From positions 1 to 56,159 of the forward strand of contig JADGNZ010000039.1 of NCBI GenBank assembly GCA_017883205.1: a DNA stretch of 56,159 bases, read 5' to 3'. The stretch comes from Thermoanaerobaculia bacterium (GTDB lineage: Bacteria; Acidobacteriota; Thermoanaerobaculia; Gp7-AA8). How positions within the stretch are numbered: the stretch's first letter is position 1; each line of letters opens with the position of its first letter. The position numbers and the translations under genes are program-made. Below the pieces are notes generated by a model. The model searched no databases, was not told the origin of the DNA, and worked only from the letters and a program-made list of their open reading frames with translations. This document shows positions 1 to 56,159 of the stretch, piece after piece.

Positions 1-89
1 ATGGGGTCAGGTCTAAATTTGAAAGTGACAAAACACGACAGGGTGTAGCCGACAGGTTTCGTCACTTTCAGATTCAGACCTGACCCCAT
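1..89. repeat. Inverted repeat, REP-like
   Basis: Positions 1-29 and 61-89 are inverted copies with two mismatches, around a 31-nt spacer. Both ends carry the GGGGTCAGGTCT-type terminus that also bounds other repeats in this window, such as GGGGTCAGACC at 5414 and GGGGTCACACC at 33823. It lies downstream of the leftward membrane protein gene and could form a hairpin or act as a bidirectional terminator. The 84 bases up to the next gene show nothing else. Confidence 0.75.
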
Positions 90-173
90 TTTGAAAGCGC
101 CTCGGGAGCCTTGCGGCGGCTCAGCGGCTCAGGATGACAGCGTTGGGAGGTTCGCGCTCAACTCGGGGCTCCC

Positions 174-2516
174 TCAATCCCAATTCAACACCACATCCGG
201 CAGCTTCGTTTTTCCGCCGTGGCCGTCGATGATCTCTACCTGCACGTCCGTCCAGCGCGGCACGCCTTTCGGGCGCTTCGGCAACGTTAACGTGAAGCCG
301 GCGTGGCGCACGCGGGGGTACCAGGGGAACTTCATTTTCACGTCGTAGCGATCGGTGGGCGTGGCGCGATAGCGGTGCGTGTCGTTGTCGAGCAGCACAT
401 CGACCTCGGTGATCCCATTCGGCGCGAGGGCCCAGCCGCTGATCGTGAGGGGGCCGGTGACGATCTGTTCGGCGTGCGGCGTGTCGACGATACCGAAGGT
501 GCGGCCCATGTAGGTGGCCTCGCCGCGGAGGGCGCGCTGGAGCTCCTGATCGTCGGTGAAACTGGCGCCGTCGCGCTTGTCGGGCGGGCGCAGCTCGTGC
601 CAGTTGGGAACGTTGGCAGTGACTGCGAAGAGGTAGTCGCCTCCTCCGCGGTGATCGAAACGCCGGATGAAGTTGATGCGCCCTAGGCTGAGCTCGTGGC
701 CGAGCCAGGCATGGGTCGGCTCGGAGGCGCCGCGCAGCCAGTCGTCGTGCACGAGGAGGAAGTGGCAATCGTTGTGCGCGAGCAGCGGGAGCAGATCGTC
801 AGGAATGGTTTTCATCGCCGCCATTTCCCTGATCTTCGCGTGCAGTGGCGGCTCGAAGCCGGAGGTTCCGTTCATCAGCGGCTTGTGATGAACCGTCGCG
901 CCGAACTGGTAGAGGTACGGCGCGATGCCCTCGGACACCGGGATCTCCAGCGTGCCTCCGGAAAACTTCGTGTCGTGCATCCAGACGTAAGCGGGATCGG
1001 CGGCGTCGAGCGCGTGCTCCCAGCGGAACATCGGCAGGACGTCGTGAATCGACAGCGCGATGAGGAGGGCGGCCACGGCCCAGCGCGCGACCTTCGACCG
1101 GCGCGCGTTGATCCACGCCGCAGCACCGCACGCGCTCGCGCCGGCCAGCCCGACATAGGCGATGCTGGCCCATCGCGCGGTGATACGAATGCTGCGGAAG
1201 GGGAGGAAGTGATCGAAGAGAAATGAGTGCAGGAAGGCGTGCAGGCCGAGCGAGCCGAGGACGCCGAGCACGATCCAGAGGAGCATCACCCAGATCTCGA
1301 TTGGCATCCGCGAACGTGCGGCGAGCGTGCGCAGCGATTGCGAATGTTCGGCGGATCGTCCGCTCGGCAATCGCAGCGACAGGCGGGCCATGACTGCGAT
1401 GACGAGGCAGACGATCGGCGTGCCGGCGGAATCGATCGTGATGAGCCTGTGGCTGAGGAGTGTCAACTCGTAGTGAAGCGTGGCTGTGCCTATGTACGTT
1501 GCGATGCAGAAGAGGACGATCAACGCATCGAGTAAACGCAGAAGCCATCGAGGAACGGGACGTGCTTGCAGCGGCACCGGATGTTTGCTGCGATCGAGCA
1601 GTAACGCGCTGGCGGTGAGGAAGAGCATCATCAGTCCGGGGAAGAGTGCCTTTTCCGGAAGGACTTTCTCACGGTCAGAAACGTCACCGTACGCGCGGTT
1701 CTTGCTGCTCGAGGAGAGCCAGTCGTTCCAGGTTGCGGAGCCTGCCATCGCCGCGTTGCGGTCGCGGACCATGCCGTACAAGTCCGAGACGCGTTTGTAC
1801 GGCAGCAGGACCGGCACCATCAGCGCCGCGGCAAGTATCGTCGCCAACGCTGCGCCCATCAGCGTGCGCCAGCGAAAGCGCACCGAGAGCAGCGCGAGCA
1901 AGGCCACCGACAGGACGAGCGCGGTCGTGCCGAAGAGGAACTGATGAATGTTCGTCAGGCCGTTCATCAGCACGCAGAGTCCGTAGAGCACCGCGTTGCG
2001 CGCAATCGGTCTGCGCCAGTAGTGAATGAGCGCGGCGAGCATCAGCGGCATCCATCCGCCCCAGACGAATTGCAGCAGGGCGAAGTAGTCGACGCGGAAG
2101 CTGACGAAGGCGTAGAGGATGCCGGCGACGAGCCCCGCGGCCGCCGAGCGCGTCAGCGTGCGCCCGAGGACGAAGGCGCCGTAGCCGCTGAAGGCGTAGC
2201 CGACGAGGAGCGCGATGTTGTAGATCGCAAGCGGGGTGAAGCCGAGCAGATAGAAAGGAAACGAGACGATAGCGATGCCGAAGAGGTTCTCGCTGTACGC
2301 GAGCGGATCTTTGCTGGGATAGAAGATGTTCGCGTCGTAGAGATGCGACGGCGCGCTCGTGACGGCGTGCATATCCCAGTCGAGGATCCAAGTGTTCAGC
2401 AAGGGATCGCCGAGGTAGGCGACAGCGGTGTCGAGACGTGCCGCGACGGGCCACGTCAGAACGATGGTGAACAGCAGGAAGAAGACAAACGCGCCAATCT
2501 CCTGGAGCACGCGCAT
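174..2516 (-). CDS. Polytopic membrane protein, probable GT-C glycosyltransferase, with C-terminal Ig-like module
   Basis: About 780 residues if started at the ATG at 2516, just before the first hydrophobic stretch (VFFLLFTIVLTWPVAARLDT). An upstream ATG at 2663 would add 49 low-complexity residues. The N-terminal 500 residues contain ten or more membrane segments in the arrangement of lipid-linked-sugar GT-C or YfhO-like proteins, including an early luminal acidic loop (LGDPLLNTWILDWD). The last 110 residues form a beta-rich module (SGWALAPNGITEVDV) seen at the end of similar environmental proteins. Substrate cannot be read from the sequence. A tail of a paralogue lies immediately upstream at 2727-2870, so this was once a tandem pair. 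The family is inferred from topology, and the exact enzymatic role is uncertain. Confidence 0.7.
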   Translation of the reverse strand: MRVLQEIGAFVFFLLFTIVLTWPVAARLDTAVAYLGDPLLNTWILDWDMHAVTSAPSHLYDANIFYPSKDPLAYSENLFGIAIVSFPFYLLGFTPLAIYNIALLVGYAFSGYGAFVLGRTLTRSAAAGLVAGILYAFVSFRVDYFALLQFVWGGWMPLMLAALIHYWRRPIARNAVLYGLCVLMNGLTNIHQFLFGTTALVLSVALLALLSVRFRWRTLMGAALATILAAALMVPVLLPYKRVSDLYGMVRDRNAAMAGSATWNDWLSSSSKNRAYGDVSDREKVLPEKALFPGLMMLFLTASALLLDRSKHPVPLQARPVPRWLLRLLDALIVLFCIATYIGTATLHYELTLLSHRLITIDSAGTPIVCLVIAVMARLSLRLPSGRSAEHSQSLRTLAARSRMPIEIWVMLLWIVLGVLGSLGLHAFLHSFLFDHFLPFRSIRITARWASIAYVGLAGASACGAAAWINARRSKVARWAVAALLIALSIHDVLPMFRWEHALDAADPAYVWMHDTKFSGGTLEIPVSEGIAPYLYQFGATVHHKPLMNGTSGFEPPLHAKIREMAAMKTIPDDLLPLLAHNDCHFLLVHDDWLRGASEPTHAWLGHELSLGRINFIRRFDHRGGGDYLFAVTANVPNWHELRPPDKRDGASFTDDQELQRALRGEATYMGRTFGIVDTPHAEQIVTGPLTISGWALAPNGITEVDVLLDNDTHRYRATPTDRYDVKMKFPWYPRVRHAGFTLTLPKRPKGVPRWTDVQVEIIDGHGGKTKLPDVVLNWD

Positions 2517-2637
2517 TCCCAAAGGATGCGCGCTCTCCGCGCGATAGCCGATTTGTTCTGGCGACACGAGAACGGGAGAGTAGCGGCGAGGTGACGGGGG
2601 CGCAAGGTGAGGGTGGTTTTCCTCCCCCGCAAAAAGC

Positions 2638-2703
2638 GTTTCACGCGGAGACGCGGGGGACACGGAGAAAACCCTCTGCGTTCTCCGCGTCTCCGCGTGA
2701 AAC
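2638..2703. repeat. Perfect 19-bp inverted repeat (hairpin)
   Basis: Arms 2638-2656 and 2685-2703 are perfect inverted copies containing CACGCGGAGACGCGG, with a 28-nt loop that itself holds an imperfect copy of the same words. It sits between the intact membrane protein gene and the decayed tail of its paralogue. It looks like a dispersed palindromic element or a terminator of the lost upstream gene. Confidence 0.75.
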
Positions 2704-2726
2704 GGTTTTTTGACGCGACCGCGACC

Positions 2727-2870
2727 TCACTGCCAGTTCAGCACGATGTCCGGAAATTTGGTTCGTCCGCCGCGGCCCGTCGATGACTTCGATCTGCGCG
2801 TCGGTCCATTGCGGCACGCCGCGGGGACGTTTCGGGAACGTGAGCGTGAATCCGCCGCGAAGTGTCCGTG
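2727..2870 (-). pseudogene. 3' tail of a paralogue of the membrane protein at 174-2516
   Basis: Read leftward this stretch encodes GGFTLTFPKRPRGVPQWTDA then QIEVIDG, closely matching the C-terminus of the intact neighbour (AGFTLTLPKRPKGVPRWTDV, QVEIIDG). One extra base near 2775 then shifts the frame. Removing it restores GRGGRTKFPDIVLNWQ followed by a stop at 2727-2729, matching KLPDVVLNWD in the neighbour. Everything upstream of the tail is gone, and the next recognisable sequence is the end of the rhodanese gene. This is the remains of a tandem duplicate. Confidence 0.8.
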
Positions 2871-2893
2871 GGGTCACCCAACCTCGCACGCCG

Positions 2894-3796
2894 TCATCTG
2901 CCGATGTCTTCGCGGCCGGCGCTCGTCTGCGGATGCGGTCCGCGGCTCCACTCGAAGTACGAGGCGTCGTAGAGAGCGACGTCGCGGCCGAGGTAGCGGA
3001 GCACGAAGTAATTGACCGAGGCTTGCATGCCGGTGCGGCAGTAGACGACTACGGATGCCTTCCCAGCGACGCCGGCGTCGCCATACAACGCCTCCAGTTC
3101 GTCGCGGCTGCGAAAGACGGGCGCGGCGGAGCTGGTGAGGTTCTCGTTCCAAGGCACGTTCAACGCACCCTGGATGTGACCGCCGCGTTTGATGCCGGTA
3201 CCTGGATCCGCGCCGCTGAACTGCTCCGGCGATCGTGCATCGACGATGGCCCAGGAGCCGTCGAGTACCGGCAGGCAATCGACCAGAACCTCCATGGCCT
3301 TCAGGCGTGCGATGGTTGCCGCACGCGGACGTGCCTCGAAGTCGGAATTCTTCGCAACGAGTAGCGGCGCGCCGGCTTCGACGGCACGATTCTCGGCGGT
3401 CCACTTGGCGAAGCCGCCGTCGAGGAGCGAGGTCGAGTCTCCGTGCCCGAGGTAATCGAGCGTGAAGAAGGCGCGGGAGGCAGCGATGACATCGCGGCTG
3501 TAGAGAATGATCCGGTCGCGATTTCCAACGCCGGCGGCTGCGAATGTCCGTTCGAGTGCCGCAATCTCCGGCAACTCGTTCGGAATGCCGTTGCGCTCGA
3601 TGAGGAGGTCGTTCAACGCGACAAATCGCGCGCCGGCGATGTGCTGCGCGTCGTATGAAGCGCGGTCGCCGATTTCGACGATGACCGTCCGCTTTTCGAA
3701 CCGGTGCGCCTGCAACCAATCGGTGCTGACCAGCAGTTGCGCGTGAAGAGGAGCGGACAGGACGAGAGAGACGATGAGCCAGTAGATTCTTCTCAT
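2894..3796 (-). CDS. Exported two-domain rhodanese (thiosulfate sulfurtransferase)
   Basis: The product is about 300 residues from the ATG at 3796. It begins with a signal peptide (MRRIYWLIVSLVLSAPLHA), so it should act in the periplasm. Two rhodanese domains follow. In the first (about 22-150) the active-site position reads LYSRD, with Ser100 in place of Cys, so it is probably structural. In the second (about 170-285) the loop VVVYCRTGMQAS carries the catalytic Cys253. This arrangement is that of SseA/TST-type 3-mercaptopyruvate or thiosulfate sulfurtransferases, which transfer sulfane sulfur to thiol or cyanide acceptors. A TCAC-N8-GTGA palindrome ends 44 nt before this start and TACGTT lies at -12 to -7. 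Both favour the 3796 start over an ATG at 3844, which would fall inside the palindrome. Confidence 0.88.
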   Translation of the reverse strand: MRRIYWLIVSLVLSAPLHAQLLVSTDWLQAHRFEKRTVIVEIGDRASYDAQHIAGARFVALNDLLIERNGIPNELPEIAALERTFAAAGVGNRDRIILYSRDVIAASRAFFTLDYLGHGDSTSLLDGGFAKWTAENRAVEAGAPLLVAKNSDFEARPRAATIARLKAMEVLVDCLPVLDGSWAIVDARSPEQFSGADPGTGIKRGGHIQGALNVPWNENLTSSAAPVFRSRDELEALYGDAGVAGKASVVVYCRTGMQASVNYFVLRYLGRDVALYDASYFEWSRGPHPQTSAGREDIGR

Positions 3797-3840
3797 GGCA
3801 TCAACGTAGGCGCTCTTCAGCGGAAGTGCCGCGCGCCTGA

Positions 3841-3856
3841 TCACGGTTCGGAGTGA
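3841..3856 (-). promoter_or_regulatory. TCAC-N8-GTGA operator upstream of the rhodanese
   Basis: Exact palindrome TCAC ggttcgga GTGA, 44 nt before the rhodanese start codon, followed by TACGTT at -12 to -7 of that start. It belongs to the recurrent operator family described in the findings. No divergent gene lies on the other side, since hemG ends at 3896. Confidence 0.6.
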
Positions 3857-3895
3857 CCATCGCCACGCAACCGGGCGACGGGCCGCATCGAGCCT

Positions 3896-4450
3896 TCAGG
3901 CGACGGCTCGATGCGGCGTCTCGCTCTCGACGAACGCTTTCGCGAATCGCTTCACAGCGTCCCAATCGGTGAAGTCGTAGTCGCGCTTCGTGTCCATCGT
4001 CACCCCTTTGCGTGCCCATATGCGTTTGATCATGAACCGGAGCAAGGGGTTGTAATGGGTCAACTTAATCGCGCCGCCAACGAGCTGATACTCGTCGGGA
4101 CACCAGCCGGTGGCCGAGAAGAATTCGCGGACGATGGTGTCGGCCTCGGGGAGGGTCTCGGGCCTCGCGGCGCTTCCGCTGACGGAGATGAATGCGGAGT
4201 GGATCGATCCGAGCCGGCCGCAGTTGCGCTTCACAAAGCGCTCGACGGAACGCGCGTGACGCCCGGACTGGACGGACGCGACGATGACGACTGCGTCGCA
4301 CCGTTCGAGATCGGCGGCCGACGCGTTGCGCACATCGCGCACGGCTGCCTCGGCTCCCGACGCGATCGCTTCGTCAGCGACACGGTCCGCAATCAGCGCG
4401 GATTGTCCGTAATGCGTGGCGAAGATGACCAGCAGCTTTTGCGCGCTCAT
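3896..4450 (-). CDS. hemG: HemG-type protoporphyrinogen IX dehydrogenase (flavodoxin fold)
   Basis: A 184-residue flavodoxin-like protein. The N-terminal strand and phosphate loop (LLVIFATHYGQSALIADRVA) bind FMN. The C-terminal signature LVGGAIKLTHYNPLLRFMIK followed by an MDTKRDYDFTDW motif is characteristic of HemG, the menaquinone-dependent enzyme that oxidises protoporphyrinogen IX to protoporphyrin IX in haem synthesis. Length is normal for the family. It follows the DUF2267 gene with a 9-nt gap and is probably co-transcribed with it. HemG-like flavodoxins are often found near Usp, CBS and DUF2267 stress genes, so a role in anaerobic or stress haem supply is plausible. A generic flavodoxin is the alternative. 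Confidence 0.85.
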   Translation of the reverse strand: MSAQKLLVIFATHYGQSALIADRVADEAIASGAEAAVRDVRNASAADLERCDAVVIVASVQSGRHARSVERFVKRNCGRLGSIHSAFISVSGSAARPETLPEADTIVREFFSATGWCPDEYQLVGGAIKLTHYNPLLRFMIKRIWARKGVTMDTKRDYDFTDWDAVKRFAKAFVESETPHRAVA

Positions 4451-4459
4451 GGTCGCCGC

Positions 4460-4867
4460 CTACGCGTGTGCGTGGTGCGGCTGGGTCCCGGCGCCACGCT
4501 CGGGAAGGAACAACATTCCGAACGATTCCGGCAATTCGCGCCTCACCTTCAGCATGATGCCCGACGAGACAACTTGCGTTACGAGCGAGAAGACGAGGCG
4601 TGCGTGAAATGCCGCCGTGGCCACAGTCTTGTGCTCGCGCTCCGCAATGTGCTTGAAGAAATCGTCGAGATCGAAACGTACCGCCGTCCCGTGTAGGAGG
4701 TACTCCCCGATCTCCGGCGGGAGCTGGGCGGCAAGGTGGTGCGCGGTGGCTTCCGGGATGCGGTCAGCAAGCGTCTCGAGCGTCGCTCGGATGGCTCTTT
4801 CCGCTTCGCCTCGGGAGCCGAGGTGGGCGCGATGTTGAAGTTGTCCGACAAGTTCATCATGTTTCAT
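4460..4867 (-). CDS. DUF2267 domain protein
   Basis: A 135-residue soluble protein matching the DUF2267 pattern: an N-terminal helix (MKHDELVGQLQHRAHL), then AERAIRATLETLADRIP, AHHLAAQLPPEIGEYL, and a second half (FDLDDFFKHIAERE, ATAAFHARLVFSLVTQVVSSG) that repeats the same layout. It resembles two halves of an EF-hand-like helical fold. The C-terminus is His- and Ala-rich. Function is unknown. The family habitually accompanies Usp, CBS and BON genes in stress and hypoxia loci. It lies 51 nt downstream of the DUF5335 gene and 9 nt upstream of hemG, consistent with a DUF5335-DUF2267-hemG operon. Confidence 0.85.
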   Translation of the reverse strand: MKHDELVGQLQHRAHLGSRGEAERAIRATLETLADRIPEATAHHLAAQLPPEIGEYLLHGTAVRFDLDDFFKHIAEREHKTVATAAFHARLVFSLVTQVVSSGIMLKVRRELPESFGMLFLPERGAGTQPHHAHA

Positions 4868-4918
4868 GGGTTCCTCCGTTTGATGAAGCGAATGTCACTC
4901 GACCCGTTACTCGACTCG

Positions 4919-5284
4919 TTACTCAACGCCAGGGTCGAGCAGTTCGGGCAATGCAGGTGAGCGGAAGCGAACGATCGTGAGGCTGCCGTCGATCGAGGCG
5001 ATATCCACTTCGGCGTCGGCACCTTCATCGGTCTGTTGCAGGAGAACGGTGTCGACGTGACTGACGCGTCGAGCCAGATGCGGACGCTCGGGGCCATTGC
5101 CGGTGTGGACGAAAACCTCATCCTTGTCTTCGTTGATCCCTCGCAGCGATTGGTTGACGACCTCGTCATGCGTTCCGGCGCCGGGCGCGGCGACGCTGAT
5201 TGTGACCAGCGCTCCGTCGTGAATGCGGCTGAGGTCGCGAAAGAACGACCCCCGCTCCTTCTGGGAAACCATCCGAGCTCTCAT
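4919..5284 (-). CDS. DUF5335 family protein
   Basis: The product is about 121 residues from the ATG at 5284. A longer frame to 5458 has no conserved content. The start region (VSQKERGSFFRDLSRIHDGA then LVTISV), the central acidic loop and the C-terminal block (IASIDGSLTIVRFRSPALPE) match DUF5335, a small beta-rich family of unknown function. That family is usually found beside DUF2267, Usp and CBS genes. It is the first gene of the probable DUF5335-DUF2267-hemG operon. A partial repeat element (5414-5476) interrupts its upstream region. Confidence 0.75.
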   Translation of the reverse strand: MRARMVSQKERGSFFRDLSRIHDGALVTISVAAPGAGTHDEVVNQSLRGINEDKDEVFVHTGNGPERPHLARRVSHVDTVLLQQTDEGADAEVDIASIDGSLTIVRFRSPALPELLDPGVE

Positions 5285-5413
5285 GCGCGGCCTCCTGTCG
5301 ATCCGTCTACAGCAACATAGGTTGCGGGCCGCTGGCCGGCTGCGAGCGCCGGCACGCATCGCGGTGCGATCGATCACTCGTTGAGGAGCGCCGTCGGGTC
5401 CTCGGGGGTGTTT

Positions 5414-5476
5414 GGGGTCAGACCTTCGGTCTTCGCCGGCCTCCTTGAGCGCGGACATAACTCGCGCAGTTTCATT
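5414..5476. repeat. Left-end fragment of the 33.8-kb repeat element
   Basis: Begins GGGGTCAGACCTTCGGTC and continues through ATAACTCGCGCAGTTTCATT. The same words in the same order and spacing occur at 33823-33884 (GGGGTCACACCTTCGGTC ... ATAACTCGCGCAGTTTCATT), where they form the left end of a 268-bp element. Only this end is present here. It separates DUF5335 from the operator at 5597. Confidence 0.7.
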
Positions 5477-5596
5477 CGTCCTGGAGTGTACTCGGAGCCG
5501 TCACAAGGACGATGAGGATGAGTGAGAGAAGCGGACCAGCCAGGTCATCCGCGGTGCTGTGAGTGCAAGAAAGGTGATCATGAAATCTGCGCCGTG

Positions 5597-5612
5597 TCAC
5601 GTCCATCTGTGA
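5597..5612 (+). promoter_or_regulatory. TCAC-N8-GTGA operator upstream of the GT2 gene
   Basis: Exact TCAC gtccatct GTGA, ending 43 nt before the GT2 start at 5656, with CATGAT at -12 to -7 of that start. Same geometry as at the rhodanese, OsmC, P-type ATPase and efflux promoters. Confidence 0.6.
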
Positions 5613-5655
5613 CCAGTTTCACTGCTGCCGGCGCGGGGAGGTCCATGATGCCTGT

Positions 5656-6375
5656 ATGTCGATCGTAGTCGAAAATCCATTACAGGTATTCGACGGTGCG
5701 AACGAACGGATCGCCGCGGTCATCCCCGCGCTGAACGCGGAGCGAACGCTCGGTGACGTCATTCGCGGTACGCGTAACGAGCTCGAGTCTGTGATCGTGG
5801 TCGATGACGGCTCGTCCGACCGCACGAGCGCAGTCGCGCGCGCGAACGGGGCGACGTTGCTTCGTCATGACGTGAATCATGGAAAGGGACGGGCGCTGAA
5901 AACGGCATTCGCCTACGCGCTGCAGAATGGCTTCGACGGAGTGATCACGCTCGATGCGGATGGGCAGCATCTTCCCAGCGAGATTCCGAAACTTCTCCGG
6001 GCACGGCGCGAGACGGCGGCGGACCTGATCATCGGTGGGCGCTCACATCACTTCGAGGCCATGATCACGCGCCGGCGCATGGCCAACCAGATCTCGGCGT
6101 GGTCGATCGCGAAGGCGAGCGGTACGCACGTCACCGACTCCCAAAGCGGATTTCGTTTCTACTCCGCGAGCCTCATTCGGAATGTGAAGCCGCGCGCCGA
6201 CGGCTTTGCTCTCGAAAGCGAAGTGATCGTTCGCGCCGGCCGGGGCGGCTATCAGGTTCTGACGATCCCGATCGAGCTCGGCTTCGTCGACGGGGTGTCG
6301 ACGAGCCACTACCGGCCGGTCAATGACACATTGAGGATTGCCTGGATCGTGCTGCGGACGACGCTGGGTTGGTGA
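5656..6375 (+). CDS. Family 2 glycosyltransferase (DPM/DPG synthase-like)
   Basis: A 239-residue soluble GT-A enzyme. AAVIPALNAERTLGDVI opens the nucleotide-sugar fold, VIVVDDGSSDRT is the GT2 signature, LDADGQH is the metal- and UDP/GDP-binding DxD motif, and DSQSGFRFYS is typical of polyprenyl-phosphate mannose or glucose synthases. There is no C-terminal membrane domain, so it resembles the single-domain, soluble class. It probably makes a lipid-linked sugar donor, and the GT-C proteins at 174-2516 and 9203-11137 are possible users of it (inference). Its start is supported by an operator 43 nt upstream. The gene stands alone on its strand. Confidence 0.85.
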   Translation: MSIVVENPLQVFDGANERIAAVIPALNAERTLGDVIRGTRNELESVIVVDDGSSDRTSAVARANGATLLRHDVNHGKGRALKTAFAYALQNGFDGVITLDADGQHLPSEIPKLLRARRETAADLIIGGRSHHFEAMITRRRMANQISAWSIAKASGTHVTDSQSGFRFYSASLIRNVKPRADGFALESEVIVRAGRGGYQVLTIPIELGFVDGVSTSHYRPVNDTLRIAWIVLRTTLGW

Positions 6376-6434
6376 ATGGGAACTGACAATTGACAATTGA
6401 CAACGTTGCCAATTGAGTATTGGTTTGAGCAAGA

Positions 6435-6451
6435 AGAGAGAGAGAGAGAGG
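6435..6451 (+). repeat. (AG)8 tract containing the ribosome binding site of the Crp/Fnr gene
   Basis: Eight AG dinucleotides followed by G, ending 4 nt before the GTG start at 6456. The only purine-rich sequence that could pair with 16S rRNA is this tract (GAGAGG). Slippage here would change Shine-Dalgarno strength or spacing. Just before it, 6388-6409 holds a TGACAAT-type tandem. Confidence 0.6.
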
Positions 6452-6455
6452 TTTA

Positions 6456-7187
6456 GTGCGCACGCAAGGCTATGGGTTTGAGCGCGTCGACAGTTGTCTG
6501 AAGTGTACGTGGCGTTGTAAAGGTTTTTTCTGTGATCTGGCCCCGGGTCCGTTGAAGGCACTCGACGCAGTCACGTTCACGAACGTCTATCCGGCGAAGT
6601 CGGTCCTTTTCTCCGAGGGTCAGGCAGCGCGCGGCGCATTCATACTGTGTCACGGTACTGCGAAGCTGAGTATTTCCTCGAACGACGGCAAGACGCTCAT
6701 TACCAAGATTGTCGCGCCCGGAGAAGTCCTCGGGCTGAGCGGCTCCATCTCGGGGAATCCCTATAAGACCACGGCAGAAACGTTGGAAACGTCTCAGGTG
6801 AATTTCGTCAGCCGCGTGGAGCTGCTGCACCTCATTGAGACATACCATCAGGCGTCATTGAGCGCCGGCCGAACGCTGGCTCTGGAATGCGAGACGGACG
6901 TCGACCATATCCGCGCGCTCGAGCTTTCTCACTCCGCCACTGAGCGGCTGGCCAGTCTGATTCTTTCCTGGTGTCCTCCTGATCAGCATCCGTGCCGCGG
7001 CTGCCGCTTTCCGATGCTCATGACGCATGAGGACTTGGCGCAGTTGATCGGCAGCTCGCGCGAAACCGTGACGCGCATCCTGAAGATGTTCCGTCAGAAG
7101 AAACTGATCTCGATCAAAGGATCGACGCTTACGATCCTCAATTGTGACGCGCTCGAGGGACTCGCGCAGGACGAGCAACCTGCTTGA
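6456..7187 (+). CDS. Crp/Fnr family regulator with N-terminal cysteine cluster
   Basis: 243 residues from GTG. An N-terminal Cys cluster (C14, C17, C21, C26 in CLKCTWRCKGFFC), with a further Cys near residue 70, precedes a cyclic-nucleotide-binding-like beta roll (FSEGQAARGAFILCHGTAKL). A C-terminal winged helix follows, with recognition helix LIGSSRETVTRILKMFRQ. The cysteines suggest an FNR-type Fe-S or thiol sensor, though the spacing (x2, x3, x4) is not that of E. coli FNR. The recognition motif RETVTR is CRP-like, expected to read GTGA-type half-sites. A second pair of cysteines sits in the wing region (PCRGC). A copy of its 3' end lies at 7811-7875. Confidence 0.87.
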   Translation: MRTQGYGFERVDSCLKCTWRCKGFFCDLAPGPLKALDAVTFTNVYPAKSVLFSEGQAARGAFILCHGTAKLSISSNDGKTLITKIVAPGEVLGLSGSISGNPYKTTAETLETSQVNFVSRVELLHLIETYHQASLSAGRTLALECETDVDHIRALELSHSATERLASLILSWCPPDQHPCRGCRFPMLMTHEDLAQLIGSSRETVTRILKMFRQKKLISIKGSTLTILNCDALEGLAQDEQPA

Positions 7188-7232
7188 CCGGCCCGACGGT
7201 CGCGGCGTTCGAGGGCTTTGCTGAAAAAAGGG

Positions 7233-7652
7233 CTACCGTTTCTTCGCCGGCGGGCCATTCTGGGCCACCGCGGCCTTCACGAGCGCCTTGAACGCGCGCG
7301 CGTCCACCTTCTCTCCTTCGTGGATGTCGATCGCTCTTCGCGTGTTGCCTTCCAGGCTGGAATTGAAGAGGCGGGATGGGTCCGGAATCGTAGCCCCTCG
7401 GGCGAACGTGAGCTTCACGATCTTCGCGTACGTCTCCCCGGTGCAGACCATCCCGTTGTGCGACCAGACCGGGACCCCCATCGCATTCGACGGCTTCTTC
7501 CATTTCCGCTCCTCGATCATCTCGGGGTCGGCCTCCCGGATCAGCGCCCGCATGCGGTTCAGGGTCTCCTCGCGCCAATCCTCCGGGGCGGGGATCCGCT
7601 TGTCGAGAAGCTTGGAAGCGGCTTTGCCGGTCGCCTGCTTACTACTCGTCAT
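7233..7652 (-). CDS. DUF1801 (YdhG-like) family protein
   Basis: A 139-residue protein with a Lys-rich tail. The core EDWREETLNRMRALIREADP, EERKWKKPSNAMGVPVWSHN and VCTGETYAKIVKLTFARGA matches DUF1801 proteins, which have an iron-chaperone-like (frataxin-related) fold. Biochemical role is unknown. It stands alone and converges with the Crp/Fnr gene. No clear promoter is seen in the 160 bases upstream. Confidence 0.78.
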   Translation of the reverse strand: MTSSKQATGKAASKLLDKRIPAPEDWREETLNRMRALIREADPEMIEERKWKKPSNAMGVPVWSHNGMVCTGETYAKIVKLTFARGATIPDPSRLFNSSLEGNTRRAIDIHEGEKVDARAFKALVKAAVAQNGPPAKKR

Positions 7653-7810
7653 GCTGTCCTCCAGGTGGCGAAGAACTGCAACGCCTTCTCCTGATCGTCA
7701 ACGTACAAGGCAGTCCACTTGATGCGCATCGCATCCTCCTCGTGGTCACACTGTGCCAGTCGCTGTCCGCCGCAAGAGAAGTCAGCAACCAACGTGCGAC
7801 CGCGACAGGA

Positions 7811-7875
7811 TAATAACGCTCACCATCCTCAACCGTGGCGGGCTCGAAGGACTCGGGCAGGACGAGCCGGCTTGG
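7811..7875 (+). pseudogene. 3' tail remnant of a Crp/Fnr gene
   Basis: Rightward translation gives ITLTILNRGGLEGLGQDEPA, against STLTILNCDALEGLAQDEQPA at the end of the regulator at 6456-7187. The DNA is also similar (CTCGAAGGACTCGGGCAGGA versus CTCGAGGGACTCGCGCAGGA). Nothing of the rest of the regulator is recognisable upstream. The remnant is antisense to the last codons of the broken glycosyltransferase at 7829-9222. Confidence 0.7.
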
Positions 7876-9222
7876 CGGGCGCGGCTTTCACGGGCTGGTC
7901 GGCCCGGCCTCGGGGCCACATCCACCAGAGCGCGACCAATGCTGCACAGATGAACGGAAACAGCATCGTGTGATCGGCGGCAGTGTTCTCGCGCGGAAGC
8001 GCGCCGAGGGCTTGCAGGAGCGTCTGTGTGACGGGGTCGTATCCGCCATGCTTGATGAAGATCGTATCGAAGATCTCGATCTCGATGGCTGCGTTGGCGG
8101 CGGCCACGGCGGCCAGAGTCCATGCCTTGCATTCATTTGCGGCGACTGCCGTCGACGCGATTACCCATGCCGCTAAGAGGCGAAAGAGCGGATCGAGCAT
8201 GACGTGGAAGCGAAGGTTCTTCGATGGTACGAGCGCGAACACGGCCACGGCCACAATGACGAATAGCGCGATCGAGCGCTCGCTGCCGCGTTTGGAGGCC
8301 GTCAACACGATGAACACGATGGCGGCCGCAGCGAGGATCGATACCAGCGGCGTTGTAATGAAGAAATCGAGCAACAGCCGGTGTGGCGGCCCGCTCTGGT
8401 ACTGCACGACGTAGGTCGCCTTCATCGCGGATGTTACGAGATTCCCGATGTGAAAGAAGGATCCAACGCTTCGCGCGAGCAGACAGAATCCGGCGAAATA
8501 GAGAAACGGCGGAAGAGCGAAGAGCGCGACGTGGCGCAGGCGAAGCTCCCGAGGCGAACGGTTGAGGAGCAGAACGGCGGCGAAGGCGGGGATGAGATAA
8601 AGAAACGACTCCTTGATCGCGAATGACATCGTCATGCTCGCGATGGCGAGAGCGATGAACCACCGCGGCGTCTCGTCGTCGCGTGTGTGACGATGGCCAT
8701 GACGCAATACGCGCTGGCAAGAACAGAGAGACAGAATACTTCGTCCTGCAGTCCGCGCCTGCCAAGGGCCAGCTCGATGCCGGAGACGGCGGTGAACGCT
8801 GCCGCCAGCAGCGCGACGCGCGCATCGAAGAGGCGAAGCGCCAGACCAAAGATCAGCGGAACGACGAGAATGCCGGCGATTGTCGACAACCACGCCAGAG
8901 CGCGTGGCTCGGCGCCTCCGTGGATGTGCGCGGCCAGCGTCGACAAGACGAAATACCCCCAGCGAAGTGGGCTCGGGTAGATCCAACGCTGCGAATCATT
9001 CTCGAATGCCTGCGCGATCTCCGGGTAGCCACGAATGAACCCGTGATCGACGAGCGTGCGCGTGTAGTTCGCGTAGACCGTTTCGTCGGCAGGCGAATAC
9101 GTTTCGACGTTGTTCCAGCCAATGCGGAGGGCGGCGGCGATGACGATGATTGCCGCCAGCAGCCAGCGCTGGGCGCTCGTCAGATTGCGAAAGCGGAGTT
9201 GGTCACCGAGTTGCTGAGGCAT
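7829..9222 (-). pseudogene. GT-C (PMT-like) membrane glycosyltransferase, frameshifted
   Basis: The N-terminal part reads from the ATG at 9222 (MPQQLGDQLRFRNLTSAQRW), through LRIGWNNVETYSPADETVYA, to VMAIVTHA. It then continues in another frame as DETPRWFIALAIASMTMSFA down to the stop at 7829. The total fits about 464 codons with one base missing near 8675-8695. The early acidic motif (PADET) and 8-10 membrane segments fit the PMT/ArnT GT-C class. The first codons overlap the end of the upstream TPR gene by 20 nt. The last 15-20 residues are encoded antisense to a Crp tail remnant, so the natural C-terminus may be lost. A sequencing error could explain the frameshift. Confidence 0.75.
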
Positions 9223-11137
9223 CGAGATCTCGAAGGTTGTTTTTTGCACGTTCAAACTGCGGATCGGCTGCAATCGCCGCTCGATACGCCGCTGCGGCGT
9301 CGTCGCGGAATCCAAGCGAGGCCAGAGACCAGCCGAGGTTGTTGTACGCGGTCGCCTTCGGCTCGAAGCGGATCGCGGCGCGGAAGCCGGAGGCGGCCTG
9401 AGCATGCTGCTCGTCGCGCAACGAGGCCCAGGCCTGGTCGAAACATGCTCTGTACGTGCCGCCCCGCAGGTCGGCACCATCGCGCTGGACGGCGAGCGCT
9501 TCTGCGTCGGTCGGATCGATCTGAAGAATGCCGGCCGCAAGCGCCCGCGCCTTCTGATCCTGACCGCGTCCGACCGCTACCTGCAACGCCAGCCGCCGTG
9601 GCGGAACCCACGTCGGCGCCATCCTTGCCGCCTCGGCCAGGTGAGGTTCGGCCTCCGTTCCCCGCCCGCGCCGTAATAGCCATCGCGCGTAGTAGAAGTG
9701 CGCATTGCGATCGGGATGCAATTCGAGGGCGCGGCGGAAATGCTGTTCCGCGCTGACATCGTCCCCGAGCGCGGCTGCGACGATGCCGCGATTGATTTCC
9801 AGCGTCCAGAATGAGGGGGTGAACTGCGCGGCGCGGTCGAAGGCCTCTTTTGCGCTGATGTACCGGCCCACTTCCATCTGCGTGAGCCCGTAGTTCATCC
9901 AGCCCCGCCCGTTGCGGGGACTCTTTTGCGTTACGTCGCGCCAGAGCGTTTCTTCTGTGCGCCATGCCTCGTTGCGGACATGCGTTCCATAAGCCAGCGC
10001 CAACGCAGCAATGACGAGGATCGAATAGGCGAGGCGCTGCGCTTGCGGCCAGCGTTGCACAATGAGCTCCGCGGTCCAGACGAATGCGGCCACGGCCCCC
10101 ATCAGCGGAAAGAAGAGGCGGTGCTCATTAACGACTTCGGCCAGAGGGAAAATGCTCGACGTCGGGAGCAGCGTAATGCCGAACCAGGCCAGCCCGAACG
10201 CGATCGGCGCTTCCTCACGCGTTCTGGCGAATCTCGCGATGGCAAGACAAAGAAGCGCGACGAATGCGTAGCCGGCGATTGCGTTCGTGTCATACCAGTG
10301 AGCCATCGGCTCGAGATCGGTGTCGGCGGATAATCCCACGGGAAGAATCGCCAGACGCGCGTAATGGAGCCAGGCATACGGCTGCGTGATCAGATAGCCG
10401 ATACGCGATCCGCCGCCCGCGATCCATTCCTTCGCGTTCATGGCATTGAGCCCGATCAGAAGTGCGATGCCGGCAATGAAGGACGGTGCCGCCGCTTTGA
10501 GCGCGTCGGTTGGCCGCCGGCGCTCGATGAGCCAGACCCAGGCCACGACGATTCCGGCGAAGATCACGACGGGTGCCTTGGCCAGCGCGCCGATCGCCAA
10601 CGGAATCAGATACAGCCCGCGGCGTCGCAGTTTCGGCCAGCGGATGAATACGATCAAGGCGGCGAGCAATCCGATAGCGGAGAGCAACTCGCTCCTGCTG
10701 GAGATGAAATTCATCGTCTCCGTATTGGCCGTGTGAAGACAGAAGATGCCCGCCGCAATGACCGCAAGCATTTCCTGCTCCGGTCCGAACAGCGACTTGA
10801 AGACAATTGAGAGCAGGACGCCGACGATGACCAGCAGTAGTAATTGCGTGACGTGGAATGGGACTGGGTCCAATGCGCCGTGAACTGCATAGTCGAGCGC
10901 GAAACTAAGCGTCACGATGGGGCGGTAGGTCGCGTTGGAAGGCTGGCTGCTGAATGTGTGGGCATCGGTGAAGAAACGCGTCCAGTGAGAGAGCGACTTG
11001 ATCGATGCGTTTTCGACGATGACGTGGTCGTCGTCGAAGTGAAAGGAATTGTGAAAGAAATTCGAATAGGCGAGGACGATGAGTGCCAGTGCGATGCACG
11101 CTGCGATGAGGGCGAGAATCGGGATGTGGCGTTTCAT
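9203..11137 (-). CDS. TMTC-like membrane protein with C-terminal TPR repeats (probable O-glycosyltransferase)
   Basis: 644 residues. The N-terminal 400 hold about ten membrane segments, with an early luminal FHFDDDHVIV acidic motif as in GT-C enzymes and the DUF1736 region of TMTC proteins. From about residue 410 the protein becomes soluble, with five or six TPR-type repeats (GWMNYGLTQMEVGRYISAKE, NAHFYYARWLLRRGRG, AYNNLGWSLASLGFRDDAAA). This matches bacterial relatives of the TMTC O-mannosyltransferases. It overlaps the following broken GT-C gene by 20 nt, so both were probably one transcription unit. Acceptor and donor are unknown. The start is the first ATG before the signal-anchor. Confidence 0.82.
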   Translation of the reverse strand: MKRHIPILALIAACIALALIVLAYSNFFHNSFHFDDDHVIVENASIKSLSHWTRFFTDAHTFSSQPSNATYRPIVTLSFALDYAVHGALDPVPFHVTQLLLLVIVGVLLSIVFKSLFGPEQEMLAVIAAGIFCLHTANTETMNFISSRSELLSAIGLLAALIVFIRWPKLRRRGLYLIPLAIGALAKAPVVIFAGIVVAWVWLIERRRPTDALKAAAPSFIAGIALLIGLNAMNAKEWIAGGGSRIGYLITQPYAWLHYARLAILPVGLSADTDLEPMAHWYDTNAIAGYAFVALLCLAIARFARTREEAPIAFGLAWFGITLLPTSSIFPLAEVVNEHRLFFPLMGAVAAFVWTAELIVQRWPQAQRLAYSILVIAALALAYGTHVRNEAWRTEETLWRDVTQKSPRNGRGWMNYGLTQMEVGRYISAKEAFDRAAQFTPSFWTLEINRGIVAAALGDDVSAEQHFRRALELHPDRNAHFYYARWLLRRGRGTEAEPHLAEAARMAPTWVPPRRLALQVAVGRGQDQKARALAAGILQIDPTDAEALAVQRDGADLRGGTYRACFDQAWASLRDEQHAQAASGFRAAIRFEPKATAYNNLGWSLASLGFRDDAAAAYRAAIAADPQFERAKNNLRDLDASATR

Positions 11138-11198
11138 ACGGGCAGCCTAGAGGATTTGACGAGAGGAGGACGTATTACCCGTCCATGTGCCATGTGAC

Positions 11199-11227
11199 AA
11201 AAGGCACCGGCGCGTGTGCGCCGGTGC
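11199..11227 (-). terminator. Intrinsic terminator of the collagen-like gene
   Basis: Read leftward, a perfect 11-bp GC stem (GGCACCGGCGC, arms 11203-11213 and 11218-11227) with a 4-nt loop is followed by TTTT. It lies 27 nt past the stop of the collagen-like gene. Confidence 0.75.
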
Positions 11228-11253
11228 CTCCTGGTTACAACGGACGTCGAGCT

Positions 11254-12759
<1,506 letters not shown>

Positions 12760-12787
12760 TCATGCTGCCGCAGCGAACGTGAGCGCC

Positions 12788-12809
12788 AGTGACAGGGGAA
12801 GGTGTCACT
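12788..12809. promoter_or_regulatory. Inverted repeat AGTGACA-N8-TGTCACT
   Basis: Perfect 7-bp arms with an 8-nt spacer, 110 nt upstream of the collagen-like start. The spacing equals that of the TCAC-N8-GTGA family but the half-sites point the opposite way. It may be a regulator site for the collagen-like gene. Confidence 0.4.
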
Positions 12810-13112
12810 CCCCACCCCGTTTTTGGCCGTTCGTCACAATCGCCTTAAGAGCGCAGGGCACGCAGGCGCACAGCGGCCTCGACTGCTCTCATCGAACGTT
12901 GAACGTTTGTTCGAACGTCTACGCCGCGCCGCCAAGCCGCCGGGCCGGCACACCGCTCCACTTCTAGACGGCTCCGACTCGTGTACCCGGCAGGAGCAAG
13001 GCGCTCGGCAGGACCACGGCATCAGAACCGACGATCGACGTCCCCCATGACTGTGGCGTTTTCGCCGATGGTGGCGCGCGCACCGATGACGACCGGTGCG
13101 ATCGTCGGTGGA

Positions 13113-13150
13113 TCACACGGTTTGGTGCTCTCGATCACCGAACCATGTGC
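13113..13150 (+). promoter_or_regulatory. Two tandem TCAC-N8-GTGC sites upstream of the second Crp/Fnr gene
   Basis: TCAC acggtttg GTGC (13113-13128) and TCAC cgaaccat GTGC (13135-13150) have centres 22 bp apart, about two helical turns. Each differs from the exact palindrome by the same final base, which is also the variant at 31295. They lie 77 nt before the regulator start, so geometry differs from the 43-45 nt class. Possible autoregulation. Confidence 0.4.
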
Positions 13151-13227
13151 AGCGAGCCGATAGCGTGATCAATGCCTCGGAGACGCTCGGCGGCGTCGCT
13201 TTCTCCCGAGACGAAAGGTTGTGCAGC

Positions 13228-13947
13228 GTGTCTCAGCCAGCGGTTTCACCGATGCCTTCGCAGCCCTGTACCACGTGTTCCGCACAGCGATCATTCTGTT
13301 CGCTCACCGATGAGGTTCACGCCGTCTTCGAGAGCCTCAAGACGAGCGTCACTTACGCGAAGGGGGAGGCTGCATTCCATGAGTCGGATGCGTGTCACAG
13401 CGTATTCGTCGTGTGCGCGGGGAGCATGAAGCTGATGACCTCTTCGAGCGAGGGAAAGGTCCTGCTGCTGCGCTTTGCCGGTCCCGGCACTCTCCTCGGC
13501 CTTGCCGAAGCGATGCTCGAACGCCTTCCTTACCAATGCTCCGCGATCGCTGCGGAGCCATCCGCGCTCGCCGTCATTCCAGCAGAGACATTCGTCCGAT
13601 TCGTGACAACGTATCCCGAGGCGTGTCTTCGTTTGACGGTGGCGCTGAGCGAGCATTACAAGATCGCGCAGCGGGAAACGAAGTTCCTCGCCATGGGCGG
13701 CTCATCGGCCTCGCGCCTTGCTCATCTCCTGCTTGAAGAAGCGTCGGCCCACGGCGTACCCGCAGAGGATGGAATCCACATTCCATTGCACATCACGCAT
13801 TCGGAGATCGCTCAGTCGATCGGCGCGACGCGCGAGACGGTCACTCGAATCCTCGGAGAGCTGGACCACAACGGTCTCATCGAGCGAACGGCAGACGCGA
13901 TCGTCATCCGCGGGACAGAGGAGCTGACCCGCCTGGCCGCGTACTGA
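13228..13947 (+). CDS. Crp/Fnr family transcriptional regulator
   Basis: About 239 residues from the GTG at 13228, preceded by AAAGG at 9 nt. An ATG at 13252 is the alternative. A short Cys cluster (PCTTCSAQRSFC: C-x2-C-x6-C) precedes the effector beta roll (GEAAFHESDACHSVFVVCAG), the dimer helix and a winged helix with IAQSIGATRETVTRILGELD. The RETVTR recognition motif equals that of the first regulator at 6456, so both may bind similar GTGA half-sites. The ligand is unknown; the cysteines suggest redox or Fe-S sensing. It converges with the hydrolase-like gene 21 nt downstream. Confidence 0.87.
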   Translation: MSQPAVSPMPSQPCTTCSAQRSFCSLTDEVHAVFESLKTSVTYAKGEAAFHESDACHSVFVVCAGSMKLMTSSSEGKVLLLRFAGPGTLLGLAEAMLERLPYQCSAIAAEPSALAVIPAETFVRFVTTYPEACLRLTVALSEHYKIAQRETKFLAMGGSSASRLAHLLLEEASAHGVPAEDGIHIPLHITHSEIAQSIGATRETVTRILGELDHNGLIERTADAIVIRGTEELTRLAAY

Positions 13948-13968
13948 TCGAGCGGCTTGGGATTATTT

Positions 13969-14694
13969 CTAGCAAACCGCGGTGGCCGGCTCGCTATGTT
14001 CGCTCTGACAGTTCTCTTTCCGCGGCACGGTTGCCTCATGCGCAAAGTGCACAAGATTCTTCACCATCCACATACCTGTCAGTTCGCACGCACGGCTGAA
14101 TGAGAGCTCGTCTCGAAACGACGGCGACTGTCCCGGCACAACCTCGAATTTCTTGACGCACTGGAGCCTTTGAAATGCGCGCGTCATGGACCGCATCCGT
14201 GACTGGTCGCCGGCGACCGCCAGAAACATCGTGGCTGCACGAACGTACTCGAGGGCCGGCGCGATCAGCATGTTCGGACGGCGGCAGACAATAGCGTCGA
14301 ATTCGAGCGGCCGGCGCGCGGCGACAAGCAGCGCGGCCGATCCTGCCGTTGCCGAGGCCGCAATTCCCCACGGAACGTTGGGCGCGTTCGCCACCTGCGC
14401 AACGGCATCGAGAATCTCGGCCAGACGAAGCGCCAGCAGATTCATGTGTATCGGAGCTTTCCCATGAAATTGTGCGCGCTCACGCTCCGAATCAGTCAGG
14501 AGATGGCAGACCGCAGTCCCCAACCCATTCTCGCGCAGTGAGAAAGCCAGCGCGTTTCCATTGACGACATTACCATTGTCGCGCACAAGGAAAACCAGGC
14601 CCGGCATGTCACGGGGCATTCCCAATTCGACTCGCAGGACATCGTGTCGGAACGGTACGTGAATCTCTTGAACGGCGGTCAGCGCGGGCGGCAT
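13969..14694 (-). CDS. Alpha/beta-hydrolase-fold protein lacking an obvious catalytic triad
   Basis: 241 residues. The layout (LVFLVRDNGNVVNGNALAFS, AVCHLLTDSERERAQF, LALRLAEILDAVAQVANAPN, then AASATAGSAALLVAA) follows the dienelactone-hydrolase-like family often fused or linked to phosphoribosyltransferases. In that family the motif is HGSGSS and GASTGAAA. Here the first is DNGNVVN and the nucleophile elbow is ASATAGSA, while the expected histidine near the end (GATH) reads GQSP. It is therefore probably a catalytically altered or inactive member. The C-terminal 30 residues contain two Cys. Its promoter is not evident. Confidence 0.55.
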   Translation of the reverse strand: MPPALTAVQEIHVPFRHDVLRVELGMPRDMPGLVFLVRDNGNVVNGNALAFSLRENGLGTAVCHLLTDSERERAQFHGKAPIHMNLLALRLAEILDAVAQVANAPNVPWGIAASATAGSAALLVAARRPLEFDAIVCRRPNMLIAPALEYVRAATMFLAVAGDQSRMRSMTRAFQRLQCVKKFEVVPGQSPSFRDELSFSRACELTGMWMVKNLVHFAHEATVPRKENCQSEHSEPATAVC

Positions 14695-15072
14695 GACGGG
14701 CGATCCTCGGTCTCCAAAATGCTCCCAACGTGATGACTACGCCATGATGGTTGTCTCTTCCCGGAGTGATGGTGCGCGTGGCGCGCGAGGGTCCGTAACA
14801 CTCGTGCACGAAGCAACCGGCGCGCGGGCGGCTCACCGCTCTTGCCATGCATTGATTGCACGGACATCAGGCGAAGAACGTGGGCTGGAATGGAAGACGC
14901 GATTCACGAGCGAAGAGCGAGATGCGGCGACGCAGGTCGCGGCGCTTCGCGCAAAAGAGGTTGAGCAAAAAAGGTTTGAGCAACCTGTTCGAGAGCAAGA
15001 ACACCGCACGGGCAGGGGCGACGCTGCGTTGGCCGCCCCTGCCGATGGAAACGCGTGAATCGTGGCGATGAT
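14695..15072. other. Intergenic region, nothing recognised
   Basis: 378 bases between the hydrolase-like start and the end of the BON gene. I see no conserved gene, operator or strong hairpin. Confidence 0.5.
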
Positions 15073-15735
15073 CTACGCCTGAATGCGGATCTGATCGACG
15101 ACATTCATCACGCCGGGTGCCGACCAAGCCGCGTTCACCGCGTCCTCGCGCTCAACCCACGACCGGACCGTGCCGTTGAGCGTCACGCGGCCTTCGCTGG
15201 CCTCGACGGAGATCTTCTTGGAGTCGAGCTCCGCGTTCCGCTTCAGCGCCGCTTCGATCTTTCCCTTCACGTCTTCGACGCGGGCGGCTTTCGTGATCAC
15301 CTTCACGTTGTCCGAGACGCCCCGAACTCCGAAAAGAAAGCGGACGCTCTCCTCGGCGGCGCGTTTCTGGTAGTGCCAGTCAACTTCACCGTCGAGCGTC
15401 ACCCAACCCTTCGAGACCGCGACTTTGATCTTGTTCTTCGGCACAGCGACGTTCCACTCCAGCGCATTTACCGCCGAGCGCGCGATGTCGATGTCATCCC
15501 GCTCCGCACTGGCCGGGAGCTTCACTTCGATGTCATTGGCCACGCCGGCAACGCCGTGAACGCGCTTGACGATCTTCTCCGCGCTCGTCTTGGCCGCGTA
15601 TGTGGAGACGTGTCCCGTCAGCGCAACGATACCGTCTTCAATGGCGACACCGATCGTTCTGGCGTCGATGCTCGGATCCCACTCCAATTCCTCGGTTACA
15701 TCTTTTCGCAAGTCGATGTCATGTGCTTTGGTCAT
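15073..15735 (-). CDS. Triple BON-domain protein
   Basis: 220 residues with three BON domains at about 5-73, 78-148 and 152-220. Each ends in the family's V-x-L-x-G-x-V core (GIVALTGHVSTYA, GWVTLDGEVDWHY, GRVTLNGTVRSWV) and a following Gly-Val-x-x-Val turn. No signal peptide, so it is cytoplasmic, unlike OsmY. BON proteins bind phospholipid or stabilise envelopes under osmotic stress; cytoplasmic triple-BON proteins usually sit with CBS and Usp genes, as here. AAAGGAG lies 6 nt before the ATG. An exact TCAC-N8-GTGA site is 65 nt upstream. Confidence 0.9.
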   Translation of the reverse strand: MTKAHDIDLRKDVTEELEWDPSIDARTIGVAIEDGIVALTGHVSTYAAKTSAEKIVKRVHGVAGVANDIEVKLPASAERDDIDIARSAVNALEWNVAVPKNKIKVAVSKGWVTLDGEVDWHYQKRAAEESVRFLFGVRGVSDNVKVITKAARVEDVKGKIEAALKRNAELDSKKISVEASEGRVTLNGTVRSWVEREDAVNAAWSAPGVMNVVDQIRIQA

Positions 15736-15800
15736 GGAAGACTCCTTTCACTTCAATCGGCAAGTTCTGTCCCGCCGTGCGGACCCGGCAAGGACAGCGG

Positions 15801-15816
15801 TCACTGGTTCGCGTGA
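15801..15816 (-). promoter_or_regulatory. TCAC-N8-GTGA operator upstream of the BON gene
   Basis: Exact TCAC tggttcgc GTGA, 65 nt before the BON start. Read leftward, GAACTT occurs 33 nt past the site, close to the relative position of the -10-like hexamer at the other promoters. This would give a leader of about 20 nt containing the AAAGGAG ribosome binding site. Confidence 0.6.
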
Positions 15817-15849
15817 GAGCGGGCGCATGCGCTGCTCGCTGGGTGGCCG

Positions 15850-16278
15850 CTAAACCGGCATAGCGCGCTTCCTCGGTCCTCGCTTCCGCAGAATGACGCG
15901 CTCGGTTGGCGGCGAGGTATGCGTGTCACCTTTCGCCAAAGCGGTGAGCAGGTCCGACGTCGTCACGATGCCGATCAGGCGCTCGTCATCGACAACGGGC
16001 AGACATCCGACGGCGCGTCCGCGCATCACTCCGGCCGCATGCCGGAGCGTTGCCTCCGGCTCGATCGTGACGACGTCGCGCGTCATCGCGCTCTCGACCG
16101 GCTGTTCGTCGACGGCGCGGGCGAGATCTCTGCCCGAAACCACGCCGACGATCTTCTTCCCGTCAATGACCACGAGGTGATCGATCTCATCGGTACGAAG
16201 TATTTCCCGCGCGGCCGAGATCGTCGCCTTCGGGGCGATGCTTACGACTTTCTTCGACATTACATCCTGGATTCGCAT
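15850..16278 (-). CDS. Two-CBS-domain protein
   Basis: 142 residues. Two tandem CBS motifs form a Bateman module: MRIQDVMSKKVVSIAPKATI to VVSGRDLARAV (about 1-60) and AMTRDVVTIEPEATLRHAAG to IVTTSDLLTALAKG (about 66-120). A basic tail (KRGPRKRAMP) follows. CBS pairs bind adenine nucleotides and act as energy sensors; free-standing ones accompany Usp and BON genes in stress loci. It lies 114 nt downstream of the BON start region on the same strand, with a degenerate operator (16361-16376) upstream. Confidence 0.9.
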   Translation of the reverse strand: MRIQDVMSKKVVSIAPKATISAAREILRTDEIDHLVVIDGKKIVGVVSGRDLARAVDEQPVESAMTRDVVTIEPEATLRHAAGVMRGRAVGCLPVVDDERLIGIVTTSDLLTALAKGDTHTSPPTERVILRKRGPRKRAMPV

Positions 16279-16360
16279 GGTGCCTCCACAGGGAACGGTT
16301 CTCAGAAAAACTTCCCTGCAAGAACATGGATCGCTGCGCCGTCGCGAGCGATGATGGGCG

Positions 16361-16376
16361 TCAAGCGTTGGCGTGA
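16361..16376 (-). promoter_or_regulatory. Degenerate TCAA-N8-GTGA site upstream of the CBS gene
   Basis: One mismatch to the palindrome family (TCAA gcgttggc GTGA), 82 nt before the CBS start. Listed because of its context; it could be chance. Confidence 0.3.
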
Positions 16377-16426
16377 TGCAGACCGTTCGCGGAGCGGTCG
16401 GCGGTCACCGATTCTCGCGGGCTCGA

Positions 16427-17947
16427 TCAGAAACGGGTAGGGGCCTGACGCATCGCGGCGTCCAGCCGCCCGTCGCGGTGGTAGATGTCTGGCGCGAAGT
16501 GGAGATCGCCCGACTCGTCGACAAAAGCGGTCCAGTAGAGAACGTGAACCGGCAGCGGCTTCTTGACGGGAATCATCTTTTCGATGCCTCGCTGCGACTC
16601 CTCCACGATGCGGTCGCGCGGCCATTCCGGACGGTCGCGCAACAACCACTCGGCCAGATCCACCGGCTTTTCGATGCGCATGCAGCCGTGACTGAATGCG
16701 CGGGTGCTGGCCTCGAACAGGGTCTTCGCCGGAGTGTCGTGCAGGTAGACGCCGTACTTGTTCGGGATGTTGAATTTGATCAGACCGAGCGAGTTCCACG
16801 GGCCGGGCGTCTGCCGCAACTTGCCGCCGCGCACCACTTCAATGTGCTCGCTGGCAAGGTACCCCGGAGTGCGATGCTCCTTCGGCCACAACTCTTTGTC
16901 CGCGATGCTGTCCGGCACGTTCCAATGAGGGCTGAGGATGACCTGGGTGATGTTGCCACTGAAGATCGGTGTACGCAGGTAGTCCTTGCCGACGACGATC
17001 CGCATCGCCATCACGGTACGGTCATGATCCGTCACCACGAGCGAGAACGCAGGAATGTTGATGAGGGCGTGCGGATTGCCGAGGTCGGAGGGGAGCCAGC
17101 GCCAGCGCTCGAGATTCAGTTCGATTTGCCGCACACGCGCGGCTGCTTCGATGTTGAGCTCCGCGCGCGTGAGCGGTCCCACCACGCCATCGGCGCTGAG
17201 GCCCTGGAGCGACTGGAACCGCCGCACGGCACGATCGAGAGAGGCATCAAATTCTTCGGTGGCCTGCGAAAAGTCTCCGCTCGCGACGAGACGCGCCGCG
17301 AGTTGCGCGACCATCGGACCGCGGTCGCCGAGCCGGAGCAATTTCTTCGCGTCAACAACGGGCCATCCGCCGGCTGCGGCAATGCCGCGGTATGTCGCAA
17401 GCCAGCGGCGGAGCGCGTCGTACTCCGGATGTGCGGGCGGCATGCGCGCGATCGCCGCGCGCACCTCATGCAGCTCGAGCGCCGTCTCCAGCGCAGCAAC
17501 GAGATCGTTTGTGCGCGGCGTCAGACACCACGTCGGCTCGATCGATTCCGGATCGACGCGGCCTGAAAGCAGATGCGACGCGAGCAGAAAGAATGCGTCA
17601 GTCAGCAGAAGGTCTCGCTGCTCAACATCGGACGTTTTTTCGATGGCGGCGAGATGGTAGTCAGCCGGATCGACGCCTTCGCTCTTCGCATCGCGAATTG
17701 CGCCGAGCAGCTCATCGCGATCGTGTGCGCTCCACGCCGGCGCGAGCTGGCGGCGGTTGTAGAAAAGGGGAAGGGGACGCGACGCACAGATCGGATCGCC
17801 TCCGATCGTCACGATTCGCCCGTGGCTCAATGAGTCGATCGCAGATCGGATCGTGACTGCACCGCCGGCGGTTGCGTCCGGCAGCGGACCTGCGATGATC
17901 AGCGCAAATGCGAAGGCGAGTGAGAGCACGTAAGGATCGTCGTCCAT
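16427..17947 (-). CDS. L,D-transpeptidase with peptidoglycan-binding domain (YcbB-type)
   Basis: About 506 residues from the ATG at 17947, placed before a signal peptide (YVLSLAFAFALIIAGPLPDA). An ATG at 17977 is the alternative. A scaffold domain (about 45-230) and a PG_binding_1 repeat (AVRRFQSLQGLSADGVVGPL) precede the YkuD catalytic domain, ending in AFSHGCMRIEKP with the nucleophile Cys at residue 422. Such enzymes form 3-3 crosslinks between diaminopimelate residues or attach proteins to peptidoglycan, giving beta-lactam-tolerant walls under envelope stress. Length and order match LdtD/YcbB. It follows the metal ABC transporter genes on the same strand (49 nt gap) and may be co-transcribed. 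Confidence 0.88.
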   Translation of the reverse strand: MDDDPYVLSLAFAFALIIAGPLPDATAGGAVTIRSAIDSLSHGRIVTIGGDPICASRPLPLFYNRRQLAPAWSAHDRDELLGAIRDAKSEGVDPADYHLAAIEKTSDVEQRDLLLTDAFFLLASHLLSGRVDPESIEPTWCLTPRTNDLVAALETALELHEVRAAIARMPPAHPEYDALRRWLATYRGIAAAGGWPVVDAKKLLRLGDRGPMVAQLAARLVASGDFSQATEEFDASLDRAVRRFQSLQGLSADGVVGPLTRAELNIEAAARVRQIELNLERWRWLPSDLGNPHALINIPAFSLVVTDHDRTVMAMRIVVGKDYLRTPIFSGNITQVILSPHWNVPDSIADKELWPKEHRTPGYLASEHIEVVRGGKLRQTPGPWNSLGLIKFNIPNKYGVYLHDTPAKTLFEASTRAFSHGCMRIEKPVDLAEWLLRDRPEWPRDRIVEESQRGIEKMIPVKKPLPVHVLYWTAFVDESGDLHFAPDIYHRDGRLDAAMRQAPTRF

Positions 17948-17995
17948 TCCCGATCGGGCCGCCGCCATCGAGCGCACGTGACGGCGTGACCGCGG

Positions 17996-18763
17996 TCACC
18001 CGCTGCGCTTCAGGAGGCTCAGGCCGAATATTGCCGACGCAATGCCAACGATGCACGGGCCGAGCGCCAGATGCGAGTACCGCGCGGCGATGAAGCCGGC
18101 GCCCACCGAAACCATGCTGATGGCGGCAGAGAGAACAATGAAGCGGTTGAGAGAGGTGGCCAGCCGGCGAGCGGCGGCGGCCGGGACGATGATCATCGCG
18201 CCGACGAGCAGAGCGCCCAGAAATCGAAGGCCGAGGAGGATCGTCGCCCCGAACGTGCAGAGGTAGAGGAAGTTCACGCGGTCGACGTCGATCTTCAGCG
18301 ATCGGGCAATGTCGGGCGAGAAAATGATGAGGATCAGCTTGTGCCGCATCGCATAGAGCGTCCCGATCACCGCCGCGCATCCGAGAAGGCCGATGGCGAG
18401 CTCGATGGTCCTGATCTCGCCAAACCCTCCGAAGAGCGCATCGATCAAGTCTTCCCGCGGGGTCAGAAGCGCACCGGCGGCGAGCGCCGCGACAAAGACG
18501 ACGCCGATGGCCGTCTCGATGGCCAGTCCACTGCGGCGCTCCAGTTGATCGATCAGGACGATTCCGAGCGCGACGGTGACCGCGGCACCGGCAATCGGGT
18601 TGACCTTCCAGAGAAACGCGGCGCCGAGGCCCGGCAGTGCCAGATGCGACACCACGTCGCCCGCCAGCGTCATTCTCTTCATCAATCCGAAGCTGCCGAC
18701 TACTCCTGCTGCAAGCGCCGTGGCCAGCCCGAGGACAATCGCGTAGATGCTCGCGTCGTTCAT
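17996..18763 (-). CDS. Zn/Mn-type ABC transporter permease
   Basis: 255 residues from the ATG at 18763, which overlaps the ATPase stop by ATGA; longer upstream starts would lie within that gene. Eight or so membrane segments and the family signature LAGDVVSHLALPGLGAAFLW identify an ABC-3 family permease (ZnuB, MntB, TroC-like) for zinc, manganese or iron. No periplasmic binding protein gene is present nearby. A 14-bp palindrome GTGACCGCGGTCAC spans its stop codon (17986-17999). Confidence 0.88.
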   Translation of the reverse strand: MNDASIYAIVLGLATALAAGVVGSFGLMKRMTLAGDVVSHLALPGLGAAFLWKVNPIAGAAVTVALGIVLIDQLERRSGLAIETAIGVVFVAALAAGALLTPREDLIDALFGGFGEIRTIELAIGLLGCAAVIGTLYAMRHKLILIIFSPDIARSLKIDVDRVNFLYLCTFGATILLGLRFLGALLVGAMIIVPAAAARRLATSLNRFIVLSAAISMVSVGAGFIAARYSHLALGPCIVGIASAIFGLSLLKRSG

Positions 18764-19476
18764 GGATGCCCCACGTGCTGATAGACCCCCGGTGATCCGA
18801 ACAGCTCCCTGAGCACCTCGGCAGTCAAGACGCCCCGCGGCGGTCCGAAGCACTGGCCGGTTCGGCTCATGCAGAGCACCCGCGTGGCATGCCGCGAGAC
18901 AAATGAGACGTCGTGCGACACGATCACGGCCGTCAGTCCGAGATCGCGCCGCAAACGCTCGATGACGTCGTAGATCTGCTCCTCGCCGGGCTCGTCGATC
19001 GACGCGGTCGGCTCATCGAAGAAGACGATGTCGGGATCTCCCAGGAGGGCGAACGCAATCAGAGCGCGTTGGAACTGGCCTCCGGAAAGGCGGCCGATCT
19101 GCGTCACCAACAGGTCGCTGGTCAGTCCGGCGCGCGCTGCCGCCGCGGCGACGGCGTCGCGCGGACAACCGATGACCGCGGCCTTCGATTCGAGCAGGTT
19201 CCTCACGTCGAGCGGCACGTTGCGGTCCGCTTCGATCTTCTGCGGAACGTAGCCGATCGTGACGCCGTCACGCCATGCGATCGTTCCCTCATGCGGAACG
19301 ATCCCAAGAAGGCTCTTCAGAAGAATGGTCTTGCCGCAGCCATTCGGGCCGATGATCGCCAGGCATTCTCCGGCGACGATGTCGAAGGTGACGTCGCGCA
19401 GGATCGTCCGGCGATCGAGAGTGACGCCGAGGTTCTGCACGTGGACGATCGGATTGGCGGTATCTGCGGACGGCAT
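18760..19476 (-). CDS. Zn/Mn-type ABC transporter ATP-binding protein
   Basis: 238 residues with Walker A GPNGCGKT, Q-loop YVPQK, signature LSGGQFQR, Walker B IVFFDEPTASID and H-loop VIVSHD. The sequence is of the ZnuC/MntA/TroB group that pairs with ABC-3 permeases. It is the first gene of a two-gene transport operon (ATGA overlap with the permease), apparently lacking the substrate-binding protein. An exact TCAC-N8-GTGA site lies 58 nt upstream and is shared with the divergent UspA gene, suggesting metal uptake is part of the stress regulon. Confidence 0.9.
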   Translation of the reverse strand: MPSADTANPIVHVQNLGVTLDRRTILRDVTFDIVAGECLAIIGPNGCGKTILLKSLLGIVPHEGTIAWRDGVTIGYVPQKIEADRNVPLDVRNLLESKAAVIGCPRDAVAAAAARAGLTSDLLVTQIGRLSGGQFQRALIAFALLGDPDIVFFDEPTASIDEPGEEQIYDVIERLRRDLGLTAVIVSHDVSFVSRHATRVLCMSRTGQCFGPPRGVLTAEVLRELFGSPGVYQHVGHP

Positions 19477-19534
19477 GGTGTTCCTGCGCGATCGTGATTA
19501 CACGCCGAAGAGCGATTGGCTCCGGCGGCTGTGA

Positions 19535-19550
19535 TCACCCTTCCCTGTGA
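19535..19550. promoter_or_regulatory. TCAC-N8-GTGA operator, copy 1 (metal ABC / UspA)
   Basis: Exact TCAC ccttccct GTGA, 58 nt upstream of the leftward ABC ATPase start. It lies in the first copy of the 54-bp direct repeat. Confidence 0.6.
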
Positions 19551-19658
19551 CGCAGCCACGTGTCCGCCATCACGAGCCGGTCAAACGATAGGGTCCAAAC
19601 GATAGGGCCCAAACGATAGGGCCAGGCCTTCGGGCCGCGAACGAGGCGGCCCCGTCGC

Positions 19659-19714
19659 GGGGGCCAGGCCTTTGATCTTGACCGGCCCGATCAAGGAGCG
19701 AAGGCCTGGCCCCC
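19659..19714. repeat. REP-like palindrome
   Basis: GGGGGCCAGGCCTTTGATC pairs with CGAAGGCCTGGCCCCC across an inner stem (TTGACCGG...). A half unit, GGGCCAGGCCTTCGGG, precedes it at 19619-19634. Same family as the palindromes around the transposase at 24642-25601. Confidence 0.8.
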
Positions 19715-19741
19715 ATAGCCGGGCTACTCCGGCGGCTGTGA

Positions 19742-19757
19742 TCACCCTTTCTTGTGA
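19742..19757. promoter_or_regulatory. TCAC-N8-GTGA operator, copy 2 (UspA)
   Basis: Exact TCAC cctttctt GTGA, 71 nt before the UspA start at 19829, in the second copy of the 54-bp direct repeat. Confidence 0.6.
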
Positions 19758-19828
19758 CGCAGCCACGTGTCCGCCATCACGCGAGAGGCGTCCGCCTATC
19801 ACGGGCTTCGCGAACCGAAGGGACGACG

Positions 19829-20743
19829 ATGTACGGGAAGGAAACGGATTACATCATGAATACCAATCTCTTTGAACGGATCCTTGTCCCAACCGATATG
19901 AGCGCCTTCAGCGACCTGGCACTACGCTACGCGCTCCACTTCAACGAGCGTCTCGGCTCGAAGATCACGCTGTTGCATGCCGAGGAGATCTCGTGGCTCG
20001 CTGCCGATCATCCGGTCGGCTACTACTTCGAGAACGTCCCCGAAGCGAGGACGGCTCTGACAAAAGAGCTTCACGAATACGCGGCGTCCCATGTACCGGC
20101 AACGGCAGGCGCAACGACGTTGTTCGAAGATGAGACGCCGGAGCTGGCGATCGTCCGGATCGCCCACGACATCAAAGCGGATCTCATCGTGATGGGAACG
20201 CACGGCCGGCGCGGGATCCGGCGTGCGATCCTCGGCTCGGTCGCAGAGTACGTTCTGCGCGAGACGGACATCCCCGTCATGACCGTGAACCCCGCGCGGT
20301 TCGCGCCGGGTGGATCCATCGGCATCAGGACGGTGCTCTGCCCCGTGAATTTCACTCACATCGCCCGCGCAGCACTCGATCAGGCCAGCGCGATCGCGGA
20401 GTCGTTCGGCGCGCAGCTCGTGGTCATGCATGTGTGCGAAGGAAGCGAGCCACGGCTCTTCTCGGACGTTCAGAGCGAGTTTGGCATCTGGGTCGACCCG
20501 CAGATGCGCGCGAGAACGCAATACAAGGAGATCGTCGTCCATGGTCACGCTGCCGAGCAGGTGCTCGCGGTCGCCGATCAGATCGACGCGGACCTCCTGG
20601 TGATCGGTGCGCAGCACAAACGCTTCGCCGACACCACGGTCATCGGTGGCACAACCGAAAAGATCACGCGATTTGCGAAGCGCGCGGTGATGACGGTCAT
20701 CCGGAAGGCGCATGCAGCTCAGGCAAGTGCAGCAGCAGCGTGA
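19829..20743 (+). CDS. Tandem-domain universal stress protein
   Basis: 304 residues from the ATG at 19829 (AAGGGA 7 nt upstream); an ATG at 19856 is possible. Two Usp domains lie at about 14-152 and 158-295. The first starts ERILVPTDMSAFSDLALRYA and has the ATP-binding pattern VMGTHGRRGIRRAILGSVAE; the second has VIGAQHKRFADTTVIGGTTE, where the usual G-x2-G-x9-G(S/T) motif is weakened, so it may not bind ATP. The gene is preceded by two operators in a duplicated segment and followed 46 nt later by a cupin gene. Confidence 0.9.
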   Translation: MYGKETDYIMNTNLFERILVPTDMSAFSDLALRYALHFNERLGSKITLLHAEEISWLAADHPVGYYFENVPEARTALTKELHEYAASHVPATAGATTLFEDETPELAIVRIAHDIKADLIVMGTHGRRGIRRAILGSVAEYVLRETDIPVMTVNPARFAPGGSIGIRTVLCPVNFTHIARAALDQASAIAESFGAQLVVMHVCEGSEPRLFSDVQSEFGIWVDPQMRARTQYKEIVVHGHAAEQVLAVADQIDADLLVIGAQHKRFADTTVIGGTTEKITRFAKRAVMTVIRKAHAAQASAAAA

Positions 20744-20789
20744 GAACAGGACTGCTGAACCGGAACGTAGAGCGAGAAAAGGAGCAGTT

Positions 20790-21182
20790 ATGAAAGGCTT
20801 CGTGCAAGACATTGAGAGCGCCGCAGTCAAGAATGATGATTTTCGCCGCGTGCTTTACACGTCCAGATATTGCCAGCTCGTTCTCATGGCGTTGAGCCCC
20901 GGGGAAGAGATCGGTGCGGAGGTCCACGGGCTTGACCAGTTCTTTCGCGTCGAGGAGGGGACCGGTGAGGCGGTTCTCGATGGCGTCGCTACGGCGATCC
21001 AGGCTGGTTTCGCGGTCATCGTCCCGGCTGGAGCTCGTCACAACATCATCAATACGGGGAAGCTCCCGCTGAAGCTCTACACGCTGTACGCGCCTCCCAA
21101 CCACCGCGACGGCGTCGTTCACCATACCCGCGAGGACGCGGAGCGCGATGACGAGCACTTCGACGGTAAGACCACGGAGTAA
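20790..21182 (+). CDS. Small cupin-domain protein
   Basis: 130 residues from the ATG at 20790, which has AAAAGGAG 6 nt upstream. A single cupin barrel carries the motifs GAEVHGLDQFFRVEEGTGEA and VPAGARHNIINTG. The metal-binding His/Glu set is present only in part: H, then Q-F-F-x-V-E-E, and a later H. The family commonly accompanies Usp and stress genes, and its substrate is unknown. The C-terminus is acidic and rich in Asp and His (REDAERDDEHFDG). It is probably co-transcribed with UspA. Confidence 0.85.
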   Translation: MKGFVQDIESAAVKNDDFRRVLYTSRYCQLVLMALSPGEEIGAEVHGLDQFFRVEEGTGEAVLDGVATAIQAGFAVIVPAGARHNIINTGKLPLKLYTLYAPPNHRDGVVHHTREDAERDDEHFDGKTTE

Positions 21183-21213
21183 GGTCGACGTGAAGCCTCT
21201 GCCGTCGATATGA

Positions 21214-22002
21214 CTACGCAGCCCTCAAACAGGGAATGACGAACGAGAACGACGATCCCGCTCCGACCTCGCTCGTCACCTCGATTGTCCCCTGGTGAGC
21301 TTCGACAAACCCTTTGACGATGGCCAGTCCGAGCCCGGCGCCACCGCGGCGGCTCGATCGAACCTGCCAGAAGCGGTCGAACAAATGAGGCAGCTCCGCG
21401 GCAGGAATCCCGGGACCGGTGTCGGCGACGGAGAATCGTGCCTTGTCTCGATCGCCCTCGACGGTCAAGCGCACCGTTCCACTGTCGGTGACGCGCAGGG
21501 CATTGCTGACGAGGTTTGCGAGGATCTGGATGAGGCGGCTGCGGTCGGCGTACAGCGGCGGAACGAAGCCGGAGGCATCGACCTCGAATCGGATGCCTTT
21601 TTCTGCCGCGGCCGATTCGAACATCCGCCGCATTTCCTCCAAGACATCCGCGGCATCCACATCCGTGCGATCGACCGTAAAGCCTCCACTCTCGATTCGC
21701 GCGACATCGAGCAGGTCGCCTACAAGCGACTGCATCCGGCCGCACGAGGTGAAAATCATGTCGACGAGCTCTCTTCGGTGATCCTCATCGGTAGTCAGTT
21801 GCAGGAGCTCCGCGCTGCTCTTGATGATCGTCAGCGGATTTCTCAAGTCGTGCGCGACGATGGCCAATACCTCGTCTCTCGATCGAATACCTCTTTCGAG
21901 TGCGGCGATGGATTCGGCCCGACGATCGCGCGGCCGTGCGGCCACTTCGATACGGCCGTCGCGCGAGACGGGCCCGGTTTCTTTCTGAATGCGGATGCTC
22001 AT
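21214..22002 (-). CDS. Soluble sensor histidine kinase
   Basis: 262 residues without membrane segments or a recognisable input domain: the H-box begins by residue 45. H-box DEVLAIVAHDLRNPLTIIKS (His51), N-box LIQILANLVSNALRVTDSG, G1 FSVADTGPGIP and G2 GGAGLGLAIVKGFVEAHQ define a HisKA/HATPase_c kinase. No response regulator gene is adjacent, so it is an orphan. The N-terminal 40 residues are Arg-rich and could be the remains of a lost sensor module or a docking region. It converges with the cupin gene. Confidence 0.88.
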   Translation of the reverse strand: MSIRIQKETGPVSRDGRIEVAARPRDRRAESIAALERGIRSRDEVLAIVAHDLRNPLTIIKSSAELLQLTTDEDHRRELVDMIFTSCGRMQSLVGDLLDVARIESGGFTVDRTDVDAADVLEEMRRMFESAAAEKGIRFEVDASGFVPPLYADRSRLIQILANLVSNALRVTDSGTVRLTVEGDRDKARFSVADTGPGIPAAELPHLFDRFWQVRSSRRGGAGLGLAIVKGFVEAHQGTIEVTSEVGAGSSFSFVIPCLRAA

Positions 22003-22058
22003 TGGAACTGAGGACCTTGAACGGTCCCCCTCGAGAGACAGGATCGATCATGGGGCCG

Positions 22059-22100
22059 CGCCTGTCAGTGAGCAGTGATGTTCGGGAGTTGTGACAGGCG
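22059..22100. repeat. 9-bp inverted repeat upstream of the histidine kinase
   Basis: CGCCTGTCA (22059-22067) and TGACAGGCG (22092-22100) form a hairpin 57 nt upstream of the kinase start. It could be a regulator site or a leader hairpin. Confidence 0.45.
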
Positions 22101-22162
22101 GCACATCCTTGCGTGTACACGCGGTCTCCGGCCGTCACGGCGAGGAGACGAGCACACCCTAG

Positions 22163-22215
22163 GGACTGGTCAGATCGAGTTTCGACGCAGCCCTCGACCA
22201 GTACCAAATATCCCG
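22163..22215 (-). pseudogene. 3' tail remnant of an AI-2E family permease gene
   Basis: Leftward translation DIWYWSRAASKLDLTSP matches the end of the intact permease at 25931-26998 (DILYRSRNASKLEMTS). The DNA match runs through TCGAGTTTCGACGC and AAATATCCC. In both places a REP-like hairpin lies close by (here at 22229, there at 25848), but on opposite sides of the tail relative to the gene direction. The rest of the gene is absent. Confidence 0.7.
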
Positions 22216-22228
22216 ACCGTCGCCGGTA

Positions 22229-22281
22229 GGGCCAGGCCTTCGATCATGATCGGCTACACGAACGACCGAAGGCCTGGCCCC
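22229..22281. repeat. REP-like palindrome
   Basis: GGGCCAGGCCTTCGATC ... GACCGAAGGCCTGGCCCC, preceded by GGTA. A second copy follows at 22332. Confidence 0.82.
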
Positions 22282-22331
22282 AAGTGGTTCTGCTGGCGGC
22301 CTCGCCTGCGAGACCGTCGCCGTCGCCGGTA

Positions 22332-22384
22332 GGGCCAGGCCTTTGATCATGATCGGCCACACCAACGACCGAAGGCCTGGCCCC
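22332..22384. repeat. REP-like palindrome
   Basis: Same unit as at 22229, 103 bp later in the same orientation and again preceded by CCGGTA. The flanking CAAGTGG and GTGGTTCTGCTG words are shared with the copies at 24311-24370. Confidence 0.82.
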
Positions 22385-22469
22385 AAGTGGGCCGAAGGGC
22401 CGAAGTGGTTCTGCTGCAGTTTCCTGTGGTTCATCTGAACCGAGTCCGGTGAACGTCATTGGGCGCTTC

Positions 22470-22562
22470 GGAGGTCTCGCGCCGCTTGCCGGGGAGTGGA
22501 TCGGCACCTACGACAGCCGGGCCACTGGGCGGAGCGGGCTCCCGAAGACGATCTGCTTGCTG
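22470..22562 (+). pseudogene. Fragment of an unidentified conserved protein gene
   Basis: Rightward translation APLAGEWIGTYDSRATGRSG, then LPKTICLLVG and a stop. The L-x-G-x-W-x-G-T-Y-x-S-x-x-TGRSG pattern is one I recall from conserved proteins of unknown function; I cannot name the family. Out-of-frame MTPRQND follows. It lies between REP copies and a Usp tail, so it is probably another displaced fragment. Confidence 0.35.
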
Positions 22563-22615
22563 GTGGGATGACCCCCCGCCAGAACGATCTCCGGTCGCTT
22601 GCAGGCGCGACTAGT

Positions 22616-22703
22616 CAGTCCTCGTCGTCACCGATCCGGCCACGCTTTGACCGTCGCTGCGCAATCACAGGAATCGGTGGCGGCCGACACCGCCTTTCTC
22701 GCC
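22616..22703 (+). pseudogene. 3' tail plus downstream flank of the triple Usp gene
   Basis: SVLVVTDPATL-stop matches the end of the Usp gene at 42772-44076 (RPVLVVTDPATI-stop). The identity continues past the stop codon for about 45 bases (CGCTGCGCAATCACAGGAAT, CGGTGGCGGCCGACAC). Only the last ten or so codons are present. Confidence 0.8.
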
Positions 22704-22990
22704 GGACGGACGCAGTTTGAATTTGCCGGTACACAAAAGTGCACCGGCCCCTGATCCGATGCTTCGTGGGGGTCAAAACTCGAAAGAGAACCAATTCACC
22801 CTCGAATGCGCGAATCGGAGACGGAGCGATCGGCCGGCGAGAAAGGGAACTCGCCGGCCGATTTTGTATTCGTGTGCGGGCGCCATCTGCGGCCGCGTGT
22901 TCAGCGCAACCTCGAGGCCCGCGTTCCGACACAATCGAACGAATCGCTCGTCACACCAGCCGCTCCGGCTCAGACTTAGGATCGTGATGG
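22704..22990. other. Intergenic region upstream of the desaturase
   Basis: No gene recognised. CCGGTACAC and GTGCACCGG (22726-22747) form a short hairpin. CGGCCGGCGA and TCGCCGGCCG (about 22830-22862) form another. Confidence 0.4.
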
Positions 22991-24061
22991 GTGAAGGCGA
23001 TGGCGTTGGAAGATGTTTCGGATCAACGGAGCGTCGAGCGTGCGGACCGCGAGCTTCAACTGGCGACGCGTCCGTTCGCGCGGCAGACGGCGGCACGGAG
23101 CTGGTGGTGTGTTGTTTCGACGTTCGCGCTGCTGCTCTCCGCTCTTGCGGGAGCGATCCTGGCACCGTGGTGGCCGTTGCGTCTCGCGTTCTCGGTCCTC
23201 GGCGCGCTGATGCTCGTCCGCACGTTCATTCTGTATCACGACTTCATGCATGGGTCGATCCTGCCGGGCTCACGGTTGGCGCGCGCAATCTTCTACAGCT
23301 ACGCGGCTGTGAACCTCACGCCGCCACGGTCGTGGCGGGATAGTCACAACTTCCACCACGCGAATGTCGGCCGCATCGCCGGCTCGAACGTCGGGGCGTT
23401 CCCGCTGATGACCACGGCGATGTGGCGTAGCGGATCGCGCAGCGAGCGGATGGCCTATCGCGTGATCCGTCACCCCGTAACGATCCTCTGCGCATACCTT
23501 TCCATCTTCTTCTTCAGCGTCACGCTGCTGCCCTTGCTGCGACGGCCGTCGCGTTATTGGGACTCGGCACTGGCGCTCCTGGCGCACGGTTCAGCGGTTG
23601 CCGCATTGTGGATCTTCGCTGGATTCGACGCGGCCTTTTTCGGACTTCTGCTACCGATGATGATGGCCGGTGCGCTGGGCGGCTACCTGTTCTACGCGCA
23701 GCACAGCTTCCCCGGGATGCGCATCCTTCCCGATGAGGAATGGACTGCCTACCGAGCGGCGCTGGTCTCGTCCAGCTACCTGCGGTTCGGGCCGGTCCTC
23801 CGCTGGTTCACGGGCAACATCGGCTTCCATCATGTCCACCATCTCAACTCGCTCATTCCGTTCTACCGGCTGCCGGAGGCGATGGCCGCGATTCCGGAGC
23901 TGCACCATCCGAGCGTGACGACGCTGAGACCGCGCGACGTCGTGGCTTGTTTCCGCGCAAACCTGTGGGACGCCTCGAGCGGGCGCATGGTGCGCTACCG
24001 CGACGCGTTTCTGTTGCCCGGCGATCGGTTTCCGCGCGCGCTCTCCCGGCTCGCATCGTGA
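22991..24061 (+). CDS. Membrane fatty-acid desaturase
   Basis: 356 residues from the GTG at 22991, with AGGA 9 nt upstream; an ATG at 23000 is the alternative. The three di-iron histidine boxes are present: HDFMH (83-87), HNFHH (119-123) and HHVHH (280-284). Two hydrophobic hairpins lie in between (about 40-80 and 165-240). These define an acyl-lipid or acyl-CoA desaturase of the omega-3/omega-6 (DesA-like) type; regioselectivity cannot be deduced. Such enzymes introduce double bonds into membrane lipids using O2 and a ferredoxin-type donor. The gene stands alone, between a graveyard of gene fragments and a REP cluster. Confidence 0.9.
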   Translation: MKAMALEDVSDQRSVERADRELQLATRPFARQTAARSWWCVVSTFALLLSALAGAILAPWWPLRLAFSVLGALMLVRTFILYHDFMHGSILPGSRLARAIFYSYAAVNLTPPRSWRDSHNFHHANVGRIAGSNVGAFPLMTTAMWRSGSRSERMAYRVIRHPVTILCAYLSIFFFSVTLLPLLRRPSRYWDSALALLAHGSAVAALWIFAGFDAAFFGLLLPMMMAGALGGYLFYAQHSFPGMRILPDEEWTAYRAALVSSSYLRFGPVLRWFTGNIGFHHVHHLNSLIPFYRLPEAMAAIPELHHPSVTTLRPRDVVACFRANLWDASSGRMVRYRDAFLLPGDRFPRALSRLAS

Positions 24062-24084
24062 TCGCGAGGTGGACCGGATCGAAG

Positions 24085-24200
24085 GAAGCACATGGGGCCA
24101 GGCCTTCGGACGGGGCCAGCTCATGGGGCCAGGCCTTCGGACGCGCTCGTTGAGCACATGGAGCACATGGGGTCAGGCCTTCGGACGCGCTCGTTGGGGG
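24085..24200. repeat. Three direct copies of a REP half-unit
   Basis: CATGGGGCCAGGCCTTCGGACG occurs at about 24091, 24122 and 24167 (the last with GGGTCAGG). The last two continue with CGCTCGTTG. Immediately downstream of the desaturase stop, so they may affect its 3' end. Confidence 0.75.
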
Positions 24201-24257
24201 CTGCGGTCAACTGGTCGTTTCGCGATTTTTGCGGCCCGTCGTTAGGGTCACGTCGCT

Positions 24258-24362
24258 AGGGTCAGGCCTTTGATCTTGACCGGCCTCACCAACGGCCGAA
24301 GGCTTGGCCCCAAGTGGTTCCAAGTGGTTCTGCTGCACACCAACGGCCGAAGGCCTGGCCCC
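24258..24362. repeat. REP-like palindrome plus a right-hand half copy
   Basis: The full hairpin 24258-24311 (AGGGTCAGGCCTTTGATC ... CGGCCGAAGGCTTGGCCCC) is followed by AAGTGGTTC repeats. A half copy ACCAACGGCCGAAGGCCTGG then ends at 24362. The cluster lies 280 bp upstream of the transposase gene. At 24414-24441 CGATATCCAGAGC occurs twice in tandem, and at 24481-24550 the words of 24150-24230 recur in diverged form. Confidence 0.78.
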
Positions 24363-24641
24363 AAGTGGTTCAGCAACTGAATGGCTGCGCGAGGATGGGC
24401 ACGTCCGCCGTTCCGATATCCAGAGCCTCGATATCCAGAGCCGGCGGAAAGTGCATAGGCCAGACCTACGAATGTGGTCCGGAGGCACCTGCGGCCAGAC
24501 CTTCGAACACGCTCTTTCTCACCTGCGGGTCCACTACTCGTATCGCGATTTTCCATTCCGAGGAGGTCGGCGGGCGTTTTTCTCTACCCTACGTGGAATC
24601 CTCGGCGATCTTGACAATGCCGAGGGATCCTCGGTCGCACT

Positions 24642-25601
24642 ATGGCAAGACCACTACGAATCGAGTTCGCTGATGCGCTTTATCACATCACCTCCCGCGG
24701 TAATGAGCAAAGGCCCATCTTCCGCACCATCCAGGACCGCCAGACCTTTCTCCTCTTCCTCGGAACTGCCGCGAAGCGATTCCGGTGGTCAGTCACGGCG
24801 TGGGTCTTGATGACGAATCATTACCATCTCGTCGTCCAGATCGCCGAGCCCAATCTGTCCAAGGGGATGCATTGGCTCAATAGCGCCTACGTCAACTGGT
24901 ACAACCGCATCCACAAGCGAAGCGGACATCTGTACCAGGGGCGCTTCGATGCGCGCCTCATCGAAAAGGAGGCGTACTTCACCAATGTGCTGCGGTACGT
25001 CGTCCTCAACCCGGTGCGCGCGAAGATGTGCGCGCGTCCGGAGGACTACCGGTGGTCCAGCTACCGCGCTACGGCCGGACTGGAAGCGGCGCCCGAGTGG
25101 CTTGATCTCGCCGCAGTCGACAACCTCTTCGGTCCCGAGCGCGAGCCTGCGCAGGCCGCCTATCGTGAGTTCGTCCTGGCGGGGATCGGGTGTGAAGACC
25201 ACCTGTGGGACAACTTGACGAACCAGCTTTACCTCGGAACGGAGGCGTGGTCGAAGGCGATGCGCAAACAGGTCGAGACCAAGCCGCGATCGACCGATCA
25301 TCCCCGGACGCAGCGTGCAGTAGGGCGGCCGAAGATGTATGAAATCGTGGACGCGGTAGCGAAGGCTGCCGGCGAGACGGCGGAATCGATCCGCCAGACG
25401 CCCGGGAACATACTCCGGGGCCTAATTGCATGGATCGGATGGCATGAAGGCCTTGTGACCCTACGTTCGATCGCAGCCTCGCTCCGGCTCCGGAGCGAAG
25501 GTTATATCTCGAATCTGATCAAGGCGTGCGAGCTTTCGTTCAGTAGTAACACGACTCTGCTCGCTCATTACGACTGCGCGATCGCACAATTGCGCGCCTG
25601 A
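24642..25601 (+). CDS. REP-associated tyrosine transposase (RAYT), Y1/IS200-like
   Basis: 319 residues. The N-terminal domain begins RPLRIEFADALYHITSRGN and carries the HUH motif TNHYHLVV (His60, His62). SGHLYQGRFDARLIEKEAYF and LRYVVLNPVRAKM follow, the latter region holding the presumed catalytic tyrosine. About 130 C-terminal residues end in a helix-turn-helix resembling the DnaA C-terminal domain (VTLRSIAASLRLRSEGYISN). Length and order match long RAYTs rather than IS200 TnpA. These single-copy enzymes bind and mobilise REP palindromes. REP-like palindromes flank the gene on both sides and recur across the window. The frame is intact. Confidence 0.88.
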   Translation: MARPLRIEFADALYHITSRGNEQRPIFRTIQDRQTFLLFLGTAAKRFRWSVTAWVLMTNHYHLVVQIAEPNLSKGMHWLNSAYVNWYNRIHKRSGHLYQGRFDARLIEKEAYFTNVLRYVVLNPVRAKMCARPEDYRWSSYRATAGLEAAPEWLDLAAVDNLFGPEREPAQAAYREFVLAGIGCEDHLWDNLTNQLYLGTEAWSKAMRKQVETKPRSTDHPRTQRAVGRPKMYEIVDAVAKAAGETAESIRQTPGNILRGLIAWIGWHEGLVTLRSIAASLRLRSEGYISNLIKACELSFSSNTTLLAHYDCAIAQLRA

Positions 25602-25930
25602 ACCTCGAAGCGGGTTGCGATCATCGGGCGCCGGTTGCTCCCGCTACGGGAGACGTGTGCCGCTGTTCACGTGGTTTGCCTGAAAGCGACAAGCGCATCC
25701 TCTTCCTGGCGCGCTTTCTCATCACAATGGCTTGCGAAAGCCGTCATGAACGTGGCGGAGTCGACTCGATGACGTCCGAGCAGCCGCCCGACGCACAAAT
25801 AAGAATTGAGGATCGAAGGTGTGGCCCCATCACGCGAGAGACTCGCGAGGGTCAGACCTTCGATCTTGACCCGCCCAATCAAAGAGCGAAGGCCTGGCCC
25901 CAACGCAAATCGACGGACCGGGCTTCCTTA
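25602..25930. other. Intergenic region downstream of the transposase
   Basis: 329 bases with a REP palindrome and a half unit (25811-25901). No gene seen. Confidence 0.55.
25811..25901. repeat. REP-like half unit and full palindrome
   Basis: A half unit GATCGAAGGTGTGGCCCC (25811-25828) is followed by the full hairpin 25848-25901 (GAGGGTCAGACCTTCGATC ... AGCGAAGGCCTGGCCCC). It lies 29 nt past the stop of the leftward AI-2E permease. Confidence 0.8.
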
Positions 25931-26998
25931 TCAGCTCGTCATCTCGAGTTTCGACGCGTTCCTCGACCGGTACAAAATATCCCAGACGGCGATGAACACT
26001 GCGGCGATCACTGGTCCGATCACCAGACCGTTGACGCCGAACATGGCAATGCCGCCCACAGTGGAGATCAGCACGACATAGTCCGGCATCCGCGCCTCTT
26101 TGCCCACCAGCACCGGACGAAGAATGTTGTCGATCAGGCCGATGACGAGCACTCCCCATGCGATCAGCAGCAGCCCCTGCCACGTTGAGCCGGTCACGAG
26201 AAGATAGATTGCCACCGGCAGCCAGACCACGGTCGCTCCGACCGCCGGAAGCAGCGACAAGACCGCCATCAGTGCCGCCCACAGAACCGGGGCGCGAATG
26301 CCCAGAATCCAGAAGATCACTCCTCCCAATGCTCCCTGAATGATCGCCACGATGAGGGTGCCCTTCACGGTGGCACGAAGGACCGCCGTGAATTTCATCG
26401 AGAGCTCACTCAAGTGTTCGTGTCGGAGAGGGATTGCGACTTTGATGTGCTCGGACAATTCCTCCCCGTCGCGCAGCAGAAAGAAGAGCAGATAGATCAT
26501 CACGAGAAACTTGGCGAGAAAATCGAGTGCGTTCTGGCCGATGGCGAACGCCTGCGAAGCAAGAAACCGGCTGCTGTTCGTCAGTGCCGCAGACAATCGT
26601 TCCTTGATCAGGTTCAGTTCCGTCAGTCCAAAGCGGTCCAGAAGGCCGGCGAGCCAGGCGGGCAAATTGTCAAAGGCCTGCTGAAAATAGCGGGCGAAGT
26701 CCAGCTCTCCCGTCTGTACCCGTTGATAGGTCGTCGCGGCCTCGCGCACCATCAGCGCCGCAATGATCGCTAACGGCAGGATCACCATCACGAGGATGAT
26801 GATCAATGTCGCCAGTGCCGCGAGCGTGGGACGCTGCCAGAGAGACCGCAGCAGCCGGCGATAAAGCGGCATGAAGAGAATCGCCAACGCCGTCGCCCAG
26901 AACACGGCGCCATAGAACGGCCAGAGGATCCACACAAAAAGGATCGTGACTCCGATCACCAGAGCCATGAACGTCTTCTCTTCGACGCCGTTCAGCAT
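25931..26998 (-). CDS. AI-2E/PerM family membrane permease
   Basis: 355 residues with about eight membrane segments and the AI-2E family features: an N-terminal pair of helices (TILFVWILWPFYGAVFWATA), a long amphipathic loop and the C-terminal conserved block GVLVIGLIDNILRPVLVGKE followed by PDYVVLISTVGGIAMFGVNG. The family includes the autoinducer-2 exporter TqsA and Na+/H+ antiporters, so substrate is open. It starts 6 nt after the HlyD-type adaptor gene and is the last gene of the ABC-efflux operon. Its last 17 codons are duplicated at 22163-22215. Confidence 0.88.
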   Translation of the reverse strand: MLNGVEEKTFMALVIGVTILFVWILWPFYGAVFWATALAILFMPLYRRLLRSLWQRPTLAALATLIIILVMVILPLAIIAALMVREAATTYQRVQTGELDFARYFQQAFDNLPAWLAGLLDRFGLTELNLIKERLSAALTNSSRFLASQAFAIGQNALDFLAKFLVMIYLLFFLLRDGEELSEHIKVAIPLRHEHLSELSMKFTAVLRATVKGTLIVAIIQGALGGVIFWILGIRAPVLWAALMAVLSLLPAVGATVVWLPVAIYLLVTGSTWQGLLLIAWGVLVIGLIDNILRPVLVGKEARMPDYVVLISTVGGIAMFGVNGLVIGPVIAAVFIAVWDILYRSRNASKLEMTS

Positions 26999-27004
26999 TC
27001 GCAG

Positions 27005-28162
27005 TTATCTCCTATTGGAGACGCGCACACCATCGAGAACCTGATCGGAAGGATGCAGCACGATTGGATCGCCCGGCCGCAGGCCGCTCTTGATCTCGAC
27101 TTCGTTGTCGCTCATCTCGCCGGTAGCAACGGTCTGGATGCGCGCGCGGCCGTCCCGAATCGCAAACACCTTCCATGTGCCGGCGCTCGTGAAGAGCGCC
27201 GTGGCCGGAACTTTTGTTGCCTCGCCGTGCCAGAGAACGACGCGAACGTCCACGCGGTACTGATCGCCGAGAGTGGCCGGTGCATCGATCACGTCGCACA
27301 CCACATTGACGCGTTGCTCCTCCACGCCGAGGGCGGAGATCTTCGTGAAACCGGCCGGTTCGACGAGGCGAACGCGCGCGGCGAGCGGACGTGGACCGCC
27401 CCAATGTTCGATCCGCACGTTGGCGCCGGGCTGGATGCGAACGGCATCGGTCGAGAGAAAGTCCGCCACGACTTCGAGCGATGCCGGATCGCCAACCAGG
27501 ATCAGAGGCGTTCCGGCGGCGACGACTTTCTCGCTCTCATGCAGCACCTGAAGAACGCGCCCACGCACCGGCGAATGGACCACGACCTCCGTTTCGGCGA
27601 GCTGACCGAGTGCTGCCCGCGCCACTACGACATCGTATGCGGTGGCCTCGGCGCGGAAGCGAGCCGCTTCCTGATCCTTCGCCGCCATCGAGTCCGCGGT
27701 GAGCGATGCCTCGAGCGAATCGCGGGAGACGATCGAGTCGGTTGCGAGCTTTCGTACACGCTGCGCCTCGGCGTGCGCGCGGAGGGCGGCGTCGCGGCTG
27801 CGCCGGAGTAGGGTCTGGGCCTCGCTCGCGGCGCGTTCGGCGGAGTGCAGTCTGCCCGCGAGCTGTGCTTCCTGCTTCGGATCGAGCGGCGCCGCTTCAA
27901 TGCGTACGAGCGGCGTATTCGGTCCGACTTCGTCGCCGGGGTGAACCTCTACGCGCAACAGCCGCCCGGTGACGGGCGCGGCGACCTCGTACCGTTCCCG
28001 GATGCGTGTCATGCCGTCATCGACGATGCTGACTTCGAGCGGGCCGCGGCTCACTTGTGCGATGTCGACTTGCAACGGTTTGGGCATCAGCGCCCACGCC
28101 GCGCCGGCGACGACGATCGTTGCCGCCACGGCTGCGCCCCATCTGCGTTTGGTCATCTTCAT
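27005..28162 (-). CDS. HlyD/MacA-type periplasmic adaptor subunit
   Basis: 385 residues. A single N-terminal membrane anchor (AAVAATIVVAGAAWALMPKP) is followed by a biotinyl-lipoyl half (VAAPVTGRLLRVEVHPGDEV), an Ala/Arg-rich coiled-coil hairpin (about 100-190), the second lipoyl half (VVHSPVRGRVLQVLHESEKV) and beta-barrel and membrane-proximal domains. This is the membrane-fusion protein of a tripartite efflux system. It lies 4 nt after the FtsX-type permease and 6 nt before the AI-2E permease. No outer-membrane channel gene is present here. Confidence 0.9.
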   Translation of the reverse strand: MKMTKRRWGAAVAATIVVAGAAWALMPKPLQVDIAQVSRGPLEVSIVDDGMTRIRERYEVAAPVTGRLLRVEVHPGDEVGPNTPLVRIEAAPLDPKQEAQLAGRLHSAERAASEAQTLLRRSRDAALRAHAEAQRVRKLATDSIVSRDSLEASLTADSMAAKDQEAARFRAEATAYDVVVARAALGQLAETEVVVHSPVRGRVLQVLHESEKVVAAGTPLILVGDPASLEVVADFLSTDAVRIQPGANVRIEHWGGPRPLAARVRLVEPAGFTKISALGVEEQRVNVVCDVIDAPATLGDQYRVDVRVVLWHGEATKVPATALFTSAGTWKVFAIRDGRARIQTVATGEMSDNEVEIKSGLRPGDPIVLHPSDQVLDGVRVSNRR

Positions 28163-28166
28163 CGCA

Positions 28167-30514
28167 TCACTCCCTGGTCTTCAGCACTTCCACGAGATCG
28201 AGCCGGCCGATCCGTCGTTGCACCACGATGGACGTGAAGGCAGCAGCCAGCGTGATGACGAGGAACGAGATCGCATACGTCCTCCCGCTGATCATCAGTG
28301 GAATGCGGTACACCTCGGAATCGAATTTCCGGGCGATGTAGATGCAGAGCAACCAGCCGGCGGCGAAGCCGATCGGAATCGAGGTCAGTGTCAGGACCGC
28401 CTGCTCGCCGAGGAGCATCGCTCCCACTTCGCCTTTGGAGAAACCGAGCACGCGCAGACTGGCCAGATCGCGGCCTCGCTCCGACAACGCGATGCGCGCG
28501 CCGTTGTAGATCACGCCGAATGCGATCACGCAGGCGAAGGCGACGATCATCGACGCCGAGATGTAGATGTTCTCGACGATGGTTTTCTTCATGCTGGCCA
28601 GCATTGCCTCGCGCAGCGATACGGAAGTCACGCCCGGCATCGACTTGAGGACAGCGTAGAGCTCCGCGGCGCGTTGCGGCTGCACGGCCAGTTGCGCGGA
28701 CGAAAGCGACGGCCCTTCGCGCATGAAGCGGTTCACATCCTCCCGCACGGCGTATGCCGAGATACCGATCGACTCGTCGACGAGCGACGCCACTCGCATC
28801 GACGCTACCGAGCGCGGAGCCACCAGCGCCTCGACGATGACGTCGTCGCCGGCTCGCACGCCAAGGATCTGCGCCAGCTTCGTCGTCAATACGAGTCCCT
28901 TCGCCGGGAGCGTGACCTCTTCGCCGTGCATGCCGATCAGGCGCCGCATCGCCGCGCCGCGCTCGAGCCCGACCAGCCCGATCCGCCGTGAATGATGCCC
29001 GGCGCGTATGCGTACCGGCACGACGCGCTGCGGTTCGACTCTGGTCACGCCGGGCAGACGAGCGATCTCGTGCAGCGCATCATCGCCACGCACTTCGTTC
29101 AGCTCGATCGTGGCGTCGTCGGTCTGCGCCGCCCGGAAATGGACGTCGATCATCGACTGGAGCGCGTCGAACGAGAACTGTCCGACGACGAGAATCATCC
29201 CGGCAGTGGCCATCGCCAGCACCGACATCGCCGTCCGCAACGGCGTCCGCTGCAGAGAGCGAAAGATCATTCGAACCGGCGGCGATACGGCGCGAATGAT
29301 CCTCGTCCGGTCGAGCAGACCCCATCCGAAGCGAGGCGGTGCTTCGCCGCGCATTCCTTCCGCCGGCGGCAGTGCGACGACGCGCCTGACGGCATTCAAC
29401 GCGCCGATGAGCGACGCAAGAATGGTCGTACCGGTCGAGACCACGATCGACATTGCGCTGACGTGGAACGTGAGCGCGGGGAAGTGAAAGAACTTCGTAT
29501 AGAGACCAGTCAGGCTGCGCCCGAGCCAGATGCCGATCGGAATGCCGGCAGCCGAGCCGATGACAACGATCACCAGCCCGAAGGCGGCAAAGTGCATCGC
29601 CACGGGGCCGTTTTCATAACCGAAGGCTTTCAGTACCGCGATCTGCTCGCGCTGCGAAGCCACGAGACGCGAGAGCAGAAGGTGAATCAGCAACGCCGCC
29701 ACGGCGAGGAAGATCGCCGGGATGACAATCGACGTGATGCGGTCCTGCGCCAGCTCGTCGCGGAGAAAGCGATGCGAGCTCTGCTCGTCGCGGCCGTAAG
29801 CGCCCAGCCCTCCATAGCCGGCCAGCGTCCGGTCGATGCTCGCGATCACCTCCGCCTCCGACGCATGCGGCGCCAGCGCGAAGGCCACATCGTTGAACGC
29901 ACCCTGCATCCCCGTGGCCGCGGCGAGGTGGTGGCGGTGCATCCAGAGAATTCCGAATCGGCGATGATCGGGAAACGCATGACCGCGCGTTTCCTGCACG
30001 TATTCGGGCGTGATGGCGATGCCGCAGATGCGCAGCGTTCGCCAGCGGCCGTTGATGATCGCGGCAAGGTGCGATCCCGGAAGCAGCCGGTTCTCGGCCG
30101 CGAAAGACTCGCTGGCCAGGACCTCATCGGCGTTCATCGGAAGGCGGCCGCTCCGGACGTGAACCTTGTTGAGCCGGGGCTCGCCGTCGTCTGGCAACGA
30201 CAGCAGTGCGGCGCTTGCCGGCTCATCGAGGCCGGGAACGTCGAGGATCACGTTCGCAGCCACGCGTGTCTGGACCGCCGCCACACCGTCGATCTCGCGC
30301 AGGCGCTGCGCAACCGGCTCCGGCGCGCGCTTGAGCGAAGCGAAGACATCGGCGAAGCGGTAGGTGTCGTAGTAGACGCGCTGCGAGATCAGCAACGATT
30401 CGTACGCGCCGCGCATCGTGACGTAGGTCGCCACCGCCGACGCGACGATCACGGCGATGGCGATCGCCTGCCCGCGCATGTGCAGCAGATCGCGAAAGAG
30501 CTTGCGATGCAGCA

Positions 30515-30521
<7 letters not shown>
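28167..30521 (-). CDS. FtsX-type ABC transporter permease (two-module)
   Basis: 784 residues: an N-terminal helix ([20 protein letters not shown]), a periplasmic MacB-like domain, three helices around 270-390, a second helix and periplasmic domain from about 430, and three C-terminal helices ([20 protein letters not shown] to [15 protein letters not shown]). The duplicated FtsX module with [20 protein letters not shown] is typical of MacB/LolC-like exporters of lipids, peptides or lipoproteins. It overlaps the ATPase gene by 7 nt, and the adaptor follows. The set is an efflux or envelope-lipid export complex. Confidence 0.9.
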
Positions 30522-31249
<728 letters not shown>

Positions 31250-31294
31250 GCGCTCACGGTAGAGGCACTCGTGCCCATCACGCGCTGGCGGCTG

Positions 31295-31310
31295 TCACAT
31301 CCACGTGTGC
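31295..31310. promoter_or_regulatory. TCAC-N8-GTGC operator between divergent operons
   Basis: TCAC atccacgt GTGC lies 45 nt from the leftward ABC ATPase start and 44 nt from the rightward CBS start at 31355. TACCGT and CATCTT are at -12 to -7 of the respective starts. The symmetric geometry equals that of the operators at 37717 and 42293. Confidence 0.58.
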
Positions 31311-31354
31311 TGCGTACCGCGGCGTTCGTGTGGCCGCAGACGCATCTTCTTCTG

Positions 31355-31831
31355 ATGATGAAAGTCCGCGATGCCATGACTCCCGATCCTGCCACGTGCG
31401 ATGCGACGACCACGCTCCGGCTGGTGGCCATGCTGATGCTCGATCACGACTGCGCGGCCGTCCCGATCGTCAGCGGCGAGGAGGTCGTCGGGATCGTCAC
31501 CGACCGCGACATCGCCTGCCGTGCGGTTGCCCGAGGGTGGAACGCGGCCGAGCTTCCCGCGTCGGCCGTCATGACGTCGCCGCTGGTCGCCATCGACCCC
31601 GATGAGACGTTCGACGACGCCATTCAGGTGATGACCGAAAACCATGTCCACCATCTTCCGGTCATCGACGACGACGGCCGCCTGGTCGGCATCGTCGCGC
31701 AATCCGACCTCGGGCGCCGGATGACGAACAGCGAGCTCGGACTGCTCGCGCGGCAGACGTCGATTCGGGGACCGCGGCGAAGCTCGTGGACACGCGCGCG
31801 TAACGAAATGACTGAGGAGGTTGTCCCATGA
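31355..31831 (+). CDS. Two-CBS-domain protein
   Basis: 158 residues from the ATG at 31355 (or 31358). CBS1 MKVRDAMTPDPATCDATTTL to VGIVTDRDIACRAVARG and CBS2 VMTSPLVAIDPDETFDDAIQ to VGIVAQSDLGRRM form a Bateman pair, followed by a basic 35-residue tail. Such free-standing pairs bind AMP, ATP or NAD and act in stress or energy sensing. Its stop overlaps the next start (ATGA), so it is translationally coupled to the hydrolase. Longer upstream starts in this frame run through the divergent ABC gene and are rejected. Confidence 0.9.
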   Translation: MMKVRDAMTPDPATCDATTTLRLVAMLMLDHDCAAVPIVSGEEVVGIVTDRDIACRAVARGWNAAELPASAVMTSPLVAIDPDETFDDAIQVMTENHVHHLPVIDDDGRLVGIVAQSDLGRRMTNSELGLLARQTSIRGPRRSSWTRARNEMTEEVVP

Positions 31832-32820
31832 GATCAGCGAGATCCCGATTTCTCAGAACGGCCGGAGCCATCGCAACCGGTGCCACGGCGTTGGCATACA
31901 CCGCGTATCGAAAAGACATCGAAGCAGCCAGACGACGGATTGACGCGGATAAGCAGCTCATCGATGGCGCCCACGGACCGATCGAGTTCGCGGAATCCGG
32001 CGACGGACCGGCGGTCCTGTTCATCCACGGAGCCGGCGGCGGCTTCGATCAAGGGCTCGACCTCGGGCGCGCCTTTCTCGGCGACCAATACCGCATCCTC
32101 GCGCCGTCCCGTTTCGGTTACCTCGGCACTCCACTGCCTGCCGATGCTTCGGCAGAAGCGCAGGCCGATGCTCATCTCCGGCTGCTCGATGCCCTGCAGC
32201 TCGACCGCGTGCCCGTGATCGGCCTTTCCGCCGGCGGTCCCTCCGCCATGCAGTTTTGCCTGCGGCATCCCGAGCGCTGCTCCGCGCTTGTGCTGGTCGT
32301 GCCGTTGGCGTACACGCCGCAACGTGAGGCCGTCCGCGCCCCGTCGCTGTTTTTCAAGGCGGTGCTGAACACGATCGCGGCATCGGACTTTCTCTTCTGG
32401 ACCGCAACGAAAGTCGCGCGGATGGCTCTGATCGAGACCATCCTCGGGACGCCGGCGGATGTCTACAGGACCGCAACGATCGAAGAGCGCCGGATAGTCG
32501 AGCAGATGCTGCAGAGCATTCTTCCCATCAGCAGACGCGTGGCCGGAATCCGGAACGACAGCGTCGTTTCATCCAATCTGACGCGATACCGGCTCGAAGA
32601 CATTCGCGTTCCGACGCTGGCGATCAGCGCCGCCGACGATCTGTACGGCACCTACGAGAGCGGCCTCTACACCGCAGAGAAGATCCATAACGGAAGGTTC
32701 GTCGGCTTCGGATCCGGCGGCCATCTCCTCCTCGGCCACCAGAGGGAAGTGCGATCGCAGATCACGAACTTCCTGGAAGAACGTCTCGAGGTCCAAAAGA
32801 GAACGGCAATGGCCGTTTGA
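31828..32820 (+). CDS. Membrane-anchored alpha/beta hydrolase
   Basis: 330 residues. An N-terminal hydrophobic segment (LRTAGAIATGATALAYTAYR) anchors or exports it. The hydrolase fold shows the oxyanion loop VLFIHGAGGGFDQG, the nucleophile elbow VIGLSAGGPSAMQF (Ser in GLSAG), a likely acid in ISAADDLYGTYES and the histidine in GSGGHLLLGH. This is a general esterase/lipase-type fold; substrate unknown. Coupled to the upstream CBS gene by ATGA. REP-like palindromes begin 60 nt after its stop. Confidence 0.88.
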   Translation: MRSARSRFLRTAGAIATGATALAYTAYRKDIEAARRRIDADKQLIDGAHGPIEFAESGDGPAVLFIHGAGGGFDQGLDLGRAFLGDQYRILAPSRFGYLGTPLPADASAEAQADAHLRLLDALQLDRVPVIGLSAGGPSAMQFCLRHPERCSALVLVVPLAYTPQREAVRAPSLFFKAVLNTIAASDFLFWTATKVARMALIETILGTPADVYRTATIEERRIVEQMLQSILPISRRVAGIRNDSVVSSNLTRYRLEDIRVPTLAISAADDLYGTYESGLYTAEKIHNGRFVGFGSGGHLLLGHQREVRSQITNFLEERLEVQKRTAMAV

Positions 32821-32880
32821 GGCCAGGGACGTGGCGTCAGCCGCTCGGAGAGCGGTCCTTAATCTCCGGCGCGTTCGGTG

Positions 32881-32934
32881 AGGGCCAGACCTTCGATCTT
32901 GGCCGGCGTGATCAACGAGCAAAGGCCTGGCCCC
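32881..32934. repeat. REP-like palindrome
   Basis: AGGGCCAGACCTTCGATC ... GAGCAAAGGCCTGGCCCC. One of a pair downstream of the hydrolase gene. Confidence 0.8.
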
Positions 32935-32952
32935 AAGAATGCCCTTCTCGCT

Positions 32953-33006
32953 GGGGCCAGACCTTCGATCTTGTCCGGCCTGAACAACGACCAAAGGCCT
33001 GACCCC
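32953..33006. repeat. REP-like palindrome
   Basis: GGGGCCAGACCTTCGATC ... CGACCAAAGGCCTGACCCC. Second unit of the pair, same orientation, 72 bp after the first. Confidence 0.8.
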
Positions 33007-33084
33007 AACGTTCTGTTCTCAAAAAACGTGGAGGAGAAGGCGCTCGACGCAAAGGAGGCGCTGAAAGGTGTGAGAAATGCGGGG

Positions 33085-33247
33085 CAGGCTCGAATTCGCG
33101 CCTAAGTTGTTGCAAATGCATTGCTTGACTGCTTCGTGGATTCTCGCAGGCCGCAGGGCCGTGAAATTGTATCCAAGCCGTAAGTCACTCTCAGACCGAA
33201 AGTTGCGCGAGAAAACCCGAGCCGGCTGAAGTGCGAAGGTCTGACCC
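33085..33247. repeat. 165-bp repeat, copy 1
   Basis: Starts CAGGCTCGAATTCGCGCCTA and ends GAAGTGCGAAGGTCTGACCC. Shares most of its length with 33926-34090 (AAGTTGTTGCAAA, GATTCTCGCAGGCC, GTAAGTCACTC, AGACCGAAA). The two copies flank the minisatellite. Confidence 0.78.
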
Positions 33248-33290
33248 ACCCGATCCCTGCGCGATCATCGGGGAGATGAGAAGTGCCGGG

Positions 33291-33768
33291 TCTCTTGCGA
33301 GAAGCCCCCGACCCTCTCGCGAGAAGCCCGCGAGCCTCTTGCGAGAAGCCGCGGGTTTCTTTCGAGAATCCCACGCTTCTCTCGTGAGAAGCCCACCTGG
33401 TTTCTTGCGAGACTGGGGCTTCTTGCGAGAAGTCCTCGGCTTCTTGCGAGAAGTCCGCTGGTTTCTTGCGAGAAGTCCTGGGCTTCTTGCGAGAAGTCCG
33501 CTGGTTTCTTGCGAGAAGTCCTCGGCTTCTTGCGAGAAGTCCGCTGGTTTCTTGCGAGAAGTCCTCGGCTTCTTGCGAGAAGTCCTGGGGCTTCTTGCGA
33601 GAAGTCCTCGGCTTCTTGCGAGAAGTCCTCGGCTTCTTGCGAGAAGTCCGCTGGTTTCTTGCGAGAAGTCCTCGGCTTCTTGCGAGAAGCCCTCGGCTTC
33701 TTGCGAGAAGCCCCGAGCCTCTTGCAAGAAGCCTCGACCTTCTCGCGAGAGACTCCAGGGCTCTCGCA
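33291..33768. repeat. Minisatellite of about 23 palindromic 21-22-bp units
   Basis: Units are built on CTTCTTGCGAGAAG plus a 7-8-nt linker (TCCTCGG or TCCGCTGGTT). The core is self-complementary apart from one T-G pair; at the right edge and at unit 2 it is the perfect palindrome TTCTCGCGAGA. Central units are nearly identical while the edge units diverge, as expected for an array homogenised by slippage or unequal exchange. Two unit types alternate in the centre (GGCTTCTTGCGAGAAGTCCT and GGTTTCTTGCGAGAAGTCC). Flanked by copies of a 165-bp repeat. Confidence 0.85.
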
Positions 33769-33822
33769 AGAAAGAGATCGCCTCTTCGCTGTCTCCTGGT
33801 CAGTAAGTAATGTAATGTCCTT

Positions 33823-34090
33823 GGGGTCACACCTTCGGTCCTCGTTAGTCTCCTCGAACGTGGAGATAACTCGCGCAGTTTCATTGACTTGCTTCAGGCC
33901 ACACCGGAAAGCATCGCCGCGCGCCCAGGCTCGAATTCGTGCCTAAGTTGTTGCAAACGCATCGCTTGCCTGCTTCGTTGATTCTCGCAGGCCAACAGTG
34001 CCGTGAATTGTGTCCAAGCTGTAAGTCACTCGCAGACCGAAACTTGCGGGAGAATGACACCGAACGACCGAAGTGCAAAGGTGTGACCCC
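33823..34090. mobile_element. 268-bp MITE-like or compound palindromic element
   Basis: It begins GGGGTCACACCTTCGGTC and ends with AAGTGCAAAGGTGTGACCCC, so the termini are inverted (GGGGTCACACCTT / AAGGTGTGACCCC). The left 62 bases recur at 5414-5476 and the right 165 bases at 33085-33247. There is no coding capacity. Its right end abuts the 5'-truncated DUF6064 fragment. Termini resemble those of the REP palindromes (GGGGTCAGACCTTCG), so it may be mobilised by the same transposase. Confidence 0.65.
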
Positions 34091-34337
34091 AGCTTTCACC
34101 CAGATGTTTGGAGCGCCGTGTCAGGTGACCATTTTCACGTTCGGGATCATTTGCCTGCTACCGTTGAACGTTCCTCGATTCGCCGTTGCGATTCCGGTCC
34201 TGTGGGCGCTGATCGGCTCGTACGCCGCGGTACTCTTCGGGGTGCGCCAGGACTTCGGCCTTCCCGTCAGCGCTGCGGTCGCACTGATCGTCATGCAGTA
34301 CGCCGGGCGCACGCGCATCGCCGGACACCCCGTCTGA
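34091..34337 (+). pseudogene. C-terminal remnant of a DUF6064-like membrane protein
   Basis: Translation FGAPCQVTIFTFGIICLLPL, then VPRFAVAIPVLWALIGSYAA and VLFGVRQDFGLPVSAAVALI, matches the C-terminal half of DUF6064 proteins: a PC-T-IFTFG motif, then VIP-LWA-IG and LGV-D-GL helices. The 5' part is missing and the fragment starts exactly where the 268-bp repeat element ends. It overlaps the 3' end of the leftward TVP38 gene by 180 bp. Confidence 0.6.
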
Positions 34338-35015
34338 GGACCACATCGCCGTTGCGCGGCGGAACACGGCCCAACTGAACGCCACGCCGGCGATACCGAT
34401 CGCCAGCAGAAGGAGATAGTTGCGCTGGAGGAAGCTCTCGCCGAGGTAGACGGCACCGATGGCGAAGGGTAATTCGCCGAGCGCGGTCGCGGCGATGAAT
34501 GTGCGTAAGCGGCAACCGGAGAGTCCGAGTACATATCCCGGGATTTCGGACGGCACCGCGAGCTGAAAGAGGAGTACGCGGCGGAAGGACACCAGGCGTG
34601 CAGCCCTCCGTTCGTACTCGTGAAGTTTCTTGGGGTCGAGGAACCATGTGACGACTCGACGCCCGAGAAACCGTCCGATCGCGTAGGCAGCCAGCCCACC
34701 GAGAATCCAGCCGAGCCATAGAAGGAGAAGCGCCGTGAGCGGACCGAATACATCGACCGCGACCGGTGTGATGACGGCCGTAGAGAAGAAGACGACCATT
34801 GCCGAGAGAGCCGAGAGCAACACGAAGACGACGGCACCGATAACGGCGTGCTGCCGGATGACCGGCTCGGCGATGGCAATTGCCGACCTGGCAACGCGAT
34901 GAAACGGTTCGATTGCCGCCACAGCGGCTATGGCGCCAATCATCGCCAGCAAAATCAGAATGCGCCGGCGGTGCTGCCATGTGAGGCGATTGTCGCGATC
35001 GGCCACGTGCATCAC
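34158..35015 (-). CDS. TVP38/TMEM64 (VTT domain) membrane protein
   Basis: 285 residues. A VTT/SNARE-associated domain with two re-entrant helices is recognisable from FSTAVITPVAVDVFGPLTAL, then IGRFLGRRVVTWFLDPKKLH, FLLFQLAVPSEIPGYVLGLS-like spacing and TFIAATALGELPFAIGAVYL. The family (YdjX, YdjZ, DedA relatives) is linked to lipid scrambling or membrane homeostasis. The last roughly 62 residues (from SSDGVSGDARAP) are hydrophilic, unlike the family, and antisense to the DUF6064 remnant, so the original C-terminus may have been replaced. The start is GTG at 35015 or ATG at 35012. Confidence 0.82.
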   Translation of the reverse strand: MMHVADRDNRLTWQHRRRILILLAMIGAIAAVAAIEPFHRVARSAIAIAEPVIRQHAVIGAVVFVLLSALSAMVVFFSTAVITPVAVDVFGPLTALLLLWLGWILGGLAAYAIGRFLGRRVVTWFLDPKKLHEYERRAARLVSFRRVLLFQLAVPSEIPGYVLGLSGCRLRTFIAATALGELPFAIGAVYLGESFLQRNYLLLLAIGIAGVAFSWAVFRRATAMWSSDGVSGDARAPGVLHDDQCDRSADGKAEVLAHPEEYRGVRADQRPQDRNRNGESRNVQR

Positions 35016-35078
35016 GCTGGTGAGACGCTTTCGTTACGGCGTTCATCATCACATGGCCCGGGGATGACGAACAATGCG

Positions 35079-37673
35079 CTACCGCCCGCCGTCGCCTGCA
35101 GGCGCGACGACATCGCTCGCAGAGTCCAGCGATCCAATCTGCGCACGAACGAAGACCTTCTGGATCTCGACGATCACGATGGGCAACAGCACACAAATCG
35201 CGAGCACAACGGCATCGGTGGCGGAAAGGGGAGCGAGGTCGAGGAGACGCGCCAGCGGCCGGAACCTGACCGCGAGTGCCTGGAGTCCGATCACTGTCGC
35301 TGCCGCGGCCCAGAGGTGGATGTTGTCGAAGATGCCGGCGCCTGCCGGCATGACGCGCGAGCGGCAGTTGAACGTGTGACCGAGCTGCACTGCGACGAGC
35401 GCGGAGAGCGCGATGGTTCGGGCGTGCGCGCCTTCGCCCCAGGTGTGCAGCGCCCACACGTACGCGGCGAGAGCGATGGCGGCGAGCATCGCTCCTTGCC
35501 ACCCGATCAGCAGGAGAAATGACCGGTTGAGAAGATCGCCGCGCCGGCGCCGCCCATGCATGCGCCTCGGTTGCGGCGGCTCGAGCGCGAGTGCAAATGC
35601 CGGGAAGATGTCGGTGACCACATTCATCCAAAGAATCTGCAGCGGCAGGAGAGGGAGTGGAAGGCCGGCGATGATCGCCGTAAACACCATCAGCACCTCA
35701 CCGAGATTGTGAGAGAAAAGCAGGTGAACGAACTTGGTGATGTTTGCGTAGATCGTCCGTCCTTCCTCGATCGCGGTTACGACGGTGCCGAGGTTGTCGT
35801 CGGTCAGGACCAGATCGGCGGTTGCCCTCGCGGCGTCGGTACCGCTCTTGCCCATGGCCACTCCGATGTCGGCGCGCCGCAGCGCAGGAGCATCGTTCAC
35901 GCCGTCACCGGTTACGGCGACGATCTCTCCCGCGTTCCGCAGCGCATCGACGACTCGCAACTTGTCCTCGGGTGTAATGCGCGCGAAGACATCCGTCTCA
36001 CGAGCAAGCCGGGTCACCTCGGCATCGCTGCGGTCCGCGAGCTCGCGCGCGTGGACGACGACGGGCGGCCGGCCGCTACTCAGCCGCAATTCTGATGCGA
36101 TCGCGCGCGCCGTCTCGACCTGATCGCCAGTGAGCATCACGATGCGTATGCCTGCATCGTGGGCGCGGGCAATTGCTTCCGCCGCGGCGGGACGTGGAGG
36201 ATCGGCCAGTGCTGCGAAACCGAGAAACGTGAAGCCGCTGGACAGGTTCTGATCATCGCTGCTCTTCGCGAAGGCGAGGATGCGGAGGCCGGTGGATGCG
36301 AGCTGTTTGTTCATTGCCGACAGCTCGGATACACGCGCGGTGCTCAAGTCACTGCACATCTTCAGGACTACCGAGGGGGCGCCTTTGAGAGCGAGCAGAC
36401 GATTGCCGCCGGCGGTTTCGTGCACCGTAACCATGTGCCGCGTGGCCGGGTCGAACGGCACCTCGAGCACCTTGCGATGCGTCCGGCGCAGTCCGGCGAC
36501 GTCGATGCCGGCGTCCGTTGCGGCGGCCACGAGCGCGACTTCGGTCGGATCGCCGACGGTCGCGCCGTGCTCGATGACGGCATCGCTGCAGAGTGCTCCG
36601 ATGCGGAGGAGCTCGTGTGAATCAGTGGCCTCGATCCGGCGCACGGTGAGCTGGTTCATCGTCAGCGTGCCGGTTTTGTCGGTGCAGATCACCGTCGTGC
36701 TGCCGAGCGTCTCCACGGCGGGAAGCTTCCGGACGATGGCGTGACGCCGGGCCATGCGCAAGACGCCGACGGAGAGGATCAGCGTGGTGACGGCCGGAAG
36801 CCCTTCCGGGACGGCAGCTACGGCCAGACTGATTCCGACCTCGATCATCGCCCACAACGGATTTCCGCGAAGCACGCCGGCGATGGCGACGACTGTACCG
36901 ATGCCGAGGACGATCCAGACGAGGGTGCGTCCAAGAGAAGCGAGACGTTGCTCCAGCGGCGTCGGTTGCAGCTCGATGTCGCGAACGAGGCGGCCGATCT
37001 TTCCCAGCTCGGTTGCGTCTCCTGTCGCCGTCACGACTGCGCGCGCCCGCCCGGCCGTCGCGAGCGTGCCGAGGAAAACCATCGACGTGCGCTCGGCGAG
37101 CGGTGCGTCCGCTGGAACGGCATCCGCAGATTTTGTGACCGGCGCGCTTTCTCCGGTGAGCGCTGCTTCCTCGACGCGTAACGCCATCGTTTTGAGCAGC
37201 CGGGCATCCGCGGGGATGTGTGCGCCGGGGTCGAGAAGGATCACGTCACCCGGGACGAGATCCTCCGCATCGATGTTGGATTGCATCCCGTCACGCAGAA
37301 CGCGCGCGCTTGTCCGCACCTGAATCCTCAGGCTTTCGAGGGCGCGCTCGGAACGCCACTCCACGATGAAGCCGACCACCGCGTTGATGAGAAGCACGCC
37401 GATGATGGCCACTCCTTCGGCGACGTCGCGCGTCACGAACGCGATCGCGGCTGCGGCGGCCAGCAGCGCGATGACGACGCTGTAGAACTGGCGTGCGGCA
37501 ATGATCCACAACGAGCGGCTGGCATCGCGGATCACGACGTTCGCTCCGAAGCGTTCACGCCGTTGAAGCACCTCAGCATCCGTGAGACCCCGGCTGCTGT
37601 CGACGCTCAGCTCTTCCACGATAACGGCCGCTGGCCGCGCATAGGGATTGGCCGGTAGTTGCGGACTTTCCAC
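35079..37673 (-). CDS. P-type cation-transporting ATPase (P2/P3-like)
   Basis: 864 residues from GTG. In order: a cation-ATPase N-terminal domain (SVDSSRGLTDAEVLQRRERF), the actuator TGESAPVTK, the phosphorylation motif VICTDKTGTLTMN with Asp332, the hinge VTGDGVNDAPALRRADIGVA, the nucleotide domain, and ten or so membrane helices including PEGLPAV in M4. PEGLPA favours Ca2+/Mn2+- or Na+-type P2 pumps over H+ pumps. It lies 63 nt upstream of the TVP38 gene. An exact operator ends 43 nt before its start, TAGGCT lies at -12 to -7, and the divergent side once served an osmC-usp pair now decayed. Confidence 0.92.
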   Translation of the reverse strand: MESPQLPANPYARPAAVIVEELSVDSSRGLTDAEVLQRRERFGANVVIRDASRSLWIIAARQFYSVVIALLAAAAAIAFVTRDVAEGVAIIGVLLINAVVGFIVEWRSERALESLRIQVRTSARVLRDGMQSNIDAEDLVPGDVILLDPGAHIPADARLLKTMALRVEEAALTGESAPVTKSADAVPADAPLAERTSMVFLGTLATAGRARAVVTATGDATELGKIGRLVRDIELQPTPLEQRLASLGRTLVWIVLGIGTVVAIAGVLRGNPLWAMIEVGISLAVAAVPEGLPAVTTLILSVGVLRMARRHAIVRKLPAVETLGSTTVICTDKTGTLTMNQLTVRRIEATDSHELLRIGALCSDAVIEHGATVGDPTEVALVAAATDAGIDVAGLRRTHRKVLEVPFDPATRHMVTVHETAGGNRLLALKGAPSVVLKMCSDLSTARVSELSAMNKQLASTGLRILAFAKSSDDQNLSSGFTFLGFAALADPPRPAAAEAIARAHDAGIRIVMLTGDQVETARAIASELRLSSGRPPVVVHARELADRSDAEVTRLARETDVFARITPEDKLRVVDALRNAGEIVAVTGDGVNDAPALRRADIGVAMGKSGTDAARATADLVLTDDNLGTVVTAIEEGRTIYANITKFVHLLFSHNLGEVLMVFTAIIAGLPLPLLPLQILWMNVVTDIFPAFALALEPPQPRRMHGRRRRGDLLNRSFLLLIGWQGAMLAAIALAAYVWALHTWGEGAHARTIALSALVAVQLGHTFNCRSRVMPAGAGIFDNIHLWAAAATVIGLQALAVRFRPLARLLDLAPLSATDAVVLAICVLLPIVIVEIQKVFVRAQIGSLDSASDVVAPAGDGGR

Positions 37674-37716
37674 GCGTACAGCCTAGCGTCAGGAGTGAGG
37701 CGCGACGCAAGCGCCG

Positions 37717-37732
37717 TCACTTTGCTGTGTGA
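37717..37732. promoter_or_regulatory. TCAC-N8-GTGA operator between the P-type ATPase and the osmC remnant
   Basis: Exact TCAC tttgctgt GTGA, 43 nt from the ATPase start (37673) and 46 nt from the ATG of the osmC remnant (37779). The corresponding site in the intact osmC-usp locus is 42293-42308, with the same spacer length but different spacer sequence. Confidence 0.65.
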
Positions 37733-37778
37733 CTGCGGACGCGGTGCGGAAGCCGAAAACGGAACGTCTTCGCCCCTC

Positions 37779-37916
37779 ATGAGCCGGATCACCGTGTCGC
37801 TTCCGGGCAGAGTCGCGGTCGTCCGCGCTGATGAAGGCTACTTGCTGAAGAACGATCCGTCGCGTTTCGCGCTGCCGGCGCGTGCAGCCAATGGTCGAAA
37901 AGGGGCATTGTCATGA
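37779..37916 (+). pseudogene. Decayed osmC gene (5' part)
   Basis: MSRITVSLPGRVAVVRADEG aligns with VSTMTVSFPGGVAVDAAYAG of the intact gene at 42353, as do the 100 bases upstream. Identity then fades and most of the domain, including both catalytic Cys regions, is missing. The frame runs into the next remnant (TCATGACGATC), whose ATGA junction is preserved from the intact pair (37913 versus 42772). Confidence 0.75.
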
Positions 37917-38170
37917 CGATCCTCTGTGCTACCGATTCTTCCAAGCCCGCAGCCGATGCTGTTGACGTCGCGGCGGACATCGCCAGAAAACGAGGCGAAT
38001 CGCGCCTGCTCTGGCACGCCGTGGAACCGCAGGCCGGCGATCCCGTCTCACTGGGTACGTGCAGCACCGTGATCGGTTGGCCGGAAGAAGAGCTCGTGGA
38101 GCGTCGTCGAATGCCTTGCGCGCGTCAGAGGGCTCATCCGCTGATGACCGATGGCCGGAGCCCGCGCGAG
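37913..38170 (+). pseudogene. Decayed triple-Usp gene (5' part with two deletions)
   Basis: MTILCATDSSKPAADAVDVA matches MTIVCATDFSQPAADAIDVA at 42772, and similarity runs to HAVEPQAGDPV. A deletion of about 85 bp then joins to CSTVIGWPEEEL. A second deletion of about 95 bp joins to GCGTCGTCGAATGCCTTGCG, equivalent to the VVERFARV codons, out of frame. Beyond about 38170 nothing aligns. Confidence 0.8.
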
Positions 38171-38246
38171 ATGGCTGATCGGCGACGGCAACTCAGGCCC
38201 ACATCTTGTTGCTGACGATCGTCATCGCGTCGGGTGAGAGATCACG

Positions 38247-38822
38247 TCATGGCGCGGTGAGGCCGGTAACAATCCGATCGGCGAGCATCGCGAGTGCCCG
38301 GCTTATGCCTGACGCGATGTTCCCGCTGTCGAGAGATGCGATGCCAACGTCGATGCGCTCGTGGCGCGTCACATCAGCAAGGCCGCTCTGCCTGAGCGTC
38401 CAACGCGCATCGAGAACGACCTTCGCATCAGGGCCGGCGGCAAGCTCCTGGAATGCGAGATCGATCGACCGCGCCGGACCGCCCGGCTTCACCGCGCCGG
38501 TGAGGATCACCATTCCGTCGGGCAATCTTCCGGCCAGATCGAACGTCAGGGTGTGCCGGACCATCGGCGCGAGCGACGCCTGCCACAGCTCCGCGGTCCG
38601 CACCTCGAGCTCACCATCGCCCTTTCGCACGACGATCTCGCGCCGGTCGAGTCCGGGCGGAAGCTCGACGGAATCGATCCCGATTGGAACACCTCTCCTA
38701 TTTGCGACCTGGCCCGGGAGCGGTTCGAGTGTGTAGATCCGGATCTGCGAACGCGACACGAGAGCACAGCCGGCGAGAACGATCGCCAGACCGAGGATCG
38801 GCAGTCGGGCGTGCTTCCTCAT
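38247..38822 (-). CDS. pqiC: PqiC/YmbA-type transport-associated lipoprotein
   Basis: 191 residues. The signal ends in a lipobox LAGC (ILGLAIVLAGCALVS), so it is an outer-membrane-directed lipoprotein. The domain (IRIYTLEPLPG, GIDSVELPPGLDRREIVVRK, LWQASLAPMVRHTLTFDLAG) matches the ABC-type transport auxiliary lipoprotein family that includes PqiC. PqiC forms a ring that docks the PqiB needle at the outer membrane. The gene overlaps pqiB by 4 nt and ends the pqi operon. Confidence 0.85.
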   Translation of the reverse strand: MRKHARLPILGLAIVLAGCALVSRSQIRIYTLEPLPGQVANRRGVPIGIDSVELPPGLDRREIVVRKGDGELEVRTAELWQASLAPMVRHTLTFDLAGRLPDGMVILTGAVKPGGPARSIDLAFQELAAGPDAKVVLDARWTLRQSGLADVTRHERIDVGIASLDSGNIASGISRALAMLADRIVTGLTAP

Positions 38823-40489
38823 TTCGCTCTTCCTCTCCCCTTGAGCAAGGCGTCGGGATTCTCCGTAAGGTAGTCCGCGAGCGCGCGGACGGACTCCGCG
38901 GCGCGCGTCAGCTCTTTGATCAACACGCCGAGGTCGTAATTCTGTTGAGGCGCGGTGGCCATGAGCTGTTGTGCCCGACCGGCCGCGGTCTCGGCGGACG
39001 CAGCCGCATTGCGCAGGCTCTGCGCGATCGGGCCGGCGTTCTCCCGCGTGACTGCAGCGACCTTCTGGATGTCGGCCAGCGAACGGTTCATGTTCTCCAG
39101 GCTTTGTGAAAGCGCTGGATCATGCACCAGCGTGTCGATCCGTGCCGCGGTGCTTTGCAGATGCGAGGCGATGTCCTCCATCGGAAGGTTTTGAATCCGC
39201 GCGGCGAGCTGGTTGATCGCCTCCATCCCGGAGGCGGTGGATGCCGCCGGAATGATCGGTGGATCGTGCTCGACTGCGAGCCGCGCCGTGTCGCGTCTGC
39301 CGGCCATATCGAGTGAAATACCGCTCGCCCCAGGCAGGATGAGGCTGGACGCGAGTGTTGCGCGCATCCCTTTCTGCACGAGTTTCTGCAGCGCGGCATT
39401 CATCCTGAGGCGCAGCTCTTCCCGCGTGGTCGTATTCGTCACGGCGAGCTCCAGACGGCGCGGATCGATCTCCAGCGTAACAGGAGTCTCGAGCGTCCCG
39501 CTGTCGGGCAGATAGCGGAGCCGGACATCACTCACGCGGCCTACCTCCACTCCCTGCATCTGGACAGGAGCGCCGGCCGTGAGTCCGCGCACAGGTCCCT
39601 GAAAGTAGGTGACGTAGGTGAGCTGCGGTCCGGAGGCCGCGGCCTGTGCCGCCGCCTGTGATTCGTACAGCTCGAAGTGCGTGCCGTTCGCGACCGGCGC
39701 TCCGGGCAGCACTTCCGGCGTCGAGAACTCGACCGGCGCGTTGAGGAGCGACGGAAGCGACGTCCCGCCCATGGAGAGGCCTCCGGCGGTGAGCGAGAGG
39801 GAGAGTCCGGCGGCGCGCCAGAAGCGGGTGCCTTGTCTCACGTGATCCGCGAACCGCTGGCCGACGAAGGCGTGAACGGTCGTGACGTGAAGTGCCTCAT
39901 CGTATTCGGCGCCGAGGATGCGGCCGACGCGGATGCCCTGGAACTGCACCGGAGATCCCATCGCGATCGAGCCGAGTCCGGTCGCATCCAGCAGGAACGT
40001 CTTGCCCGCTTCGGGCGGCGCGAGGATCGGTGCGTACTCCTGCCCCTTGAACTCTCGCGTGTCTTCTCCTTCTCCCGGTGCGATGGCGATGTACGTTGTG
40101 GACAGGAGGCTGCCCAACCCGCCGCTTTCCAGACTCGGCTCCACGATCCAGAAGCGTGTCCCTGTTTTCAGTGCATGCTTCATCGAACCGTCCATCGAGA
40201 TGCGGACGACGACCTGTTCGAGCTTCTTGTCGATCGTGATCTTCTCGACGGTCCCCACTTTCGCTCCGCGGAATCGCACCGGATTGAAGCGATCGAGACC
40301 GCGCGCTTCGGCGAAGCGGACGGTGATATCTCCTCCGCCGAGAAGGCCGTACCGAACGATGAGATATCCGACCACGGACATCGCGAGCAGCGGCACGATC
40401 CAGATCCACGGCGACCACTTCCTCATCGTTACCCGCGCCTCGGGAGGCGCCGCGGTTCTGCGTTCGTCGACCTTGTCGTAGTCGCTCAT
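38819..40489 (-). CDS. pqiB: PqiB-type MCE protein
   Basis: 556 residues from the ATG at 40489, which overlaps the pqiA stop by ATGA. A cytoplasmic tail and one membrane anchor (WIWIVPLLAMSVVGYLIVRY) precede three MCE domains (about 45-135, 160-235, 285-390), recognised by DITVRFAEARGLDRFNPVRF, AIAMGSPVQFQGIRVGRILG-like and LTAGAPVQMQGVEVGRVSDV. A long helical C-terminus follows that builds the needle. PqiB bridges inner and outer membranes for phospholipid transport and envelope-stress tolerance. Complete by family standards. Confidence 0.9.
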   Translation of the reverse strand: MSDYDKVDERRTAAPPEARVTMRKWSPWIWIVPLLAMSVVGYLIVRYGLLGGGDITVRFAEARGLDRFNPVRFRGAKVGTVEKITIDKKLEQVVVRISMDGSMKHALKTGTRFWIVEPSLESGGLGSLLSTTYIAIAPGEGEDTREFKGQEYAPILAPPEAGKTFLLDATGLGSIAMGSPVQFQGIRVGRILGAEYDEALHVTTVHAFVGQRFADHVRQGTRFWRAAGLSLSLTAGGLSMGGTSLPSLLNAPVEFSTPEVLPGAPVANGTHFELYESQAAAQAAASGPQLTYVTYFQGPVRGLTAGAPVQMQGVEVGRVSDVRLRYLPDSGTLETPVTLEIDPRRLELAVTNTTTREELRLRMNAALQKLVQKGMRATLASSLILPGASGISLDMAGRRDTARLAVEHDPPIIPAASTASGMEAINQLAARIQNLPMEDIASHLQSTAARIDTLVHDPALSQSLENMNRSLADIQKVAAVTRENAGPIAQSLRNAAASAETAAGRAQQLMATAPQQNYDLGVLIKELTRAAESVRALADYLTENPDALLKGRGRAK

Positions 40490-41691
40490 GCCACTTCTCC
40501 AGCCGCCTCCCACATGAGCCTCGGCTTGAAGAAAGCCATGGCGAGCATGAGCAGAGCGATGACCAGGAAAAGCGGAGTCGCACCGGGCCCGGCCACGAGG
40601 TCACGGATTCCGCGGACGTCGACGATCGGAGCGTCGATGGCGGCAATGAACAGGATGATCATCGGCCAGCGAGCGAGGCGTTGCAGAACGCGATACAGGC
40701 GCGTTCGCGTCACCAGACCCCGCGTGCTCGGAAAGCGCACCTTCGCGAGCATCCAGATCAGGCCGATCAGCTCAAGGGCTGGGATCACGACGCCAGTTGC
40801 CACCACGACGACCCCGTACTGCCAATAGCCTCGGTCCGCCAAAAGCTCCACCGTGCCGAGGAACGTGTGCTGCCAGACGCCGGTGAGATTGTCGTTGACG
40901 ATGATCGCCGCCGTGAAGGCGGGGACGCAGAGAGGAATTGCAACGGCCACGGCTGCGAGGGCCGGCGCGAATCGCGGTGCGATGTCGCGGTCGAGAGTGT
41001 GGCCACAGCGCGGACAGCGGTCACCCGGCCGCCGTGAAATCGCCGCCATCTCGCAGACATCACACGAGGCGACGTGCCCGTCGGGAAGCGAAGTGGCGTC
41101 GGGAAGGATCGCGTTCCAGACCGCACGCCGGTCCAGCGATCGATCGCCGATCAGCGCGAGGATGGCCACGGCGAGATAGCACCAGGCGCCTACGCCTGCC
41201 TCGACGACGGTCGGAGCGGAAGCGCGGAAGTACGCGACGACGCCGGCGATGACGACGACGTCCGGCATGCTCCAACTCGCCAACTGCTCGCTCCATCGGA
41301 AAATCCTTCCCGGCTGCCAGATTCTCCAGCCCCATCGCAGCGAACCGAGAGCGATGACCTGAAAAAGCGCGCGGAATGCGGGGAGAAGAAAAGCGAAGAG
41401 GAGAACCCCGAAGGCGAGCGGAAACCACACCTCGGTATAGATGACCGGAACGCTGGAGACCAGACGGCTCTCAATGAAGCCGAGCTTCCGGATCGTCGAG
41501 TCCATGACCGGCAGGAGCACCGCAGACGGGAGCAAGATGCAGATCGCCATGGCGCAGGCGAGCGTGAGCTCGAATCCCATCCGCGAATGGCGCGCGAGGA
41601 AACGCCGACAGCGGCGACACACGGCAACCGCGCCCAGCGGAAGCGGGGGAATGACCTGCGTCGCGGCGCAATCGGCACAAGTGATCGTCAT
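40486..41691 (-). CDS. pqiA: PqiA-type integral membrane protein
   Basis: 401 residues. Two repeats each begin with a zinc-ribbon: CADCAATQVIPP ... CRRC (3-29) and SCDVCEMAAISRRPGDRCPRCG (about 210-231). Each is followed by four membrane segments. This is the PqiA/YebS architecture, the inner-membrane partner of PqiB in lipid transport. It overlaps the upstream 91-residue gene and downstream pqiB by 4 nt each, so the four genes form a tightly coupled operon. Confidence 0.9.
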   Translation of the reverse strand: MTITCADCAATQVIPPLPLGAVAVCRRCRRFLARHSRMGFELTLACAMAICILLPSAVLLPVMDSTIRKLGFIESRLVSSVPVIYTEVWFPLAFGVLLFAFLLPAFRALFQVIALGSLRWGWRIWQPGRIFRWSEQLASWSMPDVVVIAGVVAYFRASAPTVVEAGVGAWCYLAVAILALIGDRSLDRRAVWNAILPDATSLPDGHVASCDVCEMAAISRRPGDRCPRCGHTLDRDIAPRFAPALAAVAVAIPLCVPAFTAAIIVNDNLTGVWQHTFLGTVELLADRGYWQYGVVVVATGVVIPALELIGLIWMLAKVRFPSTRGLVTRTRLYRVLQRLARWPMIILFIAAIDAPIVDVRGIRDLVAGPGATPLFLVIALLMLAMAFFKPRLMWEAAGEVA

Positions 41692-41963
41692 GGATACTGG
41701 CGGTCCAGCCAGACGCCGAACGGCTCAGCCGGCGCTTCTCTTGTTTCCGGATCCGGGCACTGACGCTTTGTCAGATGTAATTCCCGCGCGATCAACGCAT
41801 CGGCTCCGGCCTGCCTGATGATCGGAACCAGAACGACAGCAAGCTCGTCGTAGGCACGCCGCGCCGCCGCGGCGATCGCAAGCACCGAGGCGCCTGAACC
41901 GGCTCGACGCGTGATCACACCCGCGGCGAACGGCTCCAGGACGGTGACTTCGAGCGATGTCAT
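41688..41963 (-). CDS. Small conserved-looking protein coupled to pqiA
   Basis: 91 residues, soluble, mostly helical. Its visible features are TRRAGSGASVLAIAAAARRA, a helix LAVVLVPIIRQAGADALIAR and HLTKRQCPDPETRE. I cannot name a family. The stop overlaps the pqiA start as ATGA, strongly suggesting it is translated and first in the pqi operon. An upstream regulator or membrane-peripheral partner are both possible. Confidence 0.6.
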   Translation of the reverse strand: MTSLEVTVLEPFAAGVITRRAGSGASVLAIAAAARRAYDELAVVLVPIIRQAGADALIARELHLTKRQCPDPETREAPAEPFGVWLDRQYP

Positions 41964-42231
41964 GGATCAGCGATGCAATAGAGAATGACGGCGGTCCGTC
42001 AGGCCTGAAATACGGGTCGGTCCGAGAATTCGCGGCGCAGTTCGTCTTGACCTCACGGCCGATCATAGGGAGGTGACGCCAACGCCGTCGTGCGGTACAT
42101 CACCGGCGGGTGTTACCTTCGCCACAGCGCGCGCGCAACGGCGATCACAAAACCGTCTCATCGGAAACGCCAGCTTCATCGGCGTTTTCCAAGTCCTGTG
42201 GGAAGCCGGTCGAACGTTCGCTCGTCTGGCA

Positions 42232-42247
42232 GTTGCGGACCCTTCAC
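42232..42247 (-). pseudogene. First codons of a lost P-type ATPase gene
   Basis: Leftward from GTG at 42247 the sequence reads M-K-G-P-Q-L-P, against M-E-S-P-Q-L-P at the start of the intact ATPase (37673). GTTGCGGAC is shared in the DNA, as is the 45-nt distance to the operator and TACGCT at -12 to -7. Nothing downstream of this resembles the ATPase. Confidence 0.6.
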
Positions 42248-42292
42248 CCGTGCAGCGTAGCCTTCGAGGACAAGAGCGACACGAAGCCGTCG

Positions 42293-42308
42293 TCACGATG
42301 CGGCGTGA
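42293..42308. promoter_or_regulatory. TCAC-N8-GTGA operator of osmC-usp
   Basis: Exact TCAC gatgcggc GTGA, 44 nt before the osmC GTG at 42353, with CATCTT at -12 to -7 of that start, identical to the hexamer at the CBS/hydrolase promoter (31355). Confidence 0.65.
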
Positions 42309-42352
42309 CGGCTGATGCAGAGCGGCGGCCGCGATCGGAACATCTTCACTAT

Positions 42353-42775
42353 GTGAGCACGATGACCGTGTCGTTTCCGGGCGGAGTTGCGGTCGACGCG
42401 GCGTACGCGGGCCACACCGTCCACACCGATCAGCCACGATCTGACGGAGGAACGGATGCGGCGATGTCGCCGTTCGACCTCTTCCTCGCATCCATCGGTA
42501 CCTGCATGGGGTTTTACGCGCTCCGCTTCTGTCAGGAGAGGAATCTTTCGACCGAGGGATTGAGCCTCATGCTGGAACCGCTTCGTGAAGGGGATGGCAA
42601 GCGCCTGACGGCGTTGCGAATCGCGGTCGAACTTCCTCGTGCATTTCCGGAGAAGTATCGAGGGGCCATTGAACGCGCCATCGACCACTGCGCTGTGAAA
42701 AGCCAATTACTGAATCCTCCGCGCTTTGAGCTGCGCGTTAGCGGACCCAACACTTCGGAGGAGGCATCGTCATGA
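42353..42775 (+). CDS. OsmC family peroxiredoxin-like protein
   Basis: 140 residues from GTG at 42353. This start is chosen because the decayed copy has ATG at the equivalent position (37779) and because of the operator spacing; ATG at 42362 is possible. An OsmC fold is seen in SPFDLFLASIGTCMGFYALR, with the first redox Cys, and AIERAIDHCAVKSQLLNPPR, with the second. It also has the extended beta sheet typical of the OsmC/Ohr thiol-dependent peroxidase superfamily. Its stop overlaps the Usp start by ATGA. Both are probably expressed as a leaderless stress operon. Confidence 0.88.
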   Translation: MSTMTVSFPGGVAVDAAYAGHTVHTDQPRSDGGTDAAMSPFDLFLASIGTCMGFYALRFCQERNLSTEGLSLMLEPLREGDGKRLTALRIAVELPRAFPEKYRGAIERAIDHCAVKSQLLNPPRFELRVSGPNTSEEASS

Positions 42776-44076
42776 CGATCGTCTGTGCCACCGATTTTTC
42801 CCAGCCCGCCGCGGATGCCATTGACGTCGCCGCGGACATCGCCAGGAAACGAGGCGAGGCGCTCCTGCTCTGGCACGCAGTGGAGCCGCAGGCCGGCGAT
42901 CCCGTCACCGGCTACTTCGAGCCGGTCCGCGCCGGCCGCACCTCACGGCTGGAGAGCGAAGCGGAGCGCATTCGCGCACTCGGAGTTGCTGTGGAATGCA
43001 GCACCGTGATCGGCTGGCCGGAAGAGGAGCTCCTGAAACGAATGCCGGCGGACACCTCGCTGATCGTTGCCGGCGCTCGCGGACATCGGGGAGGCGGCCA
43101 CTGGCTCGTTGGCAGCGTCGTCGAGCGCTTTGCGCGCGTCGTCACCGTCCCGATGCTTGTTGTTCGTGACGCCGCCGCGCTGCGAGAGTGGCTTGCCGGA
43201 GCGCGCAAACTCAGCGTGGTCATCGCGTCGGATTTGAGCGCGGTCTCCGACTTCGCTCTCCGCCGATCCAACATCCTGCAGAAACTTGGACCTTGCGACG
43301 TCGAGCTTCTCTACGTCGAATACCCTCCCGGCGAGTACGGCCGCTTGGGCGTTTCGGGCCAGATCTGCGTACACCGGCCGCACCCTCTGATCCATGAAGT
43401 ACTGACGCGCGAGCTCGTCGAGCGCGCCGGCACAATCAACCTTGGCGGCGAGGTCACCACCCGGATCGGCAAGACCCTCGGCAACACAGGTCCGGAAATC
43501 GCTCTCGAGGCGGAGCAGGCGAATGTGGATCTCGTCATCGTCGGTTCGCATCAGCGGAAGGCAATCCAGCGTGTCTGGTACGAGTCGGTGGCAAACAGCG
43601 TCCTTCATTCCGCGGAGACGAATGTGCTGCTCATTCCCTTCCACTCAGCGGATGAAGATCTCCGCGCGCTCGAATCGCCGCGCCTGTCGACGATCGTCGC
43701 CGCGACCGACTTCTCGCCGTGTGGAAATCACGCGGCCGGTTGGGCGTGTGCGATGGCCCGGCCGGAGACGCATGTCGTGATCATCAGCGTGGTGCGCCGG
43801 GAAGCCGAAGCGGATGAGGCATCGCGCGAACTGGAACGGGTCAAGGCCGCGCTTCCCCGATCGGAGGCTGGCCGGGTAGAAACGGTCGTATTGGTTGGAA
43901 AGGACATCGCCACGACGATCTGCGCGGCCGCCGAGCGTCTCTCTGCGGATGCCGTGATCGTCGGCCGGCATACCAGTTCCCGTGTCGCTCACGTTCTGGC
44001 TGGTTCTGTTTCCGGCGAGGTTCTGGCCCGCAGCCGCCGCCCGGTCCTCGTCGTGACCGATCCGGCGACGATCTGA
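42772..44076 (+). CDS. Triple-domain universal stress protein
   Basis: 434 residues with three Usp domains: 1-130 (MTIVCATDFSQPAADAIDVA ... VAGARGHRGGGHWLVGSVVE), about 145-295 (VVIASDLSAVSDFALRRSNI ... VIVGSHQRKAIQRVWYESVA) and 305-434 (TIVAATDFSPCGNHAAGWAC ... VIVGRHTSSRVAHVLAGSVS). The first has a G-x2-G-x9-G(S) motif fit for ATP; the others are altered. Three-domain Usps are unusual, as most have one or two. Coupled to osmC by ATGA. A 5' copy with deletions lies at 37913 and a 3' tail at 22616, so relatives have been copied twice. Confidence 0.9.
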   Translation: MTIVCATDFSQPAADAIDVAADIARKRGEALLLWHAVEPQAGDPVTGYFEPVRAGRTSRLESEAERIRALGVAVECSTVIGWPEEELLKRMPADTSLIVAGARGHRGGGHWLVGSVVERFARVVTVPMLVVRDAAALREWLAGARKLSVVIASDLSAVSDFALRRSNILQKLGPCDVELLYVEYPPGEYGRLGVSGQICVHRPHPLIHEVLTRELVERAGTINLGGEVTTRIGKTLGNTGPEIALEAEQANVDLVIVGSHQRKAIQRVWYESVANSVLHSAETNVLLIPFHSADEDLRALESPRLSTIVAATDFSPCGNHAAGWACAMARPETHVVIISVVRREAEADEASRELERVKAALPRSEAGRVETVVLVGKDIATTICAAAERLSADAVIVGRHTSSRVAHVLAGSVSGEVLARSRRPVLVVTDPATI

Positions 44077-44638
44077 CGTCGCTGCGCAATCACAGGAATC
44101 GGTGGCGGCCGACACGGGCGCTCTCGGTTCTCGCCGGCATTTCTCACCCGCTTTCACCTTCTTGCTACACCTCGTCCTTTTTCTCTGGAGTGCTTTTCCA
44201 TCGAGCGCCTTCTCCCCCCGCGCTTTTTGCGGGGGGAGAAGGTGGCGAAGCCGGATGAGGGGGGCGTAAATACGCAGGACGATCAACTACGCCTCGTCCG
44301 AACAGCCTGAAAACGCGGCACATGCACGGATGTCGTGCTCGTTGGAACGCCCCCTCACATTGGCCATCTCGCATCCTCCGATTGTTCGTATTCTTAGACA
44401 GGAATCGAGAAGGGTCCAGAGTCGAACGCAACGACGAGGCGGAGCAGACATCCAGCACGATTCCTCGCAAAGCCTATTCATGGGGCAGCGAGCCTCTCGC
44501 ACGGTTACTCCTAGGGAGGAAGTGCCGCTCTTGGCAAAGTCCGGCCGGTCCTCCGTCGATTCGACGCTCGGATGCCGAGGGTTGCGTCGGAACCACGTGC
44601 TCCCAGCGGGTACACTTACACCAGCAATGGAGGCAAAC
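44077..44638. other. Intergenic region upstream of the NHL-repeat gene
   Basis: 562 bases. The first 60 are the conserved flank also found at 22652-22703. A strong hairpin lies at 44208-44242. The frame of the downstream gene stays open leftward to 44330, but that extension has no signal peptide or family match, so I do not include it. Confidence 0.55.
44208..44242. terminator. Strong hairpin, possible terminator
   Basis: Perfect 14-bp arms (CCTTCTCCCCCCGC / GCGGGGGGAGAAGG) with a GCTTTTT loop. No T-run follows on either strand, so it may be a dispersed palindrome rather than a classical terminator of the Usp gene. Confidence 0.5.
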
Positions 44639-46669
44639 GTGACCCGTCGTTTCTGGCTGTGTGTCTGTCTGATCGTACCGGTTTCTCTTTCCGCCCAGAA
44701 CTACAGGATCGACACCGTCGCAGGAATCGGCACGTTCGGAGGCGACGGCGGTGCGGCCACCGCAGCGCTGATCAATAATGGAGCGGTTGCCGTCGATGCG
44801 AACGGCGTCGTCTACGTATCGGACCCTGGGAACAACCGCATCCGCAGGATCGACAACTCCGGCACGATCACCACGCTGACCGGCAGAGGCTACGGCACCT
44901 TCCGCGGCGACTACGGCTCGTCCGTGTTTGCAGGCATGACCACCGCGAACGTTCTCGCGCTGGATGCTGCCGGCAATCTCTACTTCACGGACGACGGCAA
45001 CCACCGAATCCGGGAAGTCACCACGAGTGGCATCGTACTGACCATCGCCGGAAACGGAAATTGCGGGACGCCGGCGGCAGGCGTCAAGGCATTGCAGGCT
45101 CCGCTCTGTGACGTCGAGAGCGTCGCCGTCGATGGGCAAGGTCGTGTCTTTTTCGGTTCCGAGAGCCAGGTCTGGATGGTGGCGGCCGACGGCACGCTGG
45201 TGCTGGTCGCCGGGAACGGCGGATTCGGCGGAAGCGGCGATGGAGGTCCGGCCGTATCGGCGCAGATCGGTTATCCGGGCAGCCTTGCCGTCGACCCCAG
45301 CGGCAATGTCTACCTCGCCGATCAATTCAATTTCGCGATTCGCGAAGTGACGACCGACAAGGTGATTCATACCGTCGTAACCATCAACGATAGCGCCGCA
45401 ACGACGATCGAGCTCGCCATCGACCCCTCAGGCACACTCTTTTATGTGACCGGCGTCAAACAGGTCTTCAAGTTTCAGGGCTCGCCGGTCATCGTGGCCA
45501 CGCTGACGGGAGTCTCAACGGCCGACTACCTTGCCGTCGACCGGACCGGCGCCCTTTACGTCTCTTCCATCACCGATGAGCGGGTCCTGAAGATCAGCAA
45601 CGGAAGCACAGCCGTCATCGCCGGCGCCTATCCATACACTCTCGACCCGCTTCCCAGCCCGGCGCGCAATGTTCGCCTGCATCTCAATCCGCTGCTGATC
45701 GGTCTGGCGGTCGACTCCGCGGGGAACGTCTATTTTCCGGAGCTGGCCGGCGATCTCGTGCAGCGCATCGACAAAGTGACGCCCGCGGGAACGATGAGCG
45801 CGCTGAATACGCCGGCCAAACTTCCGACCGGCGGCGATTTCACCGTCCAGGCCGTGGCCATCGGTCCGAACAGCACCATCTACTTCAGCACCTTCAACCA
45901 GGTTTACCGCTTGGAGTCCAACGGTACCGTCACGCTGATCGCAGGCGTTCCCGGATTCTCGTCGCCGCTGGGCGACGGAGGTCCGGCCACGGCCGCCACC
46001 ATCACCAATCCGTCGAGTCTGGCCTTCGACACATTCGGGAACCTCTACATCACCGAGCCGTTCGACAGCCGCGTACGCAAAGTGACGCCGCAAGGCACGA
46101 TCACCACCTTTGCCGGTACTGGTCACTCAGGCTACAGCGGCGATGGCGGGCCGGCCTCGGCCGCGCTGCTTTCGACGCCGGTCGATGTGAAGACCGACAA
46201 CAACGGGAATGTCTTCATCGGCGACCTGACCGCCTCGGTCGTCCGAAAGGTCAATTCGAACGGCATCATCTCCACGGTCGCCGGCAACGGCACAAAGGGT
46301 TTCAGCGGCGATGGTGGCCCGGCCACGCAGGCGATGATCAGCGGCGGCGCCGCGATTGCGGTTGATCCGTCCGGCAACCTCTTCATCGCCGACCATCCTT
46401 CCGCAGCATCCACAATCTCTCCCGCCACCGACAACAACCGCATCCGCATGGTGAATACCTCGGGTGTCATCACGACGCTCGCCGGTCCCGCCTACGGCTA
46501 CAACGGTGAAGGCGTCGCTGCGACCGCGGCAGCGATGGGCAATCCGGTCGCTCTCGCCGCCGACGCGCAGGGCAACATCTACGTGAACGAATCCGGCACC
46601 CAGCGCATCCAAAAACTCACCCCCCTGGCCAATCCGGTCCAGAACAAGCGACACGCGTGTTGTAAGTAA
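44639..46669 (+). CDS. Secreted NHL-repeat beta-propeller protein
   Basis: About 676 residues from GTG at 44639, chosen because GGAGG lies 6 nt upstream and the signal peptide (RRFWLCVCLIVPVSLSAQ) follows directly; ATG at 44627 is possible. The mature protein is a chain of ten or more NHL-type repeats with the motif FGGDGGAATAA, LAVDPSGNVYLAD, NRIRRI and TVAGNG. Such proteins fold as six-bladed propellers, probably two here, and are often surface or extracellular binding scaffolds in soil bacteria. No transmembrane anchor or sorting signal is visible at the C-terminus, which ends NKRHACCK. Ligand unknown. Confidence 0.87.
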   Translation: MTRRFWLCVCLIVPVSLSAQNYRIDTVAGIGTFGGDGGAATAALINNGAVAVDANGVVYVSDPGNNRIRRIDNSGTITTLTGRGYGTFRGDYGSSVFAGMTTANVLALDAAGNLYFTDDGNHRIREVTTSGIVLTIAGNGNCGTPAAGVKALQAPLCDVESVAVDGQGRVFFGSESQVWMVAADGTLVLVAGNGGFGGSGDGGPAVSAQIGYPGSLAVDPSGNVYLADQFNFAIREVTTDKVIHTVVTINDSAATTIELAIDPSGTLFYVTGVKQVFKFQGSPVIVATLTGVSTADYLAVDRTGALYVSSITDERVLKISNGSTAVIAGAYPYTLDPLPSPARNVRLHLNPLLIGLAVDSAGNVYFPELAGDLVQRIDKVTPAGTMSALNTPAKLPTGGDFTVQAVAIGPNSTIYFSTFNQVYRLESNGTVTLIAGVPGFSSPLGDGGPATAATITNPSSLAFDTFGNLYITEPFDSRVRKVTPQGTITTFAGTGHSGYSGDGGPASAALLSTPVDVKTDNNGNVFIGDLTASVVRKVNSNGIISTVAGNGTKGFSGDGGPATQAMISGGAAIAVDPSGNLFIADHPSAASTISPATDNNRIRMVNTSGVITTLAGPAYGYNGEGVAATAAAMGNPVALAADAQGNIYVNESGTQRIQKLTPLANPVQNKRHACCK

Positions 46670-46771
46670 CCGAATCGGCCGCGGCGAAGCGCGCACCCCG
46701 CCTTCGCCGCGGTCCGTACGGTATCTGCGATAACGCGTGGCCGAGGCAAAGTCGGTGCCCCGTCGCAAGGA

Positions 46772-46818
46772 GTGCGGTCGTCTCGACCGCGGGCACTCGG
46801 GCGTCCTCGCCTGAGTGC
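46772..46818. repeat. Nested inverted repeats downstream of the NHL gene
   Basis: GCGGTCG-TCT-CGACCGC (46774-46790) is followed by GCACTCGGGCG-TCCT-CGCCTGAGTGC (46793-46818). They lie 100-150 nt past the NHL stop, with no other gene in the 283-base gap, and may serve as a bidirectional terminator or dispersed element. Confidence 0.55.
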
Positions 46819-46952
46819 TGTCGGGCGGCGGCCGAAATCCGTCAACCGCGCTCGGCCTACAGAAATACGGCTGCGGATCGTCTATCGCGCAACACTCCTA
46901 GCCCTGGTGCGGCGTCGCGGAGAATGGGGAAGATGCAAGAGTAATTGATGCA

Positions 46953-47987
46953 TCAGGAGCTCAACTCTTCCCACGCCCGCGGATGACTCTTTTCCAGCGC
47001 TTCACGCACCGAAACGAGCGCTCTGCGAAAGTATTTGACCGCACGGCGAGGAACCTCATCCAACGCCGCGGCAAGAGCACCGGGACGGCTGTCGCCCAAC
47101 GCGGCGCAGAGAACAATCGCCTGGGTGCGATCCTTCTGCGACTTTGAGTCGCCGCCGTGGCGCAGCTCGGAGACGATCAACTTGTGAATGGCGAAGCGCT
47201 CCGGGATCGGAACACGCACCGCACACGATCCTTCTTGCGCGAGGACCGTTGTGAACTGCGACTCTTTGAGCAGGTAGCCGAGGAAGGGGAGCGTGGTCGC
47301 CTGCGCATGCAACTCAGGAATGGCGATCGATCCGATCTCCTCTCCTCGGGCGGGCGCGAGCAACTCGATCTGAAACGTGGACCGCCCACGCTGTTTGTAG
47401 GAGGTGGCGGGCGTTCGCGGATCGAGCTGCGGCAGCTCGACAAACTCGATACCGGAGTCGCGAAGGATCTCGACAAACGGATGTTTCGGTGGACTCACGA
47501 ACGCCAACGGCCCTCCTCGGGCGAGATCGACGTCTTCGGTCCGATACGACGGCGCGCGAACGCCGAGCCGGTTCAGGATCGCGCCGTACGCGTGCGAGCC
47601 GACCAGCAGACCGCCTGCCGCAAAGAAACTGTGGTTGTGCAAGGCAGCGAGTGTGGCGAACGTCCTCGAGTCGGCGAGCTGAAACCCCTCCCGCCCGAGA
47701 AGACGAATGAGCGGCGCCATTCGCTTGGTCTCGGCAATCCTCGTGTTCAACTCGTCCGCGGCCGCATCGGCCTCGCTGCTCCCGACAGGGCCGGCCACAT
47801 ATCTCTCCCGCTTCGCTCCGAGGGCGTCGTAGAACTGATGCGCATAGAACTCGAATCGCGACGCGTTCCGGCGCCTCAGAACACTTCCCGGCGTCCCCAC
47901 GAAGACCGTCTCCTGCGCGAGCGCAAACGCCTCGATCTCCGAGAAGAGAGTCGTCAGCGAAGCGGGGTGGAGAGGGTAGGTGGCCAT
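46953..47987 (-). CDS. GSU2403-type nucleotidyltransferase-fold protein
   Basis: 344 residues. The central part FFAAGGLLVGSHAYGAILNR ... TEDVDLARGG carries the G-S and D-x-D pattern of the polymerase-beta nucleotidyltransferase fold (NTP_transf_8/GSU2403 family). An N-terminal helical region (RIAETKRMAPLIRLLGREGF) and C-terminal helices (FAIHKLIVSELRHGGDSKSQ ... KDRTQAIVLCAAL) resemble those of AbiEii/MNT-like proteins. The biochemical role is unknown. It lies 273 nt downstream of the giant STAND gene on the same strand, a context that suggests defence, but shared transcription is not proved. Confidence 0.8.
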   Translation of the reverse strand: MATYPLHPASLTTLFSEIEAFALAQETVFVGTPGSVLRRRNASRFEFYAHQFYDALGAKRERYVAGPVGSSEADAAADELNTRIAETKRMAPLIRLLGREGFQLADSRTFATLAALHNHSFFAAGGLLVGSHAYGAILNRLGVRAPSYRTEDVDLARGGPLAFVSPPKHPFVEILRDSGIEFVELPQLDPRTPATSYKQRGRSTFQIELLAPARGEEIGSIAIPELHAQATTLPFLGYLLKESQFTTVLAQEGSCAVRVPIPERFAIHKLIVSELRHGGDSKSQKDRTQAIVLCAALGDSRPGALAAALDEVPRRAVKYFRRALVSVREALEKSHPRAWEELSS

Positions 47988-48260
47988 GAGTATCCGTCAG
48001 CCGCGAATTCTAGCGGATACTGGTCGTATCAGCTACAGTGGCTAGCGAGTCAATGGATGTCAAACTCTGGATTTCAGTCTGCTCGTCACCCTTGATGCTC
48101 GCTGAAAGGGAGTGTGGCGCGCACAGCGCGACGACTGCGTCTTATCTCGGCGATGAGCCACGCCCTGGCGCGATTGCGCGAGACGACAGCAATCCCCGCG
48201 ATATGAGAGGTGACCAACCGCAGGGCCGACAAGGGCCGCGCGGGAAGCGGTGTCTGGCCG

Positions 48261-51200
48261 TCACGTTACAATGATCGTACGTGTAGTTCGTTGCATTTTC
48301 GGAGGCTTCGTGCCCCAGCGATCGAGGCGGCGACGCGTCAGCGCCTCGCTAATCACGAATGCATAACCATCGCTGCGCAGGCGCGTTAGCAGCGGCGATT
48401 CGAGCGAGACGCGGTATCCCGAACCTGCGGATTGGTAAAACCCGTCGCGTGCTCGCACACCGTCGGCCCACCAACCCGATGAGACCATCCGCCGTCCAGC
48501 GAGACTCAGATGCATCGCAAAGGGCGATTCAAACGTCAGACGGTACCGGTCAATCAGCTCGCGCGAGACACTCGCGACAACGGCTGGCAGAGCGTGCCAC
48601 CAGACGCCGGTATGGAGAGCGATCGCGCTGCGGGTCCCTCGCGGCACCGCAACTTGCCGATGCAGGTGGTGTTGCGCCAGTTCAATCGTGACGCTCCGCT
48701 CATCGTCTCGGGCGGCGAGAACTTCGATGTACGCCCGCGGATTAACCGCGATCGTGCCAGCCGCGAGCGCGGGAACGGATGCAGAGTCGATAACGCAGCT
48801 CACGCGGAAGATGTTCTCGCTCCACTCGCGCGTGCCGTGCGTGCCGCTGTCGAAGAGCACCACCGGCCCATCAGGTGCGACCTCTTCACGCGTCGGAACG
48901 CCCTCGAAGGACAGCCAGGCGTCAGTTCCTTCCTCCGAAGGCGCCTCACGGAGCCGGAGGTCTGCGGGTTTCGCCGCGGGCCACTGGAACGGCAAGGCGG
49001 CGTCGTAAAGCGGGAAAATCTGCGACAGCACCCCCTGTGTTCTCGCATCGGCTTCTTTCCCTCCCGTTATTTCACCGAACACCTTCGCGGCAGCGTGGTA
49101 GAAGACGCGCGAGATCGTTGCTTCAAACGGGACAACGTCTTTCTCCGCAGGCGACGAGAAGTCTGCCCACTCGCTCTTCTCAGCTTCAAAGGAGGCGTGG
49201 AAGTCGAAGCCGGCAGAATGCAGTGCGCGCTCGATCCGCCAATCGATCTCGCCCATGTCGAGGTGCAGCACCTCCGCTGCGTACCTCTCGCGTTCTCGAA
49301 TCCGGATCATCACGCGCTCCAGCGTGCGGTTGAAGTCCAGCGAGGGACGAAGGACGCCGCTCGGCACCTCAATGGATGGGGGCGTTGCGCGAAGGATGGG
49401 GGGCGCTGTAGCGTTCGCCGCTTCAGCGCTCACAGCACGAAGGACTCGGGTCAGGTGATGAAGTATCGCCGCGTGCGTATCCGTGTCCCGAATGGAGCGG
49501 ATTTGCAACTGCCAGGGTTGGAGAAGAGCCGGCGCGCGTAGCGCGAGGGCATCCAGCACGAGTGCTGCTAGGACGCGGAGCGTGTCGTCCCTGTGCGAGA
49601 GCCAGCCGACGAGTTGCTCGATGGTGGACGCCGGTTCCTCGACTGCAAGATCGGTCAGTAGGTGTGTCAGTGCGATGCGGCGGTGCAACGCGGGCTGCTT
49701 CCACTCCGAGCTAATCAGATCAAAGGCAATCTGCGGTAACGGGTTCAGCACGAGCGGCGAGGTACGCAGCCAGCCAAATGGGTCGTTTTCTAATGCCGGG
49801 AGCGCAACGAAGAGCGATTTCACGGAGGTGTGGAATGCCTCGTACACGGGCACTATCAAGGGATGGTATGCCGCGGGAAAGCGGTCCAGCGCGCGCACCA
49901 GAAGTGTCGCGGCACCGAAGGCGACTCCGGACTCCTCAGCGTGCTCGGCGATGAATCGGAGCAGGAACTGGAGTGTGTCCTCCGGGTCGTCATCAATGAG
50001 CGGCAGCAGGTAATCGAGCTTCTTATCGTGAAGCCCCCAACTGTGAATCGCCGCGAATGCCCGGCGCAGCATCTCGTGCTGCTGCTTGCGTGCTCCAAGT
50101 GCGCCGTAGCGATCGCCAATGCGTGCGTACTCCGGGTCGGAATCGAAGCTCATCCGGTTCCCGATTGTCTCCACAACCGCGTCCAGTAGCGCCACGTCCG
50201 CCGCACTGTCTACAAGACGTTCACGCGCACTGCGCAACCCATCTGACGCGAAGAAGAGTTTCCCAACGTCCTGCAGCGCGTCGTAAATCCGAGCGTACTC
50301 TCCGAGCGACGCTGCCGCCACCTCGGTCAGTTCCTGCTGTGTGTATGCCATCCCGTCGATCTCGACGGACCGCTCGGCGCGGTCAAGGTCGTGCGTCGCC
50401 GGAGTGCTCGCCGCTTTGAGTTCTGGCGGTGTCGCTCCCGTTTCAATGGCGTTGAGATATCGATCGCAGTCTCCGCGCAGTTCGGGCGGAATCTCATCGA
50501 TGAACGTCTGCTGCACGCGGCGTCGGATCCACTGCGCTGCATCGGCGTCGGAACCTGTTTCCGCAGAGCGTAGGATCGCCGCCCGCGCGCGGAGCCGATC
50601 GCGTGTGCCATCTCCCTCATCCCACGTGCATTCATCGATGCACTCGGACCACACGTACGAAAGACGCGGCGGCGCGCTCTCCACCGTCTGCAAGAATTTT
50701 GCGAGACACGCTGAGTACCGCCACTGTCCCACAGTGTGGGCGTACGTCCGCAGCAGATTCGCGGCAAGCAGCTGGTCGTGCTCAAGCGCGATGTCGAACG
50801 CATAGTGATAGAACCACTTTGTCCCTTTCCCGTCCGTCACGCTACCCATCCATCGACACCAATCGAGAATGTCCGCCAGGCGCAGTGGCGTACCGGCGCG
50901 ATCCACGCGATCGACGATCTTCGCGGCGTCAATTAGCGCATCGACCGTGTGATCCTTCCGCACGCCGTAGCCTCGTGCCGCGCGCACGCCTTCATCTCTC
51001 CACGCGCGTGCTCGTGCCGTGAGTCCAATTCGCGCCGCAAGCTCCGATGCGCGGAGGAGCTGACTGGACCGGTCGAACGTGGTCACAACGTTTTTAGCAA
51101 CCTTCTCGTGGAGTGCTTCAGCGAGAGGCTTCAACTCCTTGTGGATGCGCGGGAACTCGGAAGCGATCTCCAGCGCTTCAAGTTCTGCCGCGTAGTCATG

Positions 51201-54200
51201 CACTACTACTCCGAGGCCGAACTGGAATGTGATGAGCTCGGACGAACCCCAACGCCCCAGCTGATCGATCAACAAGGCTGGATTACCCTGCGCGCGCATG
51301 AAGCCATGAGTGATGTCGCGGAGAAGGCGGGCTACATCGTGCCGAATAGGCGGGAACACCTCGTATACACGCTCCGTCTCCGGCTTCCGATGCGAGATTA
51401 GTAATTCAAGGGGACGCAGGAACTCTGTTGCGTCCGACAGCATGTGTCGCGAGAGCGATACTCGGGCACGCATGGTCATTGCCATCGCGCGCCAGTAAAC
51501 CGAAAGCCAACTCCCCGCCTGCAGCAGGTAATCGTTGACTGTTTCGTATTCGAGATCGCGTTCCGCACCGACGAGTGCTGCGACGTAGGACCGAACGTAA
51601 ATAGCGAGGGATCGTCCTCCCCGCATGAACGCATCGTTATCCGTTGGCGGAAGGTACGTCTCCTCGCCCAAAAGGCCACGCACCGTATGCGTCGAACAGC
51701 CCCGCAGTGCGGCCTCACCCGCGAGGCGCACGCGTTGGTGGGGCTCGGCCTCCGCGGCGGCCAGAAAGAGGGCTGCAGCAGCGTCTTCGTCAGGGGCTCG
51801 GTGAGCAGCAGCGATCGTGGCTTCGGTTCGCCACGCGGCGAGTAGCTCTCGGGCTTCGTCCCCGCGCTGTTCAAGCCTCTTCGTCACCTCGTCAATGGCC
51901 GTGGAATTCACCCGCTCCAGGAGTGCAAGGAGATCTGGCAGGAGGACGAGTGCCGACGACGTGCCCTCCACCCTCGCCTCATGATCGCGAAGGCGGAATA
52001 ACGTGTCTGATAGGTACGAGGCGGGGGTGCGGCTATACGCCGCGACGACTCGCGCAACCTGCATCATGTCTGGCGCGTTGTCGATGTTCTGTGGGATGTT
52101 GCGAAGGAAAGAGCGAGCAACGTCGGTAGCAACGTCGCGACGATCAATGCGCGCCAGCGCAATGAGCACATCGGCGATGTCCGAGATCGAGCGGCCGTCG
52201 AGCGCGTCGGACGTACGCACGAGCGCCGACTCGGGATCGTCGAGCGCGAGCAGCGTCCGTATGAGTTGCGGCACGTCGAGGTGATAGGAGAGTTGGAGGT
52301 GCGTGTTGTTCAGGAGGGAGGTAAGCCGCGCAACGGCAACGGCATCAGCAACAGTTGCCGCTACGCCGATGACGTCGCGGATCGTACGCTTAACGCGAGA
52401 CGCGGGAACCCCCGTACCGATGGCACCGTCAACAAATGCCTCGTTTACGATGGCGATCGCCGTCAGGGTCTCACCCGCAAGCCGTGCCGCGGTGACGATG
52501 TGCTCATACCACGTGCGAGTCGACGCTCGCGTCGACTGGAGGAACTGAAAAATGCGTACATCGAGGTCACGAACTTCGACATCCGACAGGTGCGACACTA
52601 CAAACTCTCGAAAGCTGTTGTGGAAGATGCGGCATCCCGCTGCGGAGACGAGTAGGAGATGCCGCACCTTGGCGTAGGCTCGCGACGCTTCAAATGCCTC
52701 CAATCCCGTAAGTGCCGGGAGCTCGGTCGGGTGCACGGGGAACGGCACCCGGGCGAGGACGCCGCAGGTTCTTGCGAACGCCAAGTCGCTGGCTTCACTC
52801 CACAACGTGGAGTAGTACGCGTCGATATCACCCGTGTACGGCGGAATCTCCCCAATCGCACGGTCAATATCGGCGGTATCGACCTCCGTCAGACGCTCGG
52901 CCACATACCGCAGGTAGAGCGGCAGACCTTCGCCGAGCCGTGCTGCTGCAGCCACCTGCTCACCCGAAAAGCGCTCTCGGATCGCGGCGTATCTGCACAG
53001 ATACTCTTGTGCCTGTGCCTCGGTAAACGGAGGAACGGCGTACTGTCGGTCGGTACCACATGTTAGCTGGATCGACCGCGGTGCATACGAAATGCTCTGC
53101 GACCCGAGGAGGCAGCGCACGCCAGCCGGCAGGACATCCGGCAGGACTGAGAAGAGCTTTTGCGTGTCGTCGGCCGTACGCGCGCGTGCGATGTGATCAA
53201 GGCCGTCAACGATGAGAACAAGCACCTTGCCGTCCGCGCGGAACCGCTCGCCCGCTGCGGCAAGGAGTTGGAGCAGTCGTTGTGGGGAGTAATCGTACCG
53301 TCGCGCCGACGGCAATACGTCGTCGCCAAATGACGCGTAGAGCTGTTCGATGATCGACTTCACGAACTCCTCGCGGGTGACTCGCCGCACGGCGTCCGGG
53401 TCCGTCAAACGGATGAAGCCGTAGTAGCGCACAACCGGTCGTACGTCGCGTTGCAAGCGCTCCGCGACCTGCGTAAGGAGCGTTGATTTGCCGCTTCCCG
53501 GCGGCCCGAGGACAGCGCTGTAGCCATCTGCATGACGGTCCAGAAGCGCCACCACGTCCTCCACCGCGTTCGAAAGATCGATCAGTGTTTTTGTATCAAC
53601 CGGGAAGATCTGCGGGAGCGTGCTGCGGTCGATTGGCAGGGCCTCGAGCACTGCTTCGCGCGTAATAGGCGTCGACCGCCGCGCCTCGTACCACCCTTGC
53701 ACTTGTTCGAAGAACACGGCGGCAGCCATCGCGGGGAGCCCGAGACGCCGTTCGACGTACTCTGCACGCACCTGCGCGCGCAGTTCATCGAGGCCAGGCT
53801 GCCGCAGGTCGAATCTGATACTGCGGAGAAACCGGCCTAACCGTTCAGCGGTGGGGTTTTCGACGGCAGCGCGCAGCCTCTTGTGCGCGGTCTTCTGCTT
53901 TCGTCCTTCGATGAAATCCACGGCAAATCGGTCACCGTCGAGCAACTTTGCGAGGTCTGCACCGGCGGCTCGATTCGAGAACACGTGAATGAACAGCGGC
54001 TTCTTGGAGTCTTCGTATCTGAGCCACGTAGTCCACAAACGAAGAATCGTGAGCTTGATCTTATGTGGATCGTCGAGGAGGTCATCGAGATCGATCAGCG
54101 CATGCGCTGATATGGCGTGCTTGGCCTGAAGTGCATCGATCCGATCACGCGATTCGACCACCACGTCTCCCGCTGGGTCGTACTCGGCGGGCTCATGCCG

Positions 54201-54329
54201 GACGCTCTGAATCGCCGGATCTTCCAGCATGCGGAGACACTCGCGTCCGAGGACTACCTCCTCGTACGCGTCGCCACGCCGTCGCGCCGCACTGACCTTG
54301 AAAGGATGTTCGGATCCCACGACGCTCAT
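48261..54329 (-). CDS. Giant Avs-like protein: PD-(D/E)xK nuclease, STAND NTPase, helical-repeat sensor
   Basis: 2022 residues, one open frame. Residues about 15-150 resemble a Cap4/DUF4297-type endonuclease: RRGDAYEEVVLGRECLRML, Asp55 in GDVVVE and Q-A-K (68-70) in DALQAKH, then FIHVFSNRA. A STAND/NACHT NTPase follows: Walker A GPPGSGKST (275-283), Walker B VLIVDGLDH (Asp375, Asp378), a GLPLYL motif (468-473) and a winged-helix ending FHNSFREFV (569-577). The remaining 1400 residues are helical repeats and a beta-rich C-terminus (about 1750-2022). This order is that of antiviral STAND (Avs) proteins, in which the C-terminal part senses phage terminase or portal and activates the nuclease. 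Ligand is unknown and the similarity is inferred from architecture. No strong ribosome binding site is seen before the ATG. Confidence 0.8.
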   Translation of the reverse strand: MSVVGSEHPFKVSAARRRGDAYEEVVLGRECLRMLEDPAIQSVRHEPAEYDPAGDVVVESRDRIDALQAKHAISAHALIDLDDLLDDPHKIKLTILRLWTTWLRYEDSKKPLFIHVFSNRAAGADLAKLLDGDRFAVDFIEGRKQKTAHKRLRAAVENPTAERLGRFLRSIRFDLRQPGLDELRAQVRAEYVERRLGLPAMAAAVFFEQVQGWYEARRSTPITREAVLEALPIDRSTLPQIFPVDTKTLIDLSNAVEDVVALLDRHADGYSAVLGPPGSGKSTLLTQVAERLQRDVRPVVRYYGFIRLTDPDAVRRVTREEFVKSIIEQLYASFGDDVLPSARRYDYSPQRLLQLLAAAGERFRADGKVLVLIVDGLDHIARARTADDTQKLFSVLPDVLPAGVRCLLGSQSISYAPRSIQLTCGTDRQYAVPPFTEAQAQEYLCRYAAIRERFSGEQVAAAARLGEGLPLYLRYVAERLTEVDTADIDRAIGEIPPYTGDIDAYYSTLWSEASDLAFARTCGVLARVPFPVHPTELPALTGLEAFEASRAYAKVRHLLLVSAAGCRIFHNSFREFVVSHLSDVEVRDLDVRIFQFLQSTRASTRTWYEHIVTAARLAGETLTAIAIVNEAFVDGAIGTGVPASRVKRTIRDVIGVAATVADAVAVARLTSLLNNTHLQLSYHLDVPQLIRTLLALDDPESALVRTSDALDGRSISDIADVLIALARIDRRDVATDVARSFLRNIPQNIDNAPDMMQVARVVAAYSRTPASYLSDTLFRLRDHEARVEGTSSALVLLPDLLALLERVNSTAIDEVTKRLEQRGDEARELLAAWRTEATIAAAHRAPDEDAAAALFLAAAEAEPHQRVRLAGEAALRGCSTHTVRGLLGEETYLPPTDNDAFMRGGRSLAIYVRSYVAALVGAERDLEYETVNDYLLQAGSWLSVYWRAMAMTMRARVSLSRHMLSDATEFLRPLELLISHRKPETERVYEVFPPIRHDVARLLRDITHGFMRAQGNPALLIDQLGRWGSSELITFQFGLGVVVHDYAAELEALEIASEFPRIHKELKPLAEALHEKVAKNVVTTFDRSSQLLRASELAARIGLTARARAWRDEGVRAARGYGVRKDHTVDALIDAAKIVDRVDRAGTPLRLADILDWCRWMGSVTDGKGTKWFYHYAFDIALEHDQLLAANLLRTYAHTVGQWRYSACLAKFLQTVESAPPRLSYVWSECIDECTWDEGDGTRDRLRARAAILRSAETGSDADAAQWIRRRVQQTFIDEIPPELRGDCDRYLNAIETGATPPELKAASTPATHDLDRAERSVEIDGMAYTQQELTEVAAASLGEYARIYDALQDVGKLFFASDGLRSARERLVDSAADVALLDAVVETIGNRMSFDSDPEYARIGDRYGALGARKQQHEMLRRAFAAIHSWGLHDKKLDYLLPLIDDDPEDTLQFLLRFIAEHAEESGVAFGAATLLVRALDRFPAAYHPLIVPVYEAFHTSVKSLFVALPALENDPFGWLRTSPLVLNPLPQIAFDLISSEWKQPALHRRIALTHLLTDLAVEEPASTIEQLVGWLSHRDDTLRVLAALVLDALALRAPALLQPWQLQIRSIRDTDTHAAILHHLTRVLRAVSAEAANATAPPILRATPPSIEVPSGVLRPSLDFNRTLERVMIRIRERERYAAEVLHLDMGEIDWRIERALHSAGFDFHASFEAEKSEWADFSSPAEKDVVPFEATISRVFYHAAAKVFGEITGGKEADARTQGVLSQIFPLYDAALPFQWPAAKPADLRLREAPSEEGTDAWLSFEGVPTREEVAPDGPVVLFDSGTHGTREWSENIFRVSCVIDSASVPALAAGTIAVNPRAYIEVLAARDDERSVTIELAQHHLHRQVAVPRGTRSAIALHTGVWWHALPAVVASVSRELIDRYRLTFESPFAMHLSLAGRRMVSSGWWADGVRARDGFYQSAGSGYRVSLESPLLTRLRSDGYAFVISEALTRRRLDRWGTKPPKMQRTTRTIIVT

Positions 54330-54542
54330 CCTATGTCGAAGATCATCTGTTCCGGGGGAACCTAGGAGTCTGCGCGCCAGAAACTGGCACGAGAGAATTC
54401 AGCTTTCGAGGTTGCCCTACAATCGAAAATTCACAGGGTGCGAGGGGTCAGAGTACCCCGAAAATGAGCGATTTTCGTTCTGTCGCGCAAACTCCTAGCC
54501 TTCGGTTCGTCAGCGTGTCGTGATCGGCGAACTTCGAGGCTT

Positions 54543-54964
54543 ATGAGAATGTCGGTATCCACAAACATGGCGAAGAGGAGTCATCCGTTGATGCGCACAA
54601 ACAAAATCGTTGTCCTTTCTTTGCTCTCACCGTGTCGATCCAGCTCTTGTGCGATGGCGGCATTTGCCGTGGTACGCGACCCTCTGCCATCGTTGAAGCC
54701 TGCCGCCTCCATGCAGGAGGTGGTCGTGATGAGTGGTGGGGCGCGGTTGAATGGGTTGGTTTATCTTCCGGCGGGGCTGGGGCCGCATCCGGTGGTGGTG
54801 TTTCTGCACGGGTATCCGGGGAATGAGAAGAATCTCGATCTGACGCAGGGCTGTGCGGCGGGGGGGTACCACGCTGTCTATTTCGATTCCCGCGGGTTGT
54901 GGGGATCGGATGGGCCACCGCCGCGGAACTTCTCGACGCCATCGTCGGCGGGTTGACGGCCTGA
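54543..54964 (+). pseudogene. Internally deleted alpha/beta hydrolase
   Basis: The N-terminal part of a hydrolase is intact: MQEVVVMSGGARLNGLVYLP, then PVVVFLHGYPGNEKNLDLTQ and YHAVYFDSRGLWGSDG. It then breaks at about 54914. In another frame GCCACCGCCGCGGAACTTCT encodes ATAAELLDAIVGGLTA-stop (ending 54964), which looks like the family's C-terminus. The nucleophile, acid and histidine regions are missing, so roughly 150 or more codons appear deleted. Confidence 0.65.
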
Positions 54965-54999
54965 CGCGCCAGATTCACGGGTGCGGCGGGGAGGTCCGC

Positions 55000-55398
55000 C
55001 TAAAGCCAGCTCACGATTTTCAAGCCGGGCACGCGCCTGAAGTGCTTCTCGTTGTTCGTGACCAGCGTGAGACCGAGGGTCAGAGCGTGCGCGGCGATCA
55101 TGGTGTCCGCTTCACCGATTGGCTCGCCACCCTCGGCCAGCTTCGCGCCAATGCGGCCGAACGTCATGGCACAGACGTCGTCGAAGGGGAGAACCGCGAT
55201 GTCGCTCAGGAACGCAGCGACGGCCTGTTCGAGTTTTCGCGACTTCCGCCGCTCCACTCCGAATCGCAGTTCGGCCAGCGTGATTGCGCTGATGCACAGA
55301 TCGGAAGGCTTCTGCTCCACGATCCTCTCGCCCACCTTCCCGACGCCGCGGATGGCGTAGCTCACCGAGTCGGTGTCGAGCATGAAGCGCAACGTCAC
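55000..55398 (-). CDS. vapC: VapC-type PIN-domain toxin
   Basis: 132 residues with a PIN RNase fold: FMLDTDSVSYAIRG (first acidic residue), SAITLAELRFGVERR (Glu), FDDVCAMTFGRIGAKLAEGG and GEADTMIAAHALTLGLTLVT (Asp), NNEKHFRRVPGLKI (Asn/Phe tail). VapC toxins cleave initiator tRNA or rRNA and are inhibited by the cognate VapB. It overlaps its antitoxin gene by ATGA. Confidence 0.93.
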   Translation of the reverse strand: MTLRFMLDTDSVSYAIRGVGKVGERIVEQKPSDLCISAITLAELRFGVERRKSRKLEQAVAAFLSDIAVLPFDDVCAMTFGRIGAKLAEGGEPIGEADTMIAAHALTLGLTLVTNNEKHFRRVPGLKIVSWL

Positions 55399-55634
55399 GC
55401 GAACGAGTCTTTCTTCTTACTGATCGGGCGTCGGGGCGGCCGCTCGATCTCTTCGTTCCAGGAGCCCAGGGCGCGGAGAAACTCCGGTGACCATTCGTCG
55501 GCCGGCTCGAGAATCACCCGCTTGCCGGACCTCCGGGCCATCACCTCCCGTTGCGATGTGGGGAACCGGACAGACTTCGGCAGGCGAACAGCTTGACTGC
55601 CCCCGTTCGTGAAGATCTTCGCGCGTTCTGGCAT
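55395..55634 (-). CDS. vapB: VapB-type AbrB-fold antitoxin
   Basis: 79 residues from the ATG at 55634; a longer start at 55685 would run through the promoter. The N-terminal swapped-hairpin DNA-binding domain reads RAKIFTNGGSQAVRLPKSVR and the C-terminal part (PADEWSPEFLRALGSWNEEI) is the expected VapC-binding segment. The pair should autoregulate through sites in its promoter; GTATATAC lies 8 nt upstream of the start. Confidence 0.92.
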   Translation of the reverse strand: MPERAKIFTNGGSQAVRLPKSVRFPTSQREVMARRSGKRVILEPADEWSPEFLRALGSWNEEIERPPRRPISKKKDSFA

Positions 55635-55641
55635 GACGAAA

Positions 55642-55649
55642 GTATATAC
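55642..55649 (-). promoter_or_regulatory. GTATATAC palindrome, probable vapBC operator or -10 region
   Basis: An AT-rich palindrome in otherwise GC-rich DNA, 8-15 nt before the vapB ATG. It can serve as a -10 element (TATACT on the coding strand) and as the VapB-binding palindrome. Confidence 0.5.
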
Positions 55650-55787
55650 ACTTGTCGCGATAAAACGATTCCAGGACCGCGCCATTCGCGCCCGATGAAT
55701 CTCGCGCAGCCAGCGACGCGCTGACCCCCGTTCCTACCTGGCCCTGATGAGACGACCCTGCAAGACGCCGGAGGCGTCACGGAGGGT

Positions 55788-56095
55788 AGCCGGTGGTGCG
55801 AGTGAAGCGAGCGACCACCGGTATCCGTTCGATCGAAAAAAACCGACCCCGGATGGGGTCGCGGAGAGATCCGCAATTGGGGTGATCCAGTTTGGTTCGC
55901 GGGCTACCCGTGCCGGCTTCGCCGAGGGATGACGAAAACGCGACACTTCTTTCGATCGTGCTCGCGGACCGTTTTGTTCAACCGAGCGCGAAGGGAGCGA
56001 AATCGTCGAGAAGCTCTCCGCGACCCCATCCGGGGTCGAAATCCTGGTTGACAACGGATCCCGGTGGTCGCTCGCTGGCGCTCGCACCACCGGCT
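55788..56095. repeat. Long inverted repeat with about 80-bp arms
   Basis: Arms 55788-55868 and 56014-56095 share AGCCGGTGGTGCGAG, CGAGCGACCACCGG and CGACCCCGGATGGGGTCGCG in inverted order, with a roughly 145-bp spacer. Each arm is itself palindromic (CCGGTGGT...ACCACCGG; GACCCC...GGGGTC). The 474-base region after vapB has no gene; this element fills it. It looks like a non-autonomous mobile palindrome or a REP doublet of a second family. Confidence 0.75.
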
Positions 56096-56159
56096 GATAT
56101 GGAGTGACTTGTCAAACCGCGCTGCTCGTGCAGCCTTTGATTTTGATTTTGCTTTTTCC

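Follow-up and report, generated by a model that had tools for sequence, protein, structure and literature searches.

A divergent switch in which a P-type ATPase gene and an osmC-usp gene pair were controlled across one operator has been divided in a Thermoanaerobaculia bacterium, probably through a duplication that was incomplete and not through mirror-image decay of two complete copies. The window, i.e. the whole 56,159-nt stretch analysed here (GCA_017883205.1, contig JADGNZ010000039.1, positions 1-56,159, forward strand; GTDB lineage Bacteria; Acidobacteriota; Thermoanaerobaculia; Gp7-AA8), carries one block twice, a duplication whose copies face the same way as direct repeats 4.6 kb apart. 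Aligned locally, 37600-38450 and 42150-43350 gave a score of 336.5, compared to a best score of 65.75 in 200 dinucleotide shuffles. This bears out the homology across the operator and both flanking gene starts that an earlier note on this DNA had proposed for 37655-38170 and 42224-43150, with the limits of solid homology at 37649-38126 (left) and 42227-43140 (right). The aligned block comprises the ATPase start, the operator, osmC and the first 123 codons of usp; the score of a weak extension to ~38240 was reached by 3 of 300 shuffles with a nearby target and by 14 of 300 with the whole rest of usp.

Taken on its own, the upstream half (37640-37860 versus 42200-42420), which spans the starts of the ATPase gene and of osmC with the intergenic region between them, scored 107.5 versus 40 for the best of 500 shuffles, so that the match is not limited to the Usp coding sequence, and the intergenic part by itself scored 43.0 versus 31.25 for the best of 500 shuffles. 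Since both gene starts are found in both copies, the alignment supports a putative ancestral unit ATPase <- operator -> osmC-usp, as had been claimed. A move of the promoter block, by which the osmC-usp control region would have been copied upstream of the ATPase gene, which would thereby have come under the same operator, is consistent with the operator lying, in each direction, at a distance that other sites also show and with the ATPase genes of the relatives checked, which lack this operator. However, the right copy, too, has an ATPase start (VKGPQLP), indicating that the ATPase gene adjoined the block before copying, and the upstream half holding VKGPQLP (the half being scored as a whole) outscored 500 of 500 shuffles. 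We thus regard such a move as very improbable.

In each copy, one arm is intact and the other is lost. The left copy retains the complete ATPase arm, a P-type cation ATPase of 864 aa encoded on the minus strand (35079-37673; Pfam PF00122, PF00689, PF00690 and PF13246) with the start motif VESPQLP at 37673. Across the intergenic region (37674-37778, aligned with 42248-42352), its osmC-usp arm on the plus strand has decayed by deletion, judging from the alignment: the osmC remnant (37779-37916) is a 45-codon in-frame fusion of the osmC start and end, with a net 285 bp deleted in frame and approximately the first 14 codons joined to the osmC tail, and the usp remnant (37913-38126) has lost a net 78 bp in frame and, with a frameshift, a net 77 bp and has no 3' part, ending at ~codon 123 with the remainder absent. 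The ORF that covers the usp remnant (37913-38215) still yielded a weak Pfam Usp match (E 1.3e-5). The erosion of left osmC and usp beside an intact ATPase gene thus stands as described before, but the two internal deletions reported are in fact three net ones.

Conversely, the right copy contains an intact osmC (42353-42775, plus strand, starting at GTG 42353 or ATG 42362; Pfam OsmC 1.5e-12 on 42362-42775) that overlaps by ATGA with an intact gene for a 434-aa universal stress protein (42772-44076, plus strand; Pfam Usp 3e-50, in three stretches). On the other side of the intergenic region (42248-42352), only the start codon of the ATPase gene and the next few codons (VKGPQLP; 42227-42247, minus strand) survive, again as had been noted, and the homology stops after ~8 codons. 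No ATPase homology beyond codon 8 was found in the adjacent 263 bp (41964-42226), where the test at the right edge gave 25.5 compared to a shuffle mean of 25.6, a score that 142 of 300 shuffles reached. Eighteen bp from the truncated ATPase end lies a dispersed repeat that we label REP-like (42163-42208), partial copies of which this genome also has on contigs C83, C66 and C33, those on C66 and C33 at contig ends. Reciprocal decay, as proposed in the earlier note, is supported for the left osmC-usp arm but not for the right ATPase.

Between the copies sits a pqiCBA-like operon on the minus strand (38247-41691, with genes at 38247-38822, 38819-40513 and 40486-41691; Pfam ABC_trans_aux, MlaD and PqiA), preceded upstream of pqiA by a 91-aa ORF (41688-41963, minus strand) with no Pfam match. 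No ATPase, OsmC or Usp was found near the pqiCBA-like operon in nine fetched of the ten matching family relatives. A truncated duplication, with copies that flank this operon as direct repeats, explains the missing ATPase without decay, and ends inside the ATPase gene and inside usp would directly leave one arm to each copy. We consider it somewhat better than an even chance that the duplication was incomplete in this manner, that the left arm decayed afterwards and that the intact arms, each with its operator kept, still answer a common regulator. We infer a single event of tandem, segmental or single-crossover type, by which a middle block of ~0.9 kb (~8 ATPase codons, the operator, osmC and ~123 usp codons) of the ancestral ATPase <- operator -> osmC-usp unit would have been doubled as direct repeats around the pqiCBA-like operon, yielding one complete and one truncated arm per copy; the truncated left osmC-usp would then have lost sequence by deletion, while the right ATPase end would have been a stub from the outset. 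The clean ATPase edge and the flanked operon that lacks these neighbours in relatives support this reading, as do the alignment itself and, described below, the conserved operator arms, the operator distances and some of the genes near other operator sites. Against it speak the short right ATPase homology (~8 codons) and, also described below, the relatives examined, related loci with no good operator site in the stretches checked, the modest genome-wide excess of operator sites and the mixed nature of the genes near them.

Duplication of the whole unit, followed by loss of osmC-usp on the left and of the ATPase gene on the right, would likewise leave one intact arm per copy, and the left arm is clearly eroded. 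Moreover, of the 93 positions aligned between the two intergenic regions, operator arms excluded, 33 have diverged, indicating time enough for such losses, and a large deletion of the kind present in the left copy might equally have taken out an ATPase copy. However, no ATPase shreds are found past codon 8, unlike in the left arm where several osmC/usp shreds remain, and an extra deletion is needed that takes most of a 2.6-kb gene and ends close to its start codon, so that we judge loss on both sides to be possible but rather unlikely. Separate acquisition of the two loci from related donors, each already with the block (xenologous copies), accords with the divergence outside the coding sequence (60 of 93 positions identical), with the same-genus genomes G001 and G002, in which the Usp (E<=1e-25) and the ATPase (E<=1e-150) have no close match, and with a neighbourhood that is reshuffled between relatives. 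Yet two insertions with matching orientation, only 4.6 kb apart and with one truncation each, are less simple, and we hold this origin to be improbable.

The truncated duplication also invites comparison with duplication-degeneration (subfunctionalisation), in which duplication is followed by complementary loss. Here, too, there are two copies, each serving one original function beside the same control element. By contrast, the loss of one arm was probably truncation by the duplication itself and not later degeneration, and genes are partitioned around a shared operator rather than operators around one gene.

An undivided ATPase <- operator -> osmC-usp unit in related genomes, the arrangement that the earlier note proposed looking for, was not seen in any relative examined, with OsmC covered in part of the family. 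Neither the Usp search in 17 other family genomes (E<=1e-25) nor the ATPase search in 59 other genomes (E<=1e-150, a cut-off outside which more divergent ATPases lie) revealed one, nor did 49 Usp loci from a collection of 84,980 species. A Usp profile run against 396 genomes of the phylum (E<=1e-60) matched in the source genome and G012 only. The window's OsmC had no match in the 49 Usp loci and the loci of three relatives when used as a single query, which distant OsmC proteins may escape; Pfam OsmC was present somewhere in 24 of the 27 genomes behind the Usp loci. In the 396-genome sample, which covered part of the family and hence gives the OsmC search the same reach, 102 genomes including the source had an OsmC match (E<=1e-8), and 16 neighbourhoods among these held no undivided unit. 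The 19 plasmid records with OsmC were all below 60% identity and uninformative. In G012 a VTT-ATPase and a Usp gene are convergent, and in G006 another ATPase gene precedes a Usp gene co-directionally. A Corallococcus locus (L059) with divergent ATPase and Usp genes was not counted as undivided because other ORFs lie between them. No good operator site was found at the related loci of G012, G006, G004 and G347 within the stretches checked. As no examined relative has the undivided unit, it is the two copies that argue for the putative ancestor.

The operator is a perfect GTCAC-N8-GTGAC palindrome in both copies (37716-37733 and 42292-42309), with arms identical at 10 of 10 positions compared to 60 of 93 in the rest of the intergenic alignment. 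It lies 42-45 bp from the start codon in all four directions, i.e. 42 bp from the ATPase and 45 bp from the osmC start on the left, and 44 bp from that of the ATPase stub and 43 bp from that of osmC on the right; one arm kept per copy with the same operator at both loci, as previously stated, is thus upheld. Of the 64 RTCAC-N8-GTGAY sites in the genome, 53 were examined in a positional test with gene starts from our own codon-usage caller (left out was, for example, one near the end of contig C71) and the two duplication sites were then set aside. A preferred distance emerged: a start codon is found 50-56 bp away, a range set after the distances had been seen, from 9 of the 51 remaining sites, compared to 0 of 60 control sites whose half-sites are spaced differently and to 0.55% of background positions. 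By this preference, the range being chosen post hoc, the operator looks real.

The number of sites itself is in modest excess (64 versus ~43 predicted from other spacings of the same half-sites, counted in 296 kb of stretches picked around the sites). A backwards control (64 versus 4), which would suggest a large genome-wide excess, was rejected as misleading because the other half-site spacings predict ~43 per genome. The same control, judged misleading, underlies the 45 and 36 matches to a longer pattern with one mismatch (versus 13 and 8) and the excess of operator matches in 18 of 18 family genomes. As the operator is kept at nearly the same start-codon distance for each intact arm, we infer that both arms should still answer the same regulator.

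Genes near the sites encode, among 20 scanned, an acetate-CoA-ligase-like protein, a 2-oxoacid:ferredoxin oxidoreductase, FeoB, a BcrAD/BadF activase, CcmE, a cytochrome c assembly protein and two CRP-family regulators. These genes are mixed, some but not all being of an anaerobic-life type, and some of these other sites suggest that the regulator, and with it the signal, may belong to an oxygen or stress response. The CRP/FNR family is a candidate in that two members with clustered N-terminal cysteines are encoded in the window (6456-7187 and 13096-13947), besides the two next to operator sites. The consensus sites of the family are TGTGA-N6-TCACA and TTGAT-N4-ATCAA, and by eye neither the RTCAC half-site nor its 8-nt spacer fits them, so that a CRP/FNR-family regulator was not accepted. 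The DosR regulon of mycobacteria is an oxygen-limitation regulon with Usp and P-type ATPase genes. A literature search returned nothing on this locus. In an account of the Myxococcus xanthus NmpR regulon, Usps and a P-type ATPase are treated together under a single oxygen-related regulator, an NmpR-bound region sits between divergent genes, the NmpR site (GCGCA-N5-TGCGC) occurs with sigma-54 promoters, and the ATPase is tied to the copper supply of the cbb3 oxidase (PMC11841059). The likeness lies in Usp and P-type ATPase genes and a control region between divergent genes, whereas the site differs from RTCAC-N8-GTGAY and the window's ATPase matches the Pfam cation-ATPase N- and C-terminal families.

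In a possible second case within the window, a 55-bp block surrounds 152 bp of repeat-like DNA that lie between genes for an ABC transporter and a Usp. The similarity of the two sites of locus L162 (score 86) was dismissed as a probable artefact of overlapping flanks, and L177/L179 (score 88) resemble a dispersed repeat. Conceivably, though this is unlikely, this genome retains insertions that separate divergent stress genes if the shared operator is duplicated along with the split, leaving each arm its own copy, as at the 0.9-kb and the 55-bp block; if true, operator-duplicating insertion would recurrently allow a two-way switch to be taken apart while co-regulation is kept.

Divergent genes are tied together by their shared control region, and this locus presents a small, clear case of such a switch divided. 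With the operator recognisable independently through its preferred start-codon distance elsewhere in the genome, its retention by both separated genes becomes visible, and the splitting of a divergent pair without loss of co-regulation becomes a testable question in a single locus. The same site provides a candidate operator for a possibly oxygen-related regulon in the Acidobacteriota.

Alignment of 37600-38450 with 42150-43350 gave a score of 336.5, compared to a maximum of 65.75 in 200 dinucleotide shuffles, and placed the secure limits of the duplicated block at 37649-38126 (left copy) and 42227-43140 (right copy), with weak similarity in the left-copy tail past 38126. The proposal that homology covers the operator and both flanking gene starts was borne out: the upstream half (ATPase start, intergenic DNA and osmC start) scored 107.5 (maximum of 500 shuffles, 40) and the intergenic DNA by itself 43.0 (maximum of 500 shuffles, 31.25). 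Since both gene starts are present in both copies, the divergent arrangement is older than the duplication.

Each copy retains one complete arm, as the earlier note had described: on the left, the P-type cation ATPase (864 aa) is intact, and on the right, OsmC and Usp are, the latter with three Usp stretches. The right-copy ATPase is reduced to its first codons, VKGPQLP (VESPQLP in the left copy). Conversely, left osmC has a net in-frame deletion of 285 bp that joins its start and end as a 45-codon ORF still overlapping usp, and left usp has net deletions of 78 bp (in frame) and 77 bp (out of frame); the reported erosion of this arm is thus real, with three internal deletions rather than two. 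The best-kept usp stretch (135 bp) differs between the copies at 15 positions, distributed 4/2/9 over codon positions 1/2/3, as expected if protein-level selection has acted on at least one copy. Separately, 57-58 bp across the usp end (44044-44100) recur with 91% identity at 22618-22675.

The block copies are direct repeats flanking a pqiCBA-like operon (38247-41691, minus strand), whose MlaD gene is strongly matched in 10 further genomes of the family; no match to ATPase, OsmC or Usp lies near the pqi operon in the nine of these genomes that were fetched. Mirror-image decay of two full copies, as first proposed, is less likely: no ATPase is detectable in the right copy at 41964-42226 (score 25.5 versus a shuffle mean of 25.6; reached by 142/300 shuffles). 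Most likely, the duplication was incomplete: it would have ended within the ATPase gene and within usp, creating in one step the order ATPase-block-pqi-block-usp with one complete arm per side, and later decay would be required for left osmC-usp only. This kind of evolutionary event is already known; the instance itself is new. Near the right-copy ATPase edge lies a dispersed REP-like repeat (42163-42208) that recurs in partial form on three further contigs. IS200-like Y1 transposases are companions of REP-like repeats, and a gene for one is located elsewhere in the window (24642-25601).

Among the relatives' loci examined, the divergent three-gene arrangement occurs in the window alone. On the basis of the following neighbourhoods, Usp-ATPase association recurs and Usp-OsmC association is seen at least once more. 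Family member G012 has, in this order, a VTT gene, an ATPase (53% identical) and a Usp (46%), the last two tail to tail, and G006, of the family as well, encodes another ATPase (38%) followed on the same strand by Usp (41%), preceded by cupin (84%) and AI-2E-type transporter (71%) genes that also occur in the window. A third relative, G004, has the ATPase (55%) on a 6.4-kb contig containing no such Usp. Within a species collection, the fetched stretches of 10/49 Usp loci (many on short contigs) contain a P-type ATPase in several orientations, one of them 6 kb off; window OsmC matched none of the 49, and 16 OsmC neighbourhoods from the phylum gave no ATPase match. In one of these 16, from G347 of the same class, Usp immediately precedes OsmC, and the pair adjoins a response regulator and sensor kinase (locus L213, 6395-9799), both named from the sequence itself.

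The putative operator, GTCAC-N8-GTGAC, is perfect in the left (37716-37733) and right (42292-42309) copies. Its arms are identical at 10/10 positions, compared to 60/93 in the remaining intergenic alignment; by our own arithmetic, ten matches out of ten at 64.5% identity have a chance of ~0.012. The window has nine matches with at most one mismatch (shuffle mean 2.25; 1/100 shuffles reach nine), which are not independent, as two pairs are duplicates, and two (3999 and 35904) are intragenic. The draft source genome (6.37 Mb) holds 64 RTCAC-N8-GTGAY sites; as other half-site spacings predict ~43 per genome (from 296 kb of stretches chosen around sites), the numerical excess is modest. Position is stronger evidence than number. 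The examination covered 53 of the 64 sites; the 51 of these outside the duplication are intergenic in 35 cases, versus 20/60 other-spacing sites and 23% of background positions, and 9/51 have a start codon 50-56 bp away, a range fixed after the distances were seen, versus 0/60 and 0.55%, respectively. Measured from site end to start codon, the duplicated units (42 and 45 bp, left; 44 and 43 bp, right) fall in the range shown by eleven further sites chosen for lying near a start (42-49 bp). Stretches checked at the related loci of G012, G006, G004 and G347 contained no good site; a single-mismatch site precedes the G347 sensor kinase. The putative operator deserves follow-up.

A second divergent unit in the window pairs a gene for an ABC transporter (18760-19476) with a usp whose called limits are 19829-20743. 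Its operator lies within a 55-bp block present twice (19520-19574 and 19727-19781, 96% identity), with 152 bp of repeat-like sequence between the copies, so that here too a separate operator copy lies beside either arm; the called starts are 66.5 and 79.5 bp away, beyond the 50-56 bp range. Other features of the window are an array at 33290-33742 with units ~21 bp apart, built on TTCTTGCGAGAAG and enclosed by direct repeats (33085-33213 and 33926-34054, 90-93% identity, 841 bp apart), a 2022-aa NACHT/AAA protein (48261-54329) and a PIN-domain gene (55000-55398).

We scanned 20 proteins whose genes follow an operator site at a distance of ~40 to 135 bp. Among them are an acetate-CoA-ligase-like protein, 2-oxoacid:ferredoxin oxidoreductase, FeoB, a BcrAD/BadF-type activase, CcmE, a cytochrome c assembly protein and two CRP-family regulators. 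The list is mixed, however, and also contains a PAS-GGDEF-EAL protein, a Clp ATPase, thiolase, malic enzyme/phosphotransacetylase, a TetR regulator, a PQ-loop protein, a nucleoid-associated protein and an AI-2E transporter; 4/20 lack a Pfam match. CRP-family regulators encoded in the window at 6456-7187 and 13096-13947 both have clustered N-terminal cysteines, a feature of FNR-type oxygen sensors. A limited literature search found nothing on this locus or operator site. The mycobacterial DosR regulon is one parallel. Another is the NmpR regulon of M. xanthus, which connects oxygen use with universal stress proteins and a P-type ATPase, and whose site, GCGCA-N5-TGCGC, is unlike GTCAC-N8-GTGAC (PMC11841059). 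Part of the target list suggests that the putative operator may define a candidate regulon for microaerobic or anaerobic life.
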